A DNA stretch of 64,000 nt, from positions 2,451,501 to 2,515,500 of the forward strand of contig NZ_CP142394.1 in the NCBI RefSeq assembly GCF_035930445.1. Direction: 5' to 3'. This DNA comes from Sphingopyxis chilensis. Lineage in GTDB: Bacteria > Pseudomonadota > Alphaproteobacteria > Sphingomonadales > Sphingomonadaceae. Made by a program: the position numbers and the translations under genes. The notes beneath the pieces are model-generated. The model saw only the letters and a program-made list of their open reading frames with translations. It did not search any database and was not told where the DNA came from. Shown here one piece after another: positions 1 to 64,000 of this stretch; position 1 is the first letter of the stretch, and each line of letters opens with the position of its first letter.

Positions 1-851
1 CTCATCATCAGCGGCGGGAATTGGGACGCGGGGCGCGATCCGCTCGCGGGCGCGCCGTCGGCGTTGATATAGACGCCCTCGAACTCGTTGATGCCATTTT
101 CGAAATCATAGTCGTAAGACACCGGCCGCACCGCCCATTCGCGATCGACCGCGCGGATGCCCCAGTCGCGGTCATAGGTGCCGCTGACGAGGAAATAACC
201 GCGACCGTCGGCGAAGCGCGTGCCATAAGTCGCGCCCAGCGTCAGTTCCTGCCCGTCGCCTTCCGAGGTGACGCCGGCGCGCGCGCGCAGCGTCAGGCCG
301 CGTTCATTCTTCTTGGTGATGATGTTGACGACGCCCGCGACCGCGTCCGAACCGTAAACCGACGAGGTGCCGCCGGTGATGACCTCGACCCGGTCGATGA
401 AATCGCTGGGGATCGTCGAGAGGCTGACGAGGTTGGAAATGCTGCTGTTCGACACGGTGCGGCGACCATCGACGAGAACGAGCGTACGGTTCGAGCCAAG
501 GTTGCGTAGCTCGATCGAACTGAGACCCGAATTCTGCGTGTTTCCGGTGACCGTGGAATCGTTGGTCGCCGACGACAATTGCGGCAGGTCGGCGAGCGTT
601 TCGCTGAGTTCGCTGTCGCCCGATTCAGCCAGGTCCTCGGACGAGACGCCGATCACCGGCGCCGGGGTGTCATAGGTTTCGCGCGCGATGCGGCTGCCGG
701 TGACGACGATCGCCTCTTCACCCGGCGGCGTGGCGGCGGTCTCCGCCGGCGCTTCCTGCGCGGCGAGCGGCGCGGCGAAGGCGCCGATGCCGACGAGCAC
801 CAGCACGGTGCGGCTGCTGTGGCGGGCCCAACGGGCTTTGGTCATTTTCAT
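1..851 (-). CDS. TonB-dependent receptor, N-terminal part (cut by window edge)
   Basis: This is the N-terminal ~283 residues of an outer-membrane TonB-dependent receptor; the rest lies beyond the left edge. The start is the ATG at 851. A signal peptide ends near AAPLAAQ. It is followed by the TonB-box-like stretch EEAIVVTGSRI and a plug domain with NRTLVLVDGRR, VEVITGGTSSVYGSD and AGVVNIITKK, which are typical plug motifs. The same plug style (RTLVLVDG, VEVITGG) occurs in the receptor at 48743-51640, so the two belong to one subfamily. It begins 32 bp after the dctA stop and is probably co-transcribed with it, so its substrate may be related to the DctA substrate. That link is inference. The family call is firm; the ligand is unknown. 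Confidence 0.9.
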   Translation of the reverse strand, partial: MKMTKARWARHSSRTVLVLVGIGAFAAPLAAQEAPAETAATPPGEEAIVVTGSRIARETYDTPAPVIGVSSEDLAESGDSELSETLADLPQLSSATNDSTVTGNTQNSGLSSIELRNLGSNRTLVLVDGRRTVSNSSISNLVSLSTIPSDFIDRVEVITGGTSSVYGSDAVAGVVNIITKKNERGLTLRARAGVTSEGDGQELTLGATYGTRFADGRGYFLVSGTYDRDWGIRAVDREWAVRPVSYDYDFENGINEFEGVYINADGAPASGSRPASQFPPLMM

Positions 852-883
852 TGTCTCACTCCCCATATTCTTTTCGTTGTCGG

Positions 884-2218
884 TCAATCGGCGTCGGTCT
901 CGATCGGCTGCGCGGCGAGCGGCGCGGGCTCGCCCCTGAGCGCGCGGTGGAGCGCGTCGCGGTCGAGCGCCTTTTCCCATCCCGCGACGACGATCGCCGC
1001 GAGCGCGTTGCCGATGAAGTTGGTGAGCGCGCGGCACTCACTCATGAAACGGTCGATGCCAAGGATCAGCGCGAGCCCCGCGACGGGCACCGACGGCACG
1101 ATCGACAGCGTCGCGGCGAGCGTGATGAAGCCCGCGCCGGTGACACCGGCCGCGCCCTTCGAGCTGACCATCGCAACGAGCAGGAGCGCAAGCTGGTCGC
1201 CGAGGCTGAGGTCGACGCCGACCGCCTGCGCGATGAACAACGCGGCGAGCGTCATATAGATGTTGGTGCCGTCGAGGTTGAAGCTGTAGCCGGTCGGCAC
1301 GACGAGGCCCACGATCGGCTTGGCGCAGCCGGCCTGTTCGAGCTTCTGGATGAGGCTCGGCAAGGCGGCTTCCGACGAGGAGGTGCCGAGCACGAGCAGC
1401 AATTCGGCCTTGAGGTAAGCGATCAGGCTGAAGATCGAGAAACCGCATAGCCGTGCGACCGCGCCGAGGACGACGATCACGAAGAAGAGCGAGGTCAGAT
1501 AGAAGGTCGCTATCAGCAGGCCGAGGTTGGCGAGCGATTCGACGCCATATCGGCCGATCGTGAACGCCATCGCGCCGAACGCCCCGATTGGCGCGAATTT
1601 CATCAACATGCCGACGAGACCGAAGAAGACCACCGACACTTTTTCGAGCAGACCCAGCACCTGCCGCCCCGGTTCGCCCGCGTGCGACAGCGCGAGGCCG
1701 AAGAGGATCGCGGCGAACAGTGCCTGCAGGATCGATCCCTCGGTCAGCGCCGAGACAAAAGTGGTCGGAATGATCTCGAGCAGGAAGGCGGTGAGCGTCG
1801 CTTCGTGCGCCTTGGCCTCATATTGCGCGACCGCCCCGGCATCGAGCGTCGCCGGGTCGATGTTCATCCCGGCACCCGGCTGTATCACATTGGCGACGAC
1901 CAGCCCGACGATCAGCGCCAGCGTCGAAAAGAAAAGGAAATAGGCGAAGGTCTTGCCGACGACGCGGCCGAGCGCCTTGGTCTCCCCGATCGACGCGATG
2001 CCCGTCGCGACGGTCAGGAAGATGACGGGGGCGATGATCATCTTGACGAGTTTTATGAAGCCGTCGCCGAGCGGTTTGAACTCGGTCGCGACCGACGGCC
2101 AATAATGGCCGAGCAGCACGCCCGCGAGGATTGCCGCGAGCACCTGGACGTAGAGGTGCGTCCACCACGGCCGGGCCTGCGGCGTCTGCGGCGCGGTCAA
2201 ATCGATCGTGACTGCCAC
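884..2218 (-). CDS. dctA: Dicarboxylate/amino acid:cation symporter (DctA/GltP family)
   Basis: This is an inner-membrane secondary transporter of the DAACS family, which imports C4-dicarboxylates or acidic amino acids with protons or sodium. Several hydrophobic helices are visible. The family hallmark residues are present: the serine-rich re-entrant loop [11 protein letters not shown], the [11 protein letters not shown] motif and the substrate-binding [13 protein letters not shown] segment. The frame is open to a TTG at 2284, but I choose the GTG at 2218 because GGGGAGAGG lies just before it; this gives 444 residues, close to family length. It is divergent from dctB-dctD, the classical arrangement for DctA under DctBD control. 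Whether the substrate is succinate-like or glutamate-like cannot be decided from sequence. Glutamate would fit the neighbouring peptide and D-Glu genes. Confidence 0.9.
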
Positions 2219-2388
2219 CAGCCTCTCCCCATGTCTTCGCGCCATCGGCGCTCGCTTGCGGCCGTCGGACGGCCTTTCCGCCAATTTACGAGCGGCGCGG
2301 AACGGGGGTCAAATATGAGGGCAATTTTTCATAAATATATGTAATAGCTCAATTTTATTTATAAGCCTGTTCGCGGCGACAACAGATT

Positions 2389-2436
2389 TGTGCAACTTTC
2401 CGCATAGGTTTGCAAATATCTGTGCAATAATCCGCA
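2389..2436. promoter_or_regulatory. Two 16-bp direct repeats between dctA and dctB, candidate DctD sites
   Basis: TGTGCAACTTTCCGCA (2389-2404) and TGTGCAATAATCCGCA (2421-2436) match at 13 of 16 positions. Their starts are 32 bp apart, about three helical turns, and the second ends just before the dctB ATG at 2438. The position in the 219-bp divergent gap and the helical phasing suggest a regulator binding pair. Assignment to DctD is inference. No convincing -24/-12 sigma-54 promoter (TGGCAC-N5-TTGC) was seen on either strand here. Confidence 0.4.
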
Positions 2437-2437
2437 C

Positions 2438-4234
2438 ATGTCCGATCCTACCGATTCGCAGCCACCAAGGGCCCAAGCGGGTCGCCGGCGCCTGCTCGTC
2501 GCCGTCGCGGTCGGCTTCGCGATCCTGCTCGTCGCGGGTTTTGGCCTAGCCCGATGGGCGGCCGATCGCGCGAACGCGCAGGCCGATCTCGAAGCGCGCC
2601 AGAATGCGCGCGCGCATGCGAATCTGCTCGAAAGCGAATTGCAGAAATTCCGCCTGCTGCCGCGCGTCCTCACCGAATTTCCCGACGTGCGCGCGGCGCT
2701 CGCCGACAAGAGCGACGCCGCCTCGCGCCGTCTCGACCGCGAACTCGAGCAGCTTGCCACGCGCACCGACGCCGCGGTGATCTATGTCCTCGATGCCGGC
2801 GGCACGACGATCGCCGCGAGCAACTGGAGCGCGCCGACGAGCTTTGTCGGCCAGAACTACCGTTTCCGGCCCTATTTCCAGGGCGCGATGCAAGACGGCG
2901 AGGCCGAGCTGTTCGCGCTCGGGACGGTGAGCGGGCGCCCCGGCCTCTATCTCGCGCGGCGCGTCACCGTCGGCGGGCGCCGGCTCGGTGTAATCGTGCT
3001 CAAGGTCGAATTCGACAAGCTCGAGTCGCGCTGGGCCGATTCGTCCGCAACCACACTGGTGACCGACGCAGCGGGTATCGTCGTGATGAGCAGCGACGCG
3101 CGCTGGCGCTTCCGCTCCTTCGTGCCGATCTCGGCCGAAGCGCAGCGGCGGCTTCGCGCGACGCGCAGCTATGGCGAGGCGCGGCTGGCCCCGCTGCCGG
3201 TCGACCGCGCAGGGGGCGGCCTTCGCGTCGGCGACGATCTGTTCCGTCAGGCCGACGAGCGCGTTTCACTTCGCGGCAGCACACTCCGCCTGCTCCAGCC
3301 CGCCGGACCCGCGCGCGACAGCGCCGCCGCGACCGCGCGCGTCGCCTTCCTGATCCTGCTGATCCTCGTCGGCGCGGCGATCGTCACGCTGCTGCGCCTC
3401 GTCGAGCGGCAGACGATGCGGCAGGCGGCACACGAAGCGCTCGAACGCGAGGTTGCCGCCCGCACGCGCGATTTGCGCGCCGCCAACGACGAATTACGGC
3501 AGGCATCGGAGCGGCAGGCCGAAACCGACCGCCGCTATCGCGCCGCGCGCGAGGAACTCGCGCAGGCGAGCCGGCTCGGCTCGATCGGACAGATCACCGC
3601 CGGCGTCGCGCACGAGATCAACCAGCCGGTCGCCGCGATCCGCACCTTCGCCGAAAACGCCCTTGCCTATCTCGACCGGACGCAGCCCGACAAGGCGCGC
3701 GGCAATCTGGGCCATATCGTCGAGCTGACCGCCCGCGTCGGCGCGATCACCGGCGAGCTGCGCAATTTCGCGCGCCGCGCGCCGGCACCGCTTGGTCCTG
3801 TCCCGCTGCGATCGGCGATCGACGGGACATTGTTGCTGATCGGCGACCGGCTGCGCGCGCAGGGCATCGCACTTGACGTGGGAGTAGACGAGCCGGCCGT
3901 CGCCGTGCACGCCGATCGCGTGCGGCTGGAACAGGTGCTGATCAACCTGCTGCAAAATGCCGCCGAGGCGGTTCGCGACGTCGATGGCGCGCGCGTAACC
4001 CTGCTGGCGCATGGCAACGGGCCGGTGCTGATCGACATTTGCGACAATGGCCCCGGTGTTCCGGCGGACATATTGCCGCAGTTGTTCACGCCCTTCGTCA
4101 CCGGCCGGCCCGACGGGCTGGGACTGGGGCTGGCGATCGCCAGCGACATCATGACCGGGTTCGGCGGTACGCTGACCCTCATCCCCTCGCCCCTCGGCGG
4201 CGCGGGTTTCCGCCTGACGTTGAGGCGAGCATGA
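2438..4234 (+). CDS. dctB: DctB-like sensor histidine kinase
   Basis: This is a membrane sensor kinase of 598 residues for C4-dicarboxylate-type ligands. It has a transmembrane helix at about residues 17-40, an extracytoplasmic sensor region with the double-PAS/Cache look of DctB up to about 298, and a second helix at about 300-320. A polar, coiled-coil-like linker follows. Then come the HisKA box GVAHEINQPVAAI with the phospho-accepting His at about residue 392, and an HATPase domain with NLLQNAAEAV, DNGPGVP and GLGLGLAIAS. The ATG at 2438 directly follows a TGTGCA repeat and has no strong Shine-Dalgarno. Its stop overlaps the dctD start as ATGA, so the two are translationally coupled. It presumably phosphorylates the adjacent DctD to control the divergent dctA. 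Confidence 0.9.
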   Translation: MSDPTDSQPPRAQAGRRRLLVAVAVGFAILLVAGFGLARWAADRANAQADLEARQNARAHANLLESELQKFRLLPRVLTEFPDVRAALADKSDAASRRLDRELEQLATRTDAAVIYVLDAGGTTIAASNWSAPTSFVGQNYRFRPYFQGAMQDGEAELFALGTVSGRPGLYLARRVTVGGRRLGVIVLKVEFDKLESRWADSSATTLVTDAAGIVVMSSDARWRFRSFVPISAEAQRRLRATRSYGEARLAPLPVDRAGGGLRVGDDLFRQADERVSLRGSTLRLLQPAGPARDSAAATARVAFLILLILVGAAIVTLLRLVERQTMRQAAHEALEREVAARTRDLRAANDELRQASERQAETDRRYRAAREELAQASRLGSIGQITAGVAHEINQPVAAIRTFAENALAYLDRTQPDKARGNLGHIVELTARVGAITGELRNFARRAPAPLGPVPLRSAIDGTLLLIGDRLRAQGIALDVGVDEPAVAVHADRVRLEQVLINLLQNAAEAVRDVDGARVTLLAHGNGPVLIDICDNGPGVPADILPQLFTPFVTGRPDGLGLGLAIASDIMTGFGGTLTLIPSPLGGAGFRLTLRRA

Positions 4235-5568
4235 GCTTTTTCACGGCCGAGCAGACGGTCTTCTTCGTCGACGACGATGCGGCGCTGCGCGAAGCGAATG
4301 TTCAGACGCTCGATCTGGCGGGGCTCGCGGTCGAGTCCTTTCCGGATGCACGCAGCGTCCTGCCGCGCATCGACAGCGGCTTTCCCGGTATCGTCGTCAC
4401 CGATATCCGCATGCCCGGAATGGACGGGCTCGAACTGCGCGCGGCGATCCATTCGATCGATCCCGAGATTCCGGTTGTCCTGATCACCGGTCACGCCGAT
4501 GTCACGATGGCGGTGCGCGCGCTCCACGACGGGGCGTTCGATTTCCTCGCCAAACCCTTTGCGGCGGACCATCTGGTCGGGGTCGCGCGCCGCGCGCTCG
4601 CCCACCGGGCGCTGATCCTCGACAACCGCCGGCTGACCGCGGCGGCGGCGGCAATCGACAGCCCGCTGATCGGGGAAAGCCCGGCGATGGTGCGGCTGCG
4701 CGAGACCATCGCACAGCTCGCACAGGCCGATATCGACGTGCTGATCGAGGGTGAGACGGGAACCGGGAAGGAGCTGGTCGCACATATGCTCCACCGCCAG
4801 AGCCGGCGGAGCGCGGCATCGCTGGTTGCGGTCAATTGCGCCGCCCTGCCGCAAGAGCTCGCGGAAGCCGAGCTGTTCGGCAGCGACCTTGCCGACCGCG
4901 CGACGGGCAAGCTGGGTCAGGCCGGACGCATCCGCAGCGCGCACCGCGGGACTTTGTTCCTCGACGAGATCGACACGATGCACCCCGCGGTGCAGGCGAA
5001 GCTGCTGCGCGTGATCGAGGAACGCGAGGTGCAGCCCTTGGGCGCCAGCGCACCCGAGCCCGTCGACCTGCGCGTCATCGCGGCGACGAAGACCGACCTG
5101 ATGGACGCGGTGCGCGGCGGCGATTTCCGCGAGGATCTCTATTACCGGCTGCACGTCGTGAAGCTGCGCATTCCGCCCTTGCGCGAGCGGCGGTCGGACA
5201 TTCCGCAGACTTTCGCCTTCTTCCTCGACGAAGCCGCGGCGAAGATGGGAATGTCGGGGTTCCAGATCGACGACAGCATCCGCCGCCACCTGGTCGAGCA
5301 CGACTGGCCGGGCAATGTCCGCGAGCTGAAGAATTTCGCCTATAGCGTCGTGCTGGACCTGCCCTCCGACCCAGGCCGTTCCTCGCTACCCGCCGAGGCG
5401 CCGCTCGCCGAGCGGCTGCGCCGCTTCGAGGCGACGATCATCGAGGACACACTGGCGCAGGCGCGCGGCAATATTGCTGCGACGATGGCGCGGCTAGGGG
5501 TGCCGCGAAAGACGCTGTACGACAAGATGGCAAAGCTCGGGATCGACCCCAAGCAGTTCCGCGGCTGA
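4231..5568 (+). CDS. dctD: DctD-like response regulator with AAA+ domain but no GAFTGA motif
   Basis: This NtrC-family response regulator has 445 residues. The receiver domain has the phospho-acceptor Asp58 in VVTDIRMPGMDG. The AAA+ domain has Walker A GETGTGKE, Walker B LFLDEID and the conserved LPPLRER-like IPPLRER. A Fis-type helix-turn-helix lies near the C-terminus (GNIAATMARLGVPRKTLYDKM). The ATG at 4231 overlaps the dctB stop. The odd point is that the loop after ELFG, which in sigma-54 activators reads GAFTGA, aligns without gaps to ADRATG (residues 221-226). The contact motif for sigma-54 therefore looks lost while the ATPase motifs remain. It may act on sigma-70 promoters, as described for some NtrC homologues lacking the loop. 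The family call is firm; the mechanism is uncertain. Confidence 0.88.
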   Translation: MSFFTAEQTVFFVDDDAALREANVQTLDLAGLAVESFPDARSVLPRIDSGFPGIVVTDIRMPGMDGLELRAAIHSIDPEIPVVLITGHADVTMAVRALHDGAFDFLAKPFAADHLVGVARRALAHRALILDNRRLTAAAAAIDSPLIGESPAMVRLRETIAQLAQADIDVLIEGETGTGKELVAHMLHRQSRRSAASLVAVNCAALPQELAEAELFGSDLADRATGKLGQAGRIRSAHRGTLFLDEIDTMHPAVQAKLLRVIEEREVQPLGASAPEPVDLRVIAATKTDLMDAVRGGDFREDLYYRLHVVKLRIPPLRERRSDIPQTFAFFLDEAAAKMGMSGFQIDDSIRRHLVEHDWPGNVRELKNFAYSVVLDLPSDPGRSSLPAEAPLAERLRRFEATIIEDTLAQARGNIAATMARLGVPRKTLYDKMAKLGIDPKQFRG

Positions 5569-5574
5569 CGCCGT

Positions 5575-6756
5575 CTATTTCCCCTGCGCCGCGAGCACGC
5601 GCAGGATGTTGCCGCTCCACATCTTCTCGATGTCGACGTCCGAATAACCCGCCGCCTTCAGCCGCTCGGTGACCTTGGGCAGCGCCGAGACATCCTCAAT
5701 GCCCGGCAGTCCGCCGCCGCCGTCCCAGTCGGCGCCGAAGCAGATATGGTCGACGCCGCCGACCTCGATCGCGCGCAGCACCATCGTCATATAGGCGTCG
5801 AAATCGGCCGCCCACAATTTTTCGGTCTTGTCGAGTTCGCGCCACTGGCGGTTGAGGTCGGCCTGCTCGGCGGGCGAGAGCGTGCCGATCCGTTCATATT
5901 TGCCGAACAGCTCGCCGCGCGCGGGCGACATGTTCATCTCCGACATGAAGATCGTCGAGATGCACATGGCGCCGCCCTTCGCCGCGAGCGCCTTCAATCG
6001 GCCCTCGTCGAGGTTGCGCGGATGGTCATAGGCCGATCGCAGGCTCGAGTGCGAAAGCAGGATCGGATATTTCGACAGCGCCAATAGCTGGTCGAACGCC
6101 GCGTCGGACGAATGGCTCGCATCGATCACGATGCCGAGGCGGTTCATCTCTGCGACCCACTGTTTGCCGAGCGGGCTCAGCCCTTTCCAGCGCCCAGCCC
6201 CCGTCGCGCTGTCGGCGAACTGATTGTCCTTCGAATGCACCGGCCCCGCGAGGCGCAGGCCCTTGTCGTAAAATTCCTGAAGCAGCGAAAGGTCTTCGCC
6301 GAGCGGATAGCTGTTCTCCATCGACTTGAAGGCGATCAGCTTGCCTTCCTTGTTCAGCCGCAGCGCATCGGGTGCCGTCAAGGCGGGAGCGATGACTTCG
6401 GGATATTTGGCGATGGTGCTGTCGATCAGGTCCGAACGCTTGCGCGCGAAGGCGAGTGCATCGGCGTAACCCTTTGGCGTCAATGGCCCCTGCTCGGTGT
6501 AGATGGCGAAAAAGCCGCCGTCGAGATTGCCGTCCTTCATCCGCGGAATGTCGAGCTGCGAAATGTCGTCGGCGAGCGCGTGACGATCGGCAAAGCTCCA
6601 GCCCGCGCGTTCGAAATGGAGCGGGGTGTCGAGGTGCGTGTCGAGCACGAGCATCCGGCTGTGCAGCGGCGCGTCGGGCGCCTCCTTCGGCTTGTCGCCT
6701 CCGGTCGAGCAGGCCGTGAGTGCCGTTGCGGCCAGCAGGATCGCGATATGCTTCAT
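5575..6756 (-). CDS. Membrane dipeptidase (peptidase M19), lipoprotein
   Basis: This zinc dipeptidase of the renal-dipeptidase family has 393 residues and hydrolyses dipeptides, including those with a C-terminal D-residue. The N-terminus is a lipoprotein signal with lipobox LTAC and Cys16, so the enzyme should be anchored to a membrane facing the periplasm or surface. The metal-site motifs look intact: LDTHLDTP (HxD), KSMENSYPLG (Glu), DASHSSDAAF (His) and LSHSSLRSAYDHPRN (His), followed by CFGADWDGG. It is the last gene of the minus-strand operon. Its ATG overlaps the upstream stop as ATGA. With the Tat-exported homologue at 12715-13857 it gives the operon two M19 enzymes, one apparently canonical and one not. 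Confidence 0.92.
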   Translation of the reverse strand: MKHIAILLAATALTACSTGGDKPKEAPDAPLHSRMLVLDTHLDTPLHFERAGWSFADRHALADDISQLDIPRMKDGNLDGGFFAIYTEQGPLTPKGYADALAFARKRSDLIDSTIAKYPEVIAPALTAPDALRLNKEGKLIAFKSMENSYPLGEDLSLLQEFYDKGLRLAGPVHSKDNQFADSATGAGRWKGLSPLGKQWVAEMNRLGIVIDASHSSDAAFDQLLALSKYPILLSHSSLRSAYDHPRNLDEGRLKALAAKGGAMCISTIFMSEMNMSPARGELFGKYERIGTLSPAEQADLNRQWRELDKTEKLWAADFDAYMTMVLRAIEVGGVDHICFGADWDGGGGLPGIEDVSALPKVTERLKAAGYSDVDIEKMWSGNILRVLAAQGK

Positions 6757-8330
6757 TTCGTGTCCTCCACGGGCTTCAAATCCAGATCGTGATAGTCCCA
6801 GCTGAAGTCGGCGATCTGGCTCACCGCCTTCATCGTCACGCCCGTCACCTTGCCGTCGGCGTCGAGCGCGAAGGTGACATAGGCGGGCTCGATCGCCGGA
6901 TCGTCGAACTTGGTGACGAAGCTGTCATATTGCCAATGCTCGAGCCGCCCCGCCATCCGCGGCGTCGAGGTGAAATCGATCGTCAGCCCGTTCGCGCCCG
7001 ACCCCACGACGACATCGCCATACCAGGGATCGCGGTAGCGCCCGGCGTAGCGCGCCAGCGCGAGCGAGGGACCGCTCTGCGCCGGCGACGCCTTCGACTG
7101 CTTCAGGAACGCCTCGCCCCCCGCGAGCCGCGCCTGATACCAGTCTTCCCACTTCTGGATCCAGCCATACTCGCCCTGGTCCAGATAATGATCGAGAAGG
7201 TCGTAGGTGAGGCCGAGGAGCATCCCGCTGTCCTCGCTGTTCATCATGATCGCGAAGCCGACATTTTTGTCGGGGATCATGACGACGCGCGTGATCGACC
7301 CGAAGACGCCGCCGCCGTGCTGGATGATGCGGTGGCCGCGATAATCCTGCACCTGCCAGCCGAGCGCATAGGCCTGCTGCGTCGGCTGCGCGGGCTTGAG
7401 CTGGTCGGGAAGCGGCGTGATCGGCATCGGTGTCACCGGCGCCCACATTTCCGCCGCCTGCTTCTCGCTGAACAGGCGTTTTCCGTTGGGGAGCGCGCCG
7501 TGCGCAAGCTGGATCTTGAGCCACGCCGCCATGTCGTCGGCGCTGAGCGCGAGCCCGCCAGCGGGGGCGCCGTTGCGGCCGAGCTCGTCGCGTTCGTCGA
7601 GCGCCTGTTGCGGGCCCAGCCCACGCAGCGCGCCCGACAGCCGGGCGTGCGGCCAGCTGCGGTTCGCGATACGGAATCGGTCTTCGCTGTCGCTCGTCGC
7701 ATTCTTCATGCCGCCGGCGCGCAGCACGCGGGCGCGGATGAAATCCTCCCACGTCTGCCCGGTGACTTCCTCGATCAGCTGACCCGCGACGGCATAGAGG
7801 ATATTGTCATAGGCATAGGCCGAGCGAAAACTCGTCTTGGGCTTCAAATAGGCGACGCGCTCGACCGTCTGCTTGCGCGTCAGATGCGTGCGCGGCACGA
7901 ACATCAGGTCCCCCTGCCCCAGCCCCAGCCCACTTCTATGGACAAGCAGGTCGCGGATCGTGATCTCGCGGGTTACCCAGGCGTCGTACATGCGGAACCA
8001 AGGCATATGTTTGATCACCGGATCGTCCCACGCGATCTTGCCTTCGTCGACGAGGATCGCAAGCGCCGCGGCGGTCATCGCCTTGCCGGTCGATCCGGTC
8101 TGGAAGATCGTCTGCGCATCGACCGGCGCGCGCTCGCCGAGCTTGCGCACGCCCCAGCCGCGCGACAACGTCGTCTTGCTGTCCTCGACGATCGCGATCG
8201 ACACGCCCGCCGCGCCGACCTTCTTGCGCAGCGCCTCGACGCTTTCGCCGATGTCGGCGGGCGGCTCGGCCCATGCGGGCGCGGCGACCGACAGCATCAG
8301 CGACAGGGCGAGCAGGCGAACGGCTTTCAT
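6753..8330 (-). CDS. Exported serine hydrolase of the beta-lactamase (class C)/esterase family
   Basis: This periplasmic hydrolase has 525 residues. A signal peptide ends at about APAWA. The class C penicillin-binding fold is supported by the SxxK motif in QTGSTGKAM, a YxN-like motif (YAYDNILYAV) and the HGGG motif late in the domain (IIQHGGGVFGS). A C-terminal domain of about 130 residues, typical of DUF3471-type tails, follows. The ATG at 8330 overlaps the upstream YkvI stop and the stop overlaps the M19 start, both as ATGA. Members of the family include D-aminopeptidases, esterases and beta-lactamases. In this context a D-amino-acid peptidase or amidase role is plausible but not shown. Confidence 0.88.
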   Translation of the reverse strand: MKAVRLLALSLMLSVAAPAWAEPPADIGESVEALRKKVGAAGVSIAIVEDSKTTLSRGWGVRKLGERAPVDAQTIFQTGSTGKAMTAAALAILVDEGKIAWDDPVIKHMPWFRMYDAWVTREITIRDLLVHRSGLGLGQGDLMFVPRTHLTRKQTVERVAYLKPKTSFRSAYAYDNILYAVAGQLIEEVTGQTWEDFIRARVLRAGGMKNATSDSEDRFRIANRSWPHARLSGALRGLGPQQALDERDELGRNGAPAGGLALSADDMAAWLKIQLAHGALPNGKRLFSEKQAAEMWAPVTPMPITPLPDQLKPAQPTQQAYALGWQVQDYRGHRIIQHGGGVFGSITRVVMIPDKNVGFAIMMNSEDSGMLLGLTYDLLDHYLDQGEYGWIQKWEDWYQARLAGGEAFLKQSKASPAQSGPSLALARYAGRYRDPWYGDVVVGSGANGLTIDFTSTPRMAGRLEHWQYDSFVTKFDDPAIEPAYVTFALDADGKVTGVTMKAVSQIADFSWDYHDLDLKPVEDTK

Positions 8331-9466
8331 GGCAAGGCCTCCATTTGGGGAGCGGGTGCGGGACGAAGCAGGCGCCAGGTCCCGATCGTCAGCAAGGGCA
8401 GAACGAAGACCGCGAGGAAAAGCCAGGCGAGGAAACGATAGCCACTGGCGATCAGGTCGACGAGACCGACGCGCGCAGCGACGAACATGCAGCCGACAAG
8501 AACGAGCGTCCCGATCGCGGCGCGCGGGCCGGTGCCGAGCGGCGGCCGCCCGCGCGCCTCGACGACGCCCGAGACGCGTTCGTTGATCGCATGGATCGCG
8601 CCGACGCCGCTTTCGAGCAGCGCGGCAAAGATCATCATCTGGAACAATATATGAAAGCCCGGCACGGCCATCTGCCGCAGCAGGAAATCCGAAGGCAAGG
8701 TTTCGCTGCCGATCGCAGGGTAAAAAGCCATCATCGCGACGAAGAAGAGGATTGCCGGCAGCATCGTCAGCGGCCCCGCGATCAGCCCCGCGACGACTGC
8801 GTCGCGCTGGCTGGTGAGGTGGCGGAGGACGGGCAGGATGACGACCGCACCGACGATATTATAACTCGCATAGGTGATGCCGCCCGCCACCCAATTGCCC
8901 GACGGCGGCGGCGCATTCGCGAAGCCGCTTCCGATCATTTCGCCAAAGCTGGCGAGCGCGAACACAAGGAACAGCGCATAGACCGCGTAGATCAGCATCG
9001 AGGCATATTTGAACAATGTCTCGACAAGCGCCGTGCCGAAGGCGGTGAAACCGAGGATGCTGAGCGCCAGCAGCACCGACCCGGCGAGGTCGGGCCAGCC
9101 GAAGGTCGCTGCGCCGATCGCGCCCGCCGCCGCACCGAATACCGCGATGATCAACACGACGAAAATCAGATAGGCGCCTTCGAACGCGATCCAGGCGGGG
9201 CCGAGCAGGCCTTCGAAGAAGCTGCGGTAGTCATAAGCCTGCATCCGGCGCGCGAGCGCGAAGGTCAGCGCCGCGACGATGCTCCAGATCAAGGTCGCGA
9301 GCAGCATCGCGGCCAGCCCGCCCCACGGCCCCGACGGCACGAAATATTCGGCCAGCTCGCGCCCCGTGGCATAGCCGCCGCCGATGATGACGGCCTTCAA
9401 CGCGAAACCGGGCAGCAGGAAGCGCTGGAACCAGCTCGACCTGCCACCCGTCTCGCCCACACTCAT
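8327..9466 (-). CDS. YkvI-like integral membrane protein, putative transporter
   Basis: This polytopic inner-membrane protein has 379 residues and roughly ten hydrophobic segments. It resembles the uncharacterised YkvI family, which is related to the LeuT-fold amino acid transporters. The N-terminal stretch VIIGGGYATGRELAEYF, with a glycine-rich break in the first helix, fits substrate binding in that fold. It is coupled by ATGA overlaps to the DgcN-like gene before it and the serine hydrolase after it. By position it is the obvious candidate for bringing the product of the periplasmic peptidases (D-Glu or a dipeptide) into the cytoplasm. The substrate is inference. Confidence 0.75.
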   Translation of the reverse strand: MSVGETGGRSSWFQRFLLPGFALKAVIIGGGYATGRELAEYFVPSGPWGGLAAMLLATLIWSIVAALTFALARRMQAYDYRSFFEGLLGPAWIAFEGAYLIFVVLIIAVFGAAAGAIGAATFGWPDLAGSVLLALSILGFTAFGTALVETLFKYASMLIYAVYALFLVFALASFGEMIGSGFANAPPPSGNWVAGGITYASYNIVGAVVILPVLRHLTSQRDAVVAGLIAGPLTMLPAILFFVAMMAFYPAIGSETLPSDFLLRQMAVPGFHILFQMMIFAALLESGVGAIHAINERVSGVVEARGRPPLGTGPRAAIGTLVLVGCMFVAARVGLVDLIASGYRFLAWLFLAVFVLPLLTIGTWRLLRPAPAPQMEALP

Positions 9467-10503
9467 GCGAGACAGTTTTCGACGAGCGCGTCGAACGACG
9501 CGCCGCCGCGGATCGGGTCGGCTACGGGCAACCCCAGCCGTTGCCGTTCGGCCGCCATCAGCGCCTCGGCGGCATCGGCGTCATAGGCCGAGGTGTTGAG
9601 GCTCACCCCGCCGCAGCGGATCGCCGGATTGGTCCGGCTGCCGAGGCGGATCGTCAGGTCGATCACCTCCTCGATGCTGGGAAGCGCGAAACTTTCCATG
9701 CCCAGGATCACCTTGCGCGCCGGATCGTGGCAGACGACGAACACGTCGGGCTGACTGCCGTGGAGCAGGCCAAGCGATACCGCGGCATAGGCAGGATTGA
9801 AGATCGACCCCTGCCCCTCCACCAGGTCCCAATGGTCTTCGGGCGCGTCGGGGCTCAATATCTCCGCCGCCCCCGCCTCGAAATCGGAGACCACCGCGTC
9901 CATCGGCATCCCGCCGCCCGCGATCATGATCCCGGTCTGGCCGGTGGCGCGAAAATCGGCGTCGATTCCGCGCGCGACAAAGGCCCGATGGAGCGCGAGC
10001 GCGGTATATTTCTTGCCGAGCGCGCAATCGGTGCCAACCGTCAGCAGGCGCTTGCCGCTGCGCTTGCGGCCGTTGGCGATCGGGATCGACGGCGGCGGCG
10101 TGCGCACGTCGATCAGCCGCTGGCCGGTCCGTTTCGCAGCCTCGACGAGCGCGGGGATGCTCGTCAGCCGTGTGTGGAGCCCGCTGACAATGTCGAGCCC
10201 CGCCTCCATCGCCTCGACAAGCACGGCGACCCAGGCGTCGCCGATGACGCCGCCCTGGTTCGCGACGCCGATCACCAACGACTGCGCTCCCGCCGCGCGG
10301 GCCTCGTCAGGCGACAGCCGCGGCAAGCCGGCGCTGACCGAGCAGGCGCCGATCCCATACTCGCCGACGCAGCGGTCAGCCGCCCAGTCGGCGAGGCCAA
10401 AGGCGGTCTTGGCATAGCCCGCCTCGGTCGTGTCGCCGAGGAACAGCAGATAGGGTTGCGGCAGGGTCAGGCTTTCGGCCAGCCTGCCGGTGGGCGCGTT
10501 CAT
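9463..10503 (-). CDS. dgcN: DUF1611 protein, DgcN-like D-glutamate N-acetyltransferase candidate
   Basis: This cytoplasmic protein of 346 residues belongs to the DUF1611 family. It has a Walker A-like loop GTDCALGKKYT near residue 155, followed by ATGQTGIMIAGGG, DHWDLVEGQGS and the conserved VVCHDPARK. In marine bacteria a member of this family, DgcN, is reported to acetylate D-glutamate, and its partner DgcA racemises N-acetyl-D-glutamate. A DgcA-like enzyme lies four genes upstream in this operon. I use the ATG at 10503, preceded by TTGGAG, rather than the in-frame TTG at 10518. The stop overlaps the YkvI start as ATGA. The family call is strong; the activity is inferred from homology and the DgcA neighbour. 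Confidence 0.8.
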   Translation of the reverse strand: MNAPTGRLAESLTLPQPYLLFLGDTTEAGYAKTAFGLADWAADRCVGEYGIGACSVSAGLPRLSPDEARAAGAQSLVIGVANQGGVIGDAWVAVLVEAMEAGLDIVSGLHTRLTSIPALVEAAKRTGQRLIDVRTPPPSIPIANGRKRSGKRLLTVGTDCALGKKYTALALHRAFVARGIDADFRATGQTGIMIAGGGMPMDAVVSDFEAGAAEILSPDAPEDHWDLVEGQGSIFNPAYAAVSLGLLHGSQPDVFVVCHDPARKVILGMESFALPSIEEVIDLTIRLGSRTNPAIRCGGVSLNTSAYDADAAEALMAAERQRLGLPVADPIRGGASFDALVENCLA

Positions 10504-10523
10504 CTTGTCCAACTCCAATTCGC

Positions 10524-12710
10524 TCAGAATGCCATGTCGAGCGCGACACCGATCGTGCGCGGCTGCAATGGCGAGATCGCTAGGAAGCTCGGCTGGTTGA
10601 GCCCGTCGGCAAGCGTCGACCGCGCCATCTCGCCCTTGTTGTCGAGCAGATTGCGCGCATAGGCGCGCAGCGTCCAGTGATCATCGAAGGTCACCGACGC
10701 ATTGAGGTCGACCGAGGTGTAAGCCTTGGCGCGCGCGACGAGCGGATCGCTCTCGACGAGCGACAGGCGGTTGCTCGCGTGGCGGATGCCGGCGCCGAAG
10801 CTGCCCCGGTTGCCGCCGCCCAGCTCGAACGCATAATCGGCGCGCAGCGCGCCGCTGAACTTGGGTACAGCGGGCAAGCGGTCGCCGTCGAGGCCGCTGA
10901 TATCGGGCACATCCTCGCTGAGGCTCGCGTCGGTGTAGCTTCCGGTCGCACTGATCGTCAGGCCAGGCGCCGGGCGTAGCGCGAGGCTACCCTCGAAGCC
11001 CTTGCTCGTCGCCTTGCCGCCGTTCGCGCCGCCCGACACGCCGCCGAAAGCGCGCGTGACCTGGATATCGGTCCAGTCCATCCAGAAGAAGGCGGCATCG
11101 ACCGACACCATGCGGTCGGCGAAGTCGGCTTTCAGCCCGACCTCGTAATTGGTCATGCGGTCGGCATCGACGCTGGGCGGGACATTGGGGACGATGACGT
11201 TCGGGCCGCCGGGGCGATAGCCCGTCGCGACGCGCGCATAGAGCATGGCGTCTTCGTTGATATGGAACTGCGGGCTGACCGAGAAGGTCCAGACGCTTTC
11301 GGCCGACTCGCCCGGATCATTGGCGCTGGGGACGATCGCCCCCGAGCTGATCTGGGTAAAGGTCTGCTCGTTGCGCGCCCAGCGAAGGCCGCCGGTCACC
11401 TCGAACTGCTCGCTCAGCTTGAAAGTCGCATTGCCGAAGATCGCATATTCCTTGTAGGTCGCCGGAAGGCCGACGATCGCCAGCGGATCGAGCGGCGCGA
11501 TGACATTGCCGTCCATATCGAACGAGCGGACAAGCTGCGCATTGCTCGTCTCTTCATCGGTGAAGAAGCCGCCGATCATCCATTCGAAACGCCCGCCGCT
11601 CGGCGAAGCGAGACGGACTTCCTGCGTCCATTTCTTGAGCCCGAGGTCGAGCGAGAAAGGTGTGATGCCGGGATCGATGGCACCGCCGGTGAGCAGCGGG
11701 AAAAGCACGCCGAACGCATAGCTCGCGTCCTGTACCTGCCGGCTCTGCGTTTTGCTGTAGGTCGTCGCAGACGTCAGCGTCGCCGCGCCGAAATCATAGT
11801 CGATCGTCGCCGAATAATAATCGAGATCGACGTCGTAGGATTCGGGCACATAATTGTTGAACGAATGGCCGTTGCCCAAACGGTTGCCGTCGAGATCGGC
11901 GGCATAGAGGCCATTGCCGTCAGAATCGAGCGACTGCCAGATGCCGGCGAGCTTTACACTGAGCTCGGGGGTCGGCTGCCACAGCAGCGCGGCGCGACCG
12001 CCGCGCTGTTCATAGTCGTTCTGGTCCTTGAGCGCGGCATTGTTGACGCTGTCGACCCAGCCCGGCGTCTTGCGCCATGCGAAGCTGCCCGAAATCGCGA
12101 GCGTGTCGGTCGCAATCGGCGCATTGACATAGACCTGCCCACCCCAGCCGAGGCTGCCGGCGTCCTTGATCGTGAAACCTTCGACGCCCGCGCGCACCTT
12201 GAATTCGCGCGTGTCGGGCTGGACGGTAACATATTTGACCAGGCCGCCGATCGAACTCGCGCCATAGAGCGTGCCCTGCGGGCCTTTGAGCACTTCGATG
12301 CGTTCGAGGTCATAGGGCATGAGGTCGATGGTGAACTGCCCAGCGCGGTTATAGAGCGCGCTCGACCCGACCGGCGCATCGTCGAGATAGATGCCGACCG
12401 TCTGGCTGGCATTGAGCGGTGCGACGCCGCGCAGCGTGATCGTCGTCTGGCCAGGCGTGCCGCCGTTGCTGACGTTCATGCCGGGAACATAGCCCGCATA
12501 GTCGACGAGCGAGGCCGAGCCCTGTTCCTGCAGTTCCTCGCCGCTGACCACCGAGATCGAGATCGGCACGTCCTGCACATTCTGAACGCGCTTCTGTGCG
12601 GTCACAACGATCTCGCCCGCGGCTTCGATCGCCCCCGCTTCCTGCGCCTGTACCGGCATCGCGGCGATCACCGCGACCATGCTTGCTGCTACCAAAAGTC
12701 CCTTGTTCAT
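10524..12710 (-). CDS. TonB-dependent receptor of the D-Glu/dipeptide operon
   Basis: This outer-membrane receptor has 728 residues. The signal peptide ends at PVQAQ and is followed by a TonB-box-like GEIVVTAQKR. The plug contains DVPISISVVSGEEL, GVAPLNASQTVGIYLDDAP and LERIEVLKGPQGTLYG. The C-terminal beta-strand ends in Phe (ALDMAF), as expected for outer-membrane barrels. The ATG at 12710, preceded by GGGTAAG, is preferred over the upstream in-frame alternative at 12755. It lies 4 bp after the M19 dipeptidase stop and 20 bp before dgcN, so it is embedded in the operon and probably imports its substrate, perhaps peptides or muropeptides (inference). Confidence 0.92.
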   Translation of the reverse strand: MNKGLLVAASMVAVIAAMPVQAQEAGAIEAAGEIVVTAQKRVQNVQDVPISISVVSGEELQEQGSASLVDYAGYVPGMNVSNGGTPGQTTITLRGVAPLNASQTVGIYLDDAPVGSSALYNRAGQFTIDLMPYDLERIEVLKGPQGTLYGASSIGGLVKYVTVQPDTREFKVRAGVEGFTIKDAGSLGWGGQVYVNAPIATDTLAISGSFAWRKTPGWVDSVNNAALKDQNDYEQRGGRAALLWQPTPELSVKLAGIWQSLDSDGNGLYAADLDGNRLGNGHSFNNYVPESYDVDLDYYSATIDYDFGAATLTSATTYSKTQSRQVQDASYAFGVLFPLLTGGAIDPGITPFSLDLGLKKWTQEVRLASPSGGRFEWMIGGFFTDEETSNAQLVRSFDMDGNVIAPLDPLAIVGLPATYKEYAIFGNATFKLSEQFEVTGGLRWARNEQTFTQISSGAIVPSANDPGESAESVWTFSVSPQFHINEDAMLYARVATGYRPGGPNVIVPNVPPSVDADRMTNYEVGLKADFADRMVSVDAAFFWMDWTDIQVTRAFGGVSGGANGGKATSKGFEGSLALRPAPGLTISATGSYTDASLSEDVPDISGLDGDRLPAVPKFSGALRADYAFELGGGNRGSFGAGIRHASNRLSLVESDPLVARAKAYTSVDLNASVTFDDHWTLRAYARNLLDNKGEMARSTLADGLNQPSFLAISPLQPRTIGVALDMAF

Positions 12711-12714
12711 CGTC

Positions 12715-13857
12715 TTACCCCCAGACTTGGGCGAGCAGGCGGCGGAAATTGCCACCGAGCACGGCCCGGATGTTATCGTTCGAATAGTTGCGGCGAATGA
12801 GTTCCTCGACGAGGTCGAAGGTCTTCAATGGATGGTCGAAACCATCGATGTCGATCTTGTCTCGAAAGGCGTAGCTGTCCTTGTAGGCGCCCTTCAGCAC
12901 GGCATATTCATCAGGCTTCATGTCGTCATAGCCGTGAAGGTCCGCGTCGGAGCCGATGCCGACATGATCAATGCCGACGAGCTTTGCGACATGGTCGATA
13001 TGATCGGCCATGTGCCCGACATGGGTGGGGTCGGTGCTGCGCACGAACATGCGCACGCCGGTGATGCCCATCACCCCGCCCTTTGCCGCGAGCGCCTTAA
13101 TCGCTTCGTCGGTCTTGACGCGCGGATGATCAACGAGAGCGCGGGCATTGCTGTGCGTGATCGCGATCGGCCCCTTGGCGATGTCGATGGCGTCGAGCGT
13201 CGTCCGGTCGCCGCAATGCGAGACGTCGACGAGCATCTTCTGCTTTTCCATTTCGGTGATAATCGCTGCGCCATAGTCGCTGACGCCGCCGTCGACGCGA
13301 TCGGTGCTGCCCGATCCGATGCGGTTCTGGCTGTTATAGGTAAGCTGCGAACAGCGCAGGCCGAGGCGGCGGAACAGCGCGACGTCCGCGACCGTCTCGA
13401 AATGCTCGGCGTTCTGGATGCCCATGATGACAGCGCATTTGCCCTCGGATTTCGCGCGGTCGAGATCGGCGGCGGTATCGACGAGGGTGAAGACGTGGCT
13501 GTTGCGTCCCGCAAAGCCCTGCCAGCCTGCGAGGAAGGTCAACGCCTGTTGCTTTGCGTCAGGTCCGCCGAGGCCATAGGCATTGTGGAAACCGGTGATA
13601 CCCGACGCCTTGAACTCCGCCGCCTCGGCATCAGTCAGCCGGTGCGCCACATAATCTTCTTCCAGCGTGATCTTGAGCGGCGCGAGCATGTCGATGACGA
13701 GCGAGGAAGCGACGAGGTCAACCGTGCGGCGCGAATAGGCCTTTGCGGGCGCCGCAGCGAAGGCATAGGCGCCGCGACCCACCATCGGCGCGGACAAAGT
13801 GACCCCGACCGCGCCCGCGAGTGCCGCGCGGCGCGTCATCGGGAATGACGTCGTCAT
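12715..13857 (-). CDS. Tat-exported M19 dipeptidase homologue with altered HxD motif
   Basis: This renal-dipeptidase-family protein has 380 residues and a twin-arginine signal (MTRRAALAGA, residues 7-16). Most metal-site regions are recognisable: IQNAEHFE (Glu), DVSHCGD (His), ITHSNARALVDHPR (His) and IGSDADLHG (Asp). The N-terminal HxD ligand pair, canonical in the lipoprotein homologue at 5575-6756, is replaced here by DMLAP (residues 56-60). Two zinc ligands are therefore missing and the site may be mononuclear or otherwise altered. The ATG at 13857 has a strong AAGGAGG. It starts 84 bp after dgcA, behind a promoter-like site. It may act on dipeptides with D-residues or on a different substrate. 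Confidence 0.88.
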   Translation of the reverse strand: MTTSFPMTRRAALAGAVGVTLSAPMVGRGAYAFAAAPAKAYSRRTVDLVASSLVIDMLAPLKITLEEDYVAHRLTDAEAAEFKASGITGFHNAYGLGGPDAKQQALTFLAGWQGFAGRNSHVFTLVDTAADLDRAKSEGKCAVIMGIQNAEHFETVADVALFRRLGLRCSQLTYNSQNRIGSGSTDRVDGGVSDYGAAIITEMEKQKMLVDVSHCGDRTTLDAIDIAKGPIAITHSNARALVDHPRVKTDEAIKALAAKGGVMGITGVRMFVRSTDPTHVGHMADHIDHVAKLVGIDHVGIGSDADLHGYDDMKPDEYAVLKGAYKDSYAFRDKIDIDGFDHPLKTFDLVEELIRRNYSNDNIRAVLGGNFRRLLAQVWG

Positions 13858-13895
13858 TCCAGCCTCCTTCTTACGAAAATCTCAATTTCAAGACT

Positions 13896-13945
13896 ATTGT
13901 CCTAATCGGAAAATTGTCAACCCATTTAGGACATCAAATTGTCAC
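13896..13945 (-). promoter_or_regulatory. Promoter/operator-like site upstream of the M19-TonB-dgcN part of the operon
   Basis: On the minus strand a consensus -35 TTGACA reads from 13920 to 13915. It is followed by 17 bp and ATAGTC as a poor -10. The core 13900-13920 matches the site at 17030-17050 at 18 of 21 positions, including the unbroken GAAAATTGTCAA. ATTGTC occurs three times as a direct repeat (13896, 13913, 13938), and TGTCCTAA (13898-13905) mirrors TTAGGACA (13926-13933). I infer an internal promoter controlled by the XRE-cupin regulator at 17070. Confidence 0.5.
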
Positions 13946-14949
13946 GAACCCCAAATTTCCGCCGAACAATGAATCATGCCATCGCGATATTCGACGCCGG
14001 GCACGCGATCGCGCGCAAGAAAGGTCGGCCCGTCGAGATCCACGATGTCGCACAGCTGCCCGACCAGGTAGGAGGGTGCCATCGACAGGCTTGTGCCCAT
14101 CATGTTGCCGACCATCACGTCGAGGCCGAGCTTCTTCGCCTGCCGCGCGATCGCCAGCCCCTCGGTCAGCCCGCCACATTTATCGAGCTTGATGTTCACG
14201 ACGTCGAAGCGCCCGACAAGCGAGGCGGTGTCGGTAAGTGACAGCGCGCTTTCGTCGGCGACGAAGGGCAAGGGCCGCTTGAGGCCGTCGAGATCGGCCT
14301 CGCGCCCGCGTTTCAATGGCTGCTCGAGCTGCGCGATGCGCATCGAGACGAGAACCGGCAGCAGGTCGGAAAGCGTGCCGATGTCATAACCCTGATTGGC
14401 ATCGACGCCGATCCACGCATCGGGCCGCGCCGTGCGGATTGCGACGACCCGCGCGATGTCGTCTGTCAAATCGCCGGTCAGCTTGACCTTGACCGGGGCT
14501 TGCGCGTCGATCGCCAGTGCGGCTTTCGCCATATTGTCCGGGCTGTCGGCGCCCAGAGTCAGCGTCGATCGCAGTGCTTTCGGGGATTCCAGCCCGGCAA
14601 GCTCCCACACGGGGCGGCCCGCCTGCTTGGCTTCGAGATCCCAGAAAGCACAGTCGAGCGCATTGCGGGCACCGCCGGGCGGAAGGAGCTGTTGCAGTTC
14701 CGCGCGCGTCGCGCCCTGCTCGATCGCATCGCGCACGCCGGTCGCTTCGGCGAGCATATGATCGATATCGTCGCCGAGATAATAGACCCCGGCCCCCTCC
14801 CCGCGCCCGACATGCGAGCCGTCGGATATCTCGGCGACGAGCAGCGCGGTTTCGGTGAAGACATGCCCCGAAATGCGGAACGGCTGATGATAGGGAAAAC
14901 GCTCGACCCGAAGGTCGAGCGTCATTTTCTGCCTGCTCTGCGTCGCCAT
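13942..14949 (-). CDS. dgcA: Enolase-superfamily epimerase: DgcA-like N-acetyl-D-Glu racemase or L-Ala-D/L-Glu epimerase
   Basis: This enolase-superfamily enzyme has 335 residues. The catalytic KxK is in VKVKLTG. The Mg ligands follow in GVDANQGY, AQLEQPL and VADESA, and the second catalytic lysine is in NIKLDKCGG. This signature covers dipeptide epimerases such as YcjG as well as DgcA. Its ATG overlaps the upstream hydrolase stop (TGATG), so the two are coupled. A longer frame extends upstream to 15522 but overlaps the hydrolase gene, so I reject that start; the Met nine residues further in is another option. With dgcN in the same operon, racemisation of N-acetyl-D-Glu is my first reading, with epimerisation of murein-derived L-Ala-D-Glu second. 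Class call firm, substrate open. Confidence 0.85.
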   Translation of the reverse strand: MATQSRQKMTLDLRVERFPYHQPFRISGHVFTETALLVAEISDGSHVGRGEGAGVYYLGDDIDHMLAEATGVRDAIEQGATRAELQQLLPPGGARNALDCAFWDLEAKQAGRPVWELAGLESPKALRSTLTLGADSPDNMAKAALAIDAQAPVKVKLTGDLTDDIARVVAIRTARPDAWIGVDANQGYDIGTLSDLLPVLVSMRIAQLEQPLKRGREADLDGLKRPLPFVADESALSLTDTASLVGRFDVVNIKLDKCGGLTEGLAIARQAKKLGLDVMVGNMMGTSLSMAPSYLVGQLCDIVDLDGPTFLARDRVPGVEYRDGMIHCSAEIWGS

Positions 14950-16928
14950 CAATAGACCATCCCAAAGCCGTAGAGGTGGAAGACGAGCGTCACCCAGACG
15001 AGTATCAGCGCGGCGAGGATCAGCAGCACCGCGCCGAGCTTCATCGTCCAGCGCCGCTTGTCCTTGATAGCGAGCCACAAGTGCCAGGCGGCCGTCGCGA
15101 GCAGCCCGAAGGCGGCGAGCGGGGTCAGGATGCGCAGCAGGTGGATGAGCCAGTCGAGCGGGCCGCCGATGCTGCCGATGTCGGCCGAGAAGGCGGCGAT
15201 CAACCCGATCCAGCCGACGAGCGCGCCGATCGCGAGCCAGGCGAAGACGCGCGACAGGCGATAGGCGCGGAGCGACTTGCCCGTAAGCGCAAAGTCGGCC
15301 TTGAAGCTGCGGCGGACCATCGCACGCACCGGCCACGCCAGCGCGGCGAGCAGGATGATGCCAAAGGCGAAGATCAGCGCGGGATTGAGCCAGGCGGCGT
15401 TGACGCTGGCAGGCGCGGGTTCGAACACCATGAAAGGCGATCCGGCGTCGACGCTCCACCGCACGACGCGGCCGTCCTTCACCTCGGCGGCAAGCCGCTC
15501 GCCGGTGCCGGTGTCGCGCCACACGAAGGGCTCGACCTCGACCCAGTCGCGCGCGCCCGCGCCGAGCCCGTCGAGCGCCGGAAGGCTGATCTTGCCATCC
15601 TCGGTCAATCCGATCGTCGCCTGTCCCAACAGCCCGAACAGGCTCATGAAGTTGGTGAAGCTGCCACGACTGCTGATGTAATTGCCGACCATCATCTGCG
15701 CGTGCTGCGCGGCGGTCTTGGCATCGACCTGCGCCGGCTTTTCGGCCGGACCCGGCAGGTAGCGGTCGGCGAATTTGTGGAACAGCGCGCTACGCACCGC
15801 GCCCGCCGCGCCGTCCTTGCCTGCGCTGTTCATCGACACGAAGATTCCGACATCGGCATCGGGGAACAGCCAGAGATAGGAGTGGAACCAGACGGTATCG
15901 CCGCCATGCGCAATGGCGCGGTGGCCGTTGACCCATTGCTCATAGAAGCCAAGCGCCATGCTGTTGAGCGGGCCGACGCCGGGCGCCTTGAAATCGTGCA
16001 TCATCTTTGCGGTTTCGGGCTTCATCAGCCCCGCACCGTTGTTCAGATGCGCGATCATGAACTTCGCCATGTCAGCACCGCTCGACGAAAGGCTACCCGC
16101 GGGCGCGGGGATGACCATTTCGAACGGCTCGGGCTTTTGCGTGATGTCGGGATAGCCCTTGGACATATGCGGCGCGAGCCGCGCGGGGAGCGGCTGGCGG
16201 AAAGACGAATGCGCCATGCCGAGCGGCTTGAAGATATGGTTCTCGATATAATTGTCGAAATTTTCGCCGCTGACGCGTTCGACGATATAGCCCGCGAGCG
16301 CCGTCGCATAGTTGGAATAGGCCGGCGTCGTGCCCGGCGCGAAGACGCGTTCGGGCAGCGCGAGCGGCATCTGCTTCTTCAGCGTCATCACCGCCTTGGG
16401 ATCGCTGCTGATCAGGTGGCGCACCGATTCCTCGAAGCCCGCGGTGTGCGTCATGATGTTGCGCATCGTCACCGGCTTGCCCTCAAAGGGCGGGATCTTG
16501 AAATCGAGGTAGGCGTTGACGTCCTTGTCGAGATCGATCTTGCCCGCCTCGACCTGCTGCATCACCGCGGTCCAGGTCAGGAGCTTCGACACCGAACCGG
16601 GGCGGAAAAGCGTGGTCTCGGGCAGGACGGGCGCACGCTTCGCGACATCCGAATAGCCATAGCCCTTCTCAAGCACGACCTCGCCGCCGCGCACGACGAC
16701 GACGACTGCGCCCGGAATGCGTCCGCGTTCGAGCGCATAGGGCAGATATCCGTCCATCCAGGCTTCGAGATCCTTGGGGTCGAGCGAAGCCGGCGCCGCG
16801 GCTGTCTTGGCGGCCGACGCAGTTGCCTCGGCCTTCTTTACGGCAGGCGCGGGCACCGGCCCCTGCGCCGCCAGCGGCAGTGCGGCAAAGGCCGCCAGCC
16901 CGATCATCGCCTTGCGGATGAAACGCAT
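14949..16928 (-). CDS. Serine hydrolase (beta-lactamase family) with C-terminal membrane anchor
   Basis: This class C beta-lactamase/esterase-fold enzyme has 659 residues. A signal peptide ends near LPLAAQG. The catalytic motifs are SxxK in PGSVSKLL, YxN in AYSNYA and HGG in IAHGGDTVW. After about residue 500, four hydrophobic segments form a C-terminal membrane domain, so the catalytic part should face the periplasm while tethered to the inner membrane. The ATG at 16928 is chosen over an upstream in-frame codon at 17000 because the signal peptide begins there. It is the first gene of the minus-strand operon, divergent from the XRE-cupin regulator. It may cleave a D-amino-acid ester or amide; no substrate can be assigned. 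Confidence 0.87.
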   Translation of the reverse strand: MRFIRKAMIGLAAFAALPLAAQGPVPAPAVKKAEATASAAKTAAAPASLDPKDLEAWMDGYLPYALERGRIPGAVVVVVRGGEVVLEKGYGYSDVAKRAPVLPETTLFRPGSVSKLLTWTAVMQQVEAGKIDLDKDVNAYLDFKIPPFEGKPVTMRNIMTHTAGFEESVRHLISSDPKAVMTLKKQMPLALPERVFAPGTTPAYSNYATALAGYIVERVSGENFDNYIENHIFKPLGMAHSSFRQPLPARLAPHMSKGYPDITQKPEPFEMVIPAPAGSLSSSGADMAKFMIAHLNNGAGLMKPETAKMMHDFKAPGVGPLNSMALGFYEQWVNGHRAIAHGGDTVWFHSYLWLFPDADVGIFVSMNSAGKDGAAGAVRSALFHKFADRYLPGPAEKPAQVDAKTAAQHAQMMVGNYISSRGSFTNFMSLFGLLGQATIGLTEDGKISLPALDGLGAGARDWVEVEPFVWRDTGTGERLAAEVKDGRVVRWSVDAGSPFMVFEPAPASVNAAWLNPALIFAFGIILLAALAWPVRAMVRRSFKADFALTGKSLRAYRLSRVFAWLAIGALVGWIGLIAAFSADIGSIGGPLDWLIHLLRILTPLAAFGLLATAAWHLWLAIKDKRRWTMKLGAVLLILAALILVWVTLVFHLYGFGMVY

Positions 16929-17025
16929 CGCTTTCCCCTTTTGTCTGGCGCGTCCTGCAACACCTTGCGGCCAGCCGCGCGACCCCTTACCAAGGGCCAA
17001 CGACTGTTAGCCCGATAGGGACATA

Positions 17026-17052
17026 ATGATCCTGATTAGAAAATTGTCAAAC
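17026..17052 (-). promoter_or_regulatory. Promoter/operator-like site between the operon and its XRE regulator
   Basis: On the minus strand TTGACA (17050-17045) is followed by 17-18 bp and an ATTATG/TTATGT hexamer. The core 17030-17050 is near-identical (18 of 21) to the site at 13900-13920. It sits 102 bp upstream of the hydrolase ATG and 20 bp upstream of the regulator ATG, where binding could also block the regulator's own expression. Autoregulation is inference. Confidence 0.5.
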
Positions 17053-17069
17053 GGGGATTGGAAAAACTG

Positions 17070-17693
17070 ATGGCGGACCGTGCTACCCCGCCGACGCTCG
17101 GCGCGGTGATGAAGGGCATAAGGGCGCGCAACGGCTGGACGCTCAAGGAAATGAGCGCGAAGTCGGGCATTCCTGTTTCGACGCTGTCGAAGGTCGAGCA
17201 CGACCGGCTGACTTTGAGCTACGACAAGCTCCAACAGCTCAGCCAGCGACTCAAGATTCGCATGTCGGACCTCTTCGCAGAGGATGAGGAAGATGCCGCA
17301 CCGCGCGTCACCGGACGCCGCAGCATCGGGACCATCGAACGCGCGGCGCGCGTCACGACCGATAATTACGACTATCACTATCTCTGCACCGATTTGCGCC
17401 AGAAACGGATGATCCCGATCCTGACGCGCATCCGCGCCCACAGCGCGCGCGAATTCGGCGAACTCGTCCATCACCAGGGCGAGGAGTTCATCTATGTCCT
17501 CGAAGGGCGGATCGAGGTGCACAGTGAATTTTACGACCCGGTCACGCTCGACGTTGGCCAGGGCATCTATATCGATTCGTCGATGGGCCACGCCTATGTC
17601 GTCGCCGATGGATATGAGGAGGCGCTGGTGCTCGGCGTCTGCTCGAGCGCCGACGACGGACTGATGGATTCGCTGATGAGCCTGCACGGCTGA
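17070..17693 (+). CDS. XRE-type regulator with C-terminal cupin domain
   Basis: This cytoplasmic transcription factor has 207 residues. A helix-turn-helix of XRE type occupies about residues 10-65 (WTLKEMSAKSGIPVSTLSKVEHDRL contains the recognition region). A cupin sensor domain follows at about 115-200 (HHQGEEFIYVLEGRIEVH, then GHAYVVADG). Regulators of this build often sense an amino-acid-derived or other small ligand of the operon they control. The ATG at 17070 is preferred to the in-frame TTG at 17058. It is divergent from the eight-gene operon and 23 bp upstream of the amidohydrolase gene. The conserved sites at 17030-17050 and 13900-13920 are its likely targets. Confidence 0.88.
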   Translation: MADRATPPTLGAVMKGIRARNGWTLKEMSAKSGIPVSTLSKVEHDRLTLSYDKLQQLSQRLKIRMSDLFAEDEEDAAPRVTGRRSIGTIERAARVTTDNYDYHYLCTDLRQKRMIPILTRIRAHSAREFGELVHHQGEEFIYVLEGRIEVHSEFYDPVTLDVGQGIYIDSSMGHAYVVADGYEEALVLGVCSSADDGLMDSLMSLHG

Positions 17694-17716
17694 CTAACCT
17701 GACCCTGGAGAATGAT

Positions 17717-19414
17717 ATGGCATCGCACCGGCGCTTCGCACCCTCCCTGTTGCTGCTTTGCAGTTCGATGCTCATATCCGCCGCCGCAGTCGCGCAGGCG
17801 CCGGCCTATGACCTGATCATCCGCGGCGGCACGCTCTATGACGGGTCGGGCAAGCCGCCCGTCGTCGGCGATGTCGCAATCAAGGACGATCGCATCGTCG
17901 CGATGGGCAAGATCGACGGAACGGCGAAGAGCGAGGTTTCGGCCAAGGGCATGGCGGTCGCGCCCGGCTTTATCAACATGCTGAGCTGGGCGACCGAATC
18001 GCTGATCGCCGATCCCAGAAGCCAGAGCGATATCCGCCAGGGCGTTACGCTGGAGGTGATGGGCGAAGGCTGGTCGATGGGACCGATGAACGCGGCGATG
18101 AAAGCCCAGGAAACGGAGCGGCAGGGCGACATCAAATATCCGATCGAATGGACGACGCTCGGCGATTATTTCGGCTGGCTCGAAAAACGCGGCATTTCGA
18201 CCAATATCGCAAGCTTCGTCGGCGCGGCGACGGTGCGTGTGCACGAACTGGGCGAGGGCGACGTCGATCCGACCCCCGAGCAGCTTGCCCGGATGCGCGC
18301 GCTGGTGCGACAGGCGATGAACGAGGGTGCGATGGGCGTCGGCAGCTCGATCATCTATGCGCCCGGCTCCTACGCCGAAACCGACGAACTCGTCGCGCTG
18401 ACGAGCGAGGCCGCGAAATGCGGCGGCATGTATATCAGCCACATGCGGTCCGAAGGCGACCGGATCGAGGAGGCGGTCGACGAGTTGATCGACATATCGC
18501 GCCGTTCGGGGGCGCCGGCGGAAATCTATCACCTAAAGATGGCGGGGCGCAGCAATTGGGGCAAGCTCAGCGCGATCGTGAAGAAGATCGAGGATGCCCG
18601 CGCCGCGGGACTGCGGATCACGACCGATATGTATACTTATACCGCGGGCGCCACCGGGCTCGACGCCGCGATGCCGACGTGGGTGCAGGCGGGCGGGCTC
18701 GAGAAGTGGATCGAGCGCCTGAAAGACCCGGCGATCCGCGCCCGCGTTGCCGAGGAAATGAAGAAGCCCGGAAGCGACTGGGAAAATCTCTATTTCGGCG
18801 CGGGCGCTGACAAGATGATCCTGTCGGGGTTCAAGAATGACGCGCTGAAGCCGCTGACCGGCAAGACGCTGGCGGAGGTCGCGGCGATGCGCAGCAAGTC
18901 GCCCGAAGAGACGGCGATGGACCTCGTCGTCGAGGACGGCTCGCGCGTCGGCACCGTCTATTTCCTGATGTCCGAGGACAATGTCCGCAAGCAGATCCAG
19001 CTGCCGTGGATGAGCTTCGGATCCGATGCGGCGTCGCAGGCGCCCGAGGGCGTTTTCCTGAAATCGGGCGCACACCCGCGCACCTATGGCAATTTCGCCC
19101 GGCTGCTCGGCCGCTATGTCCGCGACGAAAAGCTGATCCCGCTCGAACAGGCGGTCTATCGTCTGACCACCCTGCCCGCGACCAATTTGGGGATCAAGGA
19201 TCGCGGGGCGCTCAGGCCCGGCTATTATGCCGATGTCGTGGTGTTCGACCCGGCAGTGATCGGCGACCGGTCGACCTTCGAGAAGCCGCACCAATATTCA
19301 GTCGGCGTGCGCGACGTGTTCGTCAACGGCGTCGCGGTGCTACGGAACGGCGAACATAGCGGCGCGACACCGGGGCGCGCGGTGCGCGGCGCGGGCTTCA
19401 ACCGCTGTTCCTAA
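17717..19414 (+). CDS. Exported amidohydrolase of the N-acyl-D-amino-acid deacylase family, atypical metal site
   Basis: This D-aminoacylase-family amidohydrolase has 565 residues and a signal peptide ending at AAVAQA. The family frame is clear: DLIIRGGTLYDGSGKP, VAPGFI, YISHMRSEGD (His), IYHLKMAGRSNWGK (His) and SFGSDAASQ (Asp), then the usual C-terminal strand with VVVFDP. The HxH pair expected after GFID is Leu89 and Trp91 here (GFINMLSW), and the metal-binding Cys of known D-aminoacylases corresponds to Glu117 (MGEGWSMGP). So one of two metal positions seems lost and the other has a swapped ligand. It is co-directional with the XRE-cupin gene. In a D-Glu operon a deacylase for N-acyl-D-amino acids would fit, but the altered site leaves activity open. 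Confidence 0.82.
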   Translation: MASHRRFAPSLLLLCSSMLISAAAVAQAPAYDLIIRGGTLYDGSGKPPVVGDVAIKDDRIVAMGKIDGTAKSEVSAKGMAVAPGFINMLSWATESLIADPRSQSDIRQGVTLEVMGEGWSMGPMNAAMKAQETERQGDIKYPIEWTTLGDYFGWLEKRGISTNIASFVGAATVRVHELGEGDVDPTPEQLARMRALVRQAMNEGAMGVGSSIIYAPGSYAETDELVALTSEAAKCGGMYISHMRSEGDRIEEAVDELIDISRRSGAPAEIYHLKMAGRSNWGKLSAIVKKIEDARAAGLRITTDMYTYTAGATGLDAAMPTWVQAGGLEKWIERLKDPAIRARVAEEMKKPGSDWENLYFGAGADKMILSGFKNDALKPLTGKTLAEVAAMRSKSPEETAMDLVVEDGSRVGTVYFLMSEDNVRKQIQLPWMSFGSDAASQAPEGVFLKSGAHPRTYGNFARLLGRYVRDEKLIPLEQAVYRLTTLPATNLGIKDRGALRPGYYADVVVFDPAVIGDRSTFEKPHQYSVGVRDVFVNGVAVLRNGEHSGATPGRAVRGAGFNRCS

Positions 19415-20310
19415 GCGGCGGCAAGCAAGAGCCGCTGCTGGGCGGGTGATCTGAACAGGAAATCATGCGGCAGGCCGAGGCGGACGCTCGCCTGACAATG
19501 CGGCGCCGCACGATCGACATGTCGGTCGGCGAGCCGGCCGGCGATGCGCAGCGCGGCGCGGTCGCGCCGCGTCAGGTCGTAGCGGGTTCCAAGCGCCAGC
19601 TTGTGCCGGATATGATCGGGCAGCAGCGACACCGACGCGCGGGCGATGGCGCGATGCAGAAAACGCGGCACGCCCGGCGCAGCGCGGCCCGACTGGATAA
19701 TATCGAGGAATTCGAAGATGATCGGATGCGGCTCCAAGCGCGGTTCGAGTTCGGCCATCATGTCCATGAACGCAGCCACCGTTGGCGGGGTGCGACGCGC
19801 GCCGAACTCGCGCCCGATCGCATCGCCGTCGCGCATGAAGCGGTCCTTGTCGGCATCGCTCAGCGGGTGGACGAAACGATCATAGGCCATCAGGAAACCA
19901 TAGGAAGCCGTCGCCGCGACCCAGTCGAGCAGGAGCGGGTCCATCGCGCGATATCTCTCCCCCACCGACGTTTCGCCTTTCACCTTGCCGTGCATGCGGT
20001 TGACCTTGCCGATCACCTCCTTCGCGGCGCTTGCGGACCCATAACAGGCGAGCATGGCGACGAGACCGGTGCGGCGCGAGCGGCCGATCGGATCGGTCTT
20101 GTAGGTTGAATGGTCCCACACCCCCGACCGGATGCGCGGCTCGGCGAATTCGAGCAGCACCGCCGCGATGCCGCCGATGCCGAGCGCGATCGGATTCTTG
20201 TACACGCGCCACTGGACGCTGTCGGGCGCGAGCAGCGCAGGTTCGCCAGTCGGCGCGGCGAAATCGATCGCGGTCCCCAGATAGTCGGTCTGCATCGGCA
20301 AACGCGCCAC
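19411..20310 (-). CDS. DUF2236 (MpaB-family) oxygenase-like protein
   Basis: This protein of 299 residues belongs to the DUF2236/MpaB family, which also contains the haem-dependent rubber oxygenases (Lcp). Recognisable blocks are TGLVAMLACYGSASAA, VNRMHGKVKG and YRAMDPLLLDWVAATASYGFLMAY. The GTG start at 20310 is supported by AAGGAGG eight bases upstream. It begins 13 bp after the TonB receptor gene ends, so the pair is probably one transcript. The 3' end overlaps the convergent amidohydrolase by 4 bp. The role is presumably oxidation of a hydrophobic substrate imported by the receptor (inference). Confidence 0.82.
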   Translation of the reverse strand: MARLPMQTDYLGTAIDFAAPTGEPALLAPDSVQWRVYKNPIALGIGGIAAVLLEFAEPRIRSGVWDHSTYKTDPIGRSRRTGLVAMLACYGSASAAKEVIGKVNRMHGKVKGETSVGERYRAMDPLLLDWVAATASYGFLMAYDRFVHPLSDADKDRFMRDGDAIGREFGARRTPPTVAAFMDMMAELEPRLEPHPIIFEFLDIIQSGRAAPGVPRFLHRAIARASVSLLPDHIRHKLALGTRYDLTRRDRAALRIAGRLADRHVDRAAPHCQASVRLGLPHDFLFRSPAQQRLLLAAA

Positions 20311-20323
20311 GTTGATGGCCTCC

Positions 20324-22771
20324 TTAGAAGTCGTAACCGACGGTCAGCCCATAGGTTCGCGGCTGGTTGGCGAAACGCACGACAACATTGGCGTTGCTCG
20401 CCACCGCCGACCAATAATATCTGTCGAGCAGATTCTTCGCCCACAGCGATACCGACCAGCCGCTTTCATGCCGAAGGCCAAGGCTTGCGTTGACGGTGCC
20501 ATAGGCATCGACCTTGTAGAGATCGAGATCCTCGAAGATCGTATTCGACTTGCTCTGGTATCGCGCGCTGACCGCGCCCGTCAGGCTGATCTCCTCGCTG
20601 ACCGGCGTGTCATAGGCGATCGTGATGCTACCCTGGAATTTCGGGCTATAGATGAATTCGGCGCCGTCGAAATTTTCTGGCTGGCCGGCCGCGTTGGTGC
20701 CGTTGTAATCATTGATCCGCGTCTTCAGCCACAGCGCGTTGGCGGCGAGAGTCAGCCCCGTCGCCGGCCGGATCGTCAGTTCGCCTTCGACCCCATAGGC
20801 CTCGCTGTCGGGGACATTATCGAGGCGCGACAATGCGGTGTAGATCGGGTCGGCGAAATAGGTGCTGATCTGCTTGTCGCGATAATCATAGTAGAAGGCC
20901 GAGAGATTGGCCTGCACCGCGCGGTCGGCGAGCGTCGCCTTCACGCCGACTTCGTAGGCGGTCAGTTTCTCTTGCTTCACCGGTGCATTCTGGCGCGCGA
21001 GGTTCGCGGCGTTGATCGGCGTCGTCCCCGATTTATAGCCGCGCGATACCGACACATACATCAGGGTGTCGTCATTCGGCGACCAGTCGAGTGCGACACG
21101 CCACGCGAGATTATCTTCCTTGAGCAGCGACTGCACCTCGCCGAAAGTGCCCGTCGCAGGATCGAATGTGTTGCACTGACCCGCCGCGATTTCGGGCGCG
21201 AGGACGCCATAGGTCTGGAAATAGAGCGCGCGGTTCACGACGTTGACGTTGGGCAGCATATTGCCGTTGAAATCGCGCGAGCAGCCATTGTAGCGCTGCT
21301 TGTCCTCGGTATAGCGCACCCCGACCGTCAGCTTCACCTGCTCGGTCAGTTCGGCATCCGCGTTGCCGAAAATGCTCCACGTCTTCGTCCGGATACGACC
21401 GAAATCCTCATAGGTGCGGAAAGCCTGGCTGAGTTCGGTCGGCGTATAGCCACCCGAATTGAACGGCGTCCCGAGCAAGGGCACACCCGCGCCGCGAATG
21501 AGCCCGACGTTGGCGTTCTGGCCCAGCAAGGTGCGGTTGGAATCGATGATGCGGTCGTTCGCATAATAGGCGCCGACGAGCCAGTTGACCGCGCCGCTTT
21601 CGCCTTCCAGATGCAGTTCCTGTGCGAAGCTCTTGATCCGCCCGACGGTGTTCTGGAGCAGGATTTCGAACGGCGCGCCGCTCCAGTCGGAGAGCGCGTT
21701 GCGCCTGAAATCATTATAGCTCGTCAGCGAAACGAGCTTCGTCGTTTCACCGAGATCCTGATCCCAGCGCAGCTTGAGCCCCCAGAAGCGATTGTCCTCG
21801 GCGAGCGGGCCATCGAGGCCGAGCCCCGAGCCGATGTCGGCAGAGCGCGCAGCTTCGGGCGCCCAGTCGGCCTGGCTTGCCTTGGTCGGGAAATTGTGCG
21901 CGATATAATCGGCGAGCCCGGGCGCGTTGAAGAAGCGCGAATTGCTGGTGCCGGTGACGGGGTCGGTCGCAGGCGTGAAGCCGATCCCCTGCCCCGCGAC
22001 GGTATCCGACCTGTTGCGCCACCAGGTTACGGAAAGGTCGAAATGTGTTCCCGGCGCCGGATCGATCGCAAGCGAGCCGCGGATGCCCAGCTTGTCGACC
22101 TCGCCGAGCCGTTCGTCCCGCGTGTTGCTGACCTGCCAGCCCTTGTCGCTATTTTCGCTGCGGAACGCGATGCGCGCCGCGACGCCTTCGCCGAGCGGGC
22201 CCGAAATATGGCCGCCGATATTATAGGTCTGGTAATTGCCGAGGTCGGCCTTGATGCTCCCCGCGAAACTGTCGGTCGGCTTGGCGGTGATGAAGTTGAT
22301 CAGGCCCGCCGTCGTGTTGCGCCCATAGAGCGTGCCCTGCGGGCCTTTGAGCACCTCGACGCGCTCGAGGTCCATCACCGGGCCGGTGTTCATGATCGGA
22401 TAGGCATAGGCGACTTCGTCGACATAGGTGCCGACGGTCGAGGTCGAGGAGAGGTTGATCGTGTTGAAGCCGATTCCGCGCAGCGTATAGGTAGGCACGC
22501 CCTGATAGCTTTGCGAAACGGTGAAGCTCGGCGCGACCGCAGTCAGATCGCGCATGTCGGTGACGCGCAGATTTTCCAGCGTTTCGCCATCGACCGCCTG
22601 GATCGCCATACCGACGTCGTTCATCGACTCCGCGCGGCGCTGTGCGGTGACAATGATGTCGCCTTCGGCCGCGACGCCGTCGGGCGCGCCTTCCCCGGCG
22701 GCAAAAGCAGGCGCCGCCAGAACGAGCCCCATCGCCGAACCCGCGCCCAGCAAGATACGCATTGCTTTCAT
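20324..22771 (-). CDS. TonB-dependent receptor
   Basis: This outer-membrane receptor has 815 residues. The signal peptide ends at AAPAFA, followed by a TonB-box-like GDIIVTAQRR. The plug has YTLRGIGFNTINLS and LERVEVLKGPQGTLYGRNTTAGLINFIT; the barrel ends in VGYDF. The ATG at 22771 follows GAGAGG; an in-frame GTG one codon earlier is possible. It heads a two-gene unit with the MpaB-type protein and is divergent from a LuxR-type regulator. Ligand unknown; the plug with NTTAG is common in sphingomonad receptors for aromatic or terpenoid compounds, so a hydrophobic substrate is a guess. Confidence 0.92.
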   Translation of the reverse strand: MKAMRILLGAGSAMGLVLAAPAFAAGEGAPDGVAAEGDIIVTAQRRAESMNDVGMAIQAVDGETLENLRVTDMRDLTAVAPSFTVSQSYQGVPTYTLRGIGFNTINLSSTSTVGTYVDEVAYAYPIMNTGPVMDLERVEVLKGPQGTLYGRNTTAGLINFITAKPTDSFAGSIKADLGNYQTYNIGGHISGPLGEGVAARIAFRSENSDKGWQVSNTRDERLGEVDKLGIRGSLAIDPAPGTHFDLSVTWWRNRSDTVAGQGIGFTPATDPVTGTSNSRFFNAPGLADYIAHNFPTKASQADWAPEAARSADIGSGLGLDGPLAEDNRFWGLKLRWDQDLGETTKLVSLTSYNDFRRNALSDWSGAPFEILLQNTVGRIKSFAQELHLEGESGAVNWLVGAYYANDRIIDSNRTLLGQNANVGLIRGAGVPLLGTPFNSGGYTPTELSQAFRTYEDFGRIRTKTWSIFGNADAELTEQVKLTVGVRYTEDKQRYNGCSRDFNGNMLPNVNVVNRALYFQTYGVLAPEIAAGQCNTFDPATGTFGEVQSLLKEDNLAWRVALDWSPNDDTLMYVSVSRGYKSGTTPINAANLARQNAPVKQEKLTAYEVGVKATLADRAVQANLSAFYYDYRDKQISTYFADPIYTALSRLDNVPDSEAYGVEGELTIRPATGLTLAANALWLKTRINDYNGTNAAGQPENFDGAEFIYSPKFQGSITIAYDTPVSEEISLTGAVSARYQSKSNTIFEDLDLYKVDAYGTVNASLGLRHESGWSVSLWAKNLLDRYYWSAVASNANVVVRFANQPRTYGLTVGYDF

Positions 22772-22873
22772 CACTCATCCTCTCTCAAACACCTTGTCCC
22801 GCGGCTCGTCTTTGTGCGAGCGTCGCGCGAACCGGACCGTGACAGAACAAAGGATTGCGGCGGGGCGAGCAAG

Positions 22874-22889
22874 CTGACACCTGTGTCAG
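22874..22889. promoter_or_regulatory. 16-bp palindrome in the LuxR-gene leader, candidate LuxR operator
   Basis: CTGACACCTGTGTCAG is a perfect 7-bp inverted repeat around a 2-bp centre. It lies in the divergent gap between the TonB receptor (22771) and the LuxR-type gene (22910), a few bases upstream of that gene's AAGGAGG. LuxR-family regulators bind dyads of about this size, so this is a plausible operator. Which regulator binds it is inference. Confidence 0.5.
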
Positions 22890-22909
22890 GATAAAGGAGG
22901 GACGCGGGC

Positions 22910-23659
22910 GTGACCGATCAGAGGGCCGAATGCTGGGCGGAGATGCCTGCGCTCGTAGCGGCGGTGCAAGCCGCGGGCGATGCGATCGGCCTTCCCTATG
23001 TCGCGGCGCAAGCGGACCTTGGCGACCCCGAACCGATGAGCGACGAGGAAGGCCGCCCCTACGCCGAAACCAGCTTTCACTGGGTTGATCCGAGCTATGC
23101 CTATTGGCGCGACCGCAAGCTCGCGCTGCAACTCGCCTTCCTCACCGCTGCGCGCCTCGCCGCCGAACCCTTTTACTACAGTGACGGGCGCCTCGGCACG
23201 TGGCGCCCGTCGCACCTTCTCGACAAGGTCGACTGTTCGCAGGCTCGGAACACGCCCAATTTCGGCGAGGCGATCATCGCGCCGGTGCATCTGCCGCGCG
23301 GGCTGGTCGGCGCGGTCTTCTGGTGCTCGCGCGAACCGATCGGGGTGGAGGCGGTCTTCGCCGAACAAGCCGGGCATCTGCACAACCTTGCGGTCAAGCT
23401 GGTCGCGACGCACAACGAGGCGCGCGGCCGCCCGCGCAACGCCACCGTGCCGCAGACGCTGACGCGGCGCGAGGTGCAATGCCTGCGTTGGGCAGCGGCG
23501 GGCAAGACCGACGGCGAGATCGGCATCATCCTGTCGCTGTCGGTGTCGACGGTGCGCTTCCACTTGCGCAACGCCGCGGGCAAGCTCGGCGCGACCGGTC
23601 GCGCCCAGTCGATCCAGATCGCCGCCGGGCTCGGCTTCGTCGGCGCGCGCGCCGCCTGA
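22910..23659 (+). CDS. LuxR-family transcriptional regulator (no luxI nearby)
   Basis: This regulator has 249 residues. The C-terminal LuxR helix-turn-helix is clear (LTRREVQCLRWAAAGKTDGEI, then SVSTVRFHLRNAAGKLGA). The N-terminal ~170 residues look like a ligand-binding domain of the autoinducer-binding type, with a Trp/Tyr-rich stretch (HWVDPSYAYW). The GTG at 22910 is supported by AAGGAGG nine bases before it. No luxI-type synthase is in the window, so it is a LuxR solo that could sense a metabolite. It is 49 bp upstream of an acyl-CoA dehydrogenase gene and divergent from the TonB receptor/MpaB pair, which are likely targets. Confidence 0.85.
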   Translation: MTDQRAECWAEMPALVAAVQAAGDAIGLPYVAAQADLGDPEPMSDEEGRPYAETSFHWVDPSYAYWRDRKLALQLAFLTAARLAAEPFYYSDGRLGTWRPSHLLDKVDCSQARNTPNFGEAIIAPVHLPRGLVGAVFWCSREPIGVEAVFAEQAGHLHNLAVKLVATHNEARGRPRNATVPQTLTRREVQCLRWAAAGKTDGEIGIILSLSVSTVRFHLRNAAGKLGATGRAQSIQIAAGLGFVGARAA

Positions 23660-23708
23660 TGCAGGTGCCAGCTTGGCGCGGCATCGGCCAAGAGCCTAAG
23701 CCGGGACT

Positions 23709-24839
23709 ATGGACATGCTGAACGACCCGGCGTTGACGGCCTTTCGCGGCGAGGTTCGCACCTTTCTTGCGACGCATCTGACCGAGGACATCCGCCGCGG
23801 CGCAGCGCGCGCAACGAGCGTCTTCATCGACCCCGATATCTCGCTGCCCTGGCAGCGCATACTTCATGCCAAGGGCTGGGCCGCGCCCGACTGGCCCGCC
23901 GAGTTCGGTGGTCCCGGGTGGAGCGAGATCGAGCGTTATATCTTCGCCGCCGAATGCGCAGGGGCCGGCGCGCCGAACCTGGCGCCGATGGGGCTGAAAA
24001 TGGTGGCGCCAGTGATCATGCACTATGGCAGCCCGGAACAGCGCGCCCATTATCTGCCGCGCATATTGTCGGGCGAGGATTATTGGTGCCAGGGCTTTTC
24101 CGAACCCGGCGCGGGATCCGATCTTGCCGCGCTGCAATTACGGGCCGTGCCCGATGGCGCCGACTATGTGCTGAACGGTTCGAAGATCTGGACCACGCAC
24201 GCACATTTCGCGAACCGCATGTTCGCGCTGGTGCGGACGTCGAATGAAGGCAAACCGCAGGCGGGTATCAGCTTCCTGCTGCTCGACATGGCAACGCCGG
24301 GGATCAGCGTCGAGCCAATCCGCACACTCGCGGGCGATCATGAGTTCAACCAGGTCTTCTTCGACGATGTGCGCGTGCCGCAGGCAAACCGGCTCGGCGA
24401 CGAGAATGAGGGCTGGTCGGTCGCGAAGCACCTGCTGACGTTCGAGCGCGGCGGCAAATATGCGCCGGGGCTGATCGGTCGGCTCGAACGGCTGCGTGCG
24501 CATCACGACATCGACCCCGCACTTCGCGCGCAGCTCGACCGCGAGGCAGTGACGCTCAAGGCGCTGCAGGCACTCGAGCTGAAAGCGATGCGCGGCGTAG
24601 GCGGCAGCGCGGCGCTCTATGCCTCGGCGCTCAAGATCCTCGGGACGGAGGCAGCGCAGCGCATCGACACGCTGGCATGCGAGCTCGCCGGCTATGCGGC
24701 ATGGGCCGACGCCGACGGGCAGGCGCCCGCCGATCTGGCGGTCGCGGTCCCGCGCTACCTCAACGATCGCGCCGCGACCATCTATGCCGGATCGAACGAA
24801 ATCCAGCGCGACCTGATCGCGCGGGCGATGCTCGGCTAG
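23709..24839 (+). CDS. Acyl-CoA dehydrogenase
   Basis: This flavoprotein of 376 residues oxidises acyl-CoA to enoyl-CoA. Signatures are WCQGFSEPGAGSDLA, NGSKIWTTHAHFA, the FDDVRVP block and the C-terminal YAGSNEIQRDLIARAML. The last carries the Glu-containing segment that includes the catalytic base in many family members. It is co-directional with and 49 bp after the LuxR-type gene. Its stop codon shares the tetramer CTAG with the stop of the convergent homologue at 24836. The two dehydrogenases may form a heteromeric enzyme of the kind known in steroid and terpenoid side-chain degradation (inference). Confidence 0.93.
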   Translation: MDMLNDPALTAFRGEVRTFLATHLTEDIRRGAARATSVFIDPDISLPWQRILHAKGWAAPDWPAEFGGPGWSEIERYIFAAECAGAGAPNLAPMGLKMVAPVIMHYGSPEQRAHYLPRILSGEDYWCQGFSEPGAGSDLAALQLRAVPDGADYVLNGSKIWTTHAHFANRMFALVRTSNEGKPQAGISFLLLDMATPGISVEPIRTLAGDHEFNQVFFDDVRVPQANRLGDENEGWSVAKHLLTFERGGKYAPGLIGRLERLRAHHDIDPALRAQLDREAVTLKALQALELKAMRGVGGSAALYASALKILGTEAAQRIDTLACELAGYAAWADADGQAPADLAVAVPRYLNDRAATIYAGSNEIQRDLIARAMLG

Positions 24840-25858
24840 GACGCCACCTCGGCAAAGCGCACGAGGTGGCCGCCGCGCGGACCGAATGCCGCCGCGATCG
24901 CCAGTGCACGTTTGAAATGCCCGCCGAGGCTGAGTTCCTCGGTCAATCCCATCGCGCCGTGGATTTGCACGGCACTCTCGCCGGCGATCCGCACCGCGTC
25001 GCCGACCTCGATACACGCCGCGCTCACCGCCTGCGCCCGGTCGGCGCGATCCTGATCGACGGCGACGATCGCCACCTCCGTCAGCGCTGCCGCCTTCATC
25101 GCCGCAAGCTGCATGTCGGCGGCGCGGTGGCGGAGCGACTGGAATCGGCCGATCGCCATACCGAACTGCTTGCGCTGCCCAAGGTAATCGACGCTGTCGG
25201 CGATCATATGCTGTATCAGACCCACCGCCTCGGCGCAGCGCCCGGCGAGGATCAGGTCGTTCGCATAATCGGTCAGGCCACGAGCCTTGTCCCCATCCGC
25301 AAGCAAGCTCGCATCGCCTGGCTTGAGTGTGAAGGCGAGATCAGCCGACACGCTGCCGTCGTGCATGATGCGATGCCGCTGTTCAACCTTGCCGCCGTCG
25401 GCGGCGATGAGCAGCAGCGCCTCTTCGCTTGCGAGCAGCAGCAGGTCGGCTTCCGCCGCGCCTGCGACCAGGGCGGCGCAGCCGCGCACGAGCCCGTCCT
25501 CGACGGCCGGCATCGCGGCGGTCGAGGCGGCACAGATGATCGCGATGCGGCGCCGGCCCGCCGCCAGATCGCCAAGCGCCGGATGCGCGGGCGCAATGCG
25601 CGCGAGGAGCGCGCTCGCCGCGACGTGCGACAGCCAGTCGGCGCCCGCGAGCGCCGGGCCAAGCTCGGCCATCACGAGCGCGATGTCGATCGGACCGCCG
25701 CCGAAACCGCCGACATTTTCGGGCAGCGCAATCCCGGCGAGGCCGAGCGACGCGGACAGGTCGCGCCAGCCGGGGCGCGCATGGTCGGCGAGGAAACGCT
25801 GGACGCTTTCCTGAAGCATGCGCTGATCTTCGCAGAGCGGAAGGTCGAGGGCAGCCAT
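24836..25858 (-). CDS. Acyl-CoA dehydrogenase, second (shorter) subunit type
   Basis: This acyl-CoA dehydrogenase-family protein has 340 residues. The N-terminal helical domain is recognisable (LGLAGIALPENVGGFGGGPID). The middle strand domain is poorly conserved. The C-terminal helical domain has SVDYLGQRKQFGMAIGRFQSLRH and IHGAMGLTEELSLGGHFKRA. The NEIQR segment of the partner at 23709 is absent, as in the non-catalytic or alternative subunits of heteromeric acyl-CoA dehydrogenases. It is convergent with 23709-24839, overlapping by 4 bp. The start is the ATG at 25858. A pairing of the two is plausible but not shown. Confidence 0.88.
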   Translation of the reverse strand: MAALDLPLCEDQRMLQESVQRFLADHARPGWRDLSASLGLAGIALPENVGGFGGGPIDIALVMAELGPALAGADWLSHVAASALLARIAPAHPALGDLAAGRRRIAIICAASTAAMPAVEDGLVRGCAALVAGAAEADLLLLASEEALLLIAADGGKVEQRHRIMHDGSVSADLAFTLKPGDASLLADGDKARGLTDYANDLILAGRCAEAVGLIQHMIADSVDYLGQRKQFGMAIGRFQSLRHRAADMQLAAMKAAALTEVAIVAVDQDRADRAQAVSAACIEVGDAVRIAGESAVQIHGAMGLTEELSLGGHFKRALAIAAAFGPRGGHLVRFAEVAS

Positions 25859-26010
25859 GTCAGAAGGCCGGAGCGGCGGGGCGCGGCTGTTGGTCGGTAT
25901 GTGTCATTTGCTCTCCCGCACCGTTTGTGCCGCGTGGAGCGGCGCGGGTCTAGCTGATTGGTGTGGCAGGTCACCCGGACGGATGCGCCCCGCGCTTCCG
26001 GAGACTGCCT

Positions 26011-26036
26011 CATATACTTAGCAATAAAAGTATTGC
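26011..26036. promoter_or_regulatory. CTAAGTATA-type motif with nested inverted repeats
   Basis: TATACTTAG (26013-26021, the complement of CTAAGTATA) overlaps GCAATA-AAAG-TATTGC (26021-26036), a perfect inverted repeat; ATACTT and AAGTAT are also mirrored (26014-26032). It lies between the acyl-CoA dehydrogenase (25858) and the DMT transporter (26098). The same CTAAGTAT word recurs at 28016 and 37475, and a related palindrome at 32982. Confidence 0.4.
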
Positions 26037-26097
26037 ATGGCAAAGCGATGCAGGACTGGGAACGAATCGGGGACGCGGCGCGGCGCGGAAGTAGGAC

Positions 26098-27009
26098 ATG
26101 AATCCCATCTGGCTTCCCGCATCGCTGTTTGGCGGCCTGTTCCAGGCCTGGCGCACCGCATTGCAACAGCGCCTGCGCGCCGAGCTCAGCGTCAGCGGCG
26201 CGGGGCTGATCCGCTACCTTTACGGCGTTCCCTTCGCCCTTGCCTTCGCCACCATCTGGCTGACGATCCAGCGCGACGCCGTCCCCATATTCGGTGCGGC
26301 TTTCGCGGCCTTCACCGTCGCGGGGGCAATCACGCAAATGGCGGGAACGATCCTGCTGATCATGGCTTTCGGGCATCGCGGCTTCGTCGTCGGCACCGCC
26401 TTTTCCAAGACAGAAGCGGTGCAGGCGGCGCTCGTCACCGCGCTGTTCCTTGGCGAGCGATTGCCGCTGCTCGCATGGATCGGGATCGTCGCCGGGGTTG
26501 CGGGCGTGCTGGTGCTCGCGCTCGCCGGACGCGGGGTTTCGGCGCGCGAGCTCAGGCGCGCGTTCGGCCAGCCGGCGGCGCTGTGCGGGCTCGGCGCGGG
26601 ATCGATGTTCGCGCTCGCGGCGATCGCCGTGAAACTCGCGACCGCCGAACTGGAAGATATCGACCTGGTCGGATCGGCGCTCGTCACGCTCGTCGTCGTG
26701 ATGGCAATCCAGACCGGACTGCACATCCTCTGGGTCGCGCTGCGCGACCGCGATACCCTGCGCGCGGTTTTCCGGACGTGGCGCAATTCGAGCCAGGTCG
26801 GGCTGCTGTCGGCGCTCGGCTCAGCCTGCTGGTATATCGGCTTCGCCGCGGCACCTGCGGCGCTGGTGCGGATCGTCGGGCAGGTCGAGGTCGTGTTCAC
26901 GATCGGCTTTGCGCATTTCTACCTGCGCGAGCCGGTGCGGTGGCACGAGATCGTCGGGCTGCTGCTCGTCGTCGGCGGCGTCGTGATGGCGCTGCTCGCC
27001 ACCTTTTAG
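26098..27009 (+). CDS. DMT-superfamily (EamA-like) transporter
   Basis: This integral membrane protein of 303 residues has about nine to ten hydrophobic helices. It shows the internal two-fold repeat style of EamA permeases: a first half ending near VLVLALAGRG, and a second half with SACWYIGFAAAPAALVRIVGQVEVVFTIGF and a C-terminal VGLLLVVGGVVMALLA. Such proteins export or import small metabolites. The ATG at 26098 lies in a gap containing an inverted-repeat motif. It is convergent with the HMG-CoA-lyase-like gene. Substrate unknown. Confidence 0.83.
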   Translation: MNPIWLPASLFGGLFQAWRTALQQRLRAELSVSGAGLIRYLYGVPFALAFATIWLTIQRDAVPIFGAAFAAFTVAGAITQMAGTILLIMAFGHRGFVVGTAFSKTEAVQAALVTALFLGERLPLLAWIGIVAGVAGVLVLALAGRGVSARELRRAFGQPAALCGLGAGSMFALAAIAVKLATAELEDIDLVGSALVTLVVVMAIQTGLHILWVALRDRDTLRAVFRTWRNSSQVGLLSALGSACWYIGFAAAPAALVRIVGQVEVVFTIGFAHFYLREPVRWHEIVGLLLVVGGVVMALLATF

Positions 27010-27059
27010 GGCCACGTTGGTCAGGCTTTTCCAAACGGAGTATATTAGGCGACACCGCT

Positions 27060-27962
27060 CTAGGGAAAGACGGGCGCCCTGCTGACCATTGCCGGCAAGG
27101 GGCGCCCCATTACGCCGGTGAGCCAGTCGGCCGCTTCGACGACCTTCGACAAATCCACACCCGTCGCGACCCCGCTCCGTTCGAGCATATAGACGACGTC
27201 CTCGGTCGCGACATTGCCTGCCGCGCCGGGCGCGAAGGGACAGCCGCCGAGCCCGCCGAGCGACGCGTCGACAGTCGCCGCCCCCTCGTTCACCGCCGCC
27301 CAGACATTGGCGATGCCGGTGCCGCGCGTGTTATGAAAATGGACGCGCACGGGGAGTTCCCCGACCGCCTCGCGCACGCAGCCGACCATTTCCGAAACCT
27401 GCGCGGGCGCCCCGACGCCGATCGTGTCGGCGAGCGCGATTTCGCGCGGGTCCGCGTCGGCGGCGCGCTTCGCCATATCGACGACGCGCTCGATCGCGAC
27501 GCGCCCCTCAAACGGACAGCCGAAGGCGGTGGCGATGGTGATCTGGCCGCTGCGCCCCACCTCCCGCGCGAATGCGACGATCTCCATCGCCGCCGCGAGC
27601 GATTCGTCGGAGCTTTGGCCCTGATTGCGAATGCCGAAACTGTCGCTCGTCACGCAAACCGCACCGAGTTCGTCGATGCGCCCGGTCGCGAGCGCGCGCT
27701 CGGCACCGCGCCGGTTGAGGACGAGCCCGATATAGGTCACATCGTCGCGCTCGGGCAGCATCGCGACGAGGTCCTCGGCGTCGGCAAGCTGCGGCACCTT
27801 CTTCGGATTGACGAAGCTCGTCACCTCGATGCGACGCACGCCATACTCGATCGCACGGCGGACGAGTTCGAGCTTGTCGGCGGTGGAAACGATCGCCGCT
27901 TCATTCTGGAGCCCATCGCGCGGGCCGACCTCTACCAGTTCCACCACCTTATTTTTCAACAT
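27060..27962 (-). CDS. Hydroxymethylglutaryl-CoA lyase-like enzyme
   Basis: This DRE-TIM metallolyase of 300 residues cleaves 3-hydroxy-3-methylglutaryl-CoA or a related beta-hydroxyacyl-CoA to acetyl-CoA plus a keto acid. Motifs are VEVGPRDGLQNE, VTSFVNPKKVPQLADAE, ATAFGCPFEG, ADTIGVG, VRVHFHNTRGTG and GGLGGCPFAPGAAGN with the loop cysteine typical of HMG-CoA lyases. The ATG at 27962 follows GAAGG; the frame is open further upstream but overlaps the divergent gene, so I reject that extension. It is divergent from a CaiB-type CoA transferase, so together they could activate and split a branched dicarboxylic acid. Confidence 0.9.
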   Translation of the reverse strand: MLKNKVVELVEVGPRDGLQNEAAIVSTADKLELVRRAIEYGVRRIEVTSFVNPKKVPQLADAEDLVAMLPERDDVTYIGLVLNRRGAERALATGRIDELGAVCVTSDSFGIRNQGQSSDESLAAAMEIVAFAREVGRSGQITIATAFGCPFEGRVAIERVVDMAKRAADADPREIALADTIGVGAPAQVSEMVGCVREAVGELPVRVHFHNTRGTGIANVWAAVNEGAATVDASLGGLGGCPFAPGAAGNVATEDVVYMLERSGVATGVDLSKVVEAADWLTGVMGRPLPAMVSRAPVFP

Positions 27963-28015
27963 CTTGCGCCTTCGACATCCCGAGTCATTTAGCAGGTTGA
28001 AAATTACATAGCATT

Positions 28016-28029
28016 CTAAGTATACAAAG
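28016..28029. promoter_or_regulatory. CTAAGTATACAAAG imperfect palindrome in a divergent gap
   Basis: This 14-bp site has the form CTWWGTATACWWAG and is centred on GTATAC. It lies between the HMG-CoA-lyase-like gene (27962) and the CoA transferase (28081). It matches the perfect palindrome at 32982-32993 and the CTAAGTAT words at 26013-26021 and 37475-37484, suggesting one operator family. Confidence 0.45.
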
Positions 28030-28080
28030 GCCATCGACGAAGCAGGCCGTCTTACCAGAGTCGGCCGCGAAAGGAATGAT

Positions 28081-29244
28081 ATGAGCGAGACGGGCAGCGG
28101 GGGCGCGCTGGAAGGCATCAGGGTGGTCGAGATGGGGCAGCTCATCGCCGGCCCCTTCTGCGGACAGCTGCTCGGCGACATGGGTGCCGAAATCGTCAAG
28201 CTCGAACCGCCGGTGACCGGCGACCAGATGCGCAACTGGGGTCAGGGCGACAAGCCGAGCTGGTGGCGCGTGATCGCGCGCAACAAATATTCGGTAGCGG
28301 TCGATCTGCGGTCCGAAGAAGGCCAGGCGCTGGCACGCGAGCTGATCGCGAAGGCGGATATATTGATCGAGAATTTCCGTCCCGGCACGCTCGAGAAGTG
28401 GAATCTCGATCCCGCCGAACTCCGCACGGCGAACCCCGGGCTGATCGTCGTGCGCGTGTCGGGCTATGGTCAGACCGGCCCTTACTCCACGCGCGCCGGC
28501 TTCGGCGGTATCGGGGAGGCAATGGGTGGCTGGCGCGGTATCGTCGGCTATCCCGACCTGCCGCCCGCGCGCATGGGCGTGTCGATCGGCGACACGCTCG
28601 CCGCGACTTACGGCTGCGTGGGGGCGCTCGCAGCGCTCCATCACCGCAGCAAGACCGGCGAAGGACAGATCGTCGATTCCGCCCTCTATGAGGCGGTGCT
28701 GCAGGTCATGGAATCGACCGTGTCCGACTATTCGGCGAGCGGCACCAAGCGTCGGCGCACCGGATCGACCTTGCCCGGCATCGCGCCCTCGAACGTCTAT
28801 CCGTGCCGCGACGGCGAATATCTGATCGGCGCCAATCAGGACGGCGTCTTCGCGCGGCTCGCCGCCGCCATGGGGCGGTCTGAGCTTGCGCACGACGAAC
28901 GCTATGCCACGCACCGCGCGCGCGGTGTGCGGCAGGAGGAACTCGACGCGCTGATCGGCGAATGGACGAGGACGCTGACGATCGAGGAACTCGAAGCGAA
29001 GATGGTCGAAGCCGGCGTGCCCGCAGGCCGCGTCTTCGACGCCGAAGACATGATGGCCGACCCGCATTTCGCCGCGCGCGATGCCTTGGTGACGGTCGCC
29101 GACGAAGAATTGGGCGAAGTCACCATGCAGGGTGTCTTCCCCAAGCTGTCAGCCACGCCGGGCAGCGTTCGCCGCCCTGCCCCGCTGACGGTTGGACAGG
29201 ATAGCGCAGACGTCCTGAAACGATGGCTCGGACGGGAGGCTTGA
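28081..29244 (+). CDS. CaiB/BaiF-family CoA transferase
   Basis: This class III CoA transferase has 387 residues and moves CoA between acyl-CoA and a free carboxylic acid. Family motifs are VVEMGQLIAGPFCGQLLGDMGAEIVKLEPP, containing the usual N-terminal Rossmann half, NKYSVAVDLRS, ENFRPGTLEKW, GYGQTGPYSTRAGFG and DSALYEAVLQVMES. The catalytic Asp is expected in the region around GVSIGDTLAATYG. It starts at 28081 after AAAGGAA and is followed within 5 bp by a GST gene (TGAGGCGATG), so the pair is an operon. It is divergent from the HMG-CoA-lyase-like gene, and together they fit succinyl-CoA-dependent activation and cleavage of a branched acid such as citramalate (inference). Confidence 0.9.
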   Translation: MSETGSGGALEGIRVVEMGQLIAGPFCGQLLGDMGAEIVKLEPPVTGDQMRNWGQGDKPSWWRVIARNKYSVAVDLRSEEGQALARELIAKADILIENFRPGTLEKWNLDPAELRTANPGLIVVRVSGYGQTGPYSTRAGFGGIGEAMGGWRGIVGYPDLPPARMGVSIGDTLAATYGCVGALAALHHRSKTGEGQIVDSALYEAVLQVMESTVSDYSASGTKRRRTGSTLPGIAPSNVYPCRDGEYLIGANQDGVFARLAAAMGRSELAHDERYATHRARGVRQEELDALIGEWTRTLTIEELEAKMVEAGVPAGRVFDAEDMMADPHFAARDALVTVADEELGEVTMQGVFPKLSATPGSVRRPAPLTVGQDSADVLKRWLGREA

Positions 29245-29248
29245 GGCG

Positions 29249-29953
29249 ATGATCACCCTCTACGGCGGCCCGACCCCCAATGCGCGCAAGATCGCGATCG
29301 CGCTCCTCGAAATGGAGCTCGACTGGCGGCTCGAATATATCGACATCCTTGCGGGCGACCAGCTGACCCCCGAATTCCTCGCGCTCAACCCGAACAACAA
29401 GACGCCGGTGATCGTCGATGATCAAGGACCCGGCGGCGAGCGGTTCATACTGTGGGAAACCGGCGCGATCCTGCTCTATCTCGCCGAAAAGACCGGGCGC
29501 TTCCTGCCCTCCGACCCGGTAAAGCGCGCGATCTGCTGGCAATGGCTGACGTTCCAGCTATCGGGCGTCGGCCCGATGTTCGGGCAGGAGGCACATTTCA
29601 CCCACTATGCCAAGGACCGGCACGAATATGCGATCGAACGGTACAGCCGCGAGGTCGACCGGCTGATGATGGTGATCGACAAAAGACTGGGCGAGGCCGA
29701 ATGGCTGGCCGGCCACGACTATACCATCGCCGACATGGCCACCCTGCCCTATCTCCGCCGCCAGCTGATCGAGAAGGCCGGGCGCTTCCCCCATGTCGAG
29801 CGCTGGGGCGCCGCCATGCTCGAACGGCCAGCGGTCGCCGAGGGGATGAAGGTCGGCGTCGCGCGCGCCGAGACGATCGAGGGCGGGCTCACCGGCTTCA
29901 CCGACGAACATCGCGCGATCCTATGGGGCGACCGCCAGCACGCGACACGTTGA
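29249..29953 (+). CDS. Glutathione S-transferase (Nu/YfcG-like)
   Basis: This cytoplasmic GST has 234 residues. The thioredoxin-like domain is at about 1-85 with the glutathione-binding NNKTPVIVDD and ETGAILLYLAEKTGRF. The helical C-terminal domain has the ITIAD-type box as YTIADMATLPYL. An active-site Thr/Asn near the N-terminus (GGPTPNARK) resembles the Nu-class enzymes that have disulfide reductase or lyase activity. It is coupled to the CoA transferase and closely related to the GSTs at 31707 and 35822. Convergent with the LysR gene with a 4-bp gap. Reaction unknown; a ring-opening, isomerase or ether-cleavage step is possible. Confidence 0.9.
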   Translation: MITLYGGPTPNARKIAIALLEMELDWRLEYIDILAGDQLTPEFLALNPNNKTPVIVDDQGPGGERFILWETGAILLYLAEKTGRFLPSDPVKRAICWQWLTFQLSGVGPMFGQEAHFTHYAKDRHEYAIERYSREVDRLMMVIDKRLGEAEWLAGHDYTIADMATLPYLRRQLIEKAGRFPHVERWGAAMLERPAVAEGMKVGVARAETIEGGLTGFTDEHRAILWGDRQHATR

Positions 29954-29957
29954 GCGG

Positions 29958-30848
29958 CTATGCAAACCCCGCCAGCGCCGGCGTCTGTTCATAATATTCG
30001 ATGAGCAGTTCGGTGAGTTCCCGTATCTTTCGCGCGGGGTGCTGGCTGGGCGGGCGGACGACATAAACACCCGCGGGCGGCGGAAGATGCCGCGTCATGA
30101 CGGGGACGAGCGCGCCCGAGGCCACATAGTCATGCGACAGGCCGTCGGGGAGATAGGCAACCCCGAGTCCGGCCACCGCCGCCGCGATCAACGCCGTCCC
30201 GTTGTCCGCCTTGAAACGCCCCTGCGGACGGACCGTTACGACCCTGTCGCCGTCGATGAGCTGCCAGCTTTCGGTGCCCTGCATCAGCGCCTGATGGGCG
30301 ACGAGCTCATCGGGCGTCTCGGGCGCACCATGCGCTTCGATATAGGCCGGGCTGGCGAGCAACCGTCCGTACATCGGGCCGATACGGCGCGCGATCAGGT
30401 TGGAGTCCTGCAGATAGCCGACGCGGATCGCGCAATCATAACCCTCCGCGATCAGATCGACGAACCGGTCGGTGTAACAGGTCTGGAGATGAAGCCGCGG
30501 ATGGCGGCGCGCCATTTTGGCAAGCACGGGCGCGAAATGGGTCGGGCCGAAAGTCAGAGGCGCCGAAACCCGCAAGCGGCCGCGCAGTTCGCCCGCGGGA
30601 AGAATGGTTTCCCTCGCCACGTCGATCTCGGCGCCGGCTCTGGCGGCATGGTCGCGGAAGATGGCGCCCGCTTCGGTCAGCGCGGCGCCGCGCGTCGATC
30701 GCGCGAGCAATTGGACGCCCAGCTCCGCCTCGAGCCGCGATAGCCGCCGACTGACGATCGATTTGGAAACACCCAGCCGACGCGCGGCGGGCGACACGCC
30801 CCCGGCGTCGGCCACTTCCACAAAGGTGCGCAGGTCATCGATATCCAA
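29958..30848 (-). CDS. LysR-family transcriptional regulator
   Basis: This LysR-type regulator has 296 residues. The N-terminal winged helix is at about 1-62 (LRTFVEVADAGGVSPAARRLGVSKSIVSRRLSRLE). An effector-binding domain starts near residue 88 (LRVSAPLTFGPTHFAP). The start is a TTG at 30848 preceded by GAGGA. It is divergent from the isochorismatase-like gene, the usual LysR target layout. Two GTCAA-N5-TTGAC sites, which have the T-N11-A form of LysR boxes, occur at 32996 and 41798 in the same cluster and are candidate targets, although none is in its own promoter gap. Confidence 0.92.
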   Translation of the reverse strand: MDIDDLRTFVEVADAGGVSPAARRLGVSKSIVSRRLSRLEAELGVQLLARSTRGAALTEAGAIFRDHAARAGAEIDVARETILPAGELRGRLRVSAPLTFGPTHFAPVLAKMARRHPRLHLQTCYTDRFVDLIAEGYDCAIRVGYLQDSNLIARRIGPMYGRLLASPAYIEAHGAPETPDELVAHQALMQGTESWQLIDGDRVVTVRPQGRFKADNGTALIAAAVAGLGVAYLPDGLSHDYVASGALVPVMTRHLPPPAGVYVVRPPSQHPARKIRELTELLIEYYEQTPALAGFA

Positions 30849-30997
30849 TAGCCGTTCCTCATTCCGCGACGCTGTGTGGCAGATGGCGACACTACCGGAT
30901 CGGCTTGGGGAACGGCAATACCCGTGTGCAGGCCATGTCGCAGAGAGCGCGGGCCTGCCGGCACAATGCCTTACTCTATCGACAGCAAGGGATAATC

Positions 30998-31651
30998 ATG
31001 ACCTTTCGCAACGGCCTCGCGTCGCTCCTTCGCCCCGAGGATTCGGTCCTCGTCCTGATCGATCACCAGCCCTATCAGCTGGCGAACCTCAACAGCCACG
31101 ATCCGCACGCGGTGGTCAATAATTCGGCCGCCCTCGCGAAAACCGCGAAGGCGTTCGGCGTCCCCACCATCCTGACCAGCGTGGTCGCCGATCGCGGCGG
31201 CCTTATCTTTCCCCAGATCACCGATCTGTTCCCCGGCCAGGAAGTGATCGACCGCACCTTCATCAACACATGGGAAGACCGGAAGGTGGTCGACGCGGTG
31301 AAGGCGACGGGCCGCAAGCAGCTGATCATCGCGGGCCTGTGGACCGAGATCTGCGTCGCGATGCCGGTTATCCAGGCGCTCGGCGAAGGCTGGGACGTCA
31401 CGGTCATCACCGATGCGTCGGGCGGGACATCGATCGAGGCGCATGAGGCTGCGATCCAGCGCATGATCGCAGCGGGCGCGAACATGATGACGTGGCTTGC
31501 CCTCGCGGCGGAATGGCAGCGCGACTGGGCGCGGACCGAACATGCCGCCGAACTGACCGACGTCCTCATCCAGCACGCCGCGGGCAGCGGCATCGCCTAT
31601 CTGTGGGAACAGCAACTGCTCAACACGCCTGTGCCCGACGCGGCCGGCTGA
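30998..31651 (+). CDS. Isochorismatase-family cysteine hydrolase
   Basis: This hydrolase of the isochorismatase/nicotinamidase superfamily has 217 residues and resembles the YcaC-type members. The catalytic Asp is in LVLIDHQPYQL and the catalytic Cys in GLWTEICVAMPVIQAL; the Lys of the triad is probably in the KQLIIAG or nearby strand. The ATG at 30998 follows AAGGGATAA; the in-frame extension upstream to 30905 is unlikely. Divergent from LysR. A strong stem-loop follows the stop codon. The substrate may be an amide or an enol ether made in the cluster's pathway. Confidence 0.88.
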   Translation: MTFRNGLASLLRPEDSVLVLIDHQPYQLANLNSHDPHAVVNNSAALAKTAKAFGVPTILTSVVADRGGLIFPQITDLFPGQEVIDRTFINTWEDRKVVDAVKATGRKQLIIAGLWTEICVAMPVIQALGEGWDVTVITDASGGTSIEAHEAAIQRMIAAGANMMTWLALAAEWQRDWARTEHAAELTDVLIQHAAGSGIAYLWEQQLLNTPVPDAAG

Positions 31652-31657
31652 TCCGTT

Positions 31658-31685
31658 GGTGCCGGGATTCGCCGATCCCGGCACC
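31658..31685. terminator. Perfect 11-bp stem-loop between convergent genes
   Basis: GGTGCCGGGAT and ATCCCGGCACC are perfectly complementary around a 6-nt loop. It lies between the isochorismatase-like gene (ends 31651, plus strand) and the GST gene (ends 31707, minus strand). There is no T-run on either side, so it may be a bidirectional RNA-end or stability element rather than a classical intrinsic terminator. Confidence 0.6.
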
Positions 31686-31706
31686 CTCTCGCGCGCGCCG
31701 TCGCCT

Positions 31707-32432
31707 TCAGTCGCCCTTCACCGCTGCGTGATTTGCGGCGCCGAACATGTTCGACCACTCCTTCTCGTCGAGCGTCTGGTGGCGGCCGATATATTTCTCG
31801 GGCGCCTTCAGGTCCTCGCGCGCTATCGCGCGCGCGACGGCGGGGCGTTCGCGGATGCGTTCGAACCATCTGTGCATCGCCGGCCATTCGTCGAGCCCCA
31901 TGCCCATCACGAACGCCGATGCGCGGCCAGGCCAGATCGCCATATCGGCGATGCTGTATTCGTCGCCGGCGACATAGGCGCTCTTGTCCAGCCGCTTTTC
32001 GAGCACGGTGAGCAGGCGCTTCAATTCCTTGGTATAACGCTCGACGGCATAATCCTGCCCCGCCGGGGCATAGCGCAGGAAGTGACTCGCCTGCCCGCCC
32101 ATCGGCCCGAGCCCGGCGACCTGCCACGTCAGCCACGACAGCGTCGCCGCGCGCGCCGCGCCCGATGCCGGCAGGAAACGCCCGCCCTTTTCGGCCAGAT
32201 ATTGCAGAATCGCTCCCGACTCAAATACCGTCACGGGATCGCCGCCACCCGCCGGAGCAAGATCGACGATCGCGGGCAATTTGTGGTTCGGATTGATACG
32301 GCCGAACGATGAGGCGAGCTGATCGCCGTTGAAAATGTCATAGGGGATGACGCGATACGGCTCGCCGATTTCCTCAAGCATGATCGCGACCTTCTGTCCG
32401 TTCGGGGTCGCCGAATAATGCAGGTCGATCAT
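31707..32432 (-). CDS. Glutathione S-transferase (Nu/YfcG-like)
   Basis: This GST has 241 residues. The N-terminal domain has YSATPNGQKVAIMLEE, the glutathione-binding NHKLPAIVD and ESGAILQYLAEKGGRF. The helical domain has YSIADMAIWP and a C-terminal tail with EKEWSNMFG. That tail is shared with the GST at 35822 (EEQWSNLFG), so the two are close paralogues on opposite sides of the TonB receptor gene. It follows the DUF3237 gene by a few bases in one transcript. Substrate unknown. Confidence 0.9.
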   Translation of the reverse strand: MIDLHYSATPNGQKVAIMLEEIGEPYRVIPYDIFNGDQLASSFGRINPNHKLPAIVDLAPAGGGDPVTVFESGAILQYLAEKGGRFLPASGAARAATLSWLTWQVAGLGPMGGQASHFLRYAPAGQDYAVERYTKELKRLLTVLEKRLDKSAYVAGDEYSIADMAIWPGRASAFVMGMGLDEWPAMHRWFERIRERPAVARAIAREDLKAPEKYIGRHQTLDEKEWSNMFGAANHAAVKGD

Positions 32433-32433
32433 C

Positions 32434-32940
32434 TCAAAGCACCTCGTGGATCACATGGCGGACCCCGAAATCGGTGCGCGCGCCCACGCCCACGGCGAGC
32501 ACGCCGTTGAGCCAGCCATATTTCGCGCTCGCGGTTTCGAACACCGGCGCGATTCGCAGATAGTATCTTGACGCCTCGGCGTCGGGCACCTCCGGATCGA
32601 CAAAGGTCGCGCGGACATCGTCGGGAATTATATTGCGCCCTGTATAGCTCAGATAAATGAGGTCGCCGTCGTCCGTCTGCCACACCGCGCGGGCATCGAA
32701 AGTGCCGACCGAAGCGTCGTCACCCAGCCGCCCGCTGCGTGACCAGTTGCCGCCGCCGGGCAATACTATCCCGTTGATACGCGGACCGAAAAAGCGACCA
32801 CCGCTGATATATCCCAACCGCTGATCGCCGAACGGCGAGGCACCGATGCCGATGATACCGCCGCCTACGTCGAACTCGACGGTGCACAGATGGCGCGTCG
32901 CCAGCGCGGTGGGTTCAGCGCGCGAATTTTCTTCGTCCAT
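32434..32940 (-). CDS. DUF3237 protein
   Basis: This small protein of 168 residues belongs to the DUF3237 beta-barrel family. Typical blocks are FDVGGGIIGIGASPFGDQR, GRFFGPRINGIVLPGGGNW, DARAVWQTDDGDLIYLSYTG and a C-terminal YGWLNGVLAVGVG. The ATG at 32940 is placed by AGAGGA eight bases upstream. DUF3237 genes are common in catabolic clusters for aromatic or terpenoid compounds but their role is not established. It is the first gene of a two-gene unit with the GST at 31707 and is divergent from a TonB receptor gene across a gap with two palindromes. Confidence 0.88.
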   Translation of the reverse strand: MDEENSRAEPTALATRHLCTVEFDVGGGIIGIGASPFGDQRLGYISGGRFFGPRINGIVLPGGGNWSRSGRLGDDASVGTFDARAVWQTDDGDLIYLSYTGRNIIPDDVRATFVDPEVPDAEASRYYLRIAPVFETASAKYGWLNGVLAVGVGARTDFGVRHVIHEVL

Positions 32941-32981
32941 GATGCGAATCCTCTTCCTGCCTATGGACAAGTATAAAACCA

Positions 32982-32993
32982 TTAGTATACTAA
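32982..32993. promoter_or_regulatory. Perfect palindrome TTAGTATACTAA
   Basis: This 12-bp perfect palindrome, extended by a G to TTAGTATACTAAG, lies between the DUF3237 gene and the TonB receptor gene. It is the most symmetrical member of the CTAAGTATAC-like motif set found at 26013, 28016 and 37475. Confidence 0.5.
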
Positions 32994-32995
32994 GG

Positions 32996-33010
32996 GTCAA
33001 TCAGATTGAC
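32996..33010. promoter_or_regulatory. GTCAA-N5-TTGAC dyad, LysR-box-like
   Basis: GTCAATCAGATTGAC is a perfect 6-3-6 inverted repeat, equally readable as GTCAA-N5-TTGAC. It contains T-N11-A as in LysR boxes. It sits 3 bp after the TTAGTATACTAA palindrome and 54 bp before the TonB receptor ATG. The same architecture recurs at 41798-41812. Confidence 0.45.
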
Positions 33011-33063
33011 GGATCGGAAGGCTTTCCGGGACCGCAACAAACAAGCTCTATGGGAGGGTGACA

Positions 33064-35316
33064 ATGAAGGCTCGTAACCAGTTTCTGCTGTCCGGCGCCG
33101 CGGGAATCGCGATGCTCGCGGGTGCCGCACCGGCGTTCGCGCAGGCGGCGCCCGCCGACGCGGCGGAGATCGATGACAGCAACACCAACGAAATCATCGT
33201 CACCGCGCAAAAACGCGAGCAGAGCTTGCAGGACGTGCCGATCTCGATGGAGGTCGTGAGCGGCGCCAAGCTCGCCGAATTCAACACCAGCGACATCAAG
33301 GCGGTGATGAACTACACGCCGAACGTCTTCGTCCAGTCGACCGCGGGCAACGACGTCATCTATATCCGTGGTTTCGGCTCGCCGCCGGCGAACTTCGCCT
33401 TCGACCAGTCGGTCTCCCTCTACGTCGACGGCATCTATGCCGGTCGCAATCGCCAGGCGCAGGCGCCCTTCTTCGATCTCGAACGCGTCGAAGTGCTGCG
33501 CGGGCCGCAGGGTGCGCTGTTCGGCAAGAACACCGCGGCCGGCGCGGTCAGCGTCGTGTCGGCGGGGCCGACGAAGGATTTCGAGGGCGCGATTACCGGC
33601 CTTTACAATTTCGACCACAAGGGCACCGATTTCTCGGGCTATCTGTCGGGGCCGATCTCCGACACGCTCGGCGCGCGCTTCGCGTACAAGATCGTCAACC
33701 AGGACGGCTATATCTACAACCGCGCGAAGGATCACGACGATCCCGAGATCAGGTCGCAGCTGTTGCGCCTGACGCTGAAGTGGGAGCCGTCGGCGAATTT
33801 CGATTACACGGCGAAGGTCGAGTACGGAAACCGCGAAGTCATCGGCGGCATCACCGTGTCGAGCCCGCTGACCAGCGACCAGGATCCGCAGACCAATCGC
33901 TATCTCGAACGCTCGGCGCTCGGCGACGAGGGGAACGACAATAAGTCGGTGATGATCTCGGGCGTTGGCAACCTCGCGCTCGGCGATTTCACGCTGACCT
34001 CGGTCACCGGCTACAGCTGGTTCAAGTCGAAGATCGTCAACGGCTTCGATCAGACGATCCCGAACAGCGGCGGCGCGTTTACCGCCAATTCGGTCTACAA
34101 CGCCTTCCCCGAACGCTTCGACCAATTCTCGCAGGAAATCCGCATCCTGTCGCCGACGGGCCGAACCTTCGAATTCGTAGCGGGCGCCTATTACGACAAA
34201 TCCAACTATCAGCTGGAGCAATTTCAGGGCTTCAACATCCCCAACCTCAATATCCCCGGCGTGTTCACCGGCCCCTATTTCGGCCGCATCGACAGCATCT
34301 TCAACCAGGATGCCGAAAGCTGGTCGGTGTTCGGGCAGGGAACGTTCAACGCCACCGACGCGCTGCGCGTGATCGGCAGCCTGCGCTATAGCCACACCAA
34401 GAAGGACGGCGATTTCGCGTCGCGACTGGTTTACGGGCCCTTCGCCATACGCCCGATTTCAAGCGCCGAAGGCTCGATCAGCGAAGGCAATGTCGATCCG
34501 TCGGTGACGGTGCAATATGACGTCGCGTCGCGCGTCATGCTCTATGCGACATGGGGCCGCGGGTCGAAATCGGGCGGTTTCGTCTCGAACACGCTCGGCA
34601 CCGTCGACAGCACCTTCACCTTCGAACCCGAGCAGTCCGAAAATTTCGAAGCGGGCGTCAAGTCGACGCTGTTCGACGGCAAGGTCGTCGCGAACGTCTC
34701 CGCCTATCACACCAAGTTCAAGGATCTCCAGGTTTCGGTCTATCAGCCCGCGACCTCGAGCTATTTGACCGGCAACGCCGCCGCCGCGACATCGAAGGGC
34801 GTCGAAGGGTCGCTGAGCATCTTCCCGATCGACAATTTCGACATCAGCGCGTCGGCCGCCTATTCGGATATCAAATATGACGATTATCCGGGCGCGGCCT
34901 GCCTCGCGTCGCAACCCGCGACCTGCACCCCGGCGACGAACAACCTGGCCGGCTATCCGGTCGCCTACGCGTCGAAATGGACAGGCAGCGTAACCGCGCA
35001 CGCGCGCTTCGACATGTCAGACGATATGAAGCTCGACATCACCGGCGTCGCCGCCGGCCGTTCGAAATATTTCAACTCGGACAACCAGAGCCCGATCTTC
35101 GGGGTTCAGAACGGCTATGTGAAACTCGACCTTCGCGTCCAGCTCGCCGATCAGGACGACAGTTGGCACCTCGCGCTGGTCGGCAAGAATCTGACCAACC
35201 AGAAAACGATCGGCAGCGCGTTCAACCTGCCGGCGCCGATCACACCCGTTCCGCGCGCGATCCTCTATCTGGAGCCCACCCGCAACATTTCGATCGAGGC
35301 GGGGATCAAGTTCTAG
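33064..35316 (+). CDS. TonB-dependent receptor
   Basis: This outer-membrane receptor has 750 residues. The signal peptide ends at AAPAFAQA, followed by the TonB-box-like NEIIVTAQKR. The plug has DVPISMEVVSGAKL, IYIRGFGSPPANFAF, VSLYVDGIYAGRNR and LERVEVLRGPQGALFGKNTAAGAVSV. The barrel ends in IEAGIKF. The ATG at 33064 is preferred over the GTG at 33058, with GGGAGGG upstream. It heads the unit with a SnoaL-like gene and a GST, 11 bp and a stop-overlap apart, so it probably imports the substrate of this cluster. Confidence 0.93.
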   Translation: MKARNQFLLSGAAGIAMLAGAAPAFAQAAPADAAEIDDSNTNEIIVTAQKREQSLQDVPISMEVVSGAKLAEFNTSDIKAVMNYTPNVFVQSTAGNDVIYIRGFGSPPANFAFDQSVSLYVDGIYAGRNRQAQAPFFDLERVEVLRGPQGALFGKNTAAGAVSVVSAGPTKDFEGAITGLYNFDHKGTDFSGYLSGPISDTLGARFAYKIVNQDGYIYNRAKDHDDPEIRSQLLRLTLKWEPSANFDYTAKVEYGNREVIGGITVSSPLTSDQDPQTNRYLERSALGDEGNDNKSVMISGVGNLALGDFTLTSVTGYSWFKSKIVNGFDQTIPNSGGAFTANSVYNAFPERFDQFSQEIRILSPTGRTFEFVAGAYYDKSNYQLEQFQGFNIPNLNIPGVFTGPYFGRIDSIFNQDAESWSVFGQGTFNATDALRVIGSLRYSHTKKDGDFASRLVYGPFAIRPISSAEGSISEGNVDPSVTVQYDVASRVMLYATWGRGSKSGGFVSNTLGTVDSTFTFEPEQSENFEAGVKSTLFDGKVVANVSAYHTKFKDLQVSVYQPATSSYLTGNAAAATSKGVEGSLSIFPIDNFDISASAAYSDIKYDDYPGAACLASQPATCTPATNNLAGYPVAYASKWTGSVTAHARFDMSDDMKLDITGVAAGRSKYFNSDNQSPIFGVQNGYVKLDLRVQLADQDDSWHLALVGKNLTNQKTIGSAFNLPAPITPVPRAILYLEPTRNISIEAGIKF

Positions 35317-35327
35317 GGTCGGATACG

Positions 35328-35825
35328 ATGTCCCAGGGATCGGCCGCGGCCCAGGCTTTCCTCGACAGGGAAGCGGCGGCCGCGGTCGTGACCTGTTACG
35401 CGACCGCGCTCGATGCACGCGACTGGGACGCGTATCGCGCGCTCTTCACCGACGAGATCGCGGTCGACTATGGTTCGATCGGGTCGCTCGTCGCGACGGT
35501 GCCCGCCGACGAATGGACGGACCGTTGCAGGACGCTCGAAGGCTTCGACGCGACCGCGCACCAACTGCACAATGTTATCGCGACCATCGACGGCGACCGC
35601 GCGACGGTGACAAGCATCGTCGATGCCGTCCACGTCGTCGGGGTCGAGGACCGCGCGCTGCTCGGCGACCTGATCGGGCGCTACACGCACCGGCTGGTGC
35701 GGCGGGACGGGTGGAAGATCGCGGGCGTGACGCTGACCGTCGTCGCCTATCCTGCCGGGAAAGAGGCGTTCGAGACCGCTTTCGCCGCCGCGCGCGCCAT
35801 TTTCTCCGAAGGAAACACCGCATGA
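35328..35825 (+). CDS. SnoaL/NTF2-like protein
   Basis: This protein of 165 residues has the NTF2-like alpha+beta cone fold. Signs are VVTCYATALDARDWDAYRALFTDEIAVDYGS, HQLHNVIATIDGDRATVTSIVDAVHV and the closing RDGWKIAGVTLTVV. Members act as dehydratases, isomerases or hydrolases such as scytalone dehydratase. The true start is the ATG at 35328, 11 bp after the receptor stop. Its stop overlaps the GST start as ATGA. It shares the fold with the 131-residue protein at 39712 but the two are not obvious duplicates. Confidence 0.82.
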   Translation: MSQGSAAAQAFLDREAAAAVVTCYATALDARDWDAYRALFTDEIAVDYGSIGSLVATVPADEWTDRCRTLEGFDATAHQLHNVIATIDGDRATVTSIVDAVHVVGVEDRALLGDLIGRYTHRLVRRDGWKIAGVTLTVVAYPAGKEAFETAFAAARAIFSEGNTA

Positions 35826-36532
35826 TCGACGTCTATTTCACGCCCACGCCGAACGGCCACAAGGTTTCGATCATGCTCGAAGAGGTGGGCCTGTCGCACC
35901 GGCTCATCGCGATGAACATGCTCGAGGGCGATCACCTGACCCCCGAATATCGCCGCATCAACCCGAACGGCCGCCTGCCCGCGATCGTCGATCATGAGCC
36001 CGTGGGCGGCGGCGCGCCGCTCCCGGTGTTCGAGAGCGGCGCGATCCTGCTCTATCTCGCCGAAAAGAGCGGTCAGCTGCTTCCCGAAAGCCCGCGTCGC
36101 CGTAGCCAAGCGCAGCAATGGCTGATGTGGCAGATGGCAAGCTTTGGCCCGATGCAGGGTCAGGCGCATCATTTCATCCGCTATGCGCCCGAAGGGCAGA
36201 CCTATCCGGTCGAACGTTATCGCAACGAGACGCTGCGCTTGCTTCATGTCCTCAATGGCCGCCTTAGCGAAGCCGACTATCTCGCCGAGGAATATAGCAT
36301 CGCCGACATCGCGTGCTGGCCCTGGACGCGTGCGATCCGTGCGATCGGGCTGACGCTGGATGATTATCCCGCCGTCGCCGACTGGTTCGCGCGCATCGGC
36401 GAGCGGCCTGCGGTGACGGCGGGAACCGACGTCAAGAACGCCGCGAACCTGTCGAGCGCGCGCCCGGTGCTGACCGAGGAGCAGTGGTCGAATCTGTTCG
36501 GCAAGAATATGCTGGAAGCTCCGACGCGTTAG
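35822..36532 (+). CDS. Glutathione S-transferase (Nu/YfcG-like)
   Basis: This GST has 236 residues and is a close paralogue of 31707-32432. It has FTPTPNGHKVSIMLEEVG, PNGRLPAIVDH, ESGAILLYLAEKSGQL and the helical-domain EYSIADIACWPWTR, ending with EEQWSNLFGKNM. It is coupled to the SnoaL-like gene by an ATGA overlap. A palindromic repeat element follows the stop codon. Two near-identical GST types flanking one receptor suggest two glutathione-dependent steps or two isomers of one substrate (inference). Confidence 0.9.
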   Translation: MIDVYFTPTPNGHKVSIMLEEVGLSHRLIAMNMLEGDHLTPEYRRINPNGRLPAIVDHEPVGGGAPLPVFESGAILLYLAEKSGQLLPESPRRRSQAQQWLMWQMASFGPMQGQAHHFIRYAPEGQTYPVERYRNETLRLLHVLNGRLSEADYLAEEYSIADIACWPWTRAIRAIGLTLDDYPAVADWFARIGERPAVTAGTDVKNAANLSSARPVLTEEQWSNLFGKNMLEAPTR

Positions 36533-36539
36533 TCACACT

Positions 36540-36636
36540 CGTCATTGCGAGGAGCGAAGCGACGCGGCAATCCCCAGTTCGCGGCCATAGGCTGAGTTCG
36601 TTGGCTGGAGGTTGCTTCGCTTCGCTCGCAATGACG
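36540..36636. repeat. Dispersed imperfect palindromic repeat (REP-like), copy 1
   Basis: CGTCATTGCGAGGAGCGAAG at the left end is mirrored by CTTCGCTCGCAATGACG at the right end, with CAATCCCCAG and CTGGAGGTTG nearer the centre. It forms a long imperfect hairpin. Copy 2 is at 40117-40217. It fills the gap between two convergent genes, where it may act as a transcription end. Similar CGTCATTGCGAG palindromes are widespread in alphaproteobacterial genomes. Confidence 0.8.
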
Positions 36637-36645
36637 ATGGTGCGA

Positions 36646-37413
36646 TCATAGCGTATCGACGTGCCCCCACTGATATTCGACCTTCCCGCCCAAGCGCCGC
36701 ACCGCGACCCAGTCGCCGCCCGCAAGGCTGTCGTCCTCGATCAGCGCCATCACCCCGCCCGCGATATCGTCGGGCGCGCATGCCTCGTTGTTCGCGAGCA
36801 CTTGTTCCATCCATTCCGATTTGCCGCCGGCCCCCGTCGTGTCGAGGATCGGCGTGTCGACCAGCCCCGGCAGCATGCCGGCGACGCGGACGTTGCATTC
36901 CCCCTTGAGCGGCGCGCAGCAGCGCGTGAACATCATCACCGCCGCCTTGGTCGTCGCATACATCGCGTCGTAAAATCCGGCGCCGAGCGCGACGGTCGAG
37001 ACGGTATTGACGATCACCCCGCCGCCGCGCGCCTTCATCTTCTGCACCGCCACCTGCGTCGCGGCGACGAGCGAGGTGACATTGACGTCGATGATCCAGC
37101 GGATGCGCGCCGCATCGACATCGGGAAACTGCGGCAGGCCCGACACGACGCCGGCGTTATTGTGAAGGATATCGACATCGCCATGCGCCTGGAACCAGGC
37201 TTCGACCGCCGGAACGTCGGAAAGGTCGAGGATATGCGTCGTCACGCGCGCGCCCTTTGCCGCGACGAGGCGCGCCGTTTCGGCAAGCGCGTCCTCCTTC
37301 ACATCGACCAGCCTGATCTCCGCCGCGCCGCGCGCCGCCAGCATCACCGCGGTCGCACGGCCGATGCCGCCTGCAGAGCCCGTCACGATGGCGGTCTTGC
37401 CGTTGATATCCAT
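36646..37413 (-). CDS. Short-chain dehydrogenase/reductase
   Basis: This SDR of 255 residues is an NAD(P)-dependent oxidoreductase. It has the cofactor motif TGSAGGIGRA, NNAGV, the catalytic Ser in NTVSTVALG and the YATTK Tyr-x3-Lys pair, with PGLVDTPI after the active site. The ATG at 37413 follows GGGAGA. The frame is open upstream to 38403 but that part overlaps the MFS gene, so it is not used. It is divergent from the MFS transporter gene. A secondary alcohol of the pathway is the likely substrate. Confidence 0.92.
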   Translation of the reverse strand: MDINGKTAIVTGSAGGIGRATAVMLAARGAAEIRLVDVKEDALAETARLVAAKGARVTTHILDLSDVPAVEAWFQAHGDVDILHNNAGVVSGLPQFPDVDAARIRWIIDVNVTSLVAATQVAVQKMKARGGGVIVNTVSTVALGAGFYDAMYATTKAAVMMFTRCCAPLKGECNVRVAGMLPGLVDTPILDTTGAGGKSEWMEQVLANNEACAPDDIAGGVMALIEDDSLAGGDWVAVRRLGGKVEYQWGHVDTL

Positions 37414-37464
37414 CTCTTCTCTCCCATTGATCTGGTCGTTACCGTAAAGCACATTGACAGATAA

Positions 37465-37484
37465 ACTTAAATATCTAAGTATTT
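37465..37484. promoter_or_regulatory. ACTTA-N6-TAAGT dyad with CTAAGTAT word
   Basis: ACTTA (37465-37469) and TAAGT (37476-37480) form an inverted repeat, and CTAAGTATTT starts at 37475. It lies in the 108-bp divergent gap between the SDR (37413) and the MFS gene (37522). It belongs to the motif set of 26013, 28016 and 32982. Confidence 0.4.
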
Positions 37485-37521
37485 TTCGGACGAGAAGACT
37501 CGCGCGTTTTTGGGGAGAGTT

Positions 37522-38817
37522 ATGACCGAGGCCACCGCCTTCAGTGCAGGCACCGCAGCGCCGGGCAACGGCCATGCGCTCCGCCGCAACGTCGCGCTCG
37601 CGATGCTGTTCGTCGTCGGCACGATCAACTTCGTCGATCGCCAGCTCCTGTCGGTGCTTGTCGAGCCGATCCGCGCCGAGATGAATTTCAGCGACACGCA
37701 ATTCGGCCTGCTCACCGGCTTCGCCTTCGCGCTGTTCTACGCCGCCGCCGGCGTGCCGGTCGCGATGGTCGCCGACCGCTGGAACCGGGTGAAGCTGATC
37801 GGAATTGCTTGCGTCGTGTGGAGCGGTTTCACCGCCGCCTGCGGCATGGTCTCGAACTTCTGGCAACTCGCGCTGATGCGCTTTGGCGTCGGCGCGGGCG
37901 AGGCAGGCGGAACGGCACCGTCGCTCTCGGTCATCGCGGATTATTATCCTCCGGCGCAGCGGCCTTTCGCGATCGGTGCCTTTACCTGCAACGGCCCGTT
38001 CGGCGTATTCGTCGGCGCCACCTTCGGGGCATGGGCGGCGGCGAATATCGGCTGGCGCAACGCGTTTGTCGTCATCGGGATCGTCGGCATATTGATCGCG
38101 CCCTTGTTGATCTGGCTCGTGCGCGAGCCCGCGCGGGGCCAGATGGACACACATAAGCCCGCCGACGAAGCCCTGCCCTTCAGCCAGAGCCTCGCCATGT
38201 TCATCCGCCGCCCCTCGCTGCGCATGGTGATGATCGGCAGCGGGCTCGCCGCCTTCGTCAGCTATGGCATGCTCAACTGGATTCCCGCCTTCCTGATGCG
38301 GACCCAGAAGATGCCACTCGACGCGATGGCAACATATTTCGGCCCGGCCGCCGGTATCACCTTCGGCGTCGGCATCCTCGGCGGCGGCTGGCTCGTCAGC
38401 CACCGGGCGAAACGGTCGGCACGCGCCTATGGTTCGATCCCCGCGCTCGCAACGCTGGTGCTGATCCCGACCTTCATCGCCGCGCTGCTCGTCGACAGCT
38501 GGCAGCTGTCGCTCGCCCTCATGCTGGTCCCGATGGCGGCGTGCACCGCCTATGTCGCGCCCGCCTTGGCTCTGGTGCAGAATTTGACGCCGCCGCGCAG
38601 CCGGGCGACCGCCGCCGCCGTGCTGATGCTGATGTTCAACATCGTGGGCCTCGGCCTCGGCCCGCTGTTCGCCGGGATCGTCAGCGACAGCCTGAAGCCC
38701 GGATATGGCGACGACAGTCTCAGGTGGGCGCTGATGGCGCTGATGCCCTTCGCCGCCGCCGCAGGCCTCGCGCAGTTTCGCATGACCCGCTACCTTGAGA
38801 AGGATTTCGCCGAATGA
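37522..38817 (+). CDS. MFS transporter (spinster-type family)
   Basis: This inner-membrane major facilitator has 431 residues and about twelve helices. Motifs are NFVDRQLLSVLVEPIRAE in helix 1, GVPVAMVADRWNR (the loop 2-3 signature), GAGEAGGTAPSLSVIADYYPP and the second-half EPARG loop. Such proteins in sphingomonad catabolic clusters carry organic acids or aromatic acids across the inner membrane. The ATG at 37522 is four codons into the frame and follows GGGGAGAG. It ends in an ATGA overlap with the SDR downstream. Confidence 0.92.
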   Translation: MTEATAFSAGTAAPGNGHALRRNVALAMLFVVGTINFVDRQLLSVLVEPIRAEMNFSDTQFGLLTGFAFALFYAAAGVPVAMVADRWNRVKLIGIACVVWSGFTAACGMVSNFWQLALMRFGVGAGEAGGTAPSLSVIADYYPPAQRPFAIGAFTCNGPFGVFVGATFGAWAAANIGWRNAFVVIGIVGILIAPLLIWLVREPARGQMDTHKPADEALPFSQSLAMFIRRPSLRMVMIGSGLAAFVSYGMLNWIPAFLMRTQKMPLDAMATYFGPAAGITFGVGILGGGWLVSHRAKRSARAYGSIPALATLVLIPTFIAALLVDSWQLSLALMLVPMAACTAYVAPALALVQNLTPPRSRATAAAVLMLMFNIVGLGLGPLFAGIVSDSLKPGYGDDSLRWALMALMPFAAAAGLAQFRMTRYLEKDFAE

Positions 38818-39701
38818 CCAGCGTCGCGGGCAAGACTGCGTTCATCACCGGCGGAGCGAGCGGGCTTGGGTTCGCCACCGCCAAGGCGCTGGCTGCCAAG
38901 GGCGCATCGGTCATCCTCGCCGATATCGATGGCACAGGCGCCGAAACTGCGGCGGCACAACTGCAAAGCGAAGGCGCGAAGGCTCTCGGCCTCCGGCTCG
39001 ACGTGACGAGCGAGGAAAGCTGGGCCGCAGCGGGAGAAGCGGCACGCGATTTCGGTGCCGTCCGCATCCTGTTCAGTAACGCCGGCGTCGGCGGCGGGTC
39101 GGGGCCGTTCGAGGAATATGACACCGACGTCTGGCGCTGGAACTATGCGGTCAACGCGCACGCGCATCTTTATGCCTGTCGCACCTTTCTCGGCGACATG
39201 AAGGCGAGCGGCGAACCGAGCCATCTCGTCATCACCTCGTCGATGGTCGCGATCGTGCCGCCGCCGATTTCGGTCGCCTATATCAGCTCCAAATACGCCA
39301 CGCTCGGTATCGCGATGGCGCTCCGCAACGAACTCGCCGAAAGCTGCGTCGATATCTCGGTGCTGATGCCCGGCATGTCCGCGACGCGGATCGTCGAGAC
39401 GACGCTCGACCTGCGCCCAGTCGAAAACGAGCTCGGCAAGGCGGCGGCGACAAGCCAGGCGATGCAGGGTGTGCTCGCCGGTGGCATGGACCCTGCAAAA
39501 GTCGGTGCGCGCGTCGTGCAGGCGATCGAAACCGGCGAATATTGGATCTTCACCCACCCCGAATGGAAGGCGATGGCCGAGCTGGTGACGCAGGACATGC
39601 TTTCTTCCTTCGGCCCCTCCGCCGACCCGGAATACCGGGGCGACGACATCGATGGGCTGATCGCGGCCAACGGCGGTCGCATGTTCGGCGCGAAAGCTTA
39701 A
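38814..39701 (+). CDS. Short-chain dehydrogenase/reductase, LigD-like length
   Basis: This SDR has 295 residues. It has TGGASGLGFATAK, NAGVGGG, the catalytic Ser in ITSSMVAIV and the YISSK Tyr-x3-Lys pair. The C-terminal extension with GEYWIFTHPEWK and a conserved tail is longer than in classical SDRs and is reminiscent of the alpha-carbon alcohol dehydrogenases (LigD/LigL type) of lignin aryl-ether degradation. Combined with several GSTs this is suggestive, but I cannot test similarity here. Translationally coupled to the MFS gene by ATGA and 10 bp upstream of a SnoaL-like gene. Confidence 0.9.
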   Translation: MTSVAGKTAFITGGASGLGFATAKALAAKGASVILADIDGTGAETAAAQLQSEGAKALGLRLDVTSEESWAAAGEAARDFGAVRILFSNAGVGGGSGPFEEYDTDVWRWNYAVNAHAHLYACRTFLGDMKASGEPSHLVITSSMVAIVPPPISVAYISSKYATLGIAMALRNELAESCVDISVLMPGMSATRIVETTLDLRPVENELGKAAATSQAMQGVLAGGMDPAKVGARVVQAIETGEYWIFTHPEWKAMAELVTQDMLSSFGPSADPEYRGDDIDGLIAANGGRMFGAKA

Positions 39702-39711
39702 GGAGAGCATC

Positions 39712-40107
39712 ATGGCAGAGCAGGACGACATTCGCGCGATGGCCCAGCGCTTTTTCGACGCGATCGAAGCGGGCGACATCGAAACGATGCGCGAAAGCTT
39801 CACGCCCGATGCCGAGATCTGGCACAATACCGACGAGCTGATCGTCACGCGCGACGACACGGCGCAGACGCTGACCGGCATGGTCGCGCGGATCAAGGAT
39901 CGCAAATATGCCGACCGGCGGCTCACCACCTTTCCCGGCGGCTTCGTCCAGCAGCATGTATTGACGGGCAAACGCGTCCACGACGATGGAGAGGTCCGCC
40001 TGCCCTGCGCGATTGTGTGCAAGGTCGAGAATGGCAAGATCACGCGGCTCGACGAGTATTTCGACAGCGCGCACGTCGCCGAATTCCGCAAATTCGCGGC
40101 GGCGTGA
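39712..40107 (+). CDS. SnoaL/NTF2-like protein
   Basis: This small NTF2-fold protein has 131 residues and resembles SnoaL and limonene-epoxide-hydrolase-like proteins: MAQRFFDAIEAGDIETMRESFTPDAEIWHNTDE, QHVLTGKRVHDDGEVRLP and a closing KITRLDEYFDSAHVAEF. AGGAG precedes the ATG at 39712. It may be an isomerase or dehydratase in the cluster. The following gap to 40247 holds a palindromic repeat and no gene. Confidence 0.85.
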   Translation: MAEQDDIRAMAQRFFDAIEAGDIETMRESFTPDAEIWHNTDELIVTRDDTAQTLTGMVARIKDRKYADRRLTTFPGGFVQQHVLTGKRVHDDGEVRLPCAIVCKVENGKITRLDEYFDSAHVAEFRKFAAA

Positions 40108-40116
40108 TGATGAGGT

Positions 40117-40217
40117 TCGTCATTGCAAGCGGAGCGAAGCAATCTCCAGCTATCGGTCTAGCGCTGGACCGATAGCTGGAGATTGCCGCGTCGCCTTCGG
40201 CTCCTCGCAATGACGAA
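40117..40217. repeat. Dispersed imperfect palindromic repeat (REP-like), copy 2
   Basis: TTCGTCATTGC at 40117 is mirrored by GCAATGACGAA ending at 40217. CAATCTCCAGCTATCGGTC is mirrored by GACCGATAGCTGGAGATTG around the centre near 40168. The whole forms one long hairpin. It shares the outer CGTCATTGC and the GCGAAGCAATC-type words with copy 1 and lies between two co-directional genes. Confidence 0.8.
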
Positions 40218-40247
40218 GGTTCGAGTATAATTTTTCAGGAGTATCCC

Positions 40248-40895
40248 ATGCCCGTCCTGCGCCAGGTGCCCCGCTCGGAGGTCACCGACGAGACCGTCCT
40301 CGCTTACTACAACCGCCTGTTCGGCGACCGCGACCCCGTTGCCGAACCCGGCACCGCGACGGGCACCCCCGGCGACTGGTGGACGGTGTTCGCGCTGTCC
40401 CCTGACATCTTTGAACATGCGGTCAAAGGCTTTGCCGTTTACCGCAACCCGGCGCGCACGATCGATCCGGTGCTGCGCGAACTCGGCCAGACGCGCGCGG
40501 GCTGGGTCAAGGGCAGCCAGTTCGTCTTCTCGCAGCATTGCAAGTCGCTCCGCGGCCTTGGCGTCAGCGAAGAGAAGATCGCCGCCATCGCACACTGGAC
40601 CGTTGCCGACTGCTACAACGATCAGGAACGCGCCGTGCTCGCCTATGCCGACTGCCTGAGCCAGGCCGGCGGACGCGTGCCGCTCGAGATATTCGACAAG
40701 CTCAAGAGTTTCTGGAACGATGAGCAGATTTTCGAATTCACCTACATCACATGTCTGTACGACATGCACGCGGTGATCACCCGCGCGCTGCGCATGGAAT
40801 ATGACGCGCGCGAGGATCCGATCGTCGAGATCGCGGCGCCCGAGGGCTTCAGCGCCGCCGACTTCCTCAGCGCGCCGCGCCCCGCCCAAGGGTGA
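40248..40895 (+). CDS. Carboxymuconolactone decarboxylase-like protein
   Basis: This protein of 215 residues belongs to the AhpD/carboxymuconolactone-decarboxylase fold. The core helix pair is visible at QFVFSQHCKSLRGLGVSEEKIAAIAHW and ERAVLAYADCLSQAGGRVPLEIFDKLKSF, then EFTYITCLYDMHAVITRAL. Only one Cys is in the H-C motif, so an AhpD-type CxxC redox pair is not evident and a decarboxylase or lactone-processing role is more likely. CAGGAG precedes the ATG at 40248. Its stop overlaps the lactonase start as TGATG, so the pair is coupled. Confidence 0.85.
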   Translation: MPVLRQVPRSEVTDETVLAYYNRLFGDRDPVAEPGTATGTPGDWWTVFALSPDIFEHAVKGFAVYRNPARTIDPVLRELGQTRAGWVKGSQFVFSQHCKSLRGLGVSEEKIAAIAHWTVADCYNDQERAVLAYADCLSQAGGRVPLEIFDKLKSFWNDEQIFEFTYITCLYDMHAVITRALRMEYDAREDPIVEIAAPEGFSAADFLSAPRPAQG

Positions 40896-41806
40896 TGGAT
40901 TATGGCGTGCCCGAGGCCGTCGCGACGGGCCTTCGCTTTCCCGAAGGTCCGGTGCCGATGGCGGACGGATCGGTGCTGCTCGTCGAGATCGCGCGCGGGA
41001 CGCTGACGCGCGTTGCGGAGGACGGCAGCCTGACGGTCGTCGCCGAACTTGGCGGCGGGCCGAACGGGCTCGCGATCGGCCCCGATGGCGCGGCCTATGT
41101 CTGCAACAATGGCGGGTTCGAGTGGATCGATGCGGGCAGTCTGCTCTTTCCCGGCCATGCCGCGCACGCTGAGGCGTGCGGGTCGATCCAGCGCGTCGAC
41201 CTGATCACCGGCGCGGTGACGACGCTCTATGACGGTTTCGAAGGCGAGCGGCTCAAGGGACCGAACGACATCGTCTTCGACGCTGACGGCGGCTTCTGGT
41301 TCACCGATCATGGACAGGTGCGCGACACCGGCCGAGACCATGGCGCCGTCTATTATGCGGCGGCCGACGGATCGAAGATCAGCCGCCAGCGCGCCGACAT
41401 GATGGGGCCGAACGGAATCGGCCTCTCGCCGGGCGGCACGACACTGTACGTCAGCGAGACAATGACGGCGCGCGTCTGGGCGATGGACATCTTGGCACCC
41501 GGCACCCTCGCGCCGCCGCCGCCCTGGGCGCCCGGCCGCTTCGTCGGCACCCCGCCCGCCTTTCGCCTGCTCGACAGCATGGCGATCGAGGAAAGCGGAC
41601 GCATCTGCGTCGGCACGATGGTCGAAGGCGGGATCACCGTCTTCGATCCCGACGGCGGCGGTTCGGAATTCGTGCCGTTGCCCGATGTCGGGATCACGAA
41701 CATCGCCTTCGGCGGCGCAGACCGGCGCGACGCCTATATTACGGGATCGACGACCGGCACGCTCTATCGCGTCCGCTGGCCGCGCCCCGGGTTAACCGTC
41801 AACTAA
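40895..41806 (+). CDS. SMP-30/gluconolactonase-like lactonase
   Basis: This six-bladed beta-propeller protein has 303 residues and belongs to the SMP-30/LRE family. Diagnostic blocks are EGPVPMADGSVLLVEI, NGLAIGPDGAAYVCNNGG, LKGPNDIVFDADGGFWFTDHG, MMGPNGIGLSPGGTTLYVSET and GRICVGTMVEGGITVFDPDGG. The metal ligands Glu, Asn and Asp are expected in these. It should hydrolyse a sugar or other lactone. The ATG at 40895 overlaps the upstream stop; GTG at 40892 is an alternative. Following it, a palindrome precedes the GST-VOC pair. Confidence 0.9.
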   Translation: MDYGVPEAVATGLRFPEGPVPMADGSVLLVEIARGTLTRVAEDGSLTVVAELGGGPNGLAIGPDGAAYVCNNGGFEWIDAGSLLFPGHAAHAEACGSIQRVDLITGAVTTLYDGFEGERLKGPNDIVFDADGGFWFTDHGQVRDTGRDHGAVYYAAADGSKISRQRADMMGPNGIGLSPGGTTLYVSETMTARVWAMDILAPGTLAPPPPWAPGRFVGTPPAFRLLDSMAIEESGRICVGTMVEGGITVFDPDGGGSEFVPLPDVGITNIAFGGADRRDAYITGSTTGTLYRVRWPRPGLTVN

Positions 41807-41813
41807 ATTGACG
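41797..41813. promoter_or_regulatory. GTCAA-N5-TTGAC dyad, LysR-box-like, second copy
   Basis: CGTCAACTAAATTGACG is a perfect 6-bp inverted repeat with a 5-nt loop and overlaps the SMP-30 stop codon. Its core GTCAA-N5-TTGAC has the same spacing as the site at 32996-33010. It lies 41 bp upstream of the GST ATG and could control the GST-VOC pair. Confidence 0.45.
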
Positions 41814-41853
41814 ATTGATCCGGATGATGATAAAAGGATCGGGAGAGGACAGG

Positions 41854-42471
41854 ATGAAATTCTATACCAGCGTCGGCCCCAACCCGCGCGTCGTGAAGTT
41901 GTTCATGGCCGAAAAGGGTATCGAGATCCCGGAGGTCACCGTTGACCTGCGCGGTGGCGAGAACCGGCGCGCACCCTATAATGTCGAGGTGAACCCCGCC
42001 GGACAGACGCCCGCGCTCGAACTCGACGACGGCGGTTTCCTTTGCGAAGTCACGGCGATCTGCGAATATCTCGACGAGCGTTTTCCCGATCGCACGTTGA
42101 TCGGCTCGACCCCCGAGGAGCGCGCGAACACCCGCATGTGGACGCGCCGTATCGACCTCAAGATTTGCGAGCCGCTGACCAACGGCTTCCGTTTCGCAGA
42201 GGGGCTACCGCTGTTCGAGCAGCGGCTGCGCTGCCTGCCCGAAGCTGCCGAGGGGCTGAAGGCTACCGCACAGGATGGCATCAAATGGCTCGATCCGCTG
42301 ATCGCGGGGCGGGGCTATGTTGCGGGCGACACGCTGTCCCTCGCCGACATCATGCTGTTCGCCTTCCTCGATTTCGGTGCGTCGGTCGGTCAGCCGATCG
42401 ACCCCGCCAATACGAATATTCTCGGCTGGTACGAGCGGATGAAAAGCCGCCCCAGCGCCACCGCAAGCTGA
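41854..42471 (+). CDS. Glutathione S-transferase (distinct subgroup)
   Basis: This GST has 205 residues and lacks the ATPNGxK motif of the three Nu-like GSTs. It has MKFYTSVGPNPRVVKLFMAEKG, VNPAGQTPALELDDG, EVTAICEYLDERFPD and the helical-domain DTLSLADIMLFAFLDF. The ATG at 41854 follows GGGAGAGGACAGG; the in-frame upstream codon at 41815 is not used. It is followed by a VOC-family gene 15 bp later. Possibly a glutathione-dependent isomerase or dehalogenase-like enzyme; no catalytic class can be fixed. Confidence 0.88.
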   Translation: MKFYTSVGPNPRVVKLFMAEKGIEIPEVTVDLRGGENRRAPYNVEVNPAGQTPALELDDGGFLCEVTAICEYLDERFPDRTLIGSTPEERANTRMWTRRIDLKICEPLTNGFRFAEGLPLFEQRLRCLPEAAEGLKATAQDGIKWLDPLIAGRGYVAGDTLSLADIMLFAFLDFGASVGQPIDPANTNILGWYERMKSRPSATAS

Positions 42472-42486
42472 ACGACAAGGAGATGG

Positions 42487-43083
42487 ATGATGGCTGCAGA
42501 AAATAGCGAGTTCGAATTCTGCGGGGTCAATCACCTCGCACTCGTGTGCAAGGACATGGCGAAAACGGTCGAATTTTACCGCGATACGCTCGGCATGCCG
42601 CTGACCAAGACCATCGACCTGCCCGGCGGGCGCGGCCAGCATTTCTTCTTCGACATCGGCAATGGCGACAGCCTCGCCTTCTTCTGGTTCCCCGAAGCGC
42701 CCGAAGCGGTTCCCGGCATCTCGGCCCCCGCGGCGCTGCCGACGCAGGGCAGCTTCGTATCGGCGCACGGGTCGATGAACCATATCGCGATCAACGTCCG
42801 CGCCGACAAGTTCGACGAATATTACAACCGCCTGGTCGAGAAGGGCATCAACGTCAGCAAGGTGCTGAACCACGATGATAGCCCGATGCAGTCGACCGAC
42901 GAACTCCACCCCGGAGTCTTCGTGCGTTCGGTCTATTTCTTCGACCCCGACGGCGTCTGCCTCGAATTCGCCGCATGGACCAAAACCTTCGACGAAAGCG
43001 ACGTCGCGCACGACCCGGTGCAGGCCGACGGCACCAAGCGCGAAGGCCTCATCACCGGTCGCACCCCGGTGCCCGCCGAATAG
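42487..43083 (+). CDS. VOC-family (glyoxalase/extradiol dioxygenase-like) protein
   Basis: This vicinal-oxygen-chelate protein has 198 residues. The first half has CGVNHLALVCKDMAKTVEFYRDTLG. The second half has MNHIAINVRADKFDEYYNRLVEKG and ends with GVCLEFAAWTK. The His, His and Glu of these blocks are the expected metal ligands. It could be a dioxygenase or a glyoxalase-type isomerase. It has a possible GST partner upstream (42471). A rho-independent terminator follows at 43119, which closes the cluster. Confidence 0.87.
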   Translation: MMAAENSEFEFCGVNHLALVCKDMAKTVEFYRDTLGMPLTKTIDLPGGRGQHFFFDIGNGDSLAFFWFPEAPEAVPGISAPAALPTQGSFVSAHGSMNHIAINVRADKFDEYYNRLVEKGINVSKVLNHDDSPMQSTDELHPGVFVRSVYFFDPDGVCLEFAAWTKTFDESDVAHDPVQADGTKREGLITGRTPVPAE

Positions 43084-43118
43084 ACAGTCCCGAAAACACC
43101 ATGCTGAACTCCTCCTGG

Positions 43119-43145
43119 ACCCGGTCTTTGGCCGGGTTCTTTTTT
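43119..43145 (+). terminator. Rho-independent terminator after the VOC gene
   Basis: ACCCGG and CCGGGT form a hairpin with a 7-nt loop, followed by TCTTTTTT. It ends the plus-strand run that reaches back to the MFS gene. The 208 bp from here to the next gene at 43354 show no recognisable feature. Confidence 0.85.
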
Positions 43146-43353
43146 GGCGATGGTGGGTTCCGACCGATAGCGGAATGGTAGTTTCAGATTGCCCGGCACT
43201 CGAGAGCTGCCATTCCTCTTGCACACTTTCGGGGCAACTGCCGCCCACAATGCTGCGCTTCACGGATGAGGCGTAGTCGCCCCGAAAAATTGAACGATCC
43301 CCACATCTCTTGTAGCTCTAGCGGCGCATCGTGCAGTGCGGTAGCGACATTCC

Positions 43354-43824
43354 ATGGATCTCTATTCCCTCGTCAAAACGTTGCATATTGTAAGTGCGAC
43401 GATCGTGTTCGGAACGGGGATCGGCATCGCCAATTTCATGTTCTTCGGAAGTCGCAGCCGCGTTCCGGTCGAACGCGCCTTTGCCGCACGCATGACGGTG
43501 AAGGCGGATTTCCTCTTCACCCTACCTGCCGTGATCGTCCAGCCGCTGACCGGCGTATGGCTGGTGTGGCAGGGCGGCTTCCTGTGGGACGATTATTGGC
43601 TGGTCGTCACCTATGGTCTCTATCTGCTGGCGGCGCTGTGCTGGGTGCCCGTTGTCTTCATCCAGATACGCATGAAGGTGATGATGGAAGCGCACGCGCG
43701 AGGCGAGGCAATTGACGAAGCCGCCTACGAGCGGCTGTTTCGCAAATGGTTCGTGCTGGGCTGGCCCGCTTTCGGCGGACTGGTCGTCATCTTCTGGCTG
43801 ATGGTGACCAAGCCCACATGGTAG
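43354..43824 (+). CDS. DUF2269 integral membrane protein
   Basis: This small membrane protein has 156 residues and about four helices, and belongs to the DUF2269 family: LVKTLHIVSATIVFGTGIGIANFMFF, LPAVIVQPLTGVWLVWQ, LVVTYGLYLLAALCWVPVVF and a C-terminal FVLGWPAFGGLVVIFWLMV. The role of the family is not established. The last codons overlap the downstream gene by 7 bp. Together they form a conserved-looking pair separate from the catabolic cluster, since a terminator lies upstream. Confidence 0.85.
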   Translation: MDLYSLVKTLHIVSATIVFGTGIGIANFMFFGSRSRVPVERAFAARMTVKADFLFTLPAVIVQPLTGVWLVWQGGFLWDDYWLVVTYGLYLLAALCWVPVVFIQIRMKVMMEAHARGEAIDEAAYERLFRKWFVLGWPAFGGLVVIFWLMVTKPTW

Positions 43825-44933
43825 CGCGCATCCTGATCATCGGCGGCTATGGCAATTTCGGCACATATATCGCGCGGACCCTTGCCAATGACGAGAGCAT
43901 CCGCCTGCTGATCGGTGGACGATCGGCGGACAAGGCACATGCGTTTTCGGCATCGCTCGAAGCCGCCAATGCCGCCGAAGGTCATGCGATCGACATTGAT
44001 GGCGATCTCACCGAAGCGTTGGGTCGTATCGCGCCCGACATTGTCATCCACACCACCGGACCTTTTCAGACGCAGGATCATCGCGTCGCAAGGGCATGCA
44101 TCGCGCAGGGCTGTCATTATCTCGATCTCGCCGATGCTCGGGAGTTCGTGGCGACGATCGACCGGCTCGATGCCGAGGCGAAGGCGAAGGATGTGCTGGT
44201 CGTTAGTGGTGCCAGCTCCGTCCCCTGTCTGACCGCAGCCGTGATTGACGCCTATCTCCCGTCCTTCGGACGGCTGAAGGCTGTCGATTATGGGATCAGC
44301 GCGGCGCAACACACCAATCGAGGTCTGGCAACAACCTCCGCTGTGCTGAGCTATGTCGGCAAGCCGATCGAGATGCTGCGCGATGGTGCGATGAAAACCG
44401 TCTATGGCTGGGAAGATACGCATGCCGTCCGTTACCCTGGTCTTGGCACCCGTCTATTCGGCAACTGCGATATCCCCGACCTGACACTGTTTCCCCAACG
44501 CTATCCCACGCTCCGATCGATGCGCTTTTGCGCCGGGCATGAGTTGAAGGCTCTCCATATCGGCACGCGTATGTTGGGCGTGCTAGTACGGTTGCGGGTG
44601 ATCGGATCGCTCAGCGACCATGCCGGATCGCTGCTCAAACTCGCTTTCGCATTCGACCGGTTCGGGTCCGGGCGAAGTGGCTTCCACATGTTCATGAGCG
44701 GCCTAGGTCATGACGGCAACCCGCTGGAGCGACGCTTCTGGATTGTCGCGAGGTCGGGCCACGGGCCCTACATTCCTTGCATGCCGGCGATCCTGCTGGC
44801 CCGGCAGTTGGCAAGAGAGAGGGTTAGGAAACCCGGCGCAAGGCCCTGTGTCGATCTGATTGATCTCGACAGCTATCTTGCGGCGCTGTCAGATCTCGAT
44901 ATCGAGATCAATCGAGACGACATCGAAGCCTGA
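43818..44933 (+). CDS. Saccharopine dehydrogenase-like NAD(P)-binding protein
   Basis: This protein of 371 residues has an N-terminal Rossmann domain of the saccharopine-dehydrogenase type: ARILIIGGYGNFGTYIAR, LLIGGRSADKA, IVIHTTGPFQTQDHRVARAC and HYLDLADAREF. The rest is a less conserved domain with a weakly hydrophobic patch. Family members reduce saccharopine-like or trans-acting substrates or have unknown roles. The ATG at 43818 overlaps the DUF2269 stop by 7 bp. The codon use looks less GC-rich than its neighbours (visual impression). Product unknown. Confidence 0.8.
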   Translation: MVARILIIGGYGNFGTYIARTLANDESIRLLIGGRSADKAHAFSASLEAANAAEGHAIDIDGDLTEALGRIAPDIVIHTTGPFQTQDHRVARACIAQGCHYLDLADAREFVATIDRLDAEAKAKDVLVVSGASSVPCLTAAVIDAYLPSFGRLKAVDYGISAAQHTNRGLATTSAVLSYVGKPIEMLRDGAMKTVYGWEDTHAVRYPGLGTRLFGNCDIPDLTLFPQRYPTLRSMRFCAGHELKALHIGTRMLGVLVRLRVIGSLSDHAGSLLKLAFAFDRFGSGRSGFHMFMSGLGHDGNPLERRFWIVARSGHGPYIPCMPAILLARQLARERVRKPGARPCVDLIDLDSYLAALSDLDIEINRDDIEA

Positions 44934-45042
44934 GGTCTCAAAGCAACCGTTCAGCTATCGCAATGATCCGACGGTTTCCGATTTCGAGGACGGAAAATCA
45001 CCCCTTCGGGAGCCCTTCAATTCAACCTCAAGCCGAAGAACA

Positions 45043-45615
45043 TTACGGGCGCGACTGCAAGATTGCCGGCGCGATCTGACGATTCGCGACTTCACGCAAT
45101 ACAAAGCTGCTGCGGATGCGGGCGACGTGCGGCAGGACCGACAATTCCTTGCGATAAATCATATCGTAATCCTCGAGCGACTGGACGTTCAGGATCATCA
45201 GAAAGTCGGTGTCGCCCGAGACGAAGGCGCAAAAACGCATCGAAGGGCTCTGCAATACGGCCCGTTCGAAATCCTGCAGGACATTTTCGGCCTGCGATAC
45301 CAGCTCGATCGAGACTACCACGAGCGTACCATATCCCAGAGATCGCACGTCGAGATTCGCCGAATAATGGGTGATGTAGCCGGTTTCCTCCAGAATCTTG
45401 CGTCGTCGCGCCACCGCTGTGCTGGAAAGGTGCACATTGTCGCCCAGCCATACATCCGATGCGCGCCCTTCGGCGACGAGGGCACGCATCAGACGAAAGT
45501 CGGTATCGTCAAGCTCGTGCTGGACGGGACGGCTTCGCGCCGAATCGAGCCAGTTCGGTCGGCCGGGCGGCAGATCCATATTGCTTTGCACCCCTTTTTT
45601 TGATTTCAAGGCCAT
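45043..45615 (-). CDS. Lrp/AsnC-family transcriptional regulator
   Basis: This regulator has 190 residues. A helix-turn-helix at about 35-80 (LDDTDFRLMRALVAEGRASD, then LSSTAVARRRKILEETGYI) is followed by the RAM ligand-binding domain (TLVVVSIELVSQAENVLQDFE, then CAFVSGDTDFLMILNVQ). Family members respond to amino acids. The ATG at 45615 is used; Met13 is an alternative. It is downstream of and co-directional with the metalloprotease gene (49-bp gap), so it probably senses amino acids released by peptide breakdown and controls nearby genes. Confidence 0.9.
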   Translation of the reverse strand: MALKSKKGVQSNMDLPPGRPNWLDSARSRPVQHELDDTDFRLMRALVAEGRASDVWLGDNVHLSSTAVARRRKILEETGYITHYSANLDVRSLGYGTLVVVSIELVSQAENVLQDFERAVLQSPSMRFCAFVSGDTDFLMILNVQSLEDYDMIYRKELSVLPHVARIRSSFVLREVANRQIAPAILQSRP

Positions 45616-45664
45616 AATGGCTAAAGCCTCCGGAATTTCAAACGAAAGAGGAGAAAAGGATCAA

Positions 45665-48133
45665 TTAATTCGATAGCAGCCCGTCAAACCACCCGGTATC
45701 GCCAATCGGCATACCCGCCGGAATGTCGGGTCTGGGCCGGCTTTGCTTGCCGATTTCAGCCTCGATCCGCTTGGGATCCGACAGCGTGCTTGCCATCGAC
45801 AGCAGCCACAATCCTTCCTCGCTTTTCCGCTGCGTATTGGCGAAGCCGCTCGCAATCTCCTTGATGAAACCATCGAGCACCGCCCCCACATCGGCCGGAG
45901 TCGCCGGATCGCGCGAAGCGGCTGCGATCGCCAGCAATGTCGTCTGCGAGACGCGCCGCTCGACGACATGGTCGTGCGCACCGATAACCGGCCGCAGCTT
46001 GTCGAGCAGTGCCATCACCCCGGGCTGTGCCGGATCATAGCCATGCTGGATGTGCAGGCGCGTCAGGCGCGCCGGCGCGAGCAGGCTGTCGAGCGTGACT
46101 TGCGCCGCCACCTGAGCGGCCACCAGCGGATCGAAGACCGCCGATCCGGCGCCGAGGAACAGTTCGGGCGCCATTTCGGCATCGCGGCGGGCACTCGTTC
46201 CACTCGACAGCATCATCGACAGCGCAGCCGGCACCGTCAGTTCACGCTCGGAAAGGCTCGCCACCATCGCGTCGATCGCGGCGATTTGCTCCTGCGCCGG
46301 AACCGGGCTCGGCGCCGGCTTGCCATCGCCGACCACGGCGTAATCGTAGCGCACACCGCCCACCAGCTTGCCGGTGGCGTCGATCGAATAGCGATGGAAC
46401 AGCCAGATCGGCACGAACTTGCGGCGCAGGTTCGCAAGCGGTTCTCCCGGCTGCAACACATTCGGGCCGAAGGTCTGTAAGGCGATGCGGCGTACCGCCA
46501 TCGTATGCGCGAGGTCAGCGGGCGTGTCCTGCCCCTCGGTCCACATATTCACGCCCGGGACCGCCAGATCCGCGGCGCGGCCGTCGATGTCGGTCCCAAA
46601 GGCGATTCCCGCCCTCTGCGCCGCGTCGGCCTTGGCCGTGGCATCGGCGTCGGGATCGGCACCGGGCGCAGGCTGGCCATAGAGCCAATCGACGGTGAAC
46701 TTGTCCCAATTGCCGATACCGGACGCATAGGCATCGCTCAGGTCCAGCTTGCCATTATCGATGAGGACCTTCGGCCCTGGATAGTCCATCACCGAGGCGC
46801 GGTCCTGCAGGCTGGCCTTGAAATTATGCACGAAGCCGAGCGAATGGCCGACTTCATGCGCGCCGAGCTGGCTGATGCGCGACAGCGCCGCGCGCACCGG
46901 ATCGTTCGAGCCACCGCTGCCATTTTGCGCGGTTCCGACTAGCCCTTCAAAGATCGTGATGTCCTGCCGCACGCGCAGCGCGCCCAACACCACATTGCCC
47001 TTGATGATCTCTCCGGTCCGGGGATCGATGACACCCCCGCCATAGGACCAACTGCGATTCTGCCGGTCGGTCCAGTTGACCATATTGTATCGCACGTCCT
47101 GCGGGTCGGCGCCGGGCGGCAGGGTTTCAACCTTGAAGGCATCGATAAAGCCGGCTGCGTCGAAGGCGTCGGCCCACCAGCGGACGCCATCGGCGAGCGC
47201 GGTGCGGAGCGGCTCGGGGGCGGCGCTGTCGATGTAGAAGATGATCGGTTTTTTCACCGTCGAACGCGCGGCGGTCGGGTCCGTTTTTTCCAGGCGGAAA
47301 CGGTTGGCATATTCGACCAACATTGGCGAGCCAAGCGGCGTGCCATAGTCATAGATCTGCGTCGCGTGCGCCCCCGAGCGGATGTCGAACCGGCGGGGCA
47401 CATATCCAGGTTCGGGCAAGGCCACCAACGAGGAGTGGACGGTAAAGCTGACCGCGCGGCCGTCGGGCGCCAGCGTGTCGAGTTCGCGCCCTGCCGTGTC
47501 GGCGACGAAGGTCTGCACCGTTTCCAATTCGATGTTGCGCGGGAAGACCTTGACCGATCCCGTATCGACCGCGCTGAGCTTTTCCGAAAGCTTGTAACCC
47601 TTGGCCTCTGCCCCGATCGCCCCGGCCAAGTCCATCGCGTCCGTCATCAAAAATGGAGTCAAATCGACCTTGACCGGGCCTGCGACGGGGGCATCACCGA
47701 CGATTTCAAGCATAGCGACCGTGCTGAACGGAAAGCTGGCGCGCGCGCCTTTGGCAACGCCCGCGTCCCCGGTCGCACGGTAGCGCGGGTTTTCGAAAAC
47801 CACCGCGACCTTGCCGCCCAAACGCCGGAAAGCGAGCACCTTGGTGTCGCCCTGCATACCGCGGTCGATGCGGATCGCAGCGGAACCCAGCCCGGTCTTG
47901 ATCGCCTGCGTGAACAAATAGCGACCCGAAACGCCATCCGCGTCGGACGCGGGCAGGACCAGCAGAACCTTGCCCGTCTGCGCGTCCACTTCCACCGGCA
48001 ACAACGCGCCGTCGGGCGAGGCGGTCACGCGAACGGGCGCGGCAAGTACCGCGGTTCCCGGTGCCAGCCCCAGCGCGGTTGCCGCGAAGAGCAGCTGCTT
48101 GGCCAAGCGCTTGTTACGCAATGTATTCGTCAT
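45665..48133 (-). CDS. Exported zinc metalloprotease (DUF5117-type family)
   Basis: This large metalloprotease of 822 residues has a signal peptide ending near AVLAAP. The zinc motif is HEVGH in SQLGAHEVGHSLGFVHNF, with the downstream His/Asn extension of the metzincin type. The N-terminal ~330 residues match the DUF5117/DUF5118 beta-rich region that precedes such catalytic domains (YLFTQAIKTGLGSAAIRIDRG). The ATG at 48133 is preferred over the in-frame upstream codon at 48190 because it starts a signal peptide. It probably degrades proteins or peptides outside the inner membrane, feeding the adjacent TonB receptor and M20 genes. Confidence 0.88.
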   Translation of the reverse strand: MTNTLRNKRLAKQLLFAATALGLAPGTAVLAAPVRVTASPDGALLPVEVDAQTGKVLLVLPASDADGVSGRYLFTQAIKTGLGSAAIRIDRGMQGDTKVLAFRRLGGKVAVVFENPRYRATGDAGVAKGARASFPFSTVAMLEIVGDAPVAGPVKVDLTPFLMTDAMDLAGAIGAEAKGYKLSEKLSAVDTGSVKVFPRNIELETVQTFVADTAGRELDTLAPDGRAVSFTVHSSLVALPEPGYVPRRFDIRSGAHATQIYDYGTPLGSPMLVEYANRFRLEKTDPTAARSTVKKPIIFYIDSAAPEPLRTALADGVRWWADAFDAAGFIDAFKVETLPPGADPQDVRYNMVNWTDRQNRSWSYGGGVIDPRTGEIIKGNVVLGALRVRQDITIFEGLVGTAQNGSGGSNDPVRAALSRISQLGAHEVGHSLGFVHNFKASLQDRASVMDYPGPKVLIDNGKLDLSDAYASGIGNWDKFTVDWLYGQPAPGADPDADATAKADAAQRAGIAFGTDIDGRAADLAVPGVNMWTEGQDTPADLAHTMAVRRIALQTFGPNVLQPGEPLANLRRKFVPIWLFHRYSIDATGKLVGGVRYDYAVVGDGKPAPSPVPAQEQIAAIDAMVASLSERELTVPAALSMMLSSGTSARRDAEMAPELFLGAGSAVFDPLVAAQVAAQVTLDSLLAPARLTRLHIQHGYDPAQPGVMALLDKLRPVIGAHDHVVERRVSQTTLLAIAAASRDPATPADVGAVLDGFIKEIASGFANTQRKSEEGLWLLSMASTLSDPKRIEAEIGKQSRPRPDIPAGMPIGDTGWFDGLLSN

Positions 48134-48742
48134 AGGAATTGGACCCCTGTTCCTGGACCGATCGGCGGCAACAACGCATCGGGATGACACGAAGAGACTT
48201 GGCGAGACTAACAGATATCAAAGAGCAGCATCCCCGAACTTATCGGTCGGCAAAAGGCTTTATGTGATGAATTCCGGCGCGATAGGCGTGACTTGTGCAG
48301 AAATTCCATTTCATCCTGATTGGCTGCGTTGGCTTTGAGTGCGCAATCGGGGTGCTGCGCCGCATTTTCGAATCACTCAGCACAGCGTTGATCGTAAATT
48401 GCGCCTCCAGCCGGAGTCGCACATGATTTTTATGCAGATATGGCTTTTGAAGACAGAATCAGTCATCATTTGACCCGATATGCTTGATCTTTCGTGAGAT
48501 CGCCCACCCGCTTCCCGCTAGGATCGCCAGTGTCCGGCAAGGAGCACCGAAGGCCACGGGCCAACGGGCACTTCCGGCAAATGGTCCTCGCAATTACTGC
48601 GGGGGTGGGTCGAAACGATGGGAAAACAGCGGGGCGGATTCCGCTGACCGGCGCCTCGCCGGTGTGACCAAGCTCGTACCTTCCATTTTCATGGGGTGGG
48701 ACGCCTACGGCAGACAAGGTTCAGGCCGCAGGGAGCTTAACG
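48134..48742. other. 609-bp intergenic region between divergent metalloprotease and TonB receptor genes
   Basis: No convincing gene is visible. Short frames at 48240-48422, 48466-48717 and 48484-48762 have no recognisable domain, and one runs into the receptor gene. It is visibly AT-richer between about 48190 and 48490. The region must hold promoters for both flanking genes and possibly Lrp-type binding sites, but I cannot fix one. Confidence 0.6.
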
Positions 48743-51640
48743 ATGCATGGGGTCACGTATAAAAGCACGACAGACGGGGCGCGGACTTCAACCGCAAGAG
48801 ACAAATCGCGAATAGCGACCATCAAGATACTGCTGGCTTCGGCGGCGCCGTTGCTCTCGGTCGCGCCGACCATGGCACAGGAAATACCGGCACCCATCGA
48901 CGAGATCGCCGAGGACCCGACGAGCAGCATCGTCGTTACCGGTTCGCGCATCGTGCGCGACGGCTATAGTGCGCCGACCCCTGTCGCTGTCTTGGGTGAA
49001 GCCGATATCGCGGCACAATCGCCGGCCAACATCTCCGATTTCGTCAACCAGTTGCCCGCGATTGCCGGAAGCGGCACTTCGGGCACCGCATCTGGCGGCC
49101 TTTCCAATGCCGCTGCGGGCATCAATTCGATCGGCCTGCGGGGTCTCGGCGTCGGACGCACGCTGGTCCTCGTCGATGGCCAACGCTCGGTCGCTTCCAG
49201 CGTGGGCGGCACGGTCGACATCAACACGATCCCGCAGGATCTGGTCAAGCGCGTCGAGGTCATCACCGGCGGCGCCTCGGCCGCTTATGGTTCGGACGCG
49301 GTGGGCGGCGTCGTCAACTTCATCCTCGACACCGACTTCGATGGCGTGAAACTTTCCGCCGACACAGGTATCTCGACCTATGGCGACGCCTTCAACTACC
49401 GCCTCTCGGGGACAGCCGGCTTCTCGCTGCTCGACGACCGGCTGCACCTTCTGACCAACGTCTCGTGGTTTCATCAGGACCGCAAGGAAGGAATCGACCG
49501 CGACTGGAACGACAGCGGCTATTTCCAGATCAACAACCCGGCCTATGACGGCACCAACGGCCAGCCCCAACGCCTGGTCGGCGGCGGGATCGGTCCGTCC
49601 GGTTATACGACGGGGGGCCTGATCTCCAGCGGCCCGCTGCGCGGCACCTACTTCCTCGGCGAAGGTCAGACCGCGCAGCTGACCTATGGGACGATCGCCG
49701 GCCCGTGGATGATCGGCGGCGATTGGCAGACGACGCTTGCCGGTCACGTCGGCACGAACACGCTGGTGCCGCTGGACGAACGCCTGAGCCTGTTCCAGCG
49801 CGTGGGTTTCGACGTGACGCCCGATATCGAGATCTTCGGCCAATTCTCCTATAACCGCTCGGTCAGTGCCAGCTCTTACCAGCAGACGCCGAGCACCGGC
49901 GTTTCGATCCTCGCGGACAATGCCTATCTTCTCAGCCAATACCCGACGATAGCCGCGCAGATGGCCACGCAGAATCTGGCCTCTATCACGATCGGTACCT
50001 CCAACGCGGGCTTCCCGATTCCGGGCAGCAACAACAAACGCGAGGTGTATCGCTTCGTCGCCGGCGCGAAGGGCAGCGTCGGCCTGTTCGGATCGTCGAT
50101 GTCGTGGGACGCCTATTACCAAAAGGGCGTGACCAAAACGCGCGAAGAGCTGACCAATACCTGGTTCAACGCGCGCATGGCGCTGGCGCAGGACGCCGTC
50201 TTCGCGGCCGATGGCAGCATCGTGTGCCGCTCCACCCTGACCCACCCGGCCAACGGATGCGTCCCGATCGATCGCCTTGGCACGGAAGGGCCGTCGCAGG
50301 AGGCGCTCGACTATATCTACTACGACGGATTCCAGCCGTTGCGTTACCAGACAATCAAGCAGGATGTCGCGGCCGCCACCATTTCGGGCAGTCTCTTCAC
50401 GCTCCCGGCCGGCGACGTCGCCTTTGCAACGGGCGCCGAGTGGCGCCGCGAGCAGATCGACGGCGAAGTGGACCCGGTCCATAACTCCGGCTGGCTCTAT
50501 GGCAATTACCGCGTCAACCAAGGCAAGTATGACGTCTATGAGGGCTTCCTCGAACTCTCCATCCCGATATTCGACGGAATGAACCTGGATGCCGCCGCGC
50601 GTGGCACCCATTATTCGACGTCAGGCTGGGTCGGCACGTGGAAGGTCGGGGCCAGTTATCAGATATTCGACGCCCTGCGTCTGCGCGGCAACATCAGTCA
50701 CGATATCCGCGCGCCGAACCTCGACGAACTGTTTGCCGCGGGGACCGCGCGTACCAACTCGGTCATCATCCCGGCCGGCGCAAACGCCCCGGTCACCGGA
50801 TCGCAGCAATTTGTCCAGAACGCCTTCGGCAACCCGGACCTCAAGCCTGAGGTAGCTGACGGCTGGACAGTTGGCGCCATCTTCACACCGTCGTTCCTGC
50901 CGGGCTTCAGCGCATCTTTCGACTATTATTCGATCGATATCGACGACGCGATCGGTTCGGTAACGGCGCAGCAGACGGTCGATCTATGTTATGATCAGGG
51001 CATCGCGGCCTACTGCCCCAACATCAAGTTCGTGAACGGTGCGCTCAGCACGATCGACCTGACGCCGATCAACTTTTCGACCCAGAAGACCCGCGGCTTC
51101 GACATCGAGGCGAGCTACTCCACGCCGGTCGGTCCGGGCAATCTGCGACTGCACGGCCAGGCGACGCACTATATCAAGAATGTGATCGACGACGGCATCA
51201 GTTTCCCCGTCGACTATGCCGGGGTGCTTTCGGCGGGAACCTATAGCTCGCCCGACTGGGCCTACCGCCTGAGTGCCTTCTATGAGATCGATCCCGTCAC
51301 CATAAACCTGGTCGCGCGCGGCTTCACCAGCGGAGTCTATGGCAACGACTGGATCGCGTGCGACGACGACTGCCCCGCCAGCACGTCGCAGTTCCGCACG
51401 ATCAACAACAACCACATCGATGGCGCCACCTATTTCGATGCGTCGATCGACTTCGAGTTCGAGGCGATGGCCGGCACAGGCCACCTCACTTTCATCGTGA
51501 ACAACCTGCTCGACAAGGAGCCCGTCCTGGTCGGCAACGGGCCCGACGGCAACAATGTGCCCGCCTATGCGCAGACCAACCGCAGTCGCTTCGACGTCGT
51601 CGGCCGGTCGTTCCGCGTGGCCGCCAAGATCGAATTCTGA
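48743..51640 (+). CDS. TonB-dependent receptor (large)
   Basis: This outer-membrane receptor has 965 residues. The signal peptide ends at APTMAQ, followed by the TonB-box-like SSIVVTGSRI. The plug has RTLVLVDGQRSV, VEVITGGASAAYGSDAVGGVVNF. The long barrel ends in RVAAKIEF. The plug style is shared with the truncated receptor at 1-851. GGGAG precedes the ATG at 48743 by seven bases. It heads an operon with two tandem M20 amidohydrolases (25 and 7 bp gaps) and so probably imports their peptide-like or amide-linked substrate. Confidence 0.93.
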   Translation: MHGVTYKSTTDGARTSTARDKSRIATIKILLASAAPLLSVAPTMAQEIPAPIDEIAEDPTSSIVVTGSRIVRDGYSAPTPVAVLGEADIAAQSPANISDFVNQLPAIAGSGTSGTASGGLSNAAAGINSIGLRGLGVGRTLVLVDGQRSVASSVGGTVDINTIPQDLVKRVEVITGGASAAYGSDAVGGVVNFILDTDFDGVKLSADTGISTYGDAFNYRLSGTAGFSLLDDRLHLLTNVSWFHQDRKEGIDRDWNDSGYFQINNPAYDGTNGQPQRLVGGGIGPSGYTTGGLISSGPLRGTYFLGEGQTAQLTYGTIAGPWMIGGDWQTTLAGHVGTNTLVPLDERLSLFQRVGFDVTPDIEIFGQFSYNRSVSASSYQQTPSTGVSILADNAYLLSQYPTIAAQMATQNLASITIGTSNAGFPIPGSNNKREVYRFVAGAKGSVGLFGSSMSWDAYYQKGVTKTREELTNTWFNARMALAQDAVFAADGSIVCRSTLTHPANGCVPIDRLGTEGPSQEALDYIYYDGFQPLRYQTIKQDVAAATISGSLFTLPAGDVAFATGAEWRREQIDGEVDPVHNSGWLYGNYRVNQGKYDVYEGFLELSIPIFDGMNLDAAARGTHYSTSGWVGTWKVGASYQIFDALRLRGNISHDIRAPNLDELFAAGTARTNSVIIPAGANAPVTGSQQFVQNAFGNPDLKPEVADGWTVGAIFTPSFLPGFSASFDYYSIDIDDAIGSVTAQQTVDLCYDQGIAAYCPNIKFVNGALSTIDLTPINFSTQKTRGFDIEASYSTPVGPGNLRLHGQATHYIKNVIDDGISFPVDYAGVLSAGTYSSPDWAYRLSAFYEIDPVTINLVARGFTSGVYGNDWIACDDDCPASTSQFRTINNNHIDGATYFDASIDFEFEAMAGTGHLTFIVNNLLDKEPVLVGNGPDGNNVPAYAQTNRSRFDVVGRSFRVAAKIEF

Positions 51641-51665
51641 ACGAGAAGAAAGGATTATCCGCGAG

Positions 51666-53270
51666 ATGAGAATATTCGCCCGCGCCGTCATCGCCGTTGC
51701 CTTGAGCACGGTCGCCGTCCTGGCTCCGATCGCCGCCGCCCCGGCCCACGCCGAGGCCCCCAAGTCGCTCAAGAAGGAGGTCGCGGCTGAAGTCGAAGCG
51801 CAGCGCAAACAGATCCAGGTCATGGTCGACCAGATCTTCAGTTTCGCCGAGCCCGGCTTTCAGGAGATCAGGACGTCCGAATATCTGACCGACATCCTCG
51901 CCAAAAACGGATTCACCATCACCAAGGGCGTGGCGGGCATCCCCACTGCCTTTACCGCGATCTGGGGTGAAGGCGGCCCCAAGATCGCGCTGGGCAGCGA
52001 CATCGACGACGTCCTCGGCGTCTCGCAGATGCCGGGCGTTCCCTATCTCAAACCGATGATCGAAGGGGCGCCGGGGCATGGCGAAGGCCATAACTCGGGC
52101 ATGCCGATGATGGTGGCGGCAGCGATCGCGACGAAGAAGGTGATGGAAAAGCACGGCATCAAGGGCCGATTGATGCTTTGGCCCGGGGTCGCCGAAGAAT
52201 TGCTGGCGACCAAGGCCTATTATGTGCGCGCCGGCATGTTCAAGGATGTCGACGCCTCGATCTTCGGGCATGTCAGCAACGATTTCTCGACCGGCTATGG
52301 CGAGATGGGCAACAATGGCCTGATCTCGGTCGAATATTCCTTCAAGGGCAAGACCGCGCATTCGGCGGGGATGCCGTGGGAAGGGCGCAGTGCGCTGGAC
52401 GCGGTCGAGATCATGGACGTGGCGTGGAATTTCCGGCGCGAACATCTGCCGCTGACCCAACGCTCGCACATGATCATCACCAACGGCGGCGGCCAGCCCA
52501 ATGTGGTGCCCGATAAGGCCAGCATCTGGTACTTCTTCCGCGAGCGCACCTTCGACGACATCCGCAAGCTCTATGAAGTCGGCAACGACATTGCGAAGGC
52601 CGCGGCGCTGGCCACCGGCACCACGATGACCCAGCAGACGCTGGGCTATGCGGCGCCCAATTTCGGCAACAAGCCGTTGGCCGAGGCCGCCTTTGCCAAT
52701 ATCAAGGCGGTCGGCATGCCCAAGTGGAGCGCCGACGATCAGGCCTTCGCGAAGGCGGTGCAAAGCTTCAACAATCGCAAGATCGAACCGCTGAAGGACG
52801 AGGTCACCCCGCTCTCCACCCCGGAAAGTCGCAAGCCCTCGACGGGCGGCGGGTCGGACGACATCGGCGACATCATGTGGGCGGTTCCGACGATAACGAT
52901 CCGGTACCCGTCGAACATCCCCAACATGATCGGCCATAACGCGATCGCGGCCATCGCAATGGCGACGCCGATCGCGCACAAGGGTGTGGAAGCGGGCGCA
53001 AAGGCCGTGGCGATGACGGTGCTCGACCTGCTCACCACACCGAAACTCATCGCCGATGCAAAGGCCTATTTCAAGGATGTCCAGCTCAAGACCGACACCT
53101 ATGCCCCGATCCTGACCGACGAGGACGTACCCGCGATCTGGCTTAACGAACGCAACATGGCGCTCTACCGCCCGTTGATGGAGAAATATTACTACGACCC
53201 CTCCAAATATGACACCTACCTAGACCAGCTGGGGGTCAAATATCCGATGCTCGAAGGCCCGGCGGAGTGA
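51666..53270 (+). CDS. Exported M20-family amidohydrolase, first tandem copy
   Basis: This M20D/AbgB-like amidohydrolase has 534 residues and cleaves an amide bond, as in p-aminobenzoyl-glutamate hydrolase and N-acyl-amino-acid amidases. A signal peptide ends at AAPAHA. The metal site region is GHGEGHNSG (H138, E140, H142); E140 stands where many M20D members have Cys. It is followed by GVAEELLATKAYYVRAG with the Glu ligand pair and SVEYSFKGKTAHSA with the dimerisation-domain His. The ATG at 51666 is used although the frame opens at 51555, inside the receptor gene. The homologue 7 bp downstream is a tandem duplicate. Confidence 0.9.
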   Translation: MRIFARAVIAVALSTVAVLAPIAAAPAHAEAPKSLKKEVAAEVEAQRKQIQVMVDQIFSFAEPGFQEIRTSEYLTDILAKNGFTITKGVAGIPTAFTAIWGEGGPKIALGSDIDDVLGVSQMPGVPYLKPMIEGAPGHGEGHNSGMPMMVAAAIATKKVMEKHGIKGRLMLWPGVAEELLATKAYYVRAGMFKDVDASIFGHVSNDFSTGYGEMGNNGLISVEYSFKGKTAHSAGMPWEGRSALDAVEIMDVAWNFRREHLPLTQRSHMIITNGGGQPNVVPDKASIWYFFRERTFDDIRKLYEVGNDIAKAAALATGTTMTQQTLGYAAPNFGNKPLAEAAFANIKAVGMPKWSADDQAFAKAVQSFNNRKIEPLKDEVTPLSTPESRKPSTGGGSDDIGDIMWAVPTITIRYPSNIPNMIGHNAIAAIAMATPIAHKGVEAGAKAVAMTVLDLLTTPKLIADAKAYFKDVQLKTDTYAPILTDEDVPAIWLNERNMALYRPLMEKYYYDPSKYDTYLDQLGVKYPMLEGPAE

Positions 53271-53277
53271 AGGCGCG

Positions 53278-54897
53278 ATGAGCATGGACCGCAGGAAGCG
53301 CGGGCTTCGCCTCGGGGTGGTGCCCATGCTGGCCAGCGCCCTTTTGGCTCCAGCCCCCGCTGGTGCGGCAGCGACCCCCGCGCTCAAGCAGGAAGTCCTC
53401 GCCGAGGTGGAGGTGCAGCGCAAACAGATCCAGGTCATGGTCGACCAGATCTTTAGCTTTGCCGAGCCCGGCTTTCAGGAGATCAGGACGTCCGAATATC
53501 TGATCGCCATCCTCGAGAAGAATGGCTTCAAGATCGAGCGCGGTATCGCCGGTGTTCCCACCGCCTTTACCGCGACGTGGGGCGAGGGCGGCCCCAAGAT
53601 CGCACTGGGCAGCGACATCGACGGACTCGTCGGCGTCTCGCAGGTGCCCGGCATCGCCAAGATCAAACCGCTGACGGAAGGCGGGTCGGGACATGGCGAG
53701 GGGCATAATTCGGGCATGCCGCTGATGGTCGCCGCCGCGATCGCCGCCAAGCATGTGATGGAAAGGCACGGCATCGAGGGCCGTTTGATGCTCTGGCCCG
53801 GTGTCGCCGAAGAACTTCTGGCGACCAAGGCCTATTATGTGCGCGCCGGCGTGTTCAAGGATGTCGATGCCTCGATCTTTGCCCACGTCAACACCGGCTT
53901 CGGCACCGGATGGGGCAATCTCGGTCTCACCGGCATGATCTCGGTGGAATATGAATTCCAGGGCAAGACCGCCCACTCCGCTGCCTCGCCATGGGAGGGC
54001 CGAAGTGCGCTCGACGGGGTCGCGCTGATGGACGTGATGTGGAATTTTCGGCGCGAGCACCTGCCGCTTTCGCAACGATCGCACAATGTCATCTCCAACG
54101 GCGGCGGCCAGCCCAACGTCGTGCCCGACAAGGCAAGCAGCTGGTATTATTTCCGCCAGTCGGACTTCGCCTCGCTGCGCGACCTGTATCAAACGGGCAA
54201 CGAGGTGGCCGAGGCCGCGGCGCTCGCGACGGGTACCAAGGTCACCCGCAAGATACTGGGCTTTGCCGCACCCAATTATGCCAACAAGCCGCTCGCCGAG
54301 GCGCTCGATGCCAATATCAAGGCGGTGGGCATGCCGCAGTGGTCCGCTGCCGATCAGGCCTTCGCGAAGGCGGTGCAATCCGAGAACCGGTTGAAGGTTC
54401 AAGCCCTGCCGACCACGGTCGCCCCACTTTCTACGCCCCAGACGCGCGGAGGGGCCAGCTTCGGCGGGTCGGACGACATCGGCGACGTCATGTGGACGGT
54501 GCCGACCGTCACCATCGGCTATCCGGCCAACATCCCGAATGTGATCTTCCACCATTCGACCGCCGCGATGGCGATGGCGACGCCGATCGCGCACAAGGGC
54601 ACGGTGGCAGGCGCCAAGGCAGTCGCCATGACGATCCTCGACATCGCCACGACGCCCAAGCTGGTAGCCGATGCCAAGGCTTGGTTCCGCGACGTCCAGC
54701 TCAAAGAACAGACCTATGATCCGCTGATCGCGCCGACCGACATGCCCGCGATCGATCGGAACACCCGCACGATGGCCCAGATTCGGCCGACGATGGAGAA
54801 GCAATATTACCAGCCGGACAAGTATGACAGCTACTTGCAGCAACTGGGCATCGATTATGAAAATCCGGATCGCGAAACCCCCGGGGAAGAGAAGTAG
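53278..54897 (+). CDS. Exported M20-family amidohydrolase, second tandem copy
   Basis: This amidohydrolase has 539 residues and is a paralogue of 51666-53270, with long shared stretches (KQIQVMVDQIFSFAEPGF, SEYL, ELLATKAYYVRAG). The metal motif is again GHGEGHNSG, with H139, E141 and H143. The signal peptide ends at PAGAAA. It starts 7 bp after the first copy and completes the receptor-led operon. Both copies differ from canonical M20D enzymes by Glu in place of Cys at the metal site, a shared variation that points to a subfamily rather than decay. The tandem duplication may give two substrate ranges. Confidence 0.9.
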   Translation: MSMDRRKRGLRLGVVPMLASALLAPAPAGAAATPALKQEVLAEVEVQRKQIQVMVDQIFSFAEPGFQEIRTSEYLIAILEKNGFKIERGIAGVPTAFTATWGEGGPKIALGSDIDGLVGVSQVPGIAKIKPLTEGGSGHGEGHNSGMPLMVAAAIAAKHVMERHGIEGRLMLWPGVAEELLATKAYYVRAGVFKDVDASIFAHVNTGFGTGWGNLGLTGMISVEYEFQGKTAHSAASPWEGRSALDGVALMDVMWNFRREHLPLSQRSHNVISNGGGQPNVVPDKASSWYYFRQSDFASLRDLYQTGNEVAEAAALATGTKVTRKILGFAAPNYANKPLAEALDANIKAVGMPQWSAADQAFAKAVQSENRLKVQALPTTVAPLSTPQTRGGASFGGSDDIGDVMWTVPTVTIGYPANIPNVIFHHSTAAMAMATPIAHKGTVAGAKAVAMTILDIATTPKLVADAKAWFRDVQLKEQTYDPLIAPTDMPAIDRNTRTMAQIRPTMEKQYYQPDKYDSYLQQLGIDYENPDRETPGEEK

Positions 54898-55079
54898 CGC
54901 CCGCAGCACCGACCGATCGGCGGCCGGGATCAGGCGCCAAACTGCCGTAGCGCGGTTGACCTACTTCGATTGCCGCTCGAAACTAGCTGCGAGGTTCGTG
55001 GCCGGCATCTGCGAAGCGGGAGCAAACAGCGGCGGACGCGGATCGAACGGAACTAAAGGAACCCGATTCAGCATCGCGG

Positions 55080-55697
55080 TTGACGGAAACATCGCGGTCG
55101 GGCCTCTTAGACGGTGAGAGGAGCGAAACGACGGAACGCGAGGCGCTAGCCGATTGGGTGGGACGCGAGATCCTGCCGCACGAACGCGACCTGCGGCTAT
55201 GGCTGCGGCGACGGCTCGTCGCAGCAGCCGACGTGGAGGACATCGTGCAGGAATGTTATTGTCGCCTTGCCCAGCTCGATGACGTCGCGCACGTCACGAC
55301 GCCGCGCGCCTATCTGTTCACCATGGCCCGCAACCTGGCGCAGCGGCAGCGCAAGCACGCACGGGTCGTCCGGATCGAAGCGCTGGCGGAAGCCTTCGAT
55401 GCCGAACCGGAAAGCGACCAGCTCTCGCCCGAACGGTTCGCCGCCGCACGTCAGGAACTCGAACGCGTACAGGCAGCGCTCTCGACCCTGCCCGAGCGCG
55501 CCCGGCGGATTTTCCTCATGCGTCGGGTCGAAGGGCTGACCCAGAAGGAAATTGCGGCGGCGATGGGCGTGAGCGAGGCGGTGGTCGAGAATGACGCGAG
55601 CCGCAGCCTGCGCGCGATCCTGAAGCTGATCACCGAGCCCGAACCCGAGCGGGAGAGATTGTCGGACGGAGGTGCTGCGCATGCGCGATCACGCTGA
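55080..55697 (+). CDS. ECF sigma factor (FecI-like)
   Basis: This extracytoplasmic-function sigma factor has 205 residues. Region 2 is DVEDIVQECYCRLAQLDDV, then TPRAYLFTMARNLAQRQRKHA; region 4 is LSTLPERARRIFLMRRVEGLTQKEIAAAMGVSEAVVENDASRSL. Such factors direct RNA polymerase to the promoter of a coupled TonB receptor. The start is uncertain: the longest frame uses a TTG at 55080 without a good ribosome site, and the real start may be up to ~80 bp downstream. It overlaps the FecR gene by 17 bp. No clear anti-sigma other than FecR is present. Confidence 0.88.
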   Translation: MTETSRSGLLDGERSETTEREALADWVGREILPHERDLRLWLRRRLVAAADVEDIVQECYCRLAQLDDVAHVTTPRAYLFTMARNLAQRQRKHARVVRIEALAEAFDAEPESDQLSPERFAAARQELERVQAALSTLPERARRIFLMRRVEGLTQKEIAAAMGVSEAVVENDASRSLRAILKLITEPEPERERLSDGGAAHARSR

Positions 55698-56631
55698 AGA
55701 GACCGCCGCCGCCTGGGCGCTGCGTCATCCGCTCGATGCGGCCGAACGCGCCGAACTCGATGCATGGTTGGCGCAGGATCACCGCCACGCCGGTGCGCTG
55801 CTCCGCGCGCAGGCGGGGTTGAGCGTGATCGATCGTGCGGTGACGGGAGGCGCGCCGATCGACTCCGCATACGCCCCTCCCCCGGCAGCCCCGACGCGGC
55901 GCTGGCTGCTCGCGGGCGCCGCCGGCGCGATGGCGGCGGGGATTGCCGGGATCGTCGCCTGGCCCCACCTGATGGTCGAGCGCGTGACAACCGCACGCGG
56001 CGAGATCCGGCGGCTGCCGCTCGCCGATGGCTCGGTCGCGACCATCGACACCAGCAGCAGTTTGCGCGTCGCCATGGTGGACGACAGCCGCCGCATCGCG
56101 CTCCAGGAAGGACAGGCCTGGTTTCAGGTCGCCAAGGATCGCAAGCGCCCCTTCGTCGTCGATGCCGGCATCGCCCAGGTGCGCGCGGTCGGCACCGCCT
56201 TCTCGGTGAGCCGTACGAACAGCGGCGTGCGCGTCGCCGTCACCGAAGGGAGTGTCGCCGCCTGGCCGACCGACAGCGGCGGGACGATGACGATTCTGGA
56301 GGCGGGGCAATACGCCATCTTCCGGCCCGGTGCGGCAGCGCCCGAAGTCGCGACCGAGCCCGCCGCGATCGAGCGATCGCTGGCGTGGCGCAGCGGCGAG
56401 ATCTCGCTGGAAAACGAGACGCTGGGCAGCGCGGTCGAGCAGTTCAACCGGTACAATCGCCAGCAGCTGGTGATCGCGGACCCGGACCTGTCGGGCCAGC
56501 GACTGGTGGGGCTTTTCCAGATCGACCGCCCCGCCGATTTCGCTGCGACGTTGGCCGCCTCGCTCAACGTCGCCGTCACCACCACCCCCGCCGAGATCCG
56601 GCTGGCGCGAAAAAAGAACCCGCTACCCTGA
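55681..56631 (+). CDS. FecR-like anti-sigma factor/signal transducer
   Basis: This inner-membrane regulator has 316 residues. It has an N-terminal cytoplasmic anti-sigma part (HAEETAAAWALRHPLDAAERAELDAWLAQDHRHAGAL), a single transmembrane helix at about 78-98 (RRWLLAGAAGAMAAGIAGIVAW) and a periplasmic FecR domain (TARGEIRRLPLADGSVATIDTSSSLRV, VGTAFSVSRT) ending in an STN-interacting C-terminus. The ATG at 55681 follows GGAGG. It passes the signal from the STN domain of the receptor at 56710 to the ECF sigma factor. Transcription is coupled to both. Confidence 0.9.
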   Translation: MRDHAEETAAAWALRHPLDAAERAELDAWLAQDHRHAGALLRAQAGLSVIDRAVTGGAPIDSAYAPPPAAPTRRWLLAGAAGAMAAGIAGIVAWPHLMVERVTTARGEIRRLPLADGSVATIDTSSSLRVAMVDDSRRIALQEGQAWFQVAKDRKRPFVVDAGIAQVRAVGTAFSVSRTNSGVRVAVTEGSVAAWPTDSGGTMTILEAGQYAIFRPGAAAPEVATEPAAIERSLAWRSGEISLENETLGSAVEQFNRYNRQQLVIADPDLSGQRLVGLFQIDRPADFAATLAASLNVAVTTTPAEIRLARKKNPLP

Positions 56632-56632
56632 C

Positions 56633-56679
56633 GGAAATCCGCCGGCGCGGACTCTTGTTATCAAGAGCGTACCGGAAAT
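56633..56679 (+). promoter_or_regulatory. Two GGAAAT hexamers and a CTCTTG hairpin upstream of the STN receptor
   Basis: GGAAAT occurs at 56633-56638 and 56674-56679 in the 78-bp gap before the receptor gene; it is the -35 element of FecI-type promoters. CTCTTG-TTAT-CAAGAG (56652-56667) is a perfect inverted repeat between them. No clear matching -10 was found, so this is weak support for an ECF-dependent promoter. Confidence 0.3.
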
Positions 56680-56709
56680 AGGGCGCCCGATAAAAACGGG
56701 GAGGATCGG

Positions 56710-59661
56710 ATGACGCACGCGCGTATTCATTTGCTGGTGACTGCCGCCGCGATCATATGCGGCGTGGCTTCGCCCGCCGAAGCCACCGCGCAGGTCCGAC
56801 GCTTTGACGTACCCGCGCAGCCCGCGCGCACCGGTATCCCGATGTTTGCGCATCAGGCCGGCATTCAGGTCCTGGCTCCCGCGGCCCTAACCGAAGGCTT
56901 GCAGGTCAATCGCGTCAAGGGATCGATGGAGGTTGCCGCGGCGCTGCGACTGCTCCTGTCCGGCACGAATCTCGTCCCGGTCAAGGTCGGCAACGCCTTC
57001 GTGCTGAAGCGCCGCGCGGTGGTCGCGCAGCGCCACCTCGCCGCCGCCCCGCAGGATCAGGCAAGCGGAGCGCAGGCTTCCGCGCAACAATCCGCCGGTC
57101 CGGCAGTGGACACGCCAGCCGGCGAGGACATCGTCGTCACCGGCATCCGCGCGTCGCTCCAGGAATCGATCGACGTCAAGCGCGAAGCGCAGTCGATCGT
57201 CGACGTCATCACCGCTCAGGACATCGGCAAGATGCCCGATCAGAACGTGGCGGAAGCGATGAGCCGCGTGACGGGCGTCCAGATCAGCCGTCGCGAGGGT
57301 GATGGATCGAACTTCACCGTGCGCGGGATTTCGCAGAACCGGCTCGAGATCAACGGCCGCAACTATATCGGGCCCGGCAACGGCGGCAACGCGGCGCTGG
57401 AATCGGTGAGCCCCGAGATCATCTCCTCCATCCTCGTCATCAAGTCGCCCACCGCCGACATGCCGGAGGGTGCGCTCGGCGCGACGGTGAACCTCAAGAC
57501 CAAGCGCCCGCTCGACCTCAAGGACTTCGTCGCCGCCGGACGCCTCCAGGGCGCCTATGCAGATCAGGCCGACCATGTCGGCTATCGCGGTTCGGCGATG
57601 GTCTCGAAGAGTTTCGGCGAGCGATTCGGCCTGCTCGCCAGCATCGCCTATTCGGACACGAAGACACAGGGCCATTCGTTCGATGCCGGCGGCTGGACGC
57701 AGACCGCCGCGATCGACGGCAATGGCGACGGCGTGGACGATCCGGGCCTGTACCGCCCGAACCGCTTCATGGCGCGCATCTTCAACCGCGCCGAACAGCG
57801 GCTGACGGTGAACGGCACCGCGCAGTGGCGCCCCACCGACACGCTCGAAATCATCCTCGACGCGACCTTCAACCACCTCAAGCGCCAGCGGAACAGCGTC
57901 AATTACCAGGTGCTGTTCAACAACAATGACACCGATGCGATCGTGAACGAGAGCGATACGGTCGTCGCCGGCACCTTCACCGGCGTGACCGTCAGGCCGC
58001 TGATCTATGACGAGCCCACCGACCTCAAATCGACCCTGCTCGGCGGATCGGTAAAATGGGAAAGCGACCGCGCCCGCGTGAGCTTCGACATGTCCTATGC
58101 GCACGGCAAAGGCAGCGACGGCGGGCCGGGTGCCTCATTCACTTATGTGGTCGTGCCGCGCGCGGGAAACACGGCGAACGCGAGTTATGATTTCAGGGGC
58201 GGCAATCCGGTGCCGGACCTGTCGATCGATGCCAATTTCAACCCGAACGACCCGTCGCAATATCAGCTGATGTCGATCTTCGACTATGACGCGGTGACCG
58301 AAAACAACGGCTATGACGGGCGGCTGGACTGGGAGTATCAGACCGAGTGGGGCATCCTGTCCTCGGTAGAGACCGGGGTGCGCTACGAGCGCGTCGAGCT
58401 GCTCGCCGCCGATCCGCAAAACCTGCCCGTCGCCGCCAGCCTGCTCGCGGCCGGCGATGCGAACGGCGACGGCATCCTGACCGTCGACGAGTTACCCGGG
58501 CTCAGCTACGGCAAGGACTATGGTGCCTTTTTCCCCGGCTCCGACGGCACCTTTCCCCGCGATCTCCTTGGCGGCTCGCTCGATAAATGGGCCGCGCGCG
58601 ACGCGCTGGGCCTCGCGAGGCCCGATCCCTACGACACGACGATCACCGTGGGCCCGACTTCGATAAAGGACGTCAAGCAGGATACGCTGGGCGCCTATGT
58701 GAAGGGCAATTTCGAAGGAGAAATCGGCAGCCTGAGTTATTCGGGCAACGCCGGTGTGCGCTATATCAGTACAGCGCGCGCGACAAAGGGATTTCTGTCT
58801 CCGACCGCTACGACCATGGTCAAGGCCGACTTCAGCTATTGGCTGCCCAGCGCAAATCTGTCGATCGACTTCAACGACGATCTGACGCTGCGCCTGGCCG
58901 GGGCGGAGGTCGTCGCCAGACCGGGTCTCAATCAGGTCAGCGCGAGCTTCGTGCCCAACACCGTCAGCATGACCGGCTCGCGCGGCAATCCCAATCTCCG
59001 GCCATTCGAGGCGACGCAATTTGACGCCACGCTCGAATGGTATTTCGCGCCTTCGAGTTCGCTCACCGGTGCCGTCTTCTACAAGAAGGTCGATTCCTTC
59101 ACGGTGAACACCGTGACCCGCGAGTTCATTCCCGGTTTTTCCGAGCGGTTCGGATTGTTCGACATATCGCAGCCGCAAAATGGCGAAGATGGCGACATCA
59201 AGGGCTTCGAGCTCGCCTATCAGCATGCCTTCCGCTTCCTGCCGGCGCCGTTCGACAATCTCGGGATCCAGGCGAACTACACCTATGTCGACAGCTCGAC
59301 GCCGCTGGTCGATGCCATCACCGGCGAGCGCCTCCCGCTTCCCGGCTTGTCGCGCGATAGTTACACGCTGATCGGCTATTATGAGGACGACACCTTCTCG
59401 GTGCGCGCGGCCTATACCTATCGCAGCAAATATCTGAACTCGGTCGGCGGCGCAGCCAGCGGCGGCAACACATATATCGCCGCGCGCGGTCAACTCGACG
59501 CATCGGCGCAGATCACCCTGACGCCCAATCTTCGCCTGACCCTCGAGGGCATCAACCTGACCAAGGCGATCGACCGCCAGTATCTGGGCGAACCCGATCG
59601 CCTGACGTTCAGCGCACAGGAGGATCGCAGGATCTTCTTCGGCGTGGCCGCCAGCTTCTGA
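56710..59661 (+). CDS. TonB-dependent transducer receptor with STN domain
   Basis: This outer-membrane receptor has 983 residues. A signal peptide ends at PAEATA. An STN (secretin and TonB N-terminus) domain at about 28-100 (FDVPAQPARTGIPMFAHQAGIQVL) is the signalling part that talks to FecR. Then comes a plug with GEDIVVTGIRASLQESIDVKR, ITAQDIGKMPDQNVAEAMSRVTGVQISRREGDG and NYIGPGNGG. The barrel ends in GVAASF. The plug style (VVTGIRASL, DIGKMPDQNVAEA) is typical for receptors of glycans and peptides in Sphingomonadales and Xanthomonadales. It forms a signalling trio with the ECF sigma and FecR genes and precedes an exported FAD oxidoreductase. Confidence 0.94.
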   Translation: MTHARIHLLVTAAAIICGVASPAEATAQVRRFDVPAQPARTGIPMFAHQAGIQVLAPAALTEGLQVNRVKGSMEVAAALRLLLSGTNLVPVKVGNAFVLKRRAVVAQRHLAAAPQDQASGAQASAQQSAGPAVDTPAGEDIVVTGIRASLQESIDVKREAQSIVDVITAQDIGKMPDQNVAEAMSRVTGVQISRREGDGSNFTVRGISQNRLEINGRNYIGPGNGGNAALESVSPEIISSILVIKSPTADMPEGALGATVNLKTKRPLDLKDFVAAGRLQGAYADQADHVGYRGSAMVSKSFGERFGLLASIAYSDTKTQGHSFDAGGWTQTAAIDGNGDGVDDPGLYRPNRFMARIFNRAEQRLTVNGTAQWRPTDTLEIILDATFNHLKRQRNSVNYQVLFNNNDTDAIVNESDTVVAGTFTGVTVRPLIYDEPTDLKSTLLGGSVKWESDRARVSFDMSYAHGKGSDGGPGASFTYVVVPRAGNTANASYDFRGGNPVPDLSIDANFNPNDPSQYQLMSIFDYDAVTENNGYDGRLDWEYQTEWGILSSVETGVRYERVELLAADPQNLPVAASLLAAGDANGDGILTVDELPGLSYGKDYGAFFPGSDGTFPRDLLGGSLDKWAARDALGLARPDPYDTTITVGPTSIKDVKQDTLGAYVKGNFEGEIGSLSYSGNAGVRYISTARATKGFLSPTATTMVKADFSYWLPSANLSIDFNDDLTLRLAGAEVVARPGLNQVSASFVPNTVSMTGSRGNPNLRPFEATQFDATLEWYFAPSSSLTGAVFYKKVDSFTVNTVTREFIPGFSERFGLFDISQPQNGEDGDIKGFELAYQHAFRFLPAPFDNLGIQANYTYVDSSTPLVDAITGERLPLPGLSRDSYTLIGYYEDDTFSVRAAYTYRSKYLNSVGGAASGGNTYIAARGQLDASAQITLTPNLRLTLEGINLTKAIDRQYLGEPDRLTFSAQEDRRIFFGVAASF

Positions 59662-59675
59662 TGAGGAGGATCACC

Positions 59676-61316
59676 ATGGGCCGCAAGCGCTTCCGCGCCC
59701 TCGCCATCGCTTCTGCCTGGCTTATGCCGATGGCGGCTTTTGCTTCGACCGCCGGCGCTGGGCAGCATGCCGACATCGTCATTTATGGCTGCACCTCGGG
59801 CGGCGTTGTCGCGGCGATAGAGGCGCGGCGGCTCGACCGGTCGGTGCTACTGCTATGCCGCGAAGACTATCTCGGCGGCATGTCGACCAACGGTCTCGGC
59901 TGGTCCGACACCGGCAACCATCGCGCGATCGGCGGCCTGTCGCTCGAATTCTACCGCAAGGTGAAGCAATATTATGACGACCCGTCGGTCTGGGTCCACG
60001 CCCCGCGCCCCGCCCGGGCCGAGAACTTCGTCGATGGCGATGCCATGTGGCAGTTCGAACCGAAGGTCGCCGAACGGATCTTCGAGGACTGGGCAAAGCA
60101 GGCGGGCGTCACCATCGTGCGCAATCAGCCACTCGACCGCTCGAAGCGCAGCGTCGAGATGGATGGCAACCGTATCGTCGCCTTCCGCTCGAAGTCGGGG
60201 CGCCGTTTCGAGGGGAATATCTTCATCGACGCGACCTATGAGGGCGACCTGATGGCCGGCGCCGGCGTCAGCTTCGCGGTCGGGCGCGAAGCGAACGCGA
60301 CCTATGGCGAGACGCTCAACGGCGTCCAGCTCGCGAACACCACCAACCACCAGTTCACGCTCGACATCGACCCGTATCGCGTGCCCGGCGATCCCTCGAG
60401 CGGGCTGGTGCCGCGGATCAGCGCCGAGCGACCCGCCCGCGATGGCACGGCCGACCGCAAAATTCAGGCCTATACCTATCGCATGTGCCTGACCGACGTG
60501 CCCGCGAACCGCGTGCCCTTCCCCAAGCCCGCAGGCTATGACGCGAGCCAGTACATACTGCTCAAGCGCTATATGGATGCCGGCTATCGCGACCATTTCC
60601 GGAAGTTCGACCGTATCCCCAACGGCAAGACCGACACGAACAATTTCGGCGCCTTCTCGTTCGACAATATCGGCATGAACTATGATTATCCCGAAGGCAG
60701 CGATGCCGATCGCGCCGCGATCGCGCGCGAGCACACGACCTATCAGCAAGGGCTGCTGTGGTTCATGGCGAACGATCCCGACGTGCCCGCCGAAACCCGC
60801 GCGGAAATGTCAAGATGGGGGCTCTGCAAGGACGAATTTACCGGCACCGGCCATTGGCCGCGCGAAATGTATGTGCGCGAAGCGCGCCGCATGGTTTCGG
60901 ACTTCGTGATGGCCGAACCGCATTTGCGCGGCACCAAAGCGACGCCGCGGCCGGTTGGAATGGGCTCGTACAACATGGACTCGCATAATGTGCAGCGGAT
61001 CGTCGACGCGCGGGGCTTCGCGCGGAACGAGGGCAATATCGAGATCAGCCCTGGTCGCGCCTATCCGATCAGTTACGACGCCATCGTGCCGAAGAAGCGC
61101 GAGGCCGTGAACCTGCTGGTGCCGGTCGCGCTGTCGGCGTCGCACATCGCCTATGGTTCGATCCGGATGGAGCCGGTGTTCATGATTCTCGGCCAGTCGG
61201 CAGCAACCGCCGCTTCGCTCGCGATCGACGACCAGGTCTCCGTCCAAGACGTCGACTATGACAAGCTTCGCGCAAGATTGACGGCGGAGGGGCAAATTCT
61301 CGAGCTTGCGCACTGA
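59676..61316 (+). CDS. Exported FAD-dependent oxidoreductase
   Basis: This flavoprotein has 546 residues and a signal peptide ending at AAFAS. The N-terminal Rossmann fold is ADIVIYGCTSGGVVAAIEARR with the FAD-binding glycine cluster, and GGMSTNGLGWSDTG is the second family block. Later parts match the FAD_oxidored family: IFIDATYEGDLMAGAGVSF, GSYNMDSHNVQRI and a C-terminal VFMILGQSAATAASLA. The ATG at 59676 is chosen because AGGAGG sits just before it; the ATG at 59661, overlapping the receptor stop, lacks a good ribosome site. Enzymes of this family are often next to carbohydrate or polymer receptors, so the substrate may be a sugar-derived or amino compound. Confidence 0.85.
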   Translation: MGRKRFRALAIASAWLMPMAAFASTAGAGQHADIVIYGCTSGGVVAAIEARRLDRSVLLLCREDYLGGMSTNGLGWSDTGNHRAIGGLSLEFYRKVKQYYDDPSVWVHAPRPARAENFVDGDAMWQFEPKVAERIFEDWAKQAGVTIVRNQPLDRSKRSVEMDGNRIVAFRSKSGRRFEGNIFIDATYEGDLMAGAGVSFAVGREANATYGETLNGVQLANTTNHQFTLDIDPYRVPGDPSSGLVPRISAERPARDGTADRKIQAYTYRMCLTDVPANRVPFPKPAGYDASQYILLKRYMDAGYRDHFRKFDRIPNGKTDTNNFGAFSFDNIGMNYDYPEGSDADRAAIAREHTTYQQGLLWFMANDPDVPAETRAEMSRWGLCKDEFTGTGHWPREMYVREARRMVSDFVMAEPHLRGTKATPRPVGMGSYNMDSHNVQRIVDARGFARNEGNIEISPGRAYPISYDAIVPKKREAVNLLVPVALSASHIAYGSIRMEPVFMILGQSAATAASLAIDDQVSVQDVDYDKLRARLTAEGQILELAH

Positions 61317-61361
61317 CGGGAATCGCGCACGCCAAGTTCGCTGCACTCGGCAATGCAAAGA

Positions 61362-62618
61362 TCAAACGAAGGTCGATATCGCCTTTATGAGCATGTCCAT
61401 ATCGCTCGGCGTGTTGAACAACGCTGGTGTAATCCGGACGCACGCGCCGCGAGCCGGTCCGGTGCGATGGACCGAGAATATCCGGTGATCGTCAAGCAGG
61501 CGTTTGGCAATGGCCATATTGTCCGCCTCGCTGGTGCGCCCGGCGAGGCGGAAGGATGTGATGCCACCGTGCAGGCGCGGATCGGCCGGGGTCAATATTT
61601 CGACCCCCGGCGTGCCGCGCAGCGGTTCGGCCCAGCGATCGCGCAAATGGCGCAAGCGTGCGGCGCGGGACGCATCGCCGATCGCGGCTTGAAAATCGAG
61701 CGCCGCAGGGACGGTGAGCTGCGCCGCGAAATCGACCGTGCCCGTGTGCACGCGCGCTTGGCTCGTCGCGGCAAATGGCGGTTCATTAGCAATATCGGGG
61801 TCGATCAGTTCGACTTTCGTCTTCCGGATATAAAGCGCACCGACGCCGAGCGGAGCGCCCATCCACTTATGCAGATTCAGCCCGACGAAATCGGTATCCA
61901 AATCGGGAAGCGTGAAATCGAGCTGTCCCCAGCTGTGCGCGGCGTCAACGATCGCATCGACGCCGCGGGCGCGCGCCATTGCCACGATTTCGCGGACCGG
62001 AACGACAAGTCCCGTCCGGTGACTGAGATGGGTAAGCAGGATCAGGCGGACGCGGGGATTGGCCTTGAGCCCCGCTTCGTAACTGTCGATCAGCCCCTGA
62101 TGCGTCGCGGGCTCGGGGAGCGCGATGCGCACCACATCGACGCCGCGGCTCGTCTTGAGCGAGTCGCAGCACGCCTGCATGCTGTCGTAGTCGAGATCCG
62201 TATAGAGTACGGCGTCACCGGGGCGCAGCCGGTTATAGCCGCCGATCAGCGCCTTGAGTGCCTCGGTCGCGTTGCGGGTGAAGGCGATTTCCTCGGGCGC
62301 CACACCCAGCTTTGCCGCGACGCGCGCGCGAACCGCGATGAGGTCGGGAACGAGCCCGCGGCGCGCATAATAGCTCGTCGCGCGGTTCACCCGCCGGACG
62401 GCGGCTTCATATTGCTCGAGCACGGGCCGCGCCATCATGCCCCAATTGCCATTCTCGAGCTGGATGATGTCCTCGATCACATCGTACTGCGCCGCGACCT
62501 TTGCCCAATAGGCCTCGTCTTCGGGCGCGGCGCCCGCCGGCAGCGGCGCGGCTTCGAGCCGCCCCACCACCGGCGCCGCCGCGGCGGCCATCAGCATCTG
62601 CCTCCGATTCAGCTCCAC
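61362..62618 (-). CDS. Class V aminotransferase-fold PLP enzyme with probable Tat signal
   Basis: This PLP-dependent enzyme has 418 residues and belongs to the class V aminotransferase/isopenicillin-N-epimerase-like group. The PLP lysine is in LNLHKWMGAPLG, with DAAHSWGQ and TRNATEALKA as further family blocks. The N-terminus NRRQMLMAAAAAPVVG looks like a twin-arginine signal, so the enzyme may act in the periplasm as a folded, cofactor-loaded protein. The start is a GTG at 62618 with AAAGGGA upstream; longer in-frame starts run into the receptor gene. It follows the edge-cut TonB receptor by 17 bp. A precedent is PvdN of Pseudomonas, a Tat-exported PLP enzyme in pyoverdine maturation, but similarity of function is inference. 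Confidence 0.85.
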   Translation of the reverse strand: MELNRRQMLMAAAAAPVVGRLEAAPLPAGAAPEDEAYWAKVAAQYDVIEDIIQLENGNWGMMARPVLEQYEAAVRRVNRATSYYARRGLVPDLIAVRARVAAKLGVAPEEIAFTRNATEALKALIGGYNRLRPGDAVLYTDLDYDSMQACCDSLKTSRGVDVVRIALPEPATHQGLIDSYEAGLKANPRVRLILLTHLSHRTGLVVPVREIVAMARARGVDAIVDAAHSWGQLDFTLPDLDTDFVGLNLHKWMGAPLGVGALYIRKTKVELIDPDIANEPPFAATSQARVHTGTVDFAAQLTVPAALDFQAAIGDASRAARLRHLRDRWAEPLRGTPGVEILTPADPRLHGGITSFRLAGRTSEADNMAIAKRLLDDHRIFSVHRTGPARGACVRITPALFNTPSDMDMLIKAISTFV

Positions 62619-62634
62619 GCCCGTTCCCTTTGCG

Positions 62635-64000
62635 TCAGAAGGTGATCCCGAGGCGAACATAATATTGGCCGCCGTCGGTGTCATAGGGGGCATTGCGCGA
62701 ATAGATGAGCCCACGCACCGCCTGGTTGGTCGCTTCGTCGGGATAGGTGTCGAAGATATTCTCAGCCCCGGCGCGGATCGACAGATGATCGTTCAGTTGC
62801 AGGCTCGCCGACAGATCGAACATCACCATCGATCCGAAGCGCTGGAAGACCTCGCCCGTCGCGTTGCCGCTGACGTCGGTCCACGCGCCATAATAGCGCG
62901 CGCGGCCCTGCAATCCGAAACGGCCGATCGTATAGCCGAGCGAAGCGGTGCCATTATGCTTGGGCAGGCGGTCTTCGAACAGCACCCGCTGCGTTTCATT
63001 CCCGATCGACGCGCCCGTGCCGCTCGTCACCCGTGTCTGGTTATAGTTGTAGGCCAGGCTGATGTCGGCCTTGCCCGGCCCGACGTCGCGCGCATAGGCA
63101 AGCACGACATCGACGCCGCGCGTGCGCGTGTCGAAGTCATTGGTGAAATAGGTGACCGCCGTGAAACGCTGCGGATTCGGCAGGTCCGCCGGCACCGCAA
63201 AGGTCCTCGACTGGCCAAAACGGTCGCGCAGCTTGATCTGATAGACGTCGATGCTGCCCGTCAGCCCGAAATCCGACTGAAAAGTCAGGCCCGCGGTCAG
63301 CGTGCGCGATTTTTCGGGGGTCAGCGGCTTGGCGCCGAGCGCAATCGCGATCGGGTCGCTCGGCGACAGCCGCCCGGTGTTGAAAATCTGCAACGTTGTC
63401 GTGTCGAGCCCCTGGCTGGTGGTGAGCGCGTTGAGCTGCGCCGGGGTAGGCGCGCGGAAACCGGTCGAATAGGTCGCGCGCAGCGCCACGCCGGTCACGG
63501 GTTCGAGGCGCGCCGACAGCTTGTAGTTGAACGTGTCGCCAAAGGCCGAGAAATCCTCGTAACGCCCCGCCGCGCCGAGCGTCAGCATCTCGACCGGCCG
63601 AACCTCGACATCGACATAGCCGGCATAGCTGGTCTGCGACCATTCGCCCGCGCTGAGCGGGCTGAAGCCCGGAAAGCCGTTGCTGTTCGGGGCGAGCCCC
63701 GTCGCCGCGCCGGGACCGATCGCATAGGATGCGGGATCGCCGGGCCGGATGGCGTAGGTTTCCTTGCGCCGTTCTGCACCGAAAGCGATATTCGCCGGCT
63801 CGGCCATGCCAAGCGGCAGGCGATAGACGAAATCGGCGTTCAGGTTGAACTCGCGCTGCATCAACCGCCCGAGATAGAAGCTGGTCGGGCTGTCGGGTCC
63901 GAGTGAGGCGTTGAGCGATTCGCTCATATTATAATTGATGCGGCTGCGCCCCAGCGCCGCGCTGAGGTCATAGGTGAACGCATCGCCAGCCGCGCCGCGC
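62635..64000 (-). CDS. TonB-dependent receptor, C-terminal part (cut by window edge)
   Basis: This is the C-terminal ~454 residues of an outer-membrane receptor; the N-terminal part lies beyond the right edge. Barrel motifs include RYEDFSAFGDTFNYKLSARLEPV, YSTGFRAPTPAQLNAL, RGVDVVLAYARDV and the terminal VRLGITF. The frame stays open to 64000, so any start codon inside the window (such as 63927) is not the real one. It is 17 bp upstream of the PLP enzyme gene, in one transcript. Substrate unknown. Confidence 0.92.
   Translation of the reverse strand, partial: RGAAGDAFTYDLSAALGRSRINYNMSESLNASLGPDSPTSFYLGRLMQREFNLNADFVYRLPLGMAEPANIAFGAERRKETYAIRPGDPASYAIGPGAATGLAPNSNGFPGFSPLSAGEWSQTSYAGYVDVEVRPVEMLTLGAAGRYEDFSAFGDTFNYKLSARLEPVTGVALRATYSTGFRAPTPAQLNALTTSQGLDTTTLQIFNTGRLSPSDPIAIALGAKPLTPEKSRTLTAGLTFQSDFGLTGSIDVYQIKLRDRFGQSRTFAVPADLPNPQRFTAVTYFTNDFDTRTRGVDVVLAYARDVGPGKADISLAYNYNQTRVTSGTGASIGNETQRVLFEDRLPKHNGTASLGYTIGRFGLQGRARYYGAWTDVSGNATGEVFQRFGSMVMFDLSASLQLNDHLSIRAGAENIFDTYPDEATNQAVRGLIYSRNAPYDTDGGQYYVRLGITF

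Follow-up and report, generated by a model that had tools for sequence, protein, structure and literature searches.

The DgcN–DgcA pathway of D-glutamate catabolism was reportedly described by Yu and coworkers in the ISME Journal in 2023. In published accounts, the two enzymes form a route for D-glutamate catabolism; they carry the numbers EC 2.3.1.312 and EC 5.1.1.25. The locus described here resembles this pathway in its two enzyme families, in their location on one strand within one gene run and in the catalytic residues of DgcA, but it differs in that both enzymes score below the family cut-offs, the charge at position 31 of a substrate loop is gone and an M19 peptidase and a TonB-dependent receptor lie between the two genes; it adds a carrier with the LAT fold, an XRE-cupin regulator and peptidases. 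The DgcA-like protein also shares its fold and proton-transfer residues with the L-Ala-D/L-Glu epimerase of Escherichia coli (YcjG; PDB entry 1jpd) and with dipeptide epimerases. A limited literature search found no description of this locus, which could nevertheless exist in print, and no paper that treats DUF1611 together with a dipeptide epimerase.

The window, a stretch of 64,000 nucleotides from Sphingopyxis chilensis, contains the following features, for which the start codons are our choice.

5575–6756, minus strand: M19a, dipeptidase with a lipoprotein-like N-terminus (PF01244, 288 bits)
6753–8330, minus strand: SH1, exported-looking hydrolase of the S12/β-lactamase family with DUF3471 (PF00144, PF11954)
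8327–9466, minus strand: YkvI-like inner-membrane carrier, LAT/APC fold, without a Pfam match
9463–10503, minus strand: DgcN-like (DUF1611) putative N-acetyltransferase, window type (PF07755/PF17396, NF041892)
10524–12710, minus strand: TonB-dependent outer-membrane receptor (PF00593 and PF07715)
12715–13857, minus strand: M19b, membrane-dipeptidase family, Tat-like N-terminus (PF01244, 248 bits)
13942–14949, minus strand: DgcA-like racemase of the enolase superfamily, window type (NF042940, MR_MLE N and C domains, AlphaFold2 model)
14949–16928, minus strand: SH2, exported-looking hydrolase of the S12/β-lactamase family (PF00144, hydropathy)
17019–17050, minus strand: promoter and putative operator, TTGACA-16-CATTAT overlapping TCTAATCAGGATCATTATGTCC (conservation, promoter match)
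17070–17693, plus strand: divergent XRE-cupin regulator (HTH_3 and Cupin_2)
17717–19414, plus strand: exported-looking Amidohydro_3 protein, accessory (PF07969)

This layout agrees with the original prediction, which had proposed eight co-oriented minus-strand genes (5575–16928) next to a divergent regulator and a deacylase-like gene. The four overlapping junctions that it named are present (TGATG at 14949 and ATGA at 9466/9463, 8330/8327 and 6756/6753), and the Pfam matches agree with its assignment of two M19 dipeptidases, two serine hydrolases, DgcN-like and DgcA-like proteins and a TonB receptor. The dgcA-like and dgcN-like genes belong to the same gene run, with two genes between them.

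The operon was compared with 100 loci fetched from 148 matches outside the host genome (148 counted by eye); among the 48 matches that were not fetched, most are 45–52% identical, one is 55% identical and three are 35–37% identical. One locus (L106) overlaps another (L062) and was left out of the locus counts, and a set of 78 named loci shares some genomes with the fetched set. The terms window-type, intermediate and canonical are working labels from a DgcN tree that was built by a quick method and rooted at its midpoint. Synteny in relatives had been put forward as a check on the prediction, and conserved gene order was indeed found in the Sphingomonadaceae: at least six of the eight operon genes occur in order at 34 of the 67 window-type loci of the family. 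This conservation of gene order across many genomes places the operon beyond chance. Within 8 kb of DgcN, DgcA was not found at 16/67 and the YkvI-like gene at 19/67 of these loci, some of which lie at contig ends. An XRE-cupin relative lies within the same distance at 50/67 window-type, 5/23 intermediate and 0/11 canonical loci, and an Amidohydro_3 relative at 28/67 window-type loci. In many relatives the receptor in this position is about 35–41% identical to the references.

The gene content fits the scavenging of D-residue peptides, and we favour, with some reserve, a reading in which the operon is dedicated to peptides with a neutral, non-acidic D-residue, the residue being presumably aliphatic or aromatic (Leu/Val/Ile/Phe-like). 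The TonB receptor would carry the peptide across the outer membrane; SH1, SH2 and the M19 dipeptidases, with the deacylase-like enzyme where it is present, would release the D-residue in the periplasm, and the LAT-fold YkvI carrier would import it. DgcN would then acetylate its amino group, DgcA would invert the α-carbon by 1,1-proton transfer, and a deacetylase encoded outside the operon would yield the L-amino acid. Several relatives could go on to deaminate this product with a linked leucine dehydrogenase. The XRE-cupin protein may govern the divergent promoter through the palindromic operator. A deacetylase inside the operon was considered and rejected, as none was recognized by Pfam among the operon genes; 15 M20 matches, 14 of them over the cut-off, lie elsewhere in the genome, and the last step is therefore not assignable to one gene. 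Of the path from an external D-Glu peptide to L-Glu that was originally proposed, the uptake, the exported-looking dipeptidases, the S12 hydrolases, the DgcN/DgcA pair and the regulator have been retained, but D-Glu as the residue has not.

Among all NCBIfam models, the DgcN-like and DgcA-like proteins of the operon are best matched by DgcN and DgcA, with 449 and 366 bits, which favours the literature route and hence D-glutamate peptides (for example murein-derived peptides) as the substrate; both scores are nevertheless below the cut-offs (480 for NF041892 and 400 for NF042940), whereas a separate dgcN–dgcA pair in the host genome, at locus L003, exceeds both, with 526.5 and 426 bits, respectively. 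Against the DctA and GltP models, the symporter at L003 reaches 217 and 184 bits, short of either cut-off. The DgcN-like protein has 7xrj as a PDB relative, and two nearly invariant Arg residues of canonical DgcN (10/11 and 11/11) are replaced by Ala in 65/68 and 63/68 window-type sequences. The DgcA-like protein (AlphaFold2 pLDDT of 95.2; TM score of 0.93 to 4gfi) reaches 235 bits against the L-Ala-D/L-Glu epimerase model NF011708, under its cut-off of 343. In an unrooted DgcA tree of 76 rows, a single branch with an SH-aLRT value of 100 separates 11 canonical DgcA sequences, 4gfi and YcjG from all 51 window-type DgcA sequences and five intermediates.

The signature of a 1,1-proton-transfer racemase (the lysines of KxK and NIKLDK and the D/E/D metal ligands) is present in the window DgcA. 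Lys154, Lys156 and Lys257, which we take to be the proton-transfer lysines, and Asp183, Glu209 and Asp232, presumably the metal ligands, are invariant among 37 sequences. With the catalytic Lys and the metal ligands retained, the window-type proteins have Phe31 and Tyr57 in the substrate loops. Position 31 is Phe in 51/51 window-type sequences and Lys or Arg in 10/11 canonical sequences, so that the positive charge of the Glu-type first substrate loop is absent. By pairwise alignment, this position is Arg in 4gfi, 1jpd and 3iji and Glu in 3rit; the Glu-binding role is read from the ligands in the PDB titles, in which 3iji and 3ijq are one protein in complexes with L-Ala-D-Glu and 3rit is an L-Arg-D-Lys complex. 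Position 57 is Arg in 11/11 canonical and Tyr or Phe in 51/51 window-type sequences, but it was dropped as a reader of charge because 3iji, which binds L-Ala-D-Glu, also has Tyr there; the third DgcA of the host genome combines Tyr57 with a retained Lys loop, and the intermediates likewise lack Arg57. The substrate reading consequently leans on position 31.

The carrier and the regulator also set the locus apart from canonical loci. The YkvI-like gene lies within 8 kb of DgcN at 48/67 window-type loci and at 0/34 other loci. Its product has no Pfam match and no PDB sequence relative up to an E value of 10, and among 37 YkvI members two Pfam families each gave one weak match; it has the LeuT/APC fold, with only 9–12% identity to the LAT/Asc-type carriers BasC (6f2g) and Asc1 (8qey). 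Since xCT with glutamate is among its LAT-fold matches, the fold is also compatible with glutamate.

The original prediction had further suggested a pairing of the operon with dctA (884–2218), should that gene encode a glutamate carrier. The DctA protein scores 651 bits against the C4-dicarboxylate DctA model (cut-off 513) and 340 bits against GltP (cut-off 638), and it therefore gives no evidence for glutamate; as a C4-dicarboxylate carrier, it was rejected as a partner of the operon. It lies 8.4 kb from DgcN, slightly beyond the 8 kb used for counting. DctA, DctB and DctD all adjoin the locus in 2/78 named loci (L153 and L156), with weaker DctB and DctD matches at L159 and a weaker DctB match at L070. 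Because of Tyr57 in 3iji and the window's own DctA 8.4 kb from DgcN, we lowered our estimate for a neutral residue and raised that for D-Glu. In view of the cut-offs, the L003 pair, Phe31, the carrier fold and the leucine-dehydrogenase linkage described below, the originally proposed D-Glu was nonetheless demoted to an alternative that we regard as unlikely.

A similarly doubtful alternative is that the peptides carry D-glutamine, D-isoglutamine or D-asparagine, since an amide needs no positive charge and the pathway would stay near the acidic-residue route. The loss of charge fits an amide and an aliphatic side chain equally, but position 31 gained a Phe in 51/51 sequences, and the linked dehydrogenase at L087, the sole linked protein that was compared with the PDB, is of the leucine type (299 bits to 6acf versus 81 for the best glutamate dehydrogenase). 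Subtype I of leucine dehydrogenase lies within 6 kb of DgcN in 8/26 copies (0.23 expected) and subtype II in 0/41; this linkage was found post hoc, the eight linked copies spanning four genera, and is absent in the host genome, with copies at C1:634426 and C1:1056240. A third alternative, in which the operon degrades natural products that contain D-residues (cyanobacterial heptapeptides, for example) instead of serving nutrition in general, would suit the S12-family hydrolases and the window-type loci in Sphingopyxis microcysteis and Sphingosinicella microcystinivorans, but is very improbable given the related loci outside the Sphingomonadaceae in Lysobacter, Dyella and Steroidobacter, in which we know of no such degradation trait.

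Both M19 proteins belong to Peptidase M19 over the whole domain (gathering score 26) and resemble renal-type dipeptidases (2rag, 3id7 and 1itq), with 2rag (409 bits) as a PDB relative of M19a and 2i5g and 3id7 as relatives of M19b; the operon differs in having two divergent M19 copies. Inspection by eye suggests export of both proteins, with a lipobox-like sequence in M19a and a Tat-like RR in M19b. SH1 and SH2 have the S12 domain in common with ClbP-type hydrolases and alkaline D-peptidase. The PDB relatives of SH1 are 7spn, ClbP and D-amino acid amidase; the best chains for SH2 are 2qmi, 4gdn, 9sn1, 7spn and the alkaline D-peptidase 4y7p, with ClbP ranked lower, and the similarity to ClbP is weak (74 bits for SH1 and 55 bits for SH2). 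ClbP carries a membrane tail, and SH2 has a hydrophobic C-terminal part with four segments (hydropathy peaks at 516–649). The Amidohydro_3 protein, which we take to be D-aminoacylase-like, scores 219 bits against PRK09061, below the cut-off of 340.

Some genomes hold as many as seven copies of DUF1611. A tentative extension, which we hold to be possible rather than probable, is that sphingomonads and several gammaproteobacteria (Lysobacter, Dyella, Steroidobacter and their relatives) possess a family of modular D-peptide loci in which the N-acetylate-then-racemize chemistry known from D-Glu has been re-specialized for a range of neutral D-amino acids; the TonB receptors of these loci would be exchangeable, and the loci would have an operator of their own. 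D-Residue peptides belong to dead bacterial matter of slow turnover. If the extension is correct, a D-Leu/Val/Phe-type route would operate without a D-amino-acid oxidase or dehydrogenase or a PLP racemase. If the pairs are re-tuned to neutral residues, many sphingomonad genomes would carry an incorrect D-glutamate name for them, and a route for neutral D-amino acids that uses neither an oxidase nor a PLP racemase would become testable in Sphingopyxis strains.

The promoter matches at 10 of 12 positions (17050–17023). At up to three mismatches, the overlapping element has one site in the host genome and none in the control. Its TCAGGA motif occurs in 65/97 divergent intergenic regions and, after the removal of identical regions, in 63/92, where 4.8 are expected.

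The window (bases 2451501–2515500 of one 3.95-Mb contig) contains the proposed operon as originally predicted: its gene content, order and strand, as well as the four overlapping junctions, were all found in the sequence. The features are as follows.

5575–16928, minus strand: operon of SH2 (S12/β-lactamase-family hydrolase), DgcA-like, M19b (dipeptidase family), TonB receptor, DgcN-like (DUF1611), YkvI-like (LAT/APC-fold carrier), SH1 (S12) and M19a genes
17070–17693, plus strand: XRE-cupin regulator
17717–19414, plus strand: deacylase-like Amidohydro_3 gene

The locus is a conserved operon, the parts of which fit the use of D-residue peptides. DgcN proteins from same-genus genomes are 91–92% identical to that of the window, and DgcN relatives occur in 84 of 298 genomes of the family (150 matches at E 1e-30, up to seven per genome; G085, G201, G242 and G253 each contain seven DUF1611 matches). 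At the class level, 72 of 289 genomes gave a DgcN match at E 1e-60 and, among the matches listed, those outside the family are 45–54% identical, i.e. canonical-like. A scan of named genomes, in which at least the best 78 loci were kept (66–94% identity), gave, among the matches listed, loci from Sphingopyxis, Sphingomonas, Sphingobium, Sphingosinicella and erythrobacters on the sphingomonad side, and from the gammaproteobacteria Lysobacter, Dyella, Rudaea, Rhodanobacter, Pseudoxanthomonas, Steroidobacter, Peristeroidobacter and Povalibacter. Counting genes on the same strand and in the above order, at least six were found in 34 of 67 window-type family loci and all eight in ten, the window included; for the best 78 named loci listed, the counts were 35 and 13, respectively. 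Some loci carry an inserted gene, for either a peptide carrier of the POT family or a further amidohydrolase. The POT-family symporter gene (PF00854) is found in 14 fetched family loci (L070, L081 and L098 among them), 13 of the 14 being window-type, and also in Lysobacter, Dyella and Rudaea loci.

The gene neighbourhood differs between the locus types, which are working labels taken from a DgcN tree (quick method, midpoint root).

Neighbours within 8 kb of DgcN (window-type, n = 67; intermediate, n = 23; canonical, n = 11)
YkvI: 48; 0; 0
XRE-cupin: 50; 5; 0
M19: 37; 4; 0
S12 hydrolase: 60; 14; 1
TonB receptor: 50; 18; 8
DgcA: 51; 11; 11
Deacylase-like: 28; 8; 7
LysR: 0; 0; 10
SDF symporter (L003 type or DctA): 0; 1; 6 (within 10 kb: 1; 1; 7)

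The sole window-type SDF case within 10 kb is the window's own DctA, 8.4 kb from DgcN.

The original prediction of D-Glu as the residue is unlikely to hold, given the cut-off scores and position 31 of DgcA. The host has a second DUF1611 gene adjoining a DgcA gene (C1:450438–452413), within the following locus, L003.

C1:441500–461400: dgcN–dgcA, SDF-family symporter, LysR regulator, TonB receptors, two Amidohydro_3 (deacylase-like) genes and two sulfatases

The L003 pair exceeds the NCBIfam cut-offs (DgcN, 526.5 versus 480; DgcA, 426 versus 400), whereas the window pair falls below them (449 and 366, respectively). The DgcN model matched all 23 window-type DgcN proteins scanned (best E 5.1e-139), the best reaching about 463 bits, still below 480, as estimated from the window protein's own E and score. 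The L003 SDF symporter reached neither the DctA nor the GltP cut-off. A third DgcA-like gene of the host, L142 (C1:2962724), scored 387 bits, below the cut-off, with no DgcN relative beside it; in its protein, the first loop is of the Lys type and the second of the Tyr type.

The DgcA substrate loops are typically RISG(H/Y)VF and G(V/A)YYLGDD in window-type proteins and RISRGx(K/R) and PYPRYGE(S/T) in canonical proteins, with variants in both; the latter loop matches 4gfi and Escherichia coli YcjG. At position 31 (numbered as in the window protein), all 51 window-type proteins have Phe; the 11 canonical proteins have Lys (seven), Arg (three) or Thr (one), and the 11 intermediates have Phe (four), Tyr (three), Gln (two), His (one) or Ser (one). 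When aligned to the L003 protein, 3iji, a structure with L-Ala-D-Glu, has Arg here, and 3rit, a structure with L-Arg-D-Lys, has Glu; this position is therefore likely to read charge, and the window-type Phe argues against the side chain being acidic. At position 57, all 11 canonical proteins carry Arg and all 51 window-type proteins carry Tyr or Phe; since 3iji also has Tyr there, this position gives no argument against Glu. The catalytic lysines and metal ligands of window-type DgcA are unaltered. Residues 41 and 220 of the 346-residue DgcN correspond to two canonical arginines (10/11 and 11/11) that have become alanine (65/68 and 63/68). A branch with SH-aLRT 100 splits window-type from canonical DgcA in a quick-method, unrooted tree including the loop columns. 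Taken as a whole, the statement that this conserved operon fits D-residue peptide use, with D-Glu unlikely and a neutral residue as the best reading, seems to us somewhat probable; a Leu-, Val- or Phe-like residue in particular is a tentative suggestion.

A leucine-dehydrogenase gene recurs at the M19a end in five window-type loci of the family set and in 11 of the best 78 named loci listed, some genomes being common to both sets. The dehydrogenase of L087, a relative's locus, is nearest to leucine dehydrogenase 6acf (299 bits), followed by tryptophan (230), phenylalanine (206) and, at best, glutamate dehydrogenase (81 bits). Among 50 genomes with DgcN relatives, 46 had a match. Of the copies at least 50% identical to the L087 enzyme, 8 of 26 lie within 6 kb of DgcN versus 0.23 expected, although these eight are confined to four genera, and are hence not independent, and the family was chosen post hoc; 12 of 26 lie within 15 kb versus 0.58 expected. 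Copies below 50% gave 0 of 41 at 6 and 15 kb and 1 of 41 at 25 kb. In the window's own genome, the former subtype sits 1.8 Mb from the locus.

M19 enzymes can accept D-residues. The putative D-residue theme of the operon rests on homology, namely that of DgcN/DgcA and of S12 relatives including alkaline D-peptidase and D-amino acid amidase; the S12 matches are many and mixed, with β-lactamases among them. In the proposed path, the TonB receptor would take up the peptide, the S12 and M19 enzymes would hydrolyse it in the periplasm, the LAT-fold carrier would import the product, DgcN would N-acetylate it, DgcA would racemise it and a putative enzyme outside the operon would deacetylate it; the 15 M20 matches all lie elsewhere in the host genome. 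The EC numbers of the DgcN–DgcA pathway enzymes follow PMC11747546; PMC8142540 and PMC13338154 describe, respectively, the Lys/Lys chemistry of related racemases and a Thermotoga maritima dipeptide epimerase active on hydrophobic C-terminal residues.

The divergent promoter, TTGACA-16-CATTAT, overlaps a conserved element to which, we infer, the XRE-cupin regulator binds. TCAGGA occurs in 65 of 97 divergent intergenic regions versus 5.2 in shuffles, and in 63 of 92 versus 4.8 once identical cores are removed, near-copies staying in the set. The palindrome AATCAGGAT-N6-ATCCTGATT, read by eye, is perfect in L084 and near-perfect in L087. Allowing up to three mismatches, the element matched the host genome once and the reversed control did not match; the window locus is therefore probably the regulator's only close target in the host. 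A second promoter-like site, TTGACA-16-AATAGT, lies at 13920–13893, where 84 bases separate the DgcA gene from that of M19b. Directly past the deacylase-like gene are an mpaB/rubber-oxygenase-domain protein (PF09995; 19411–20310) and a further TonB receptor (20324–22774); an MpaB relative also adjoins the locus in L147, L150, L153 and L156.
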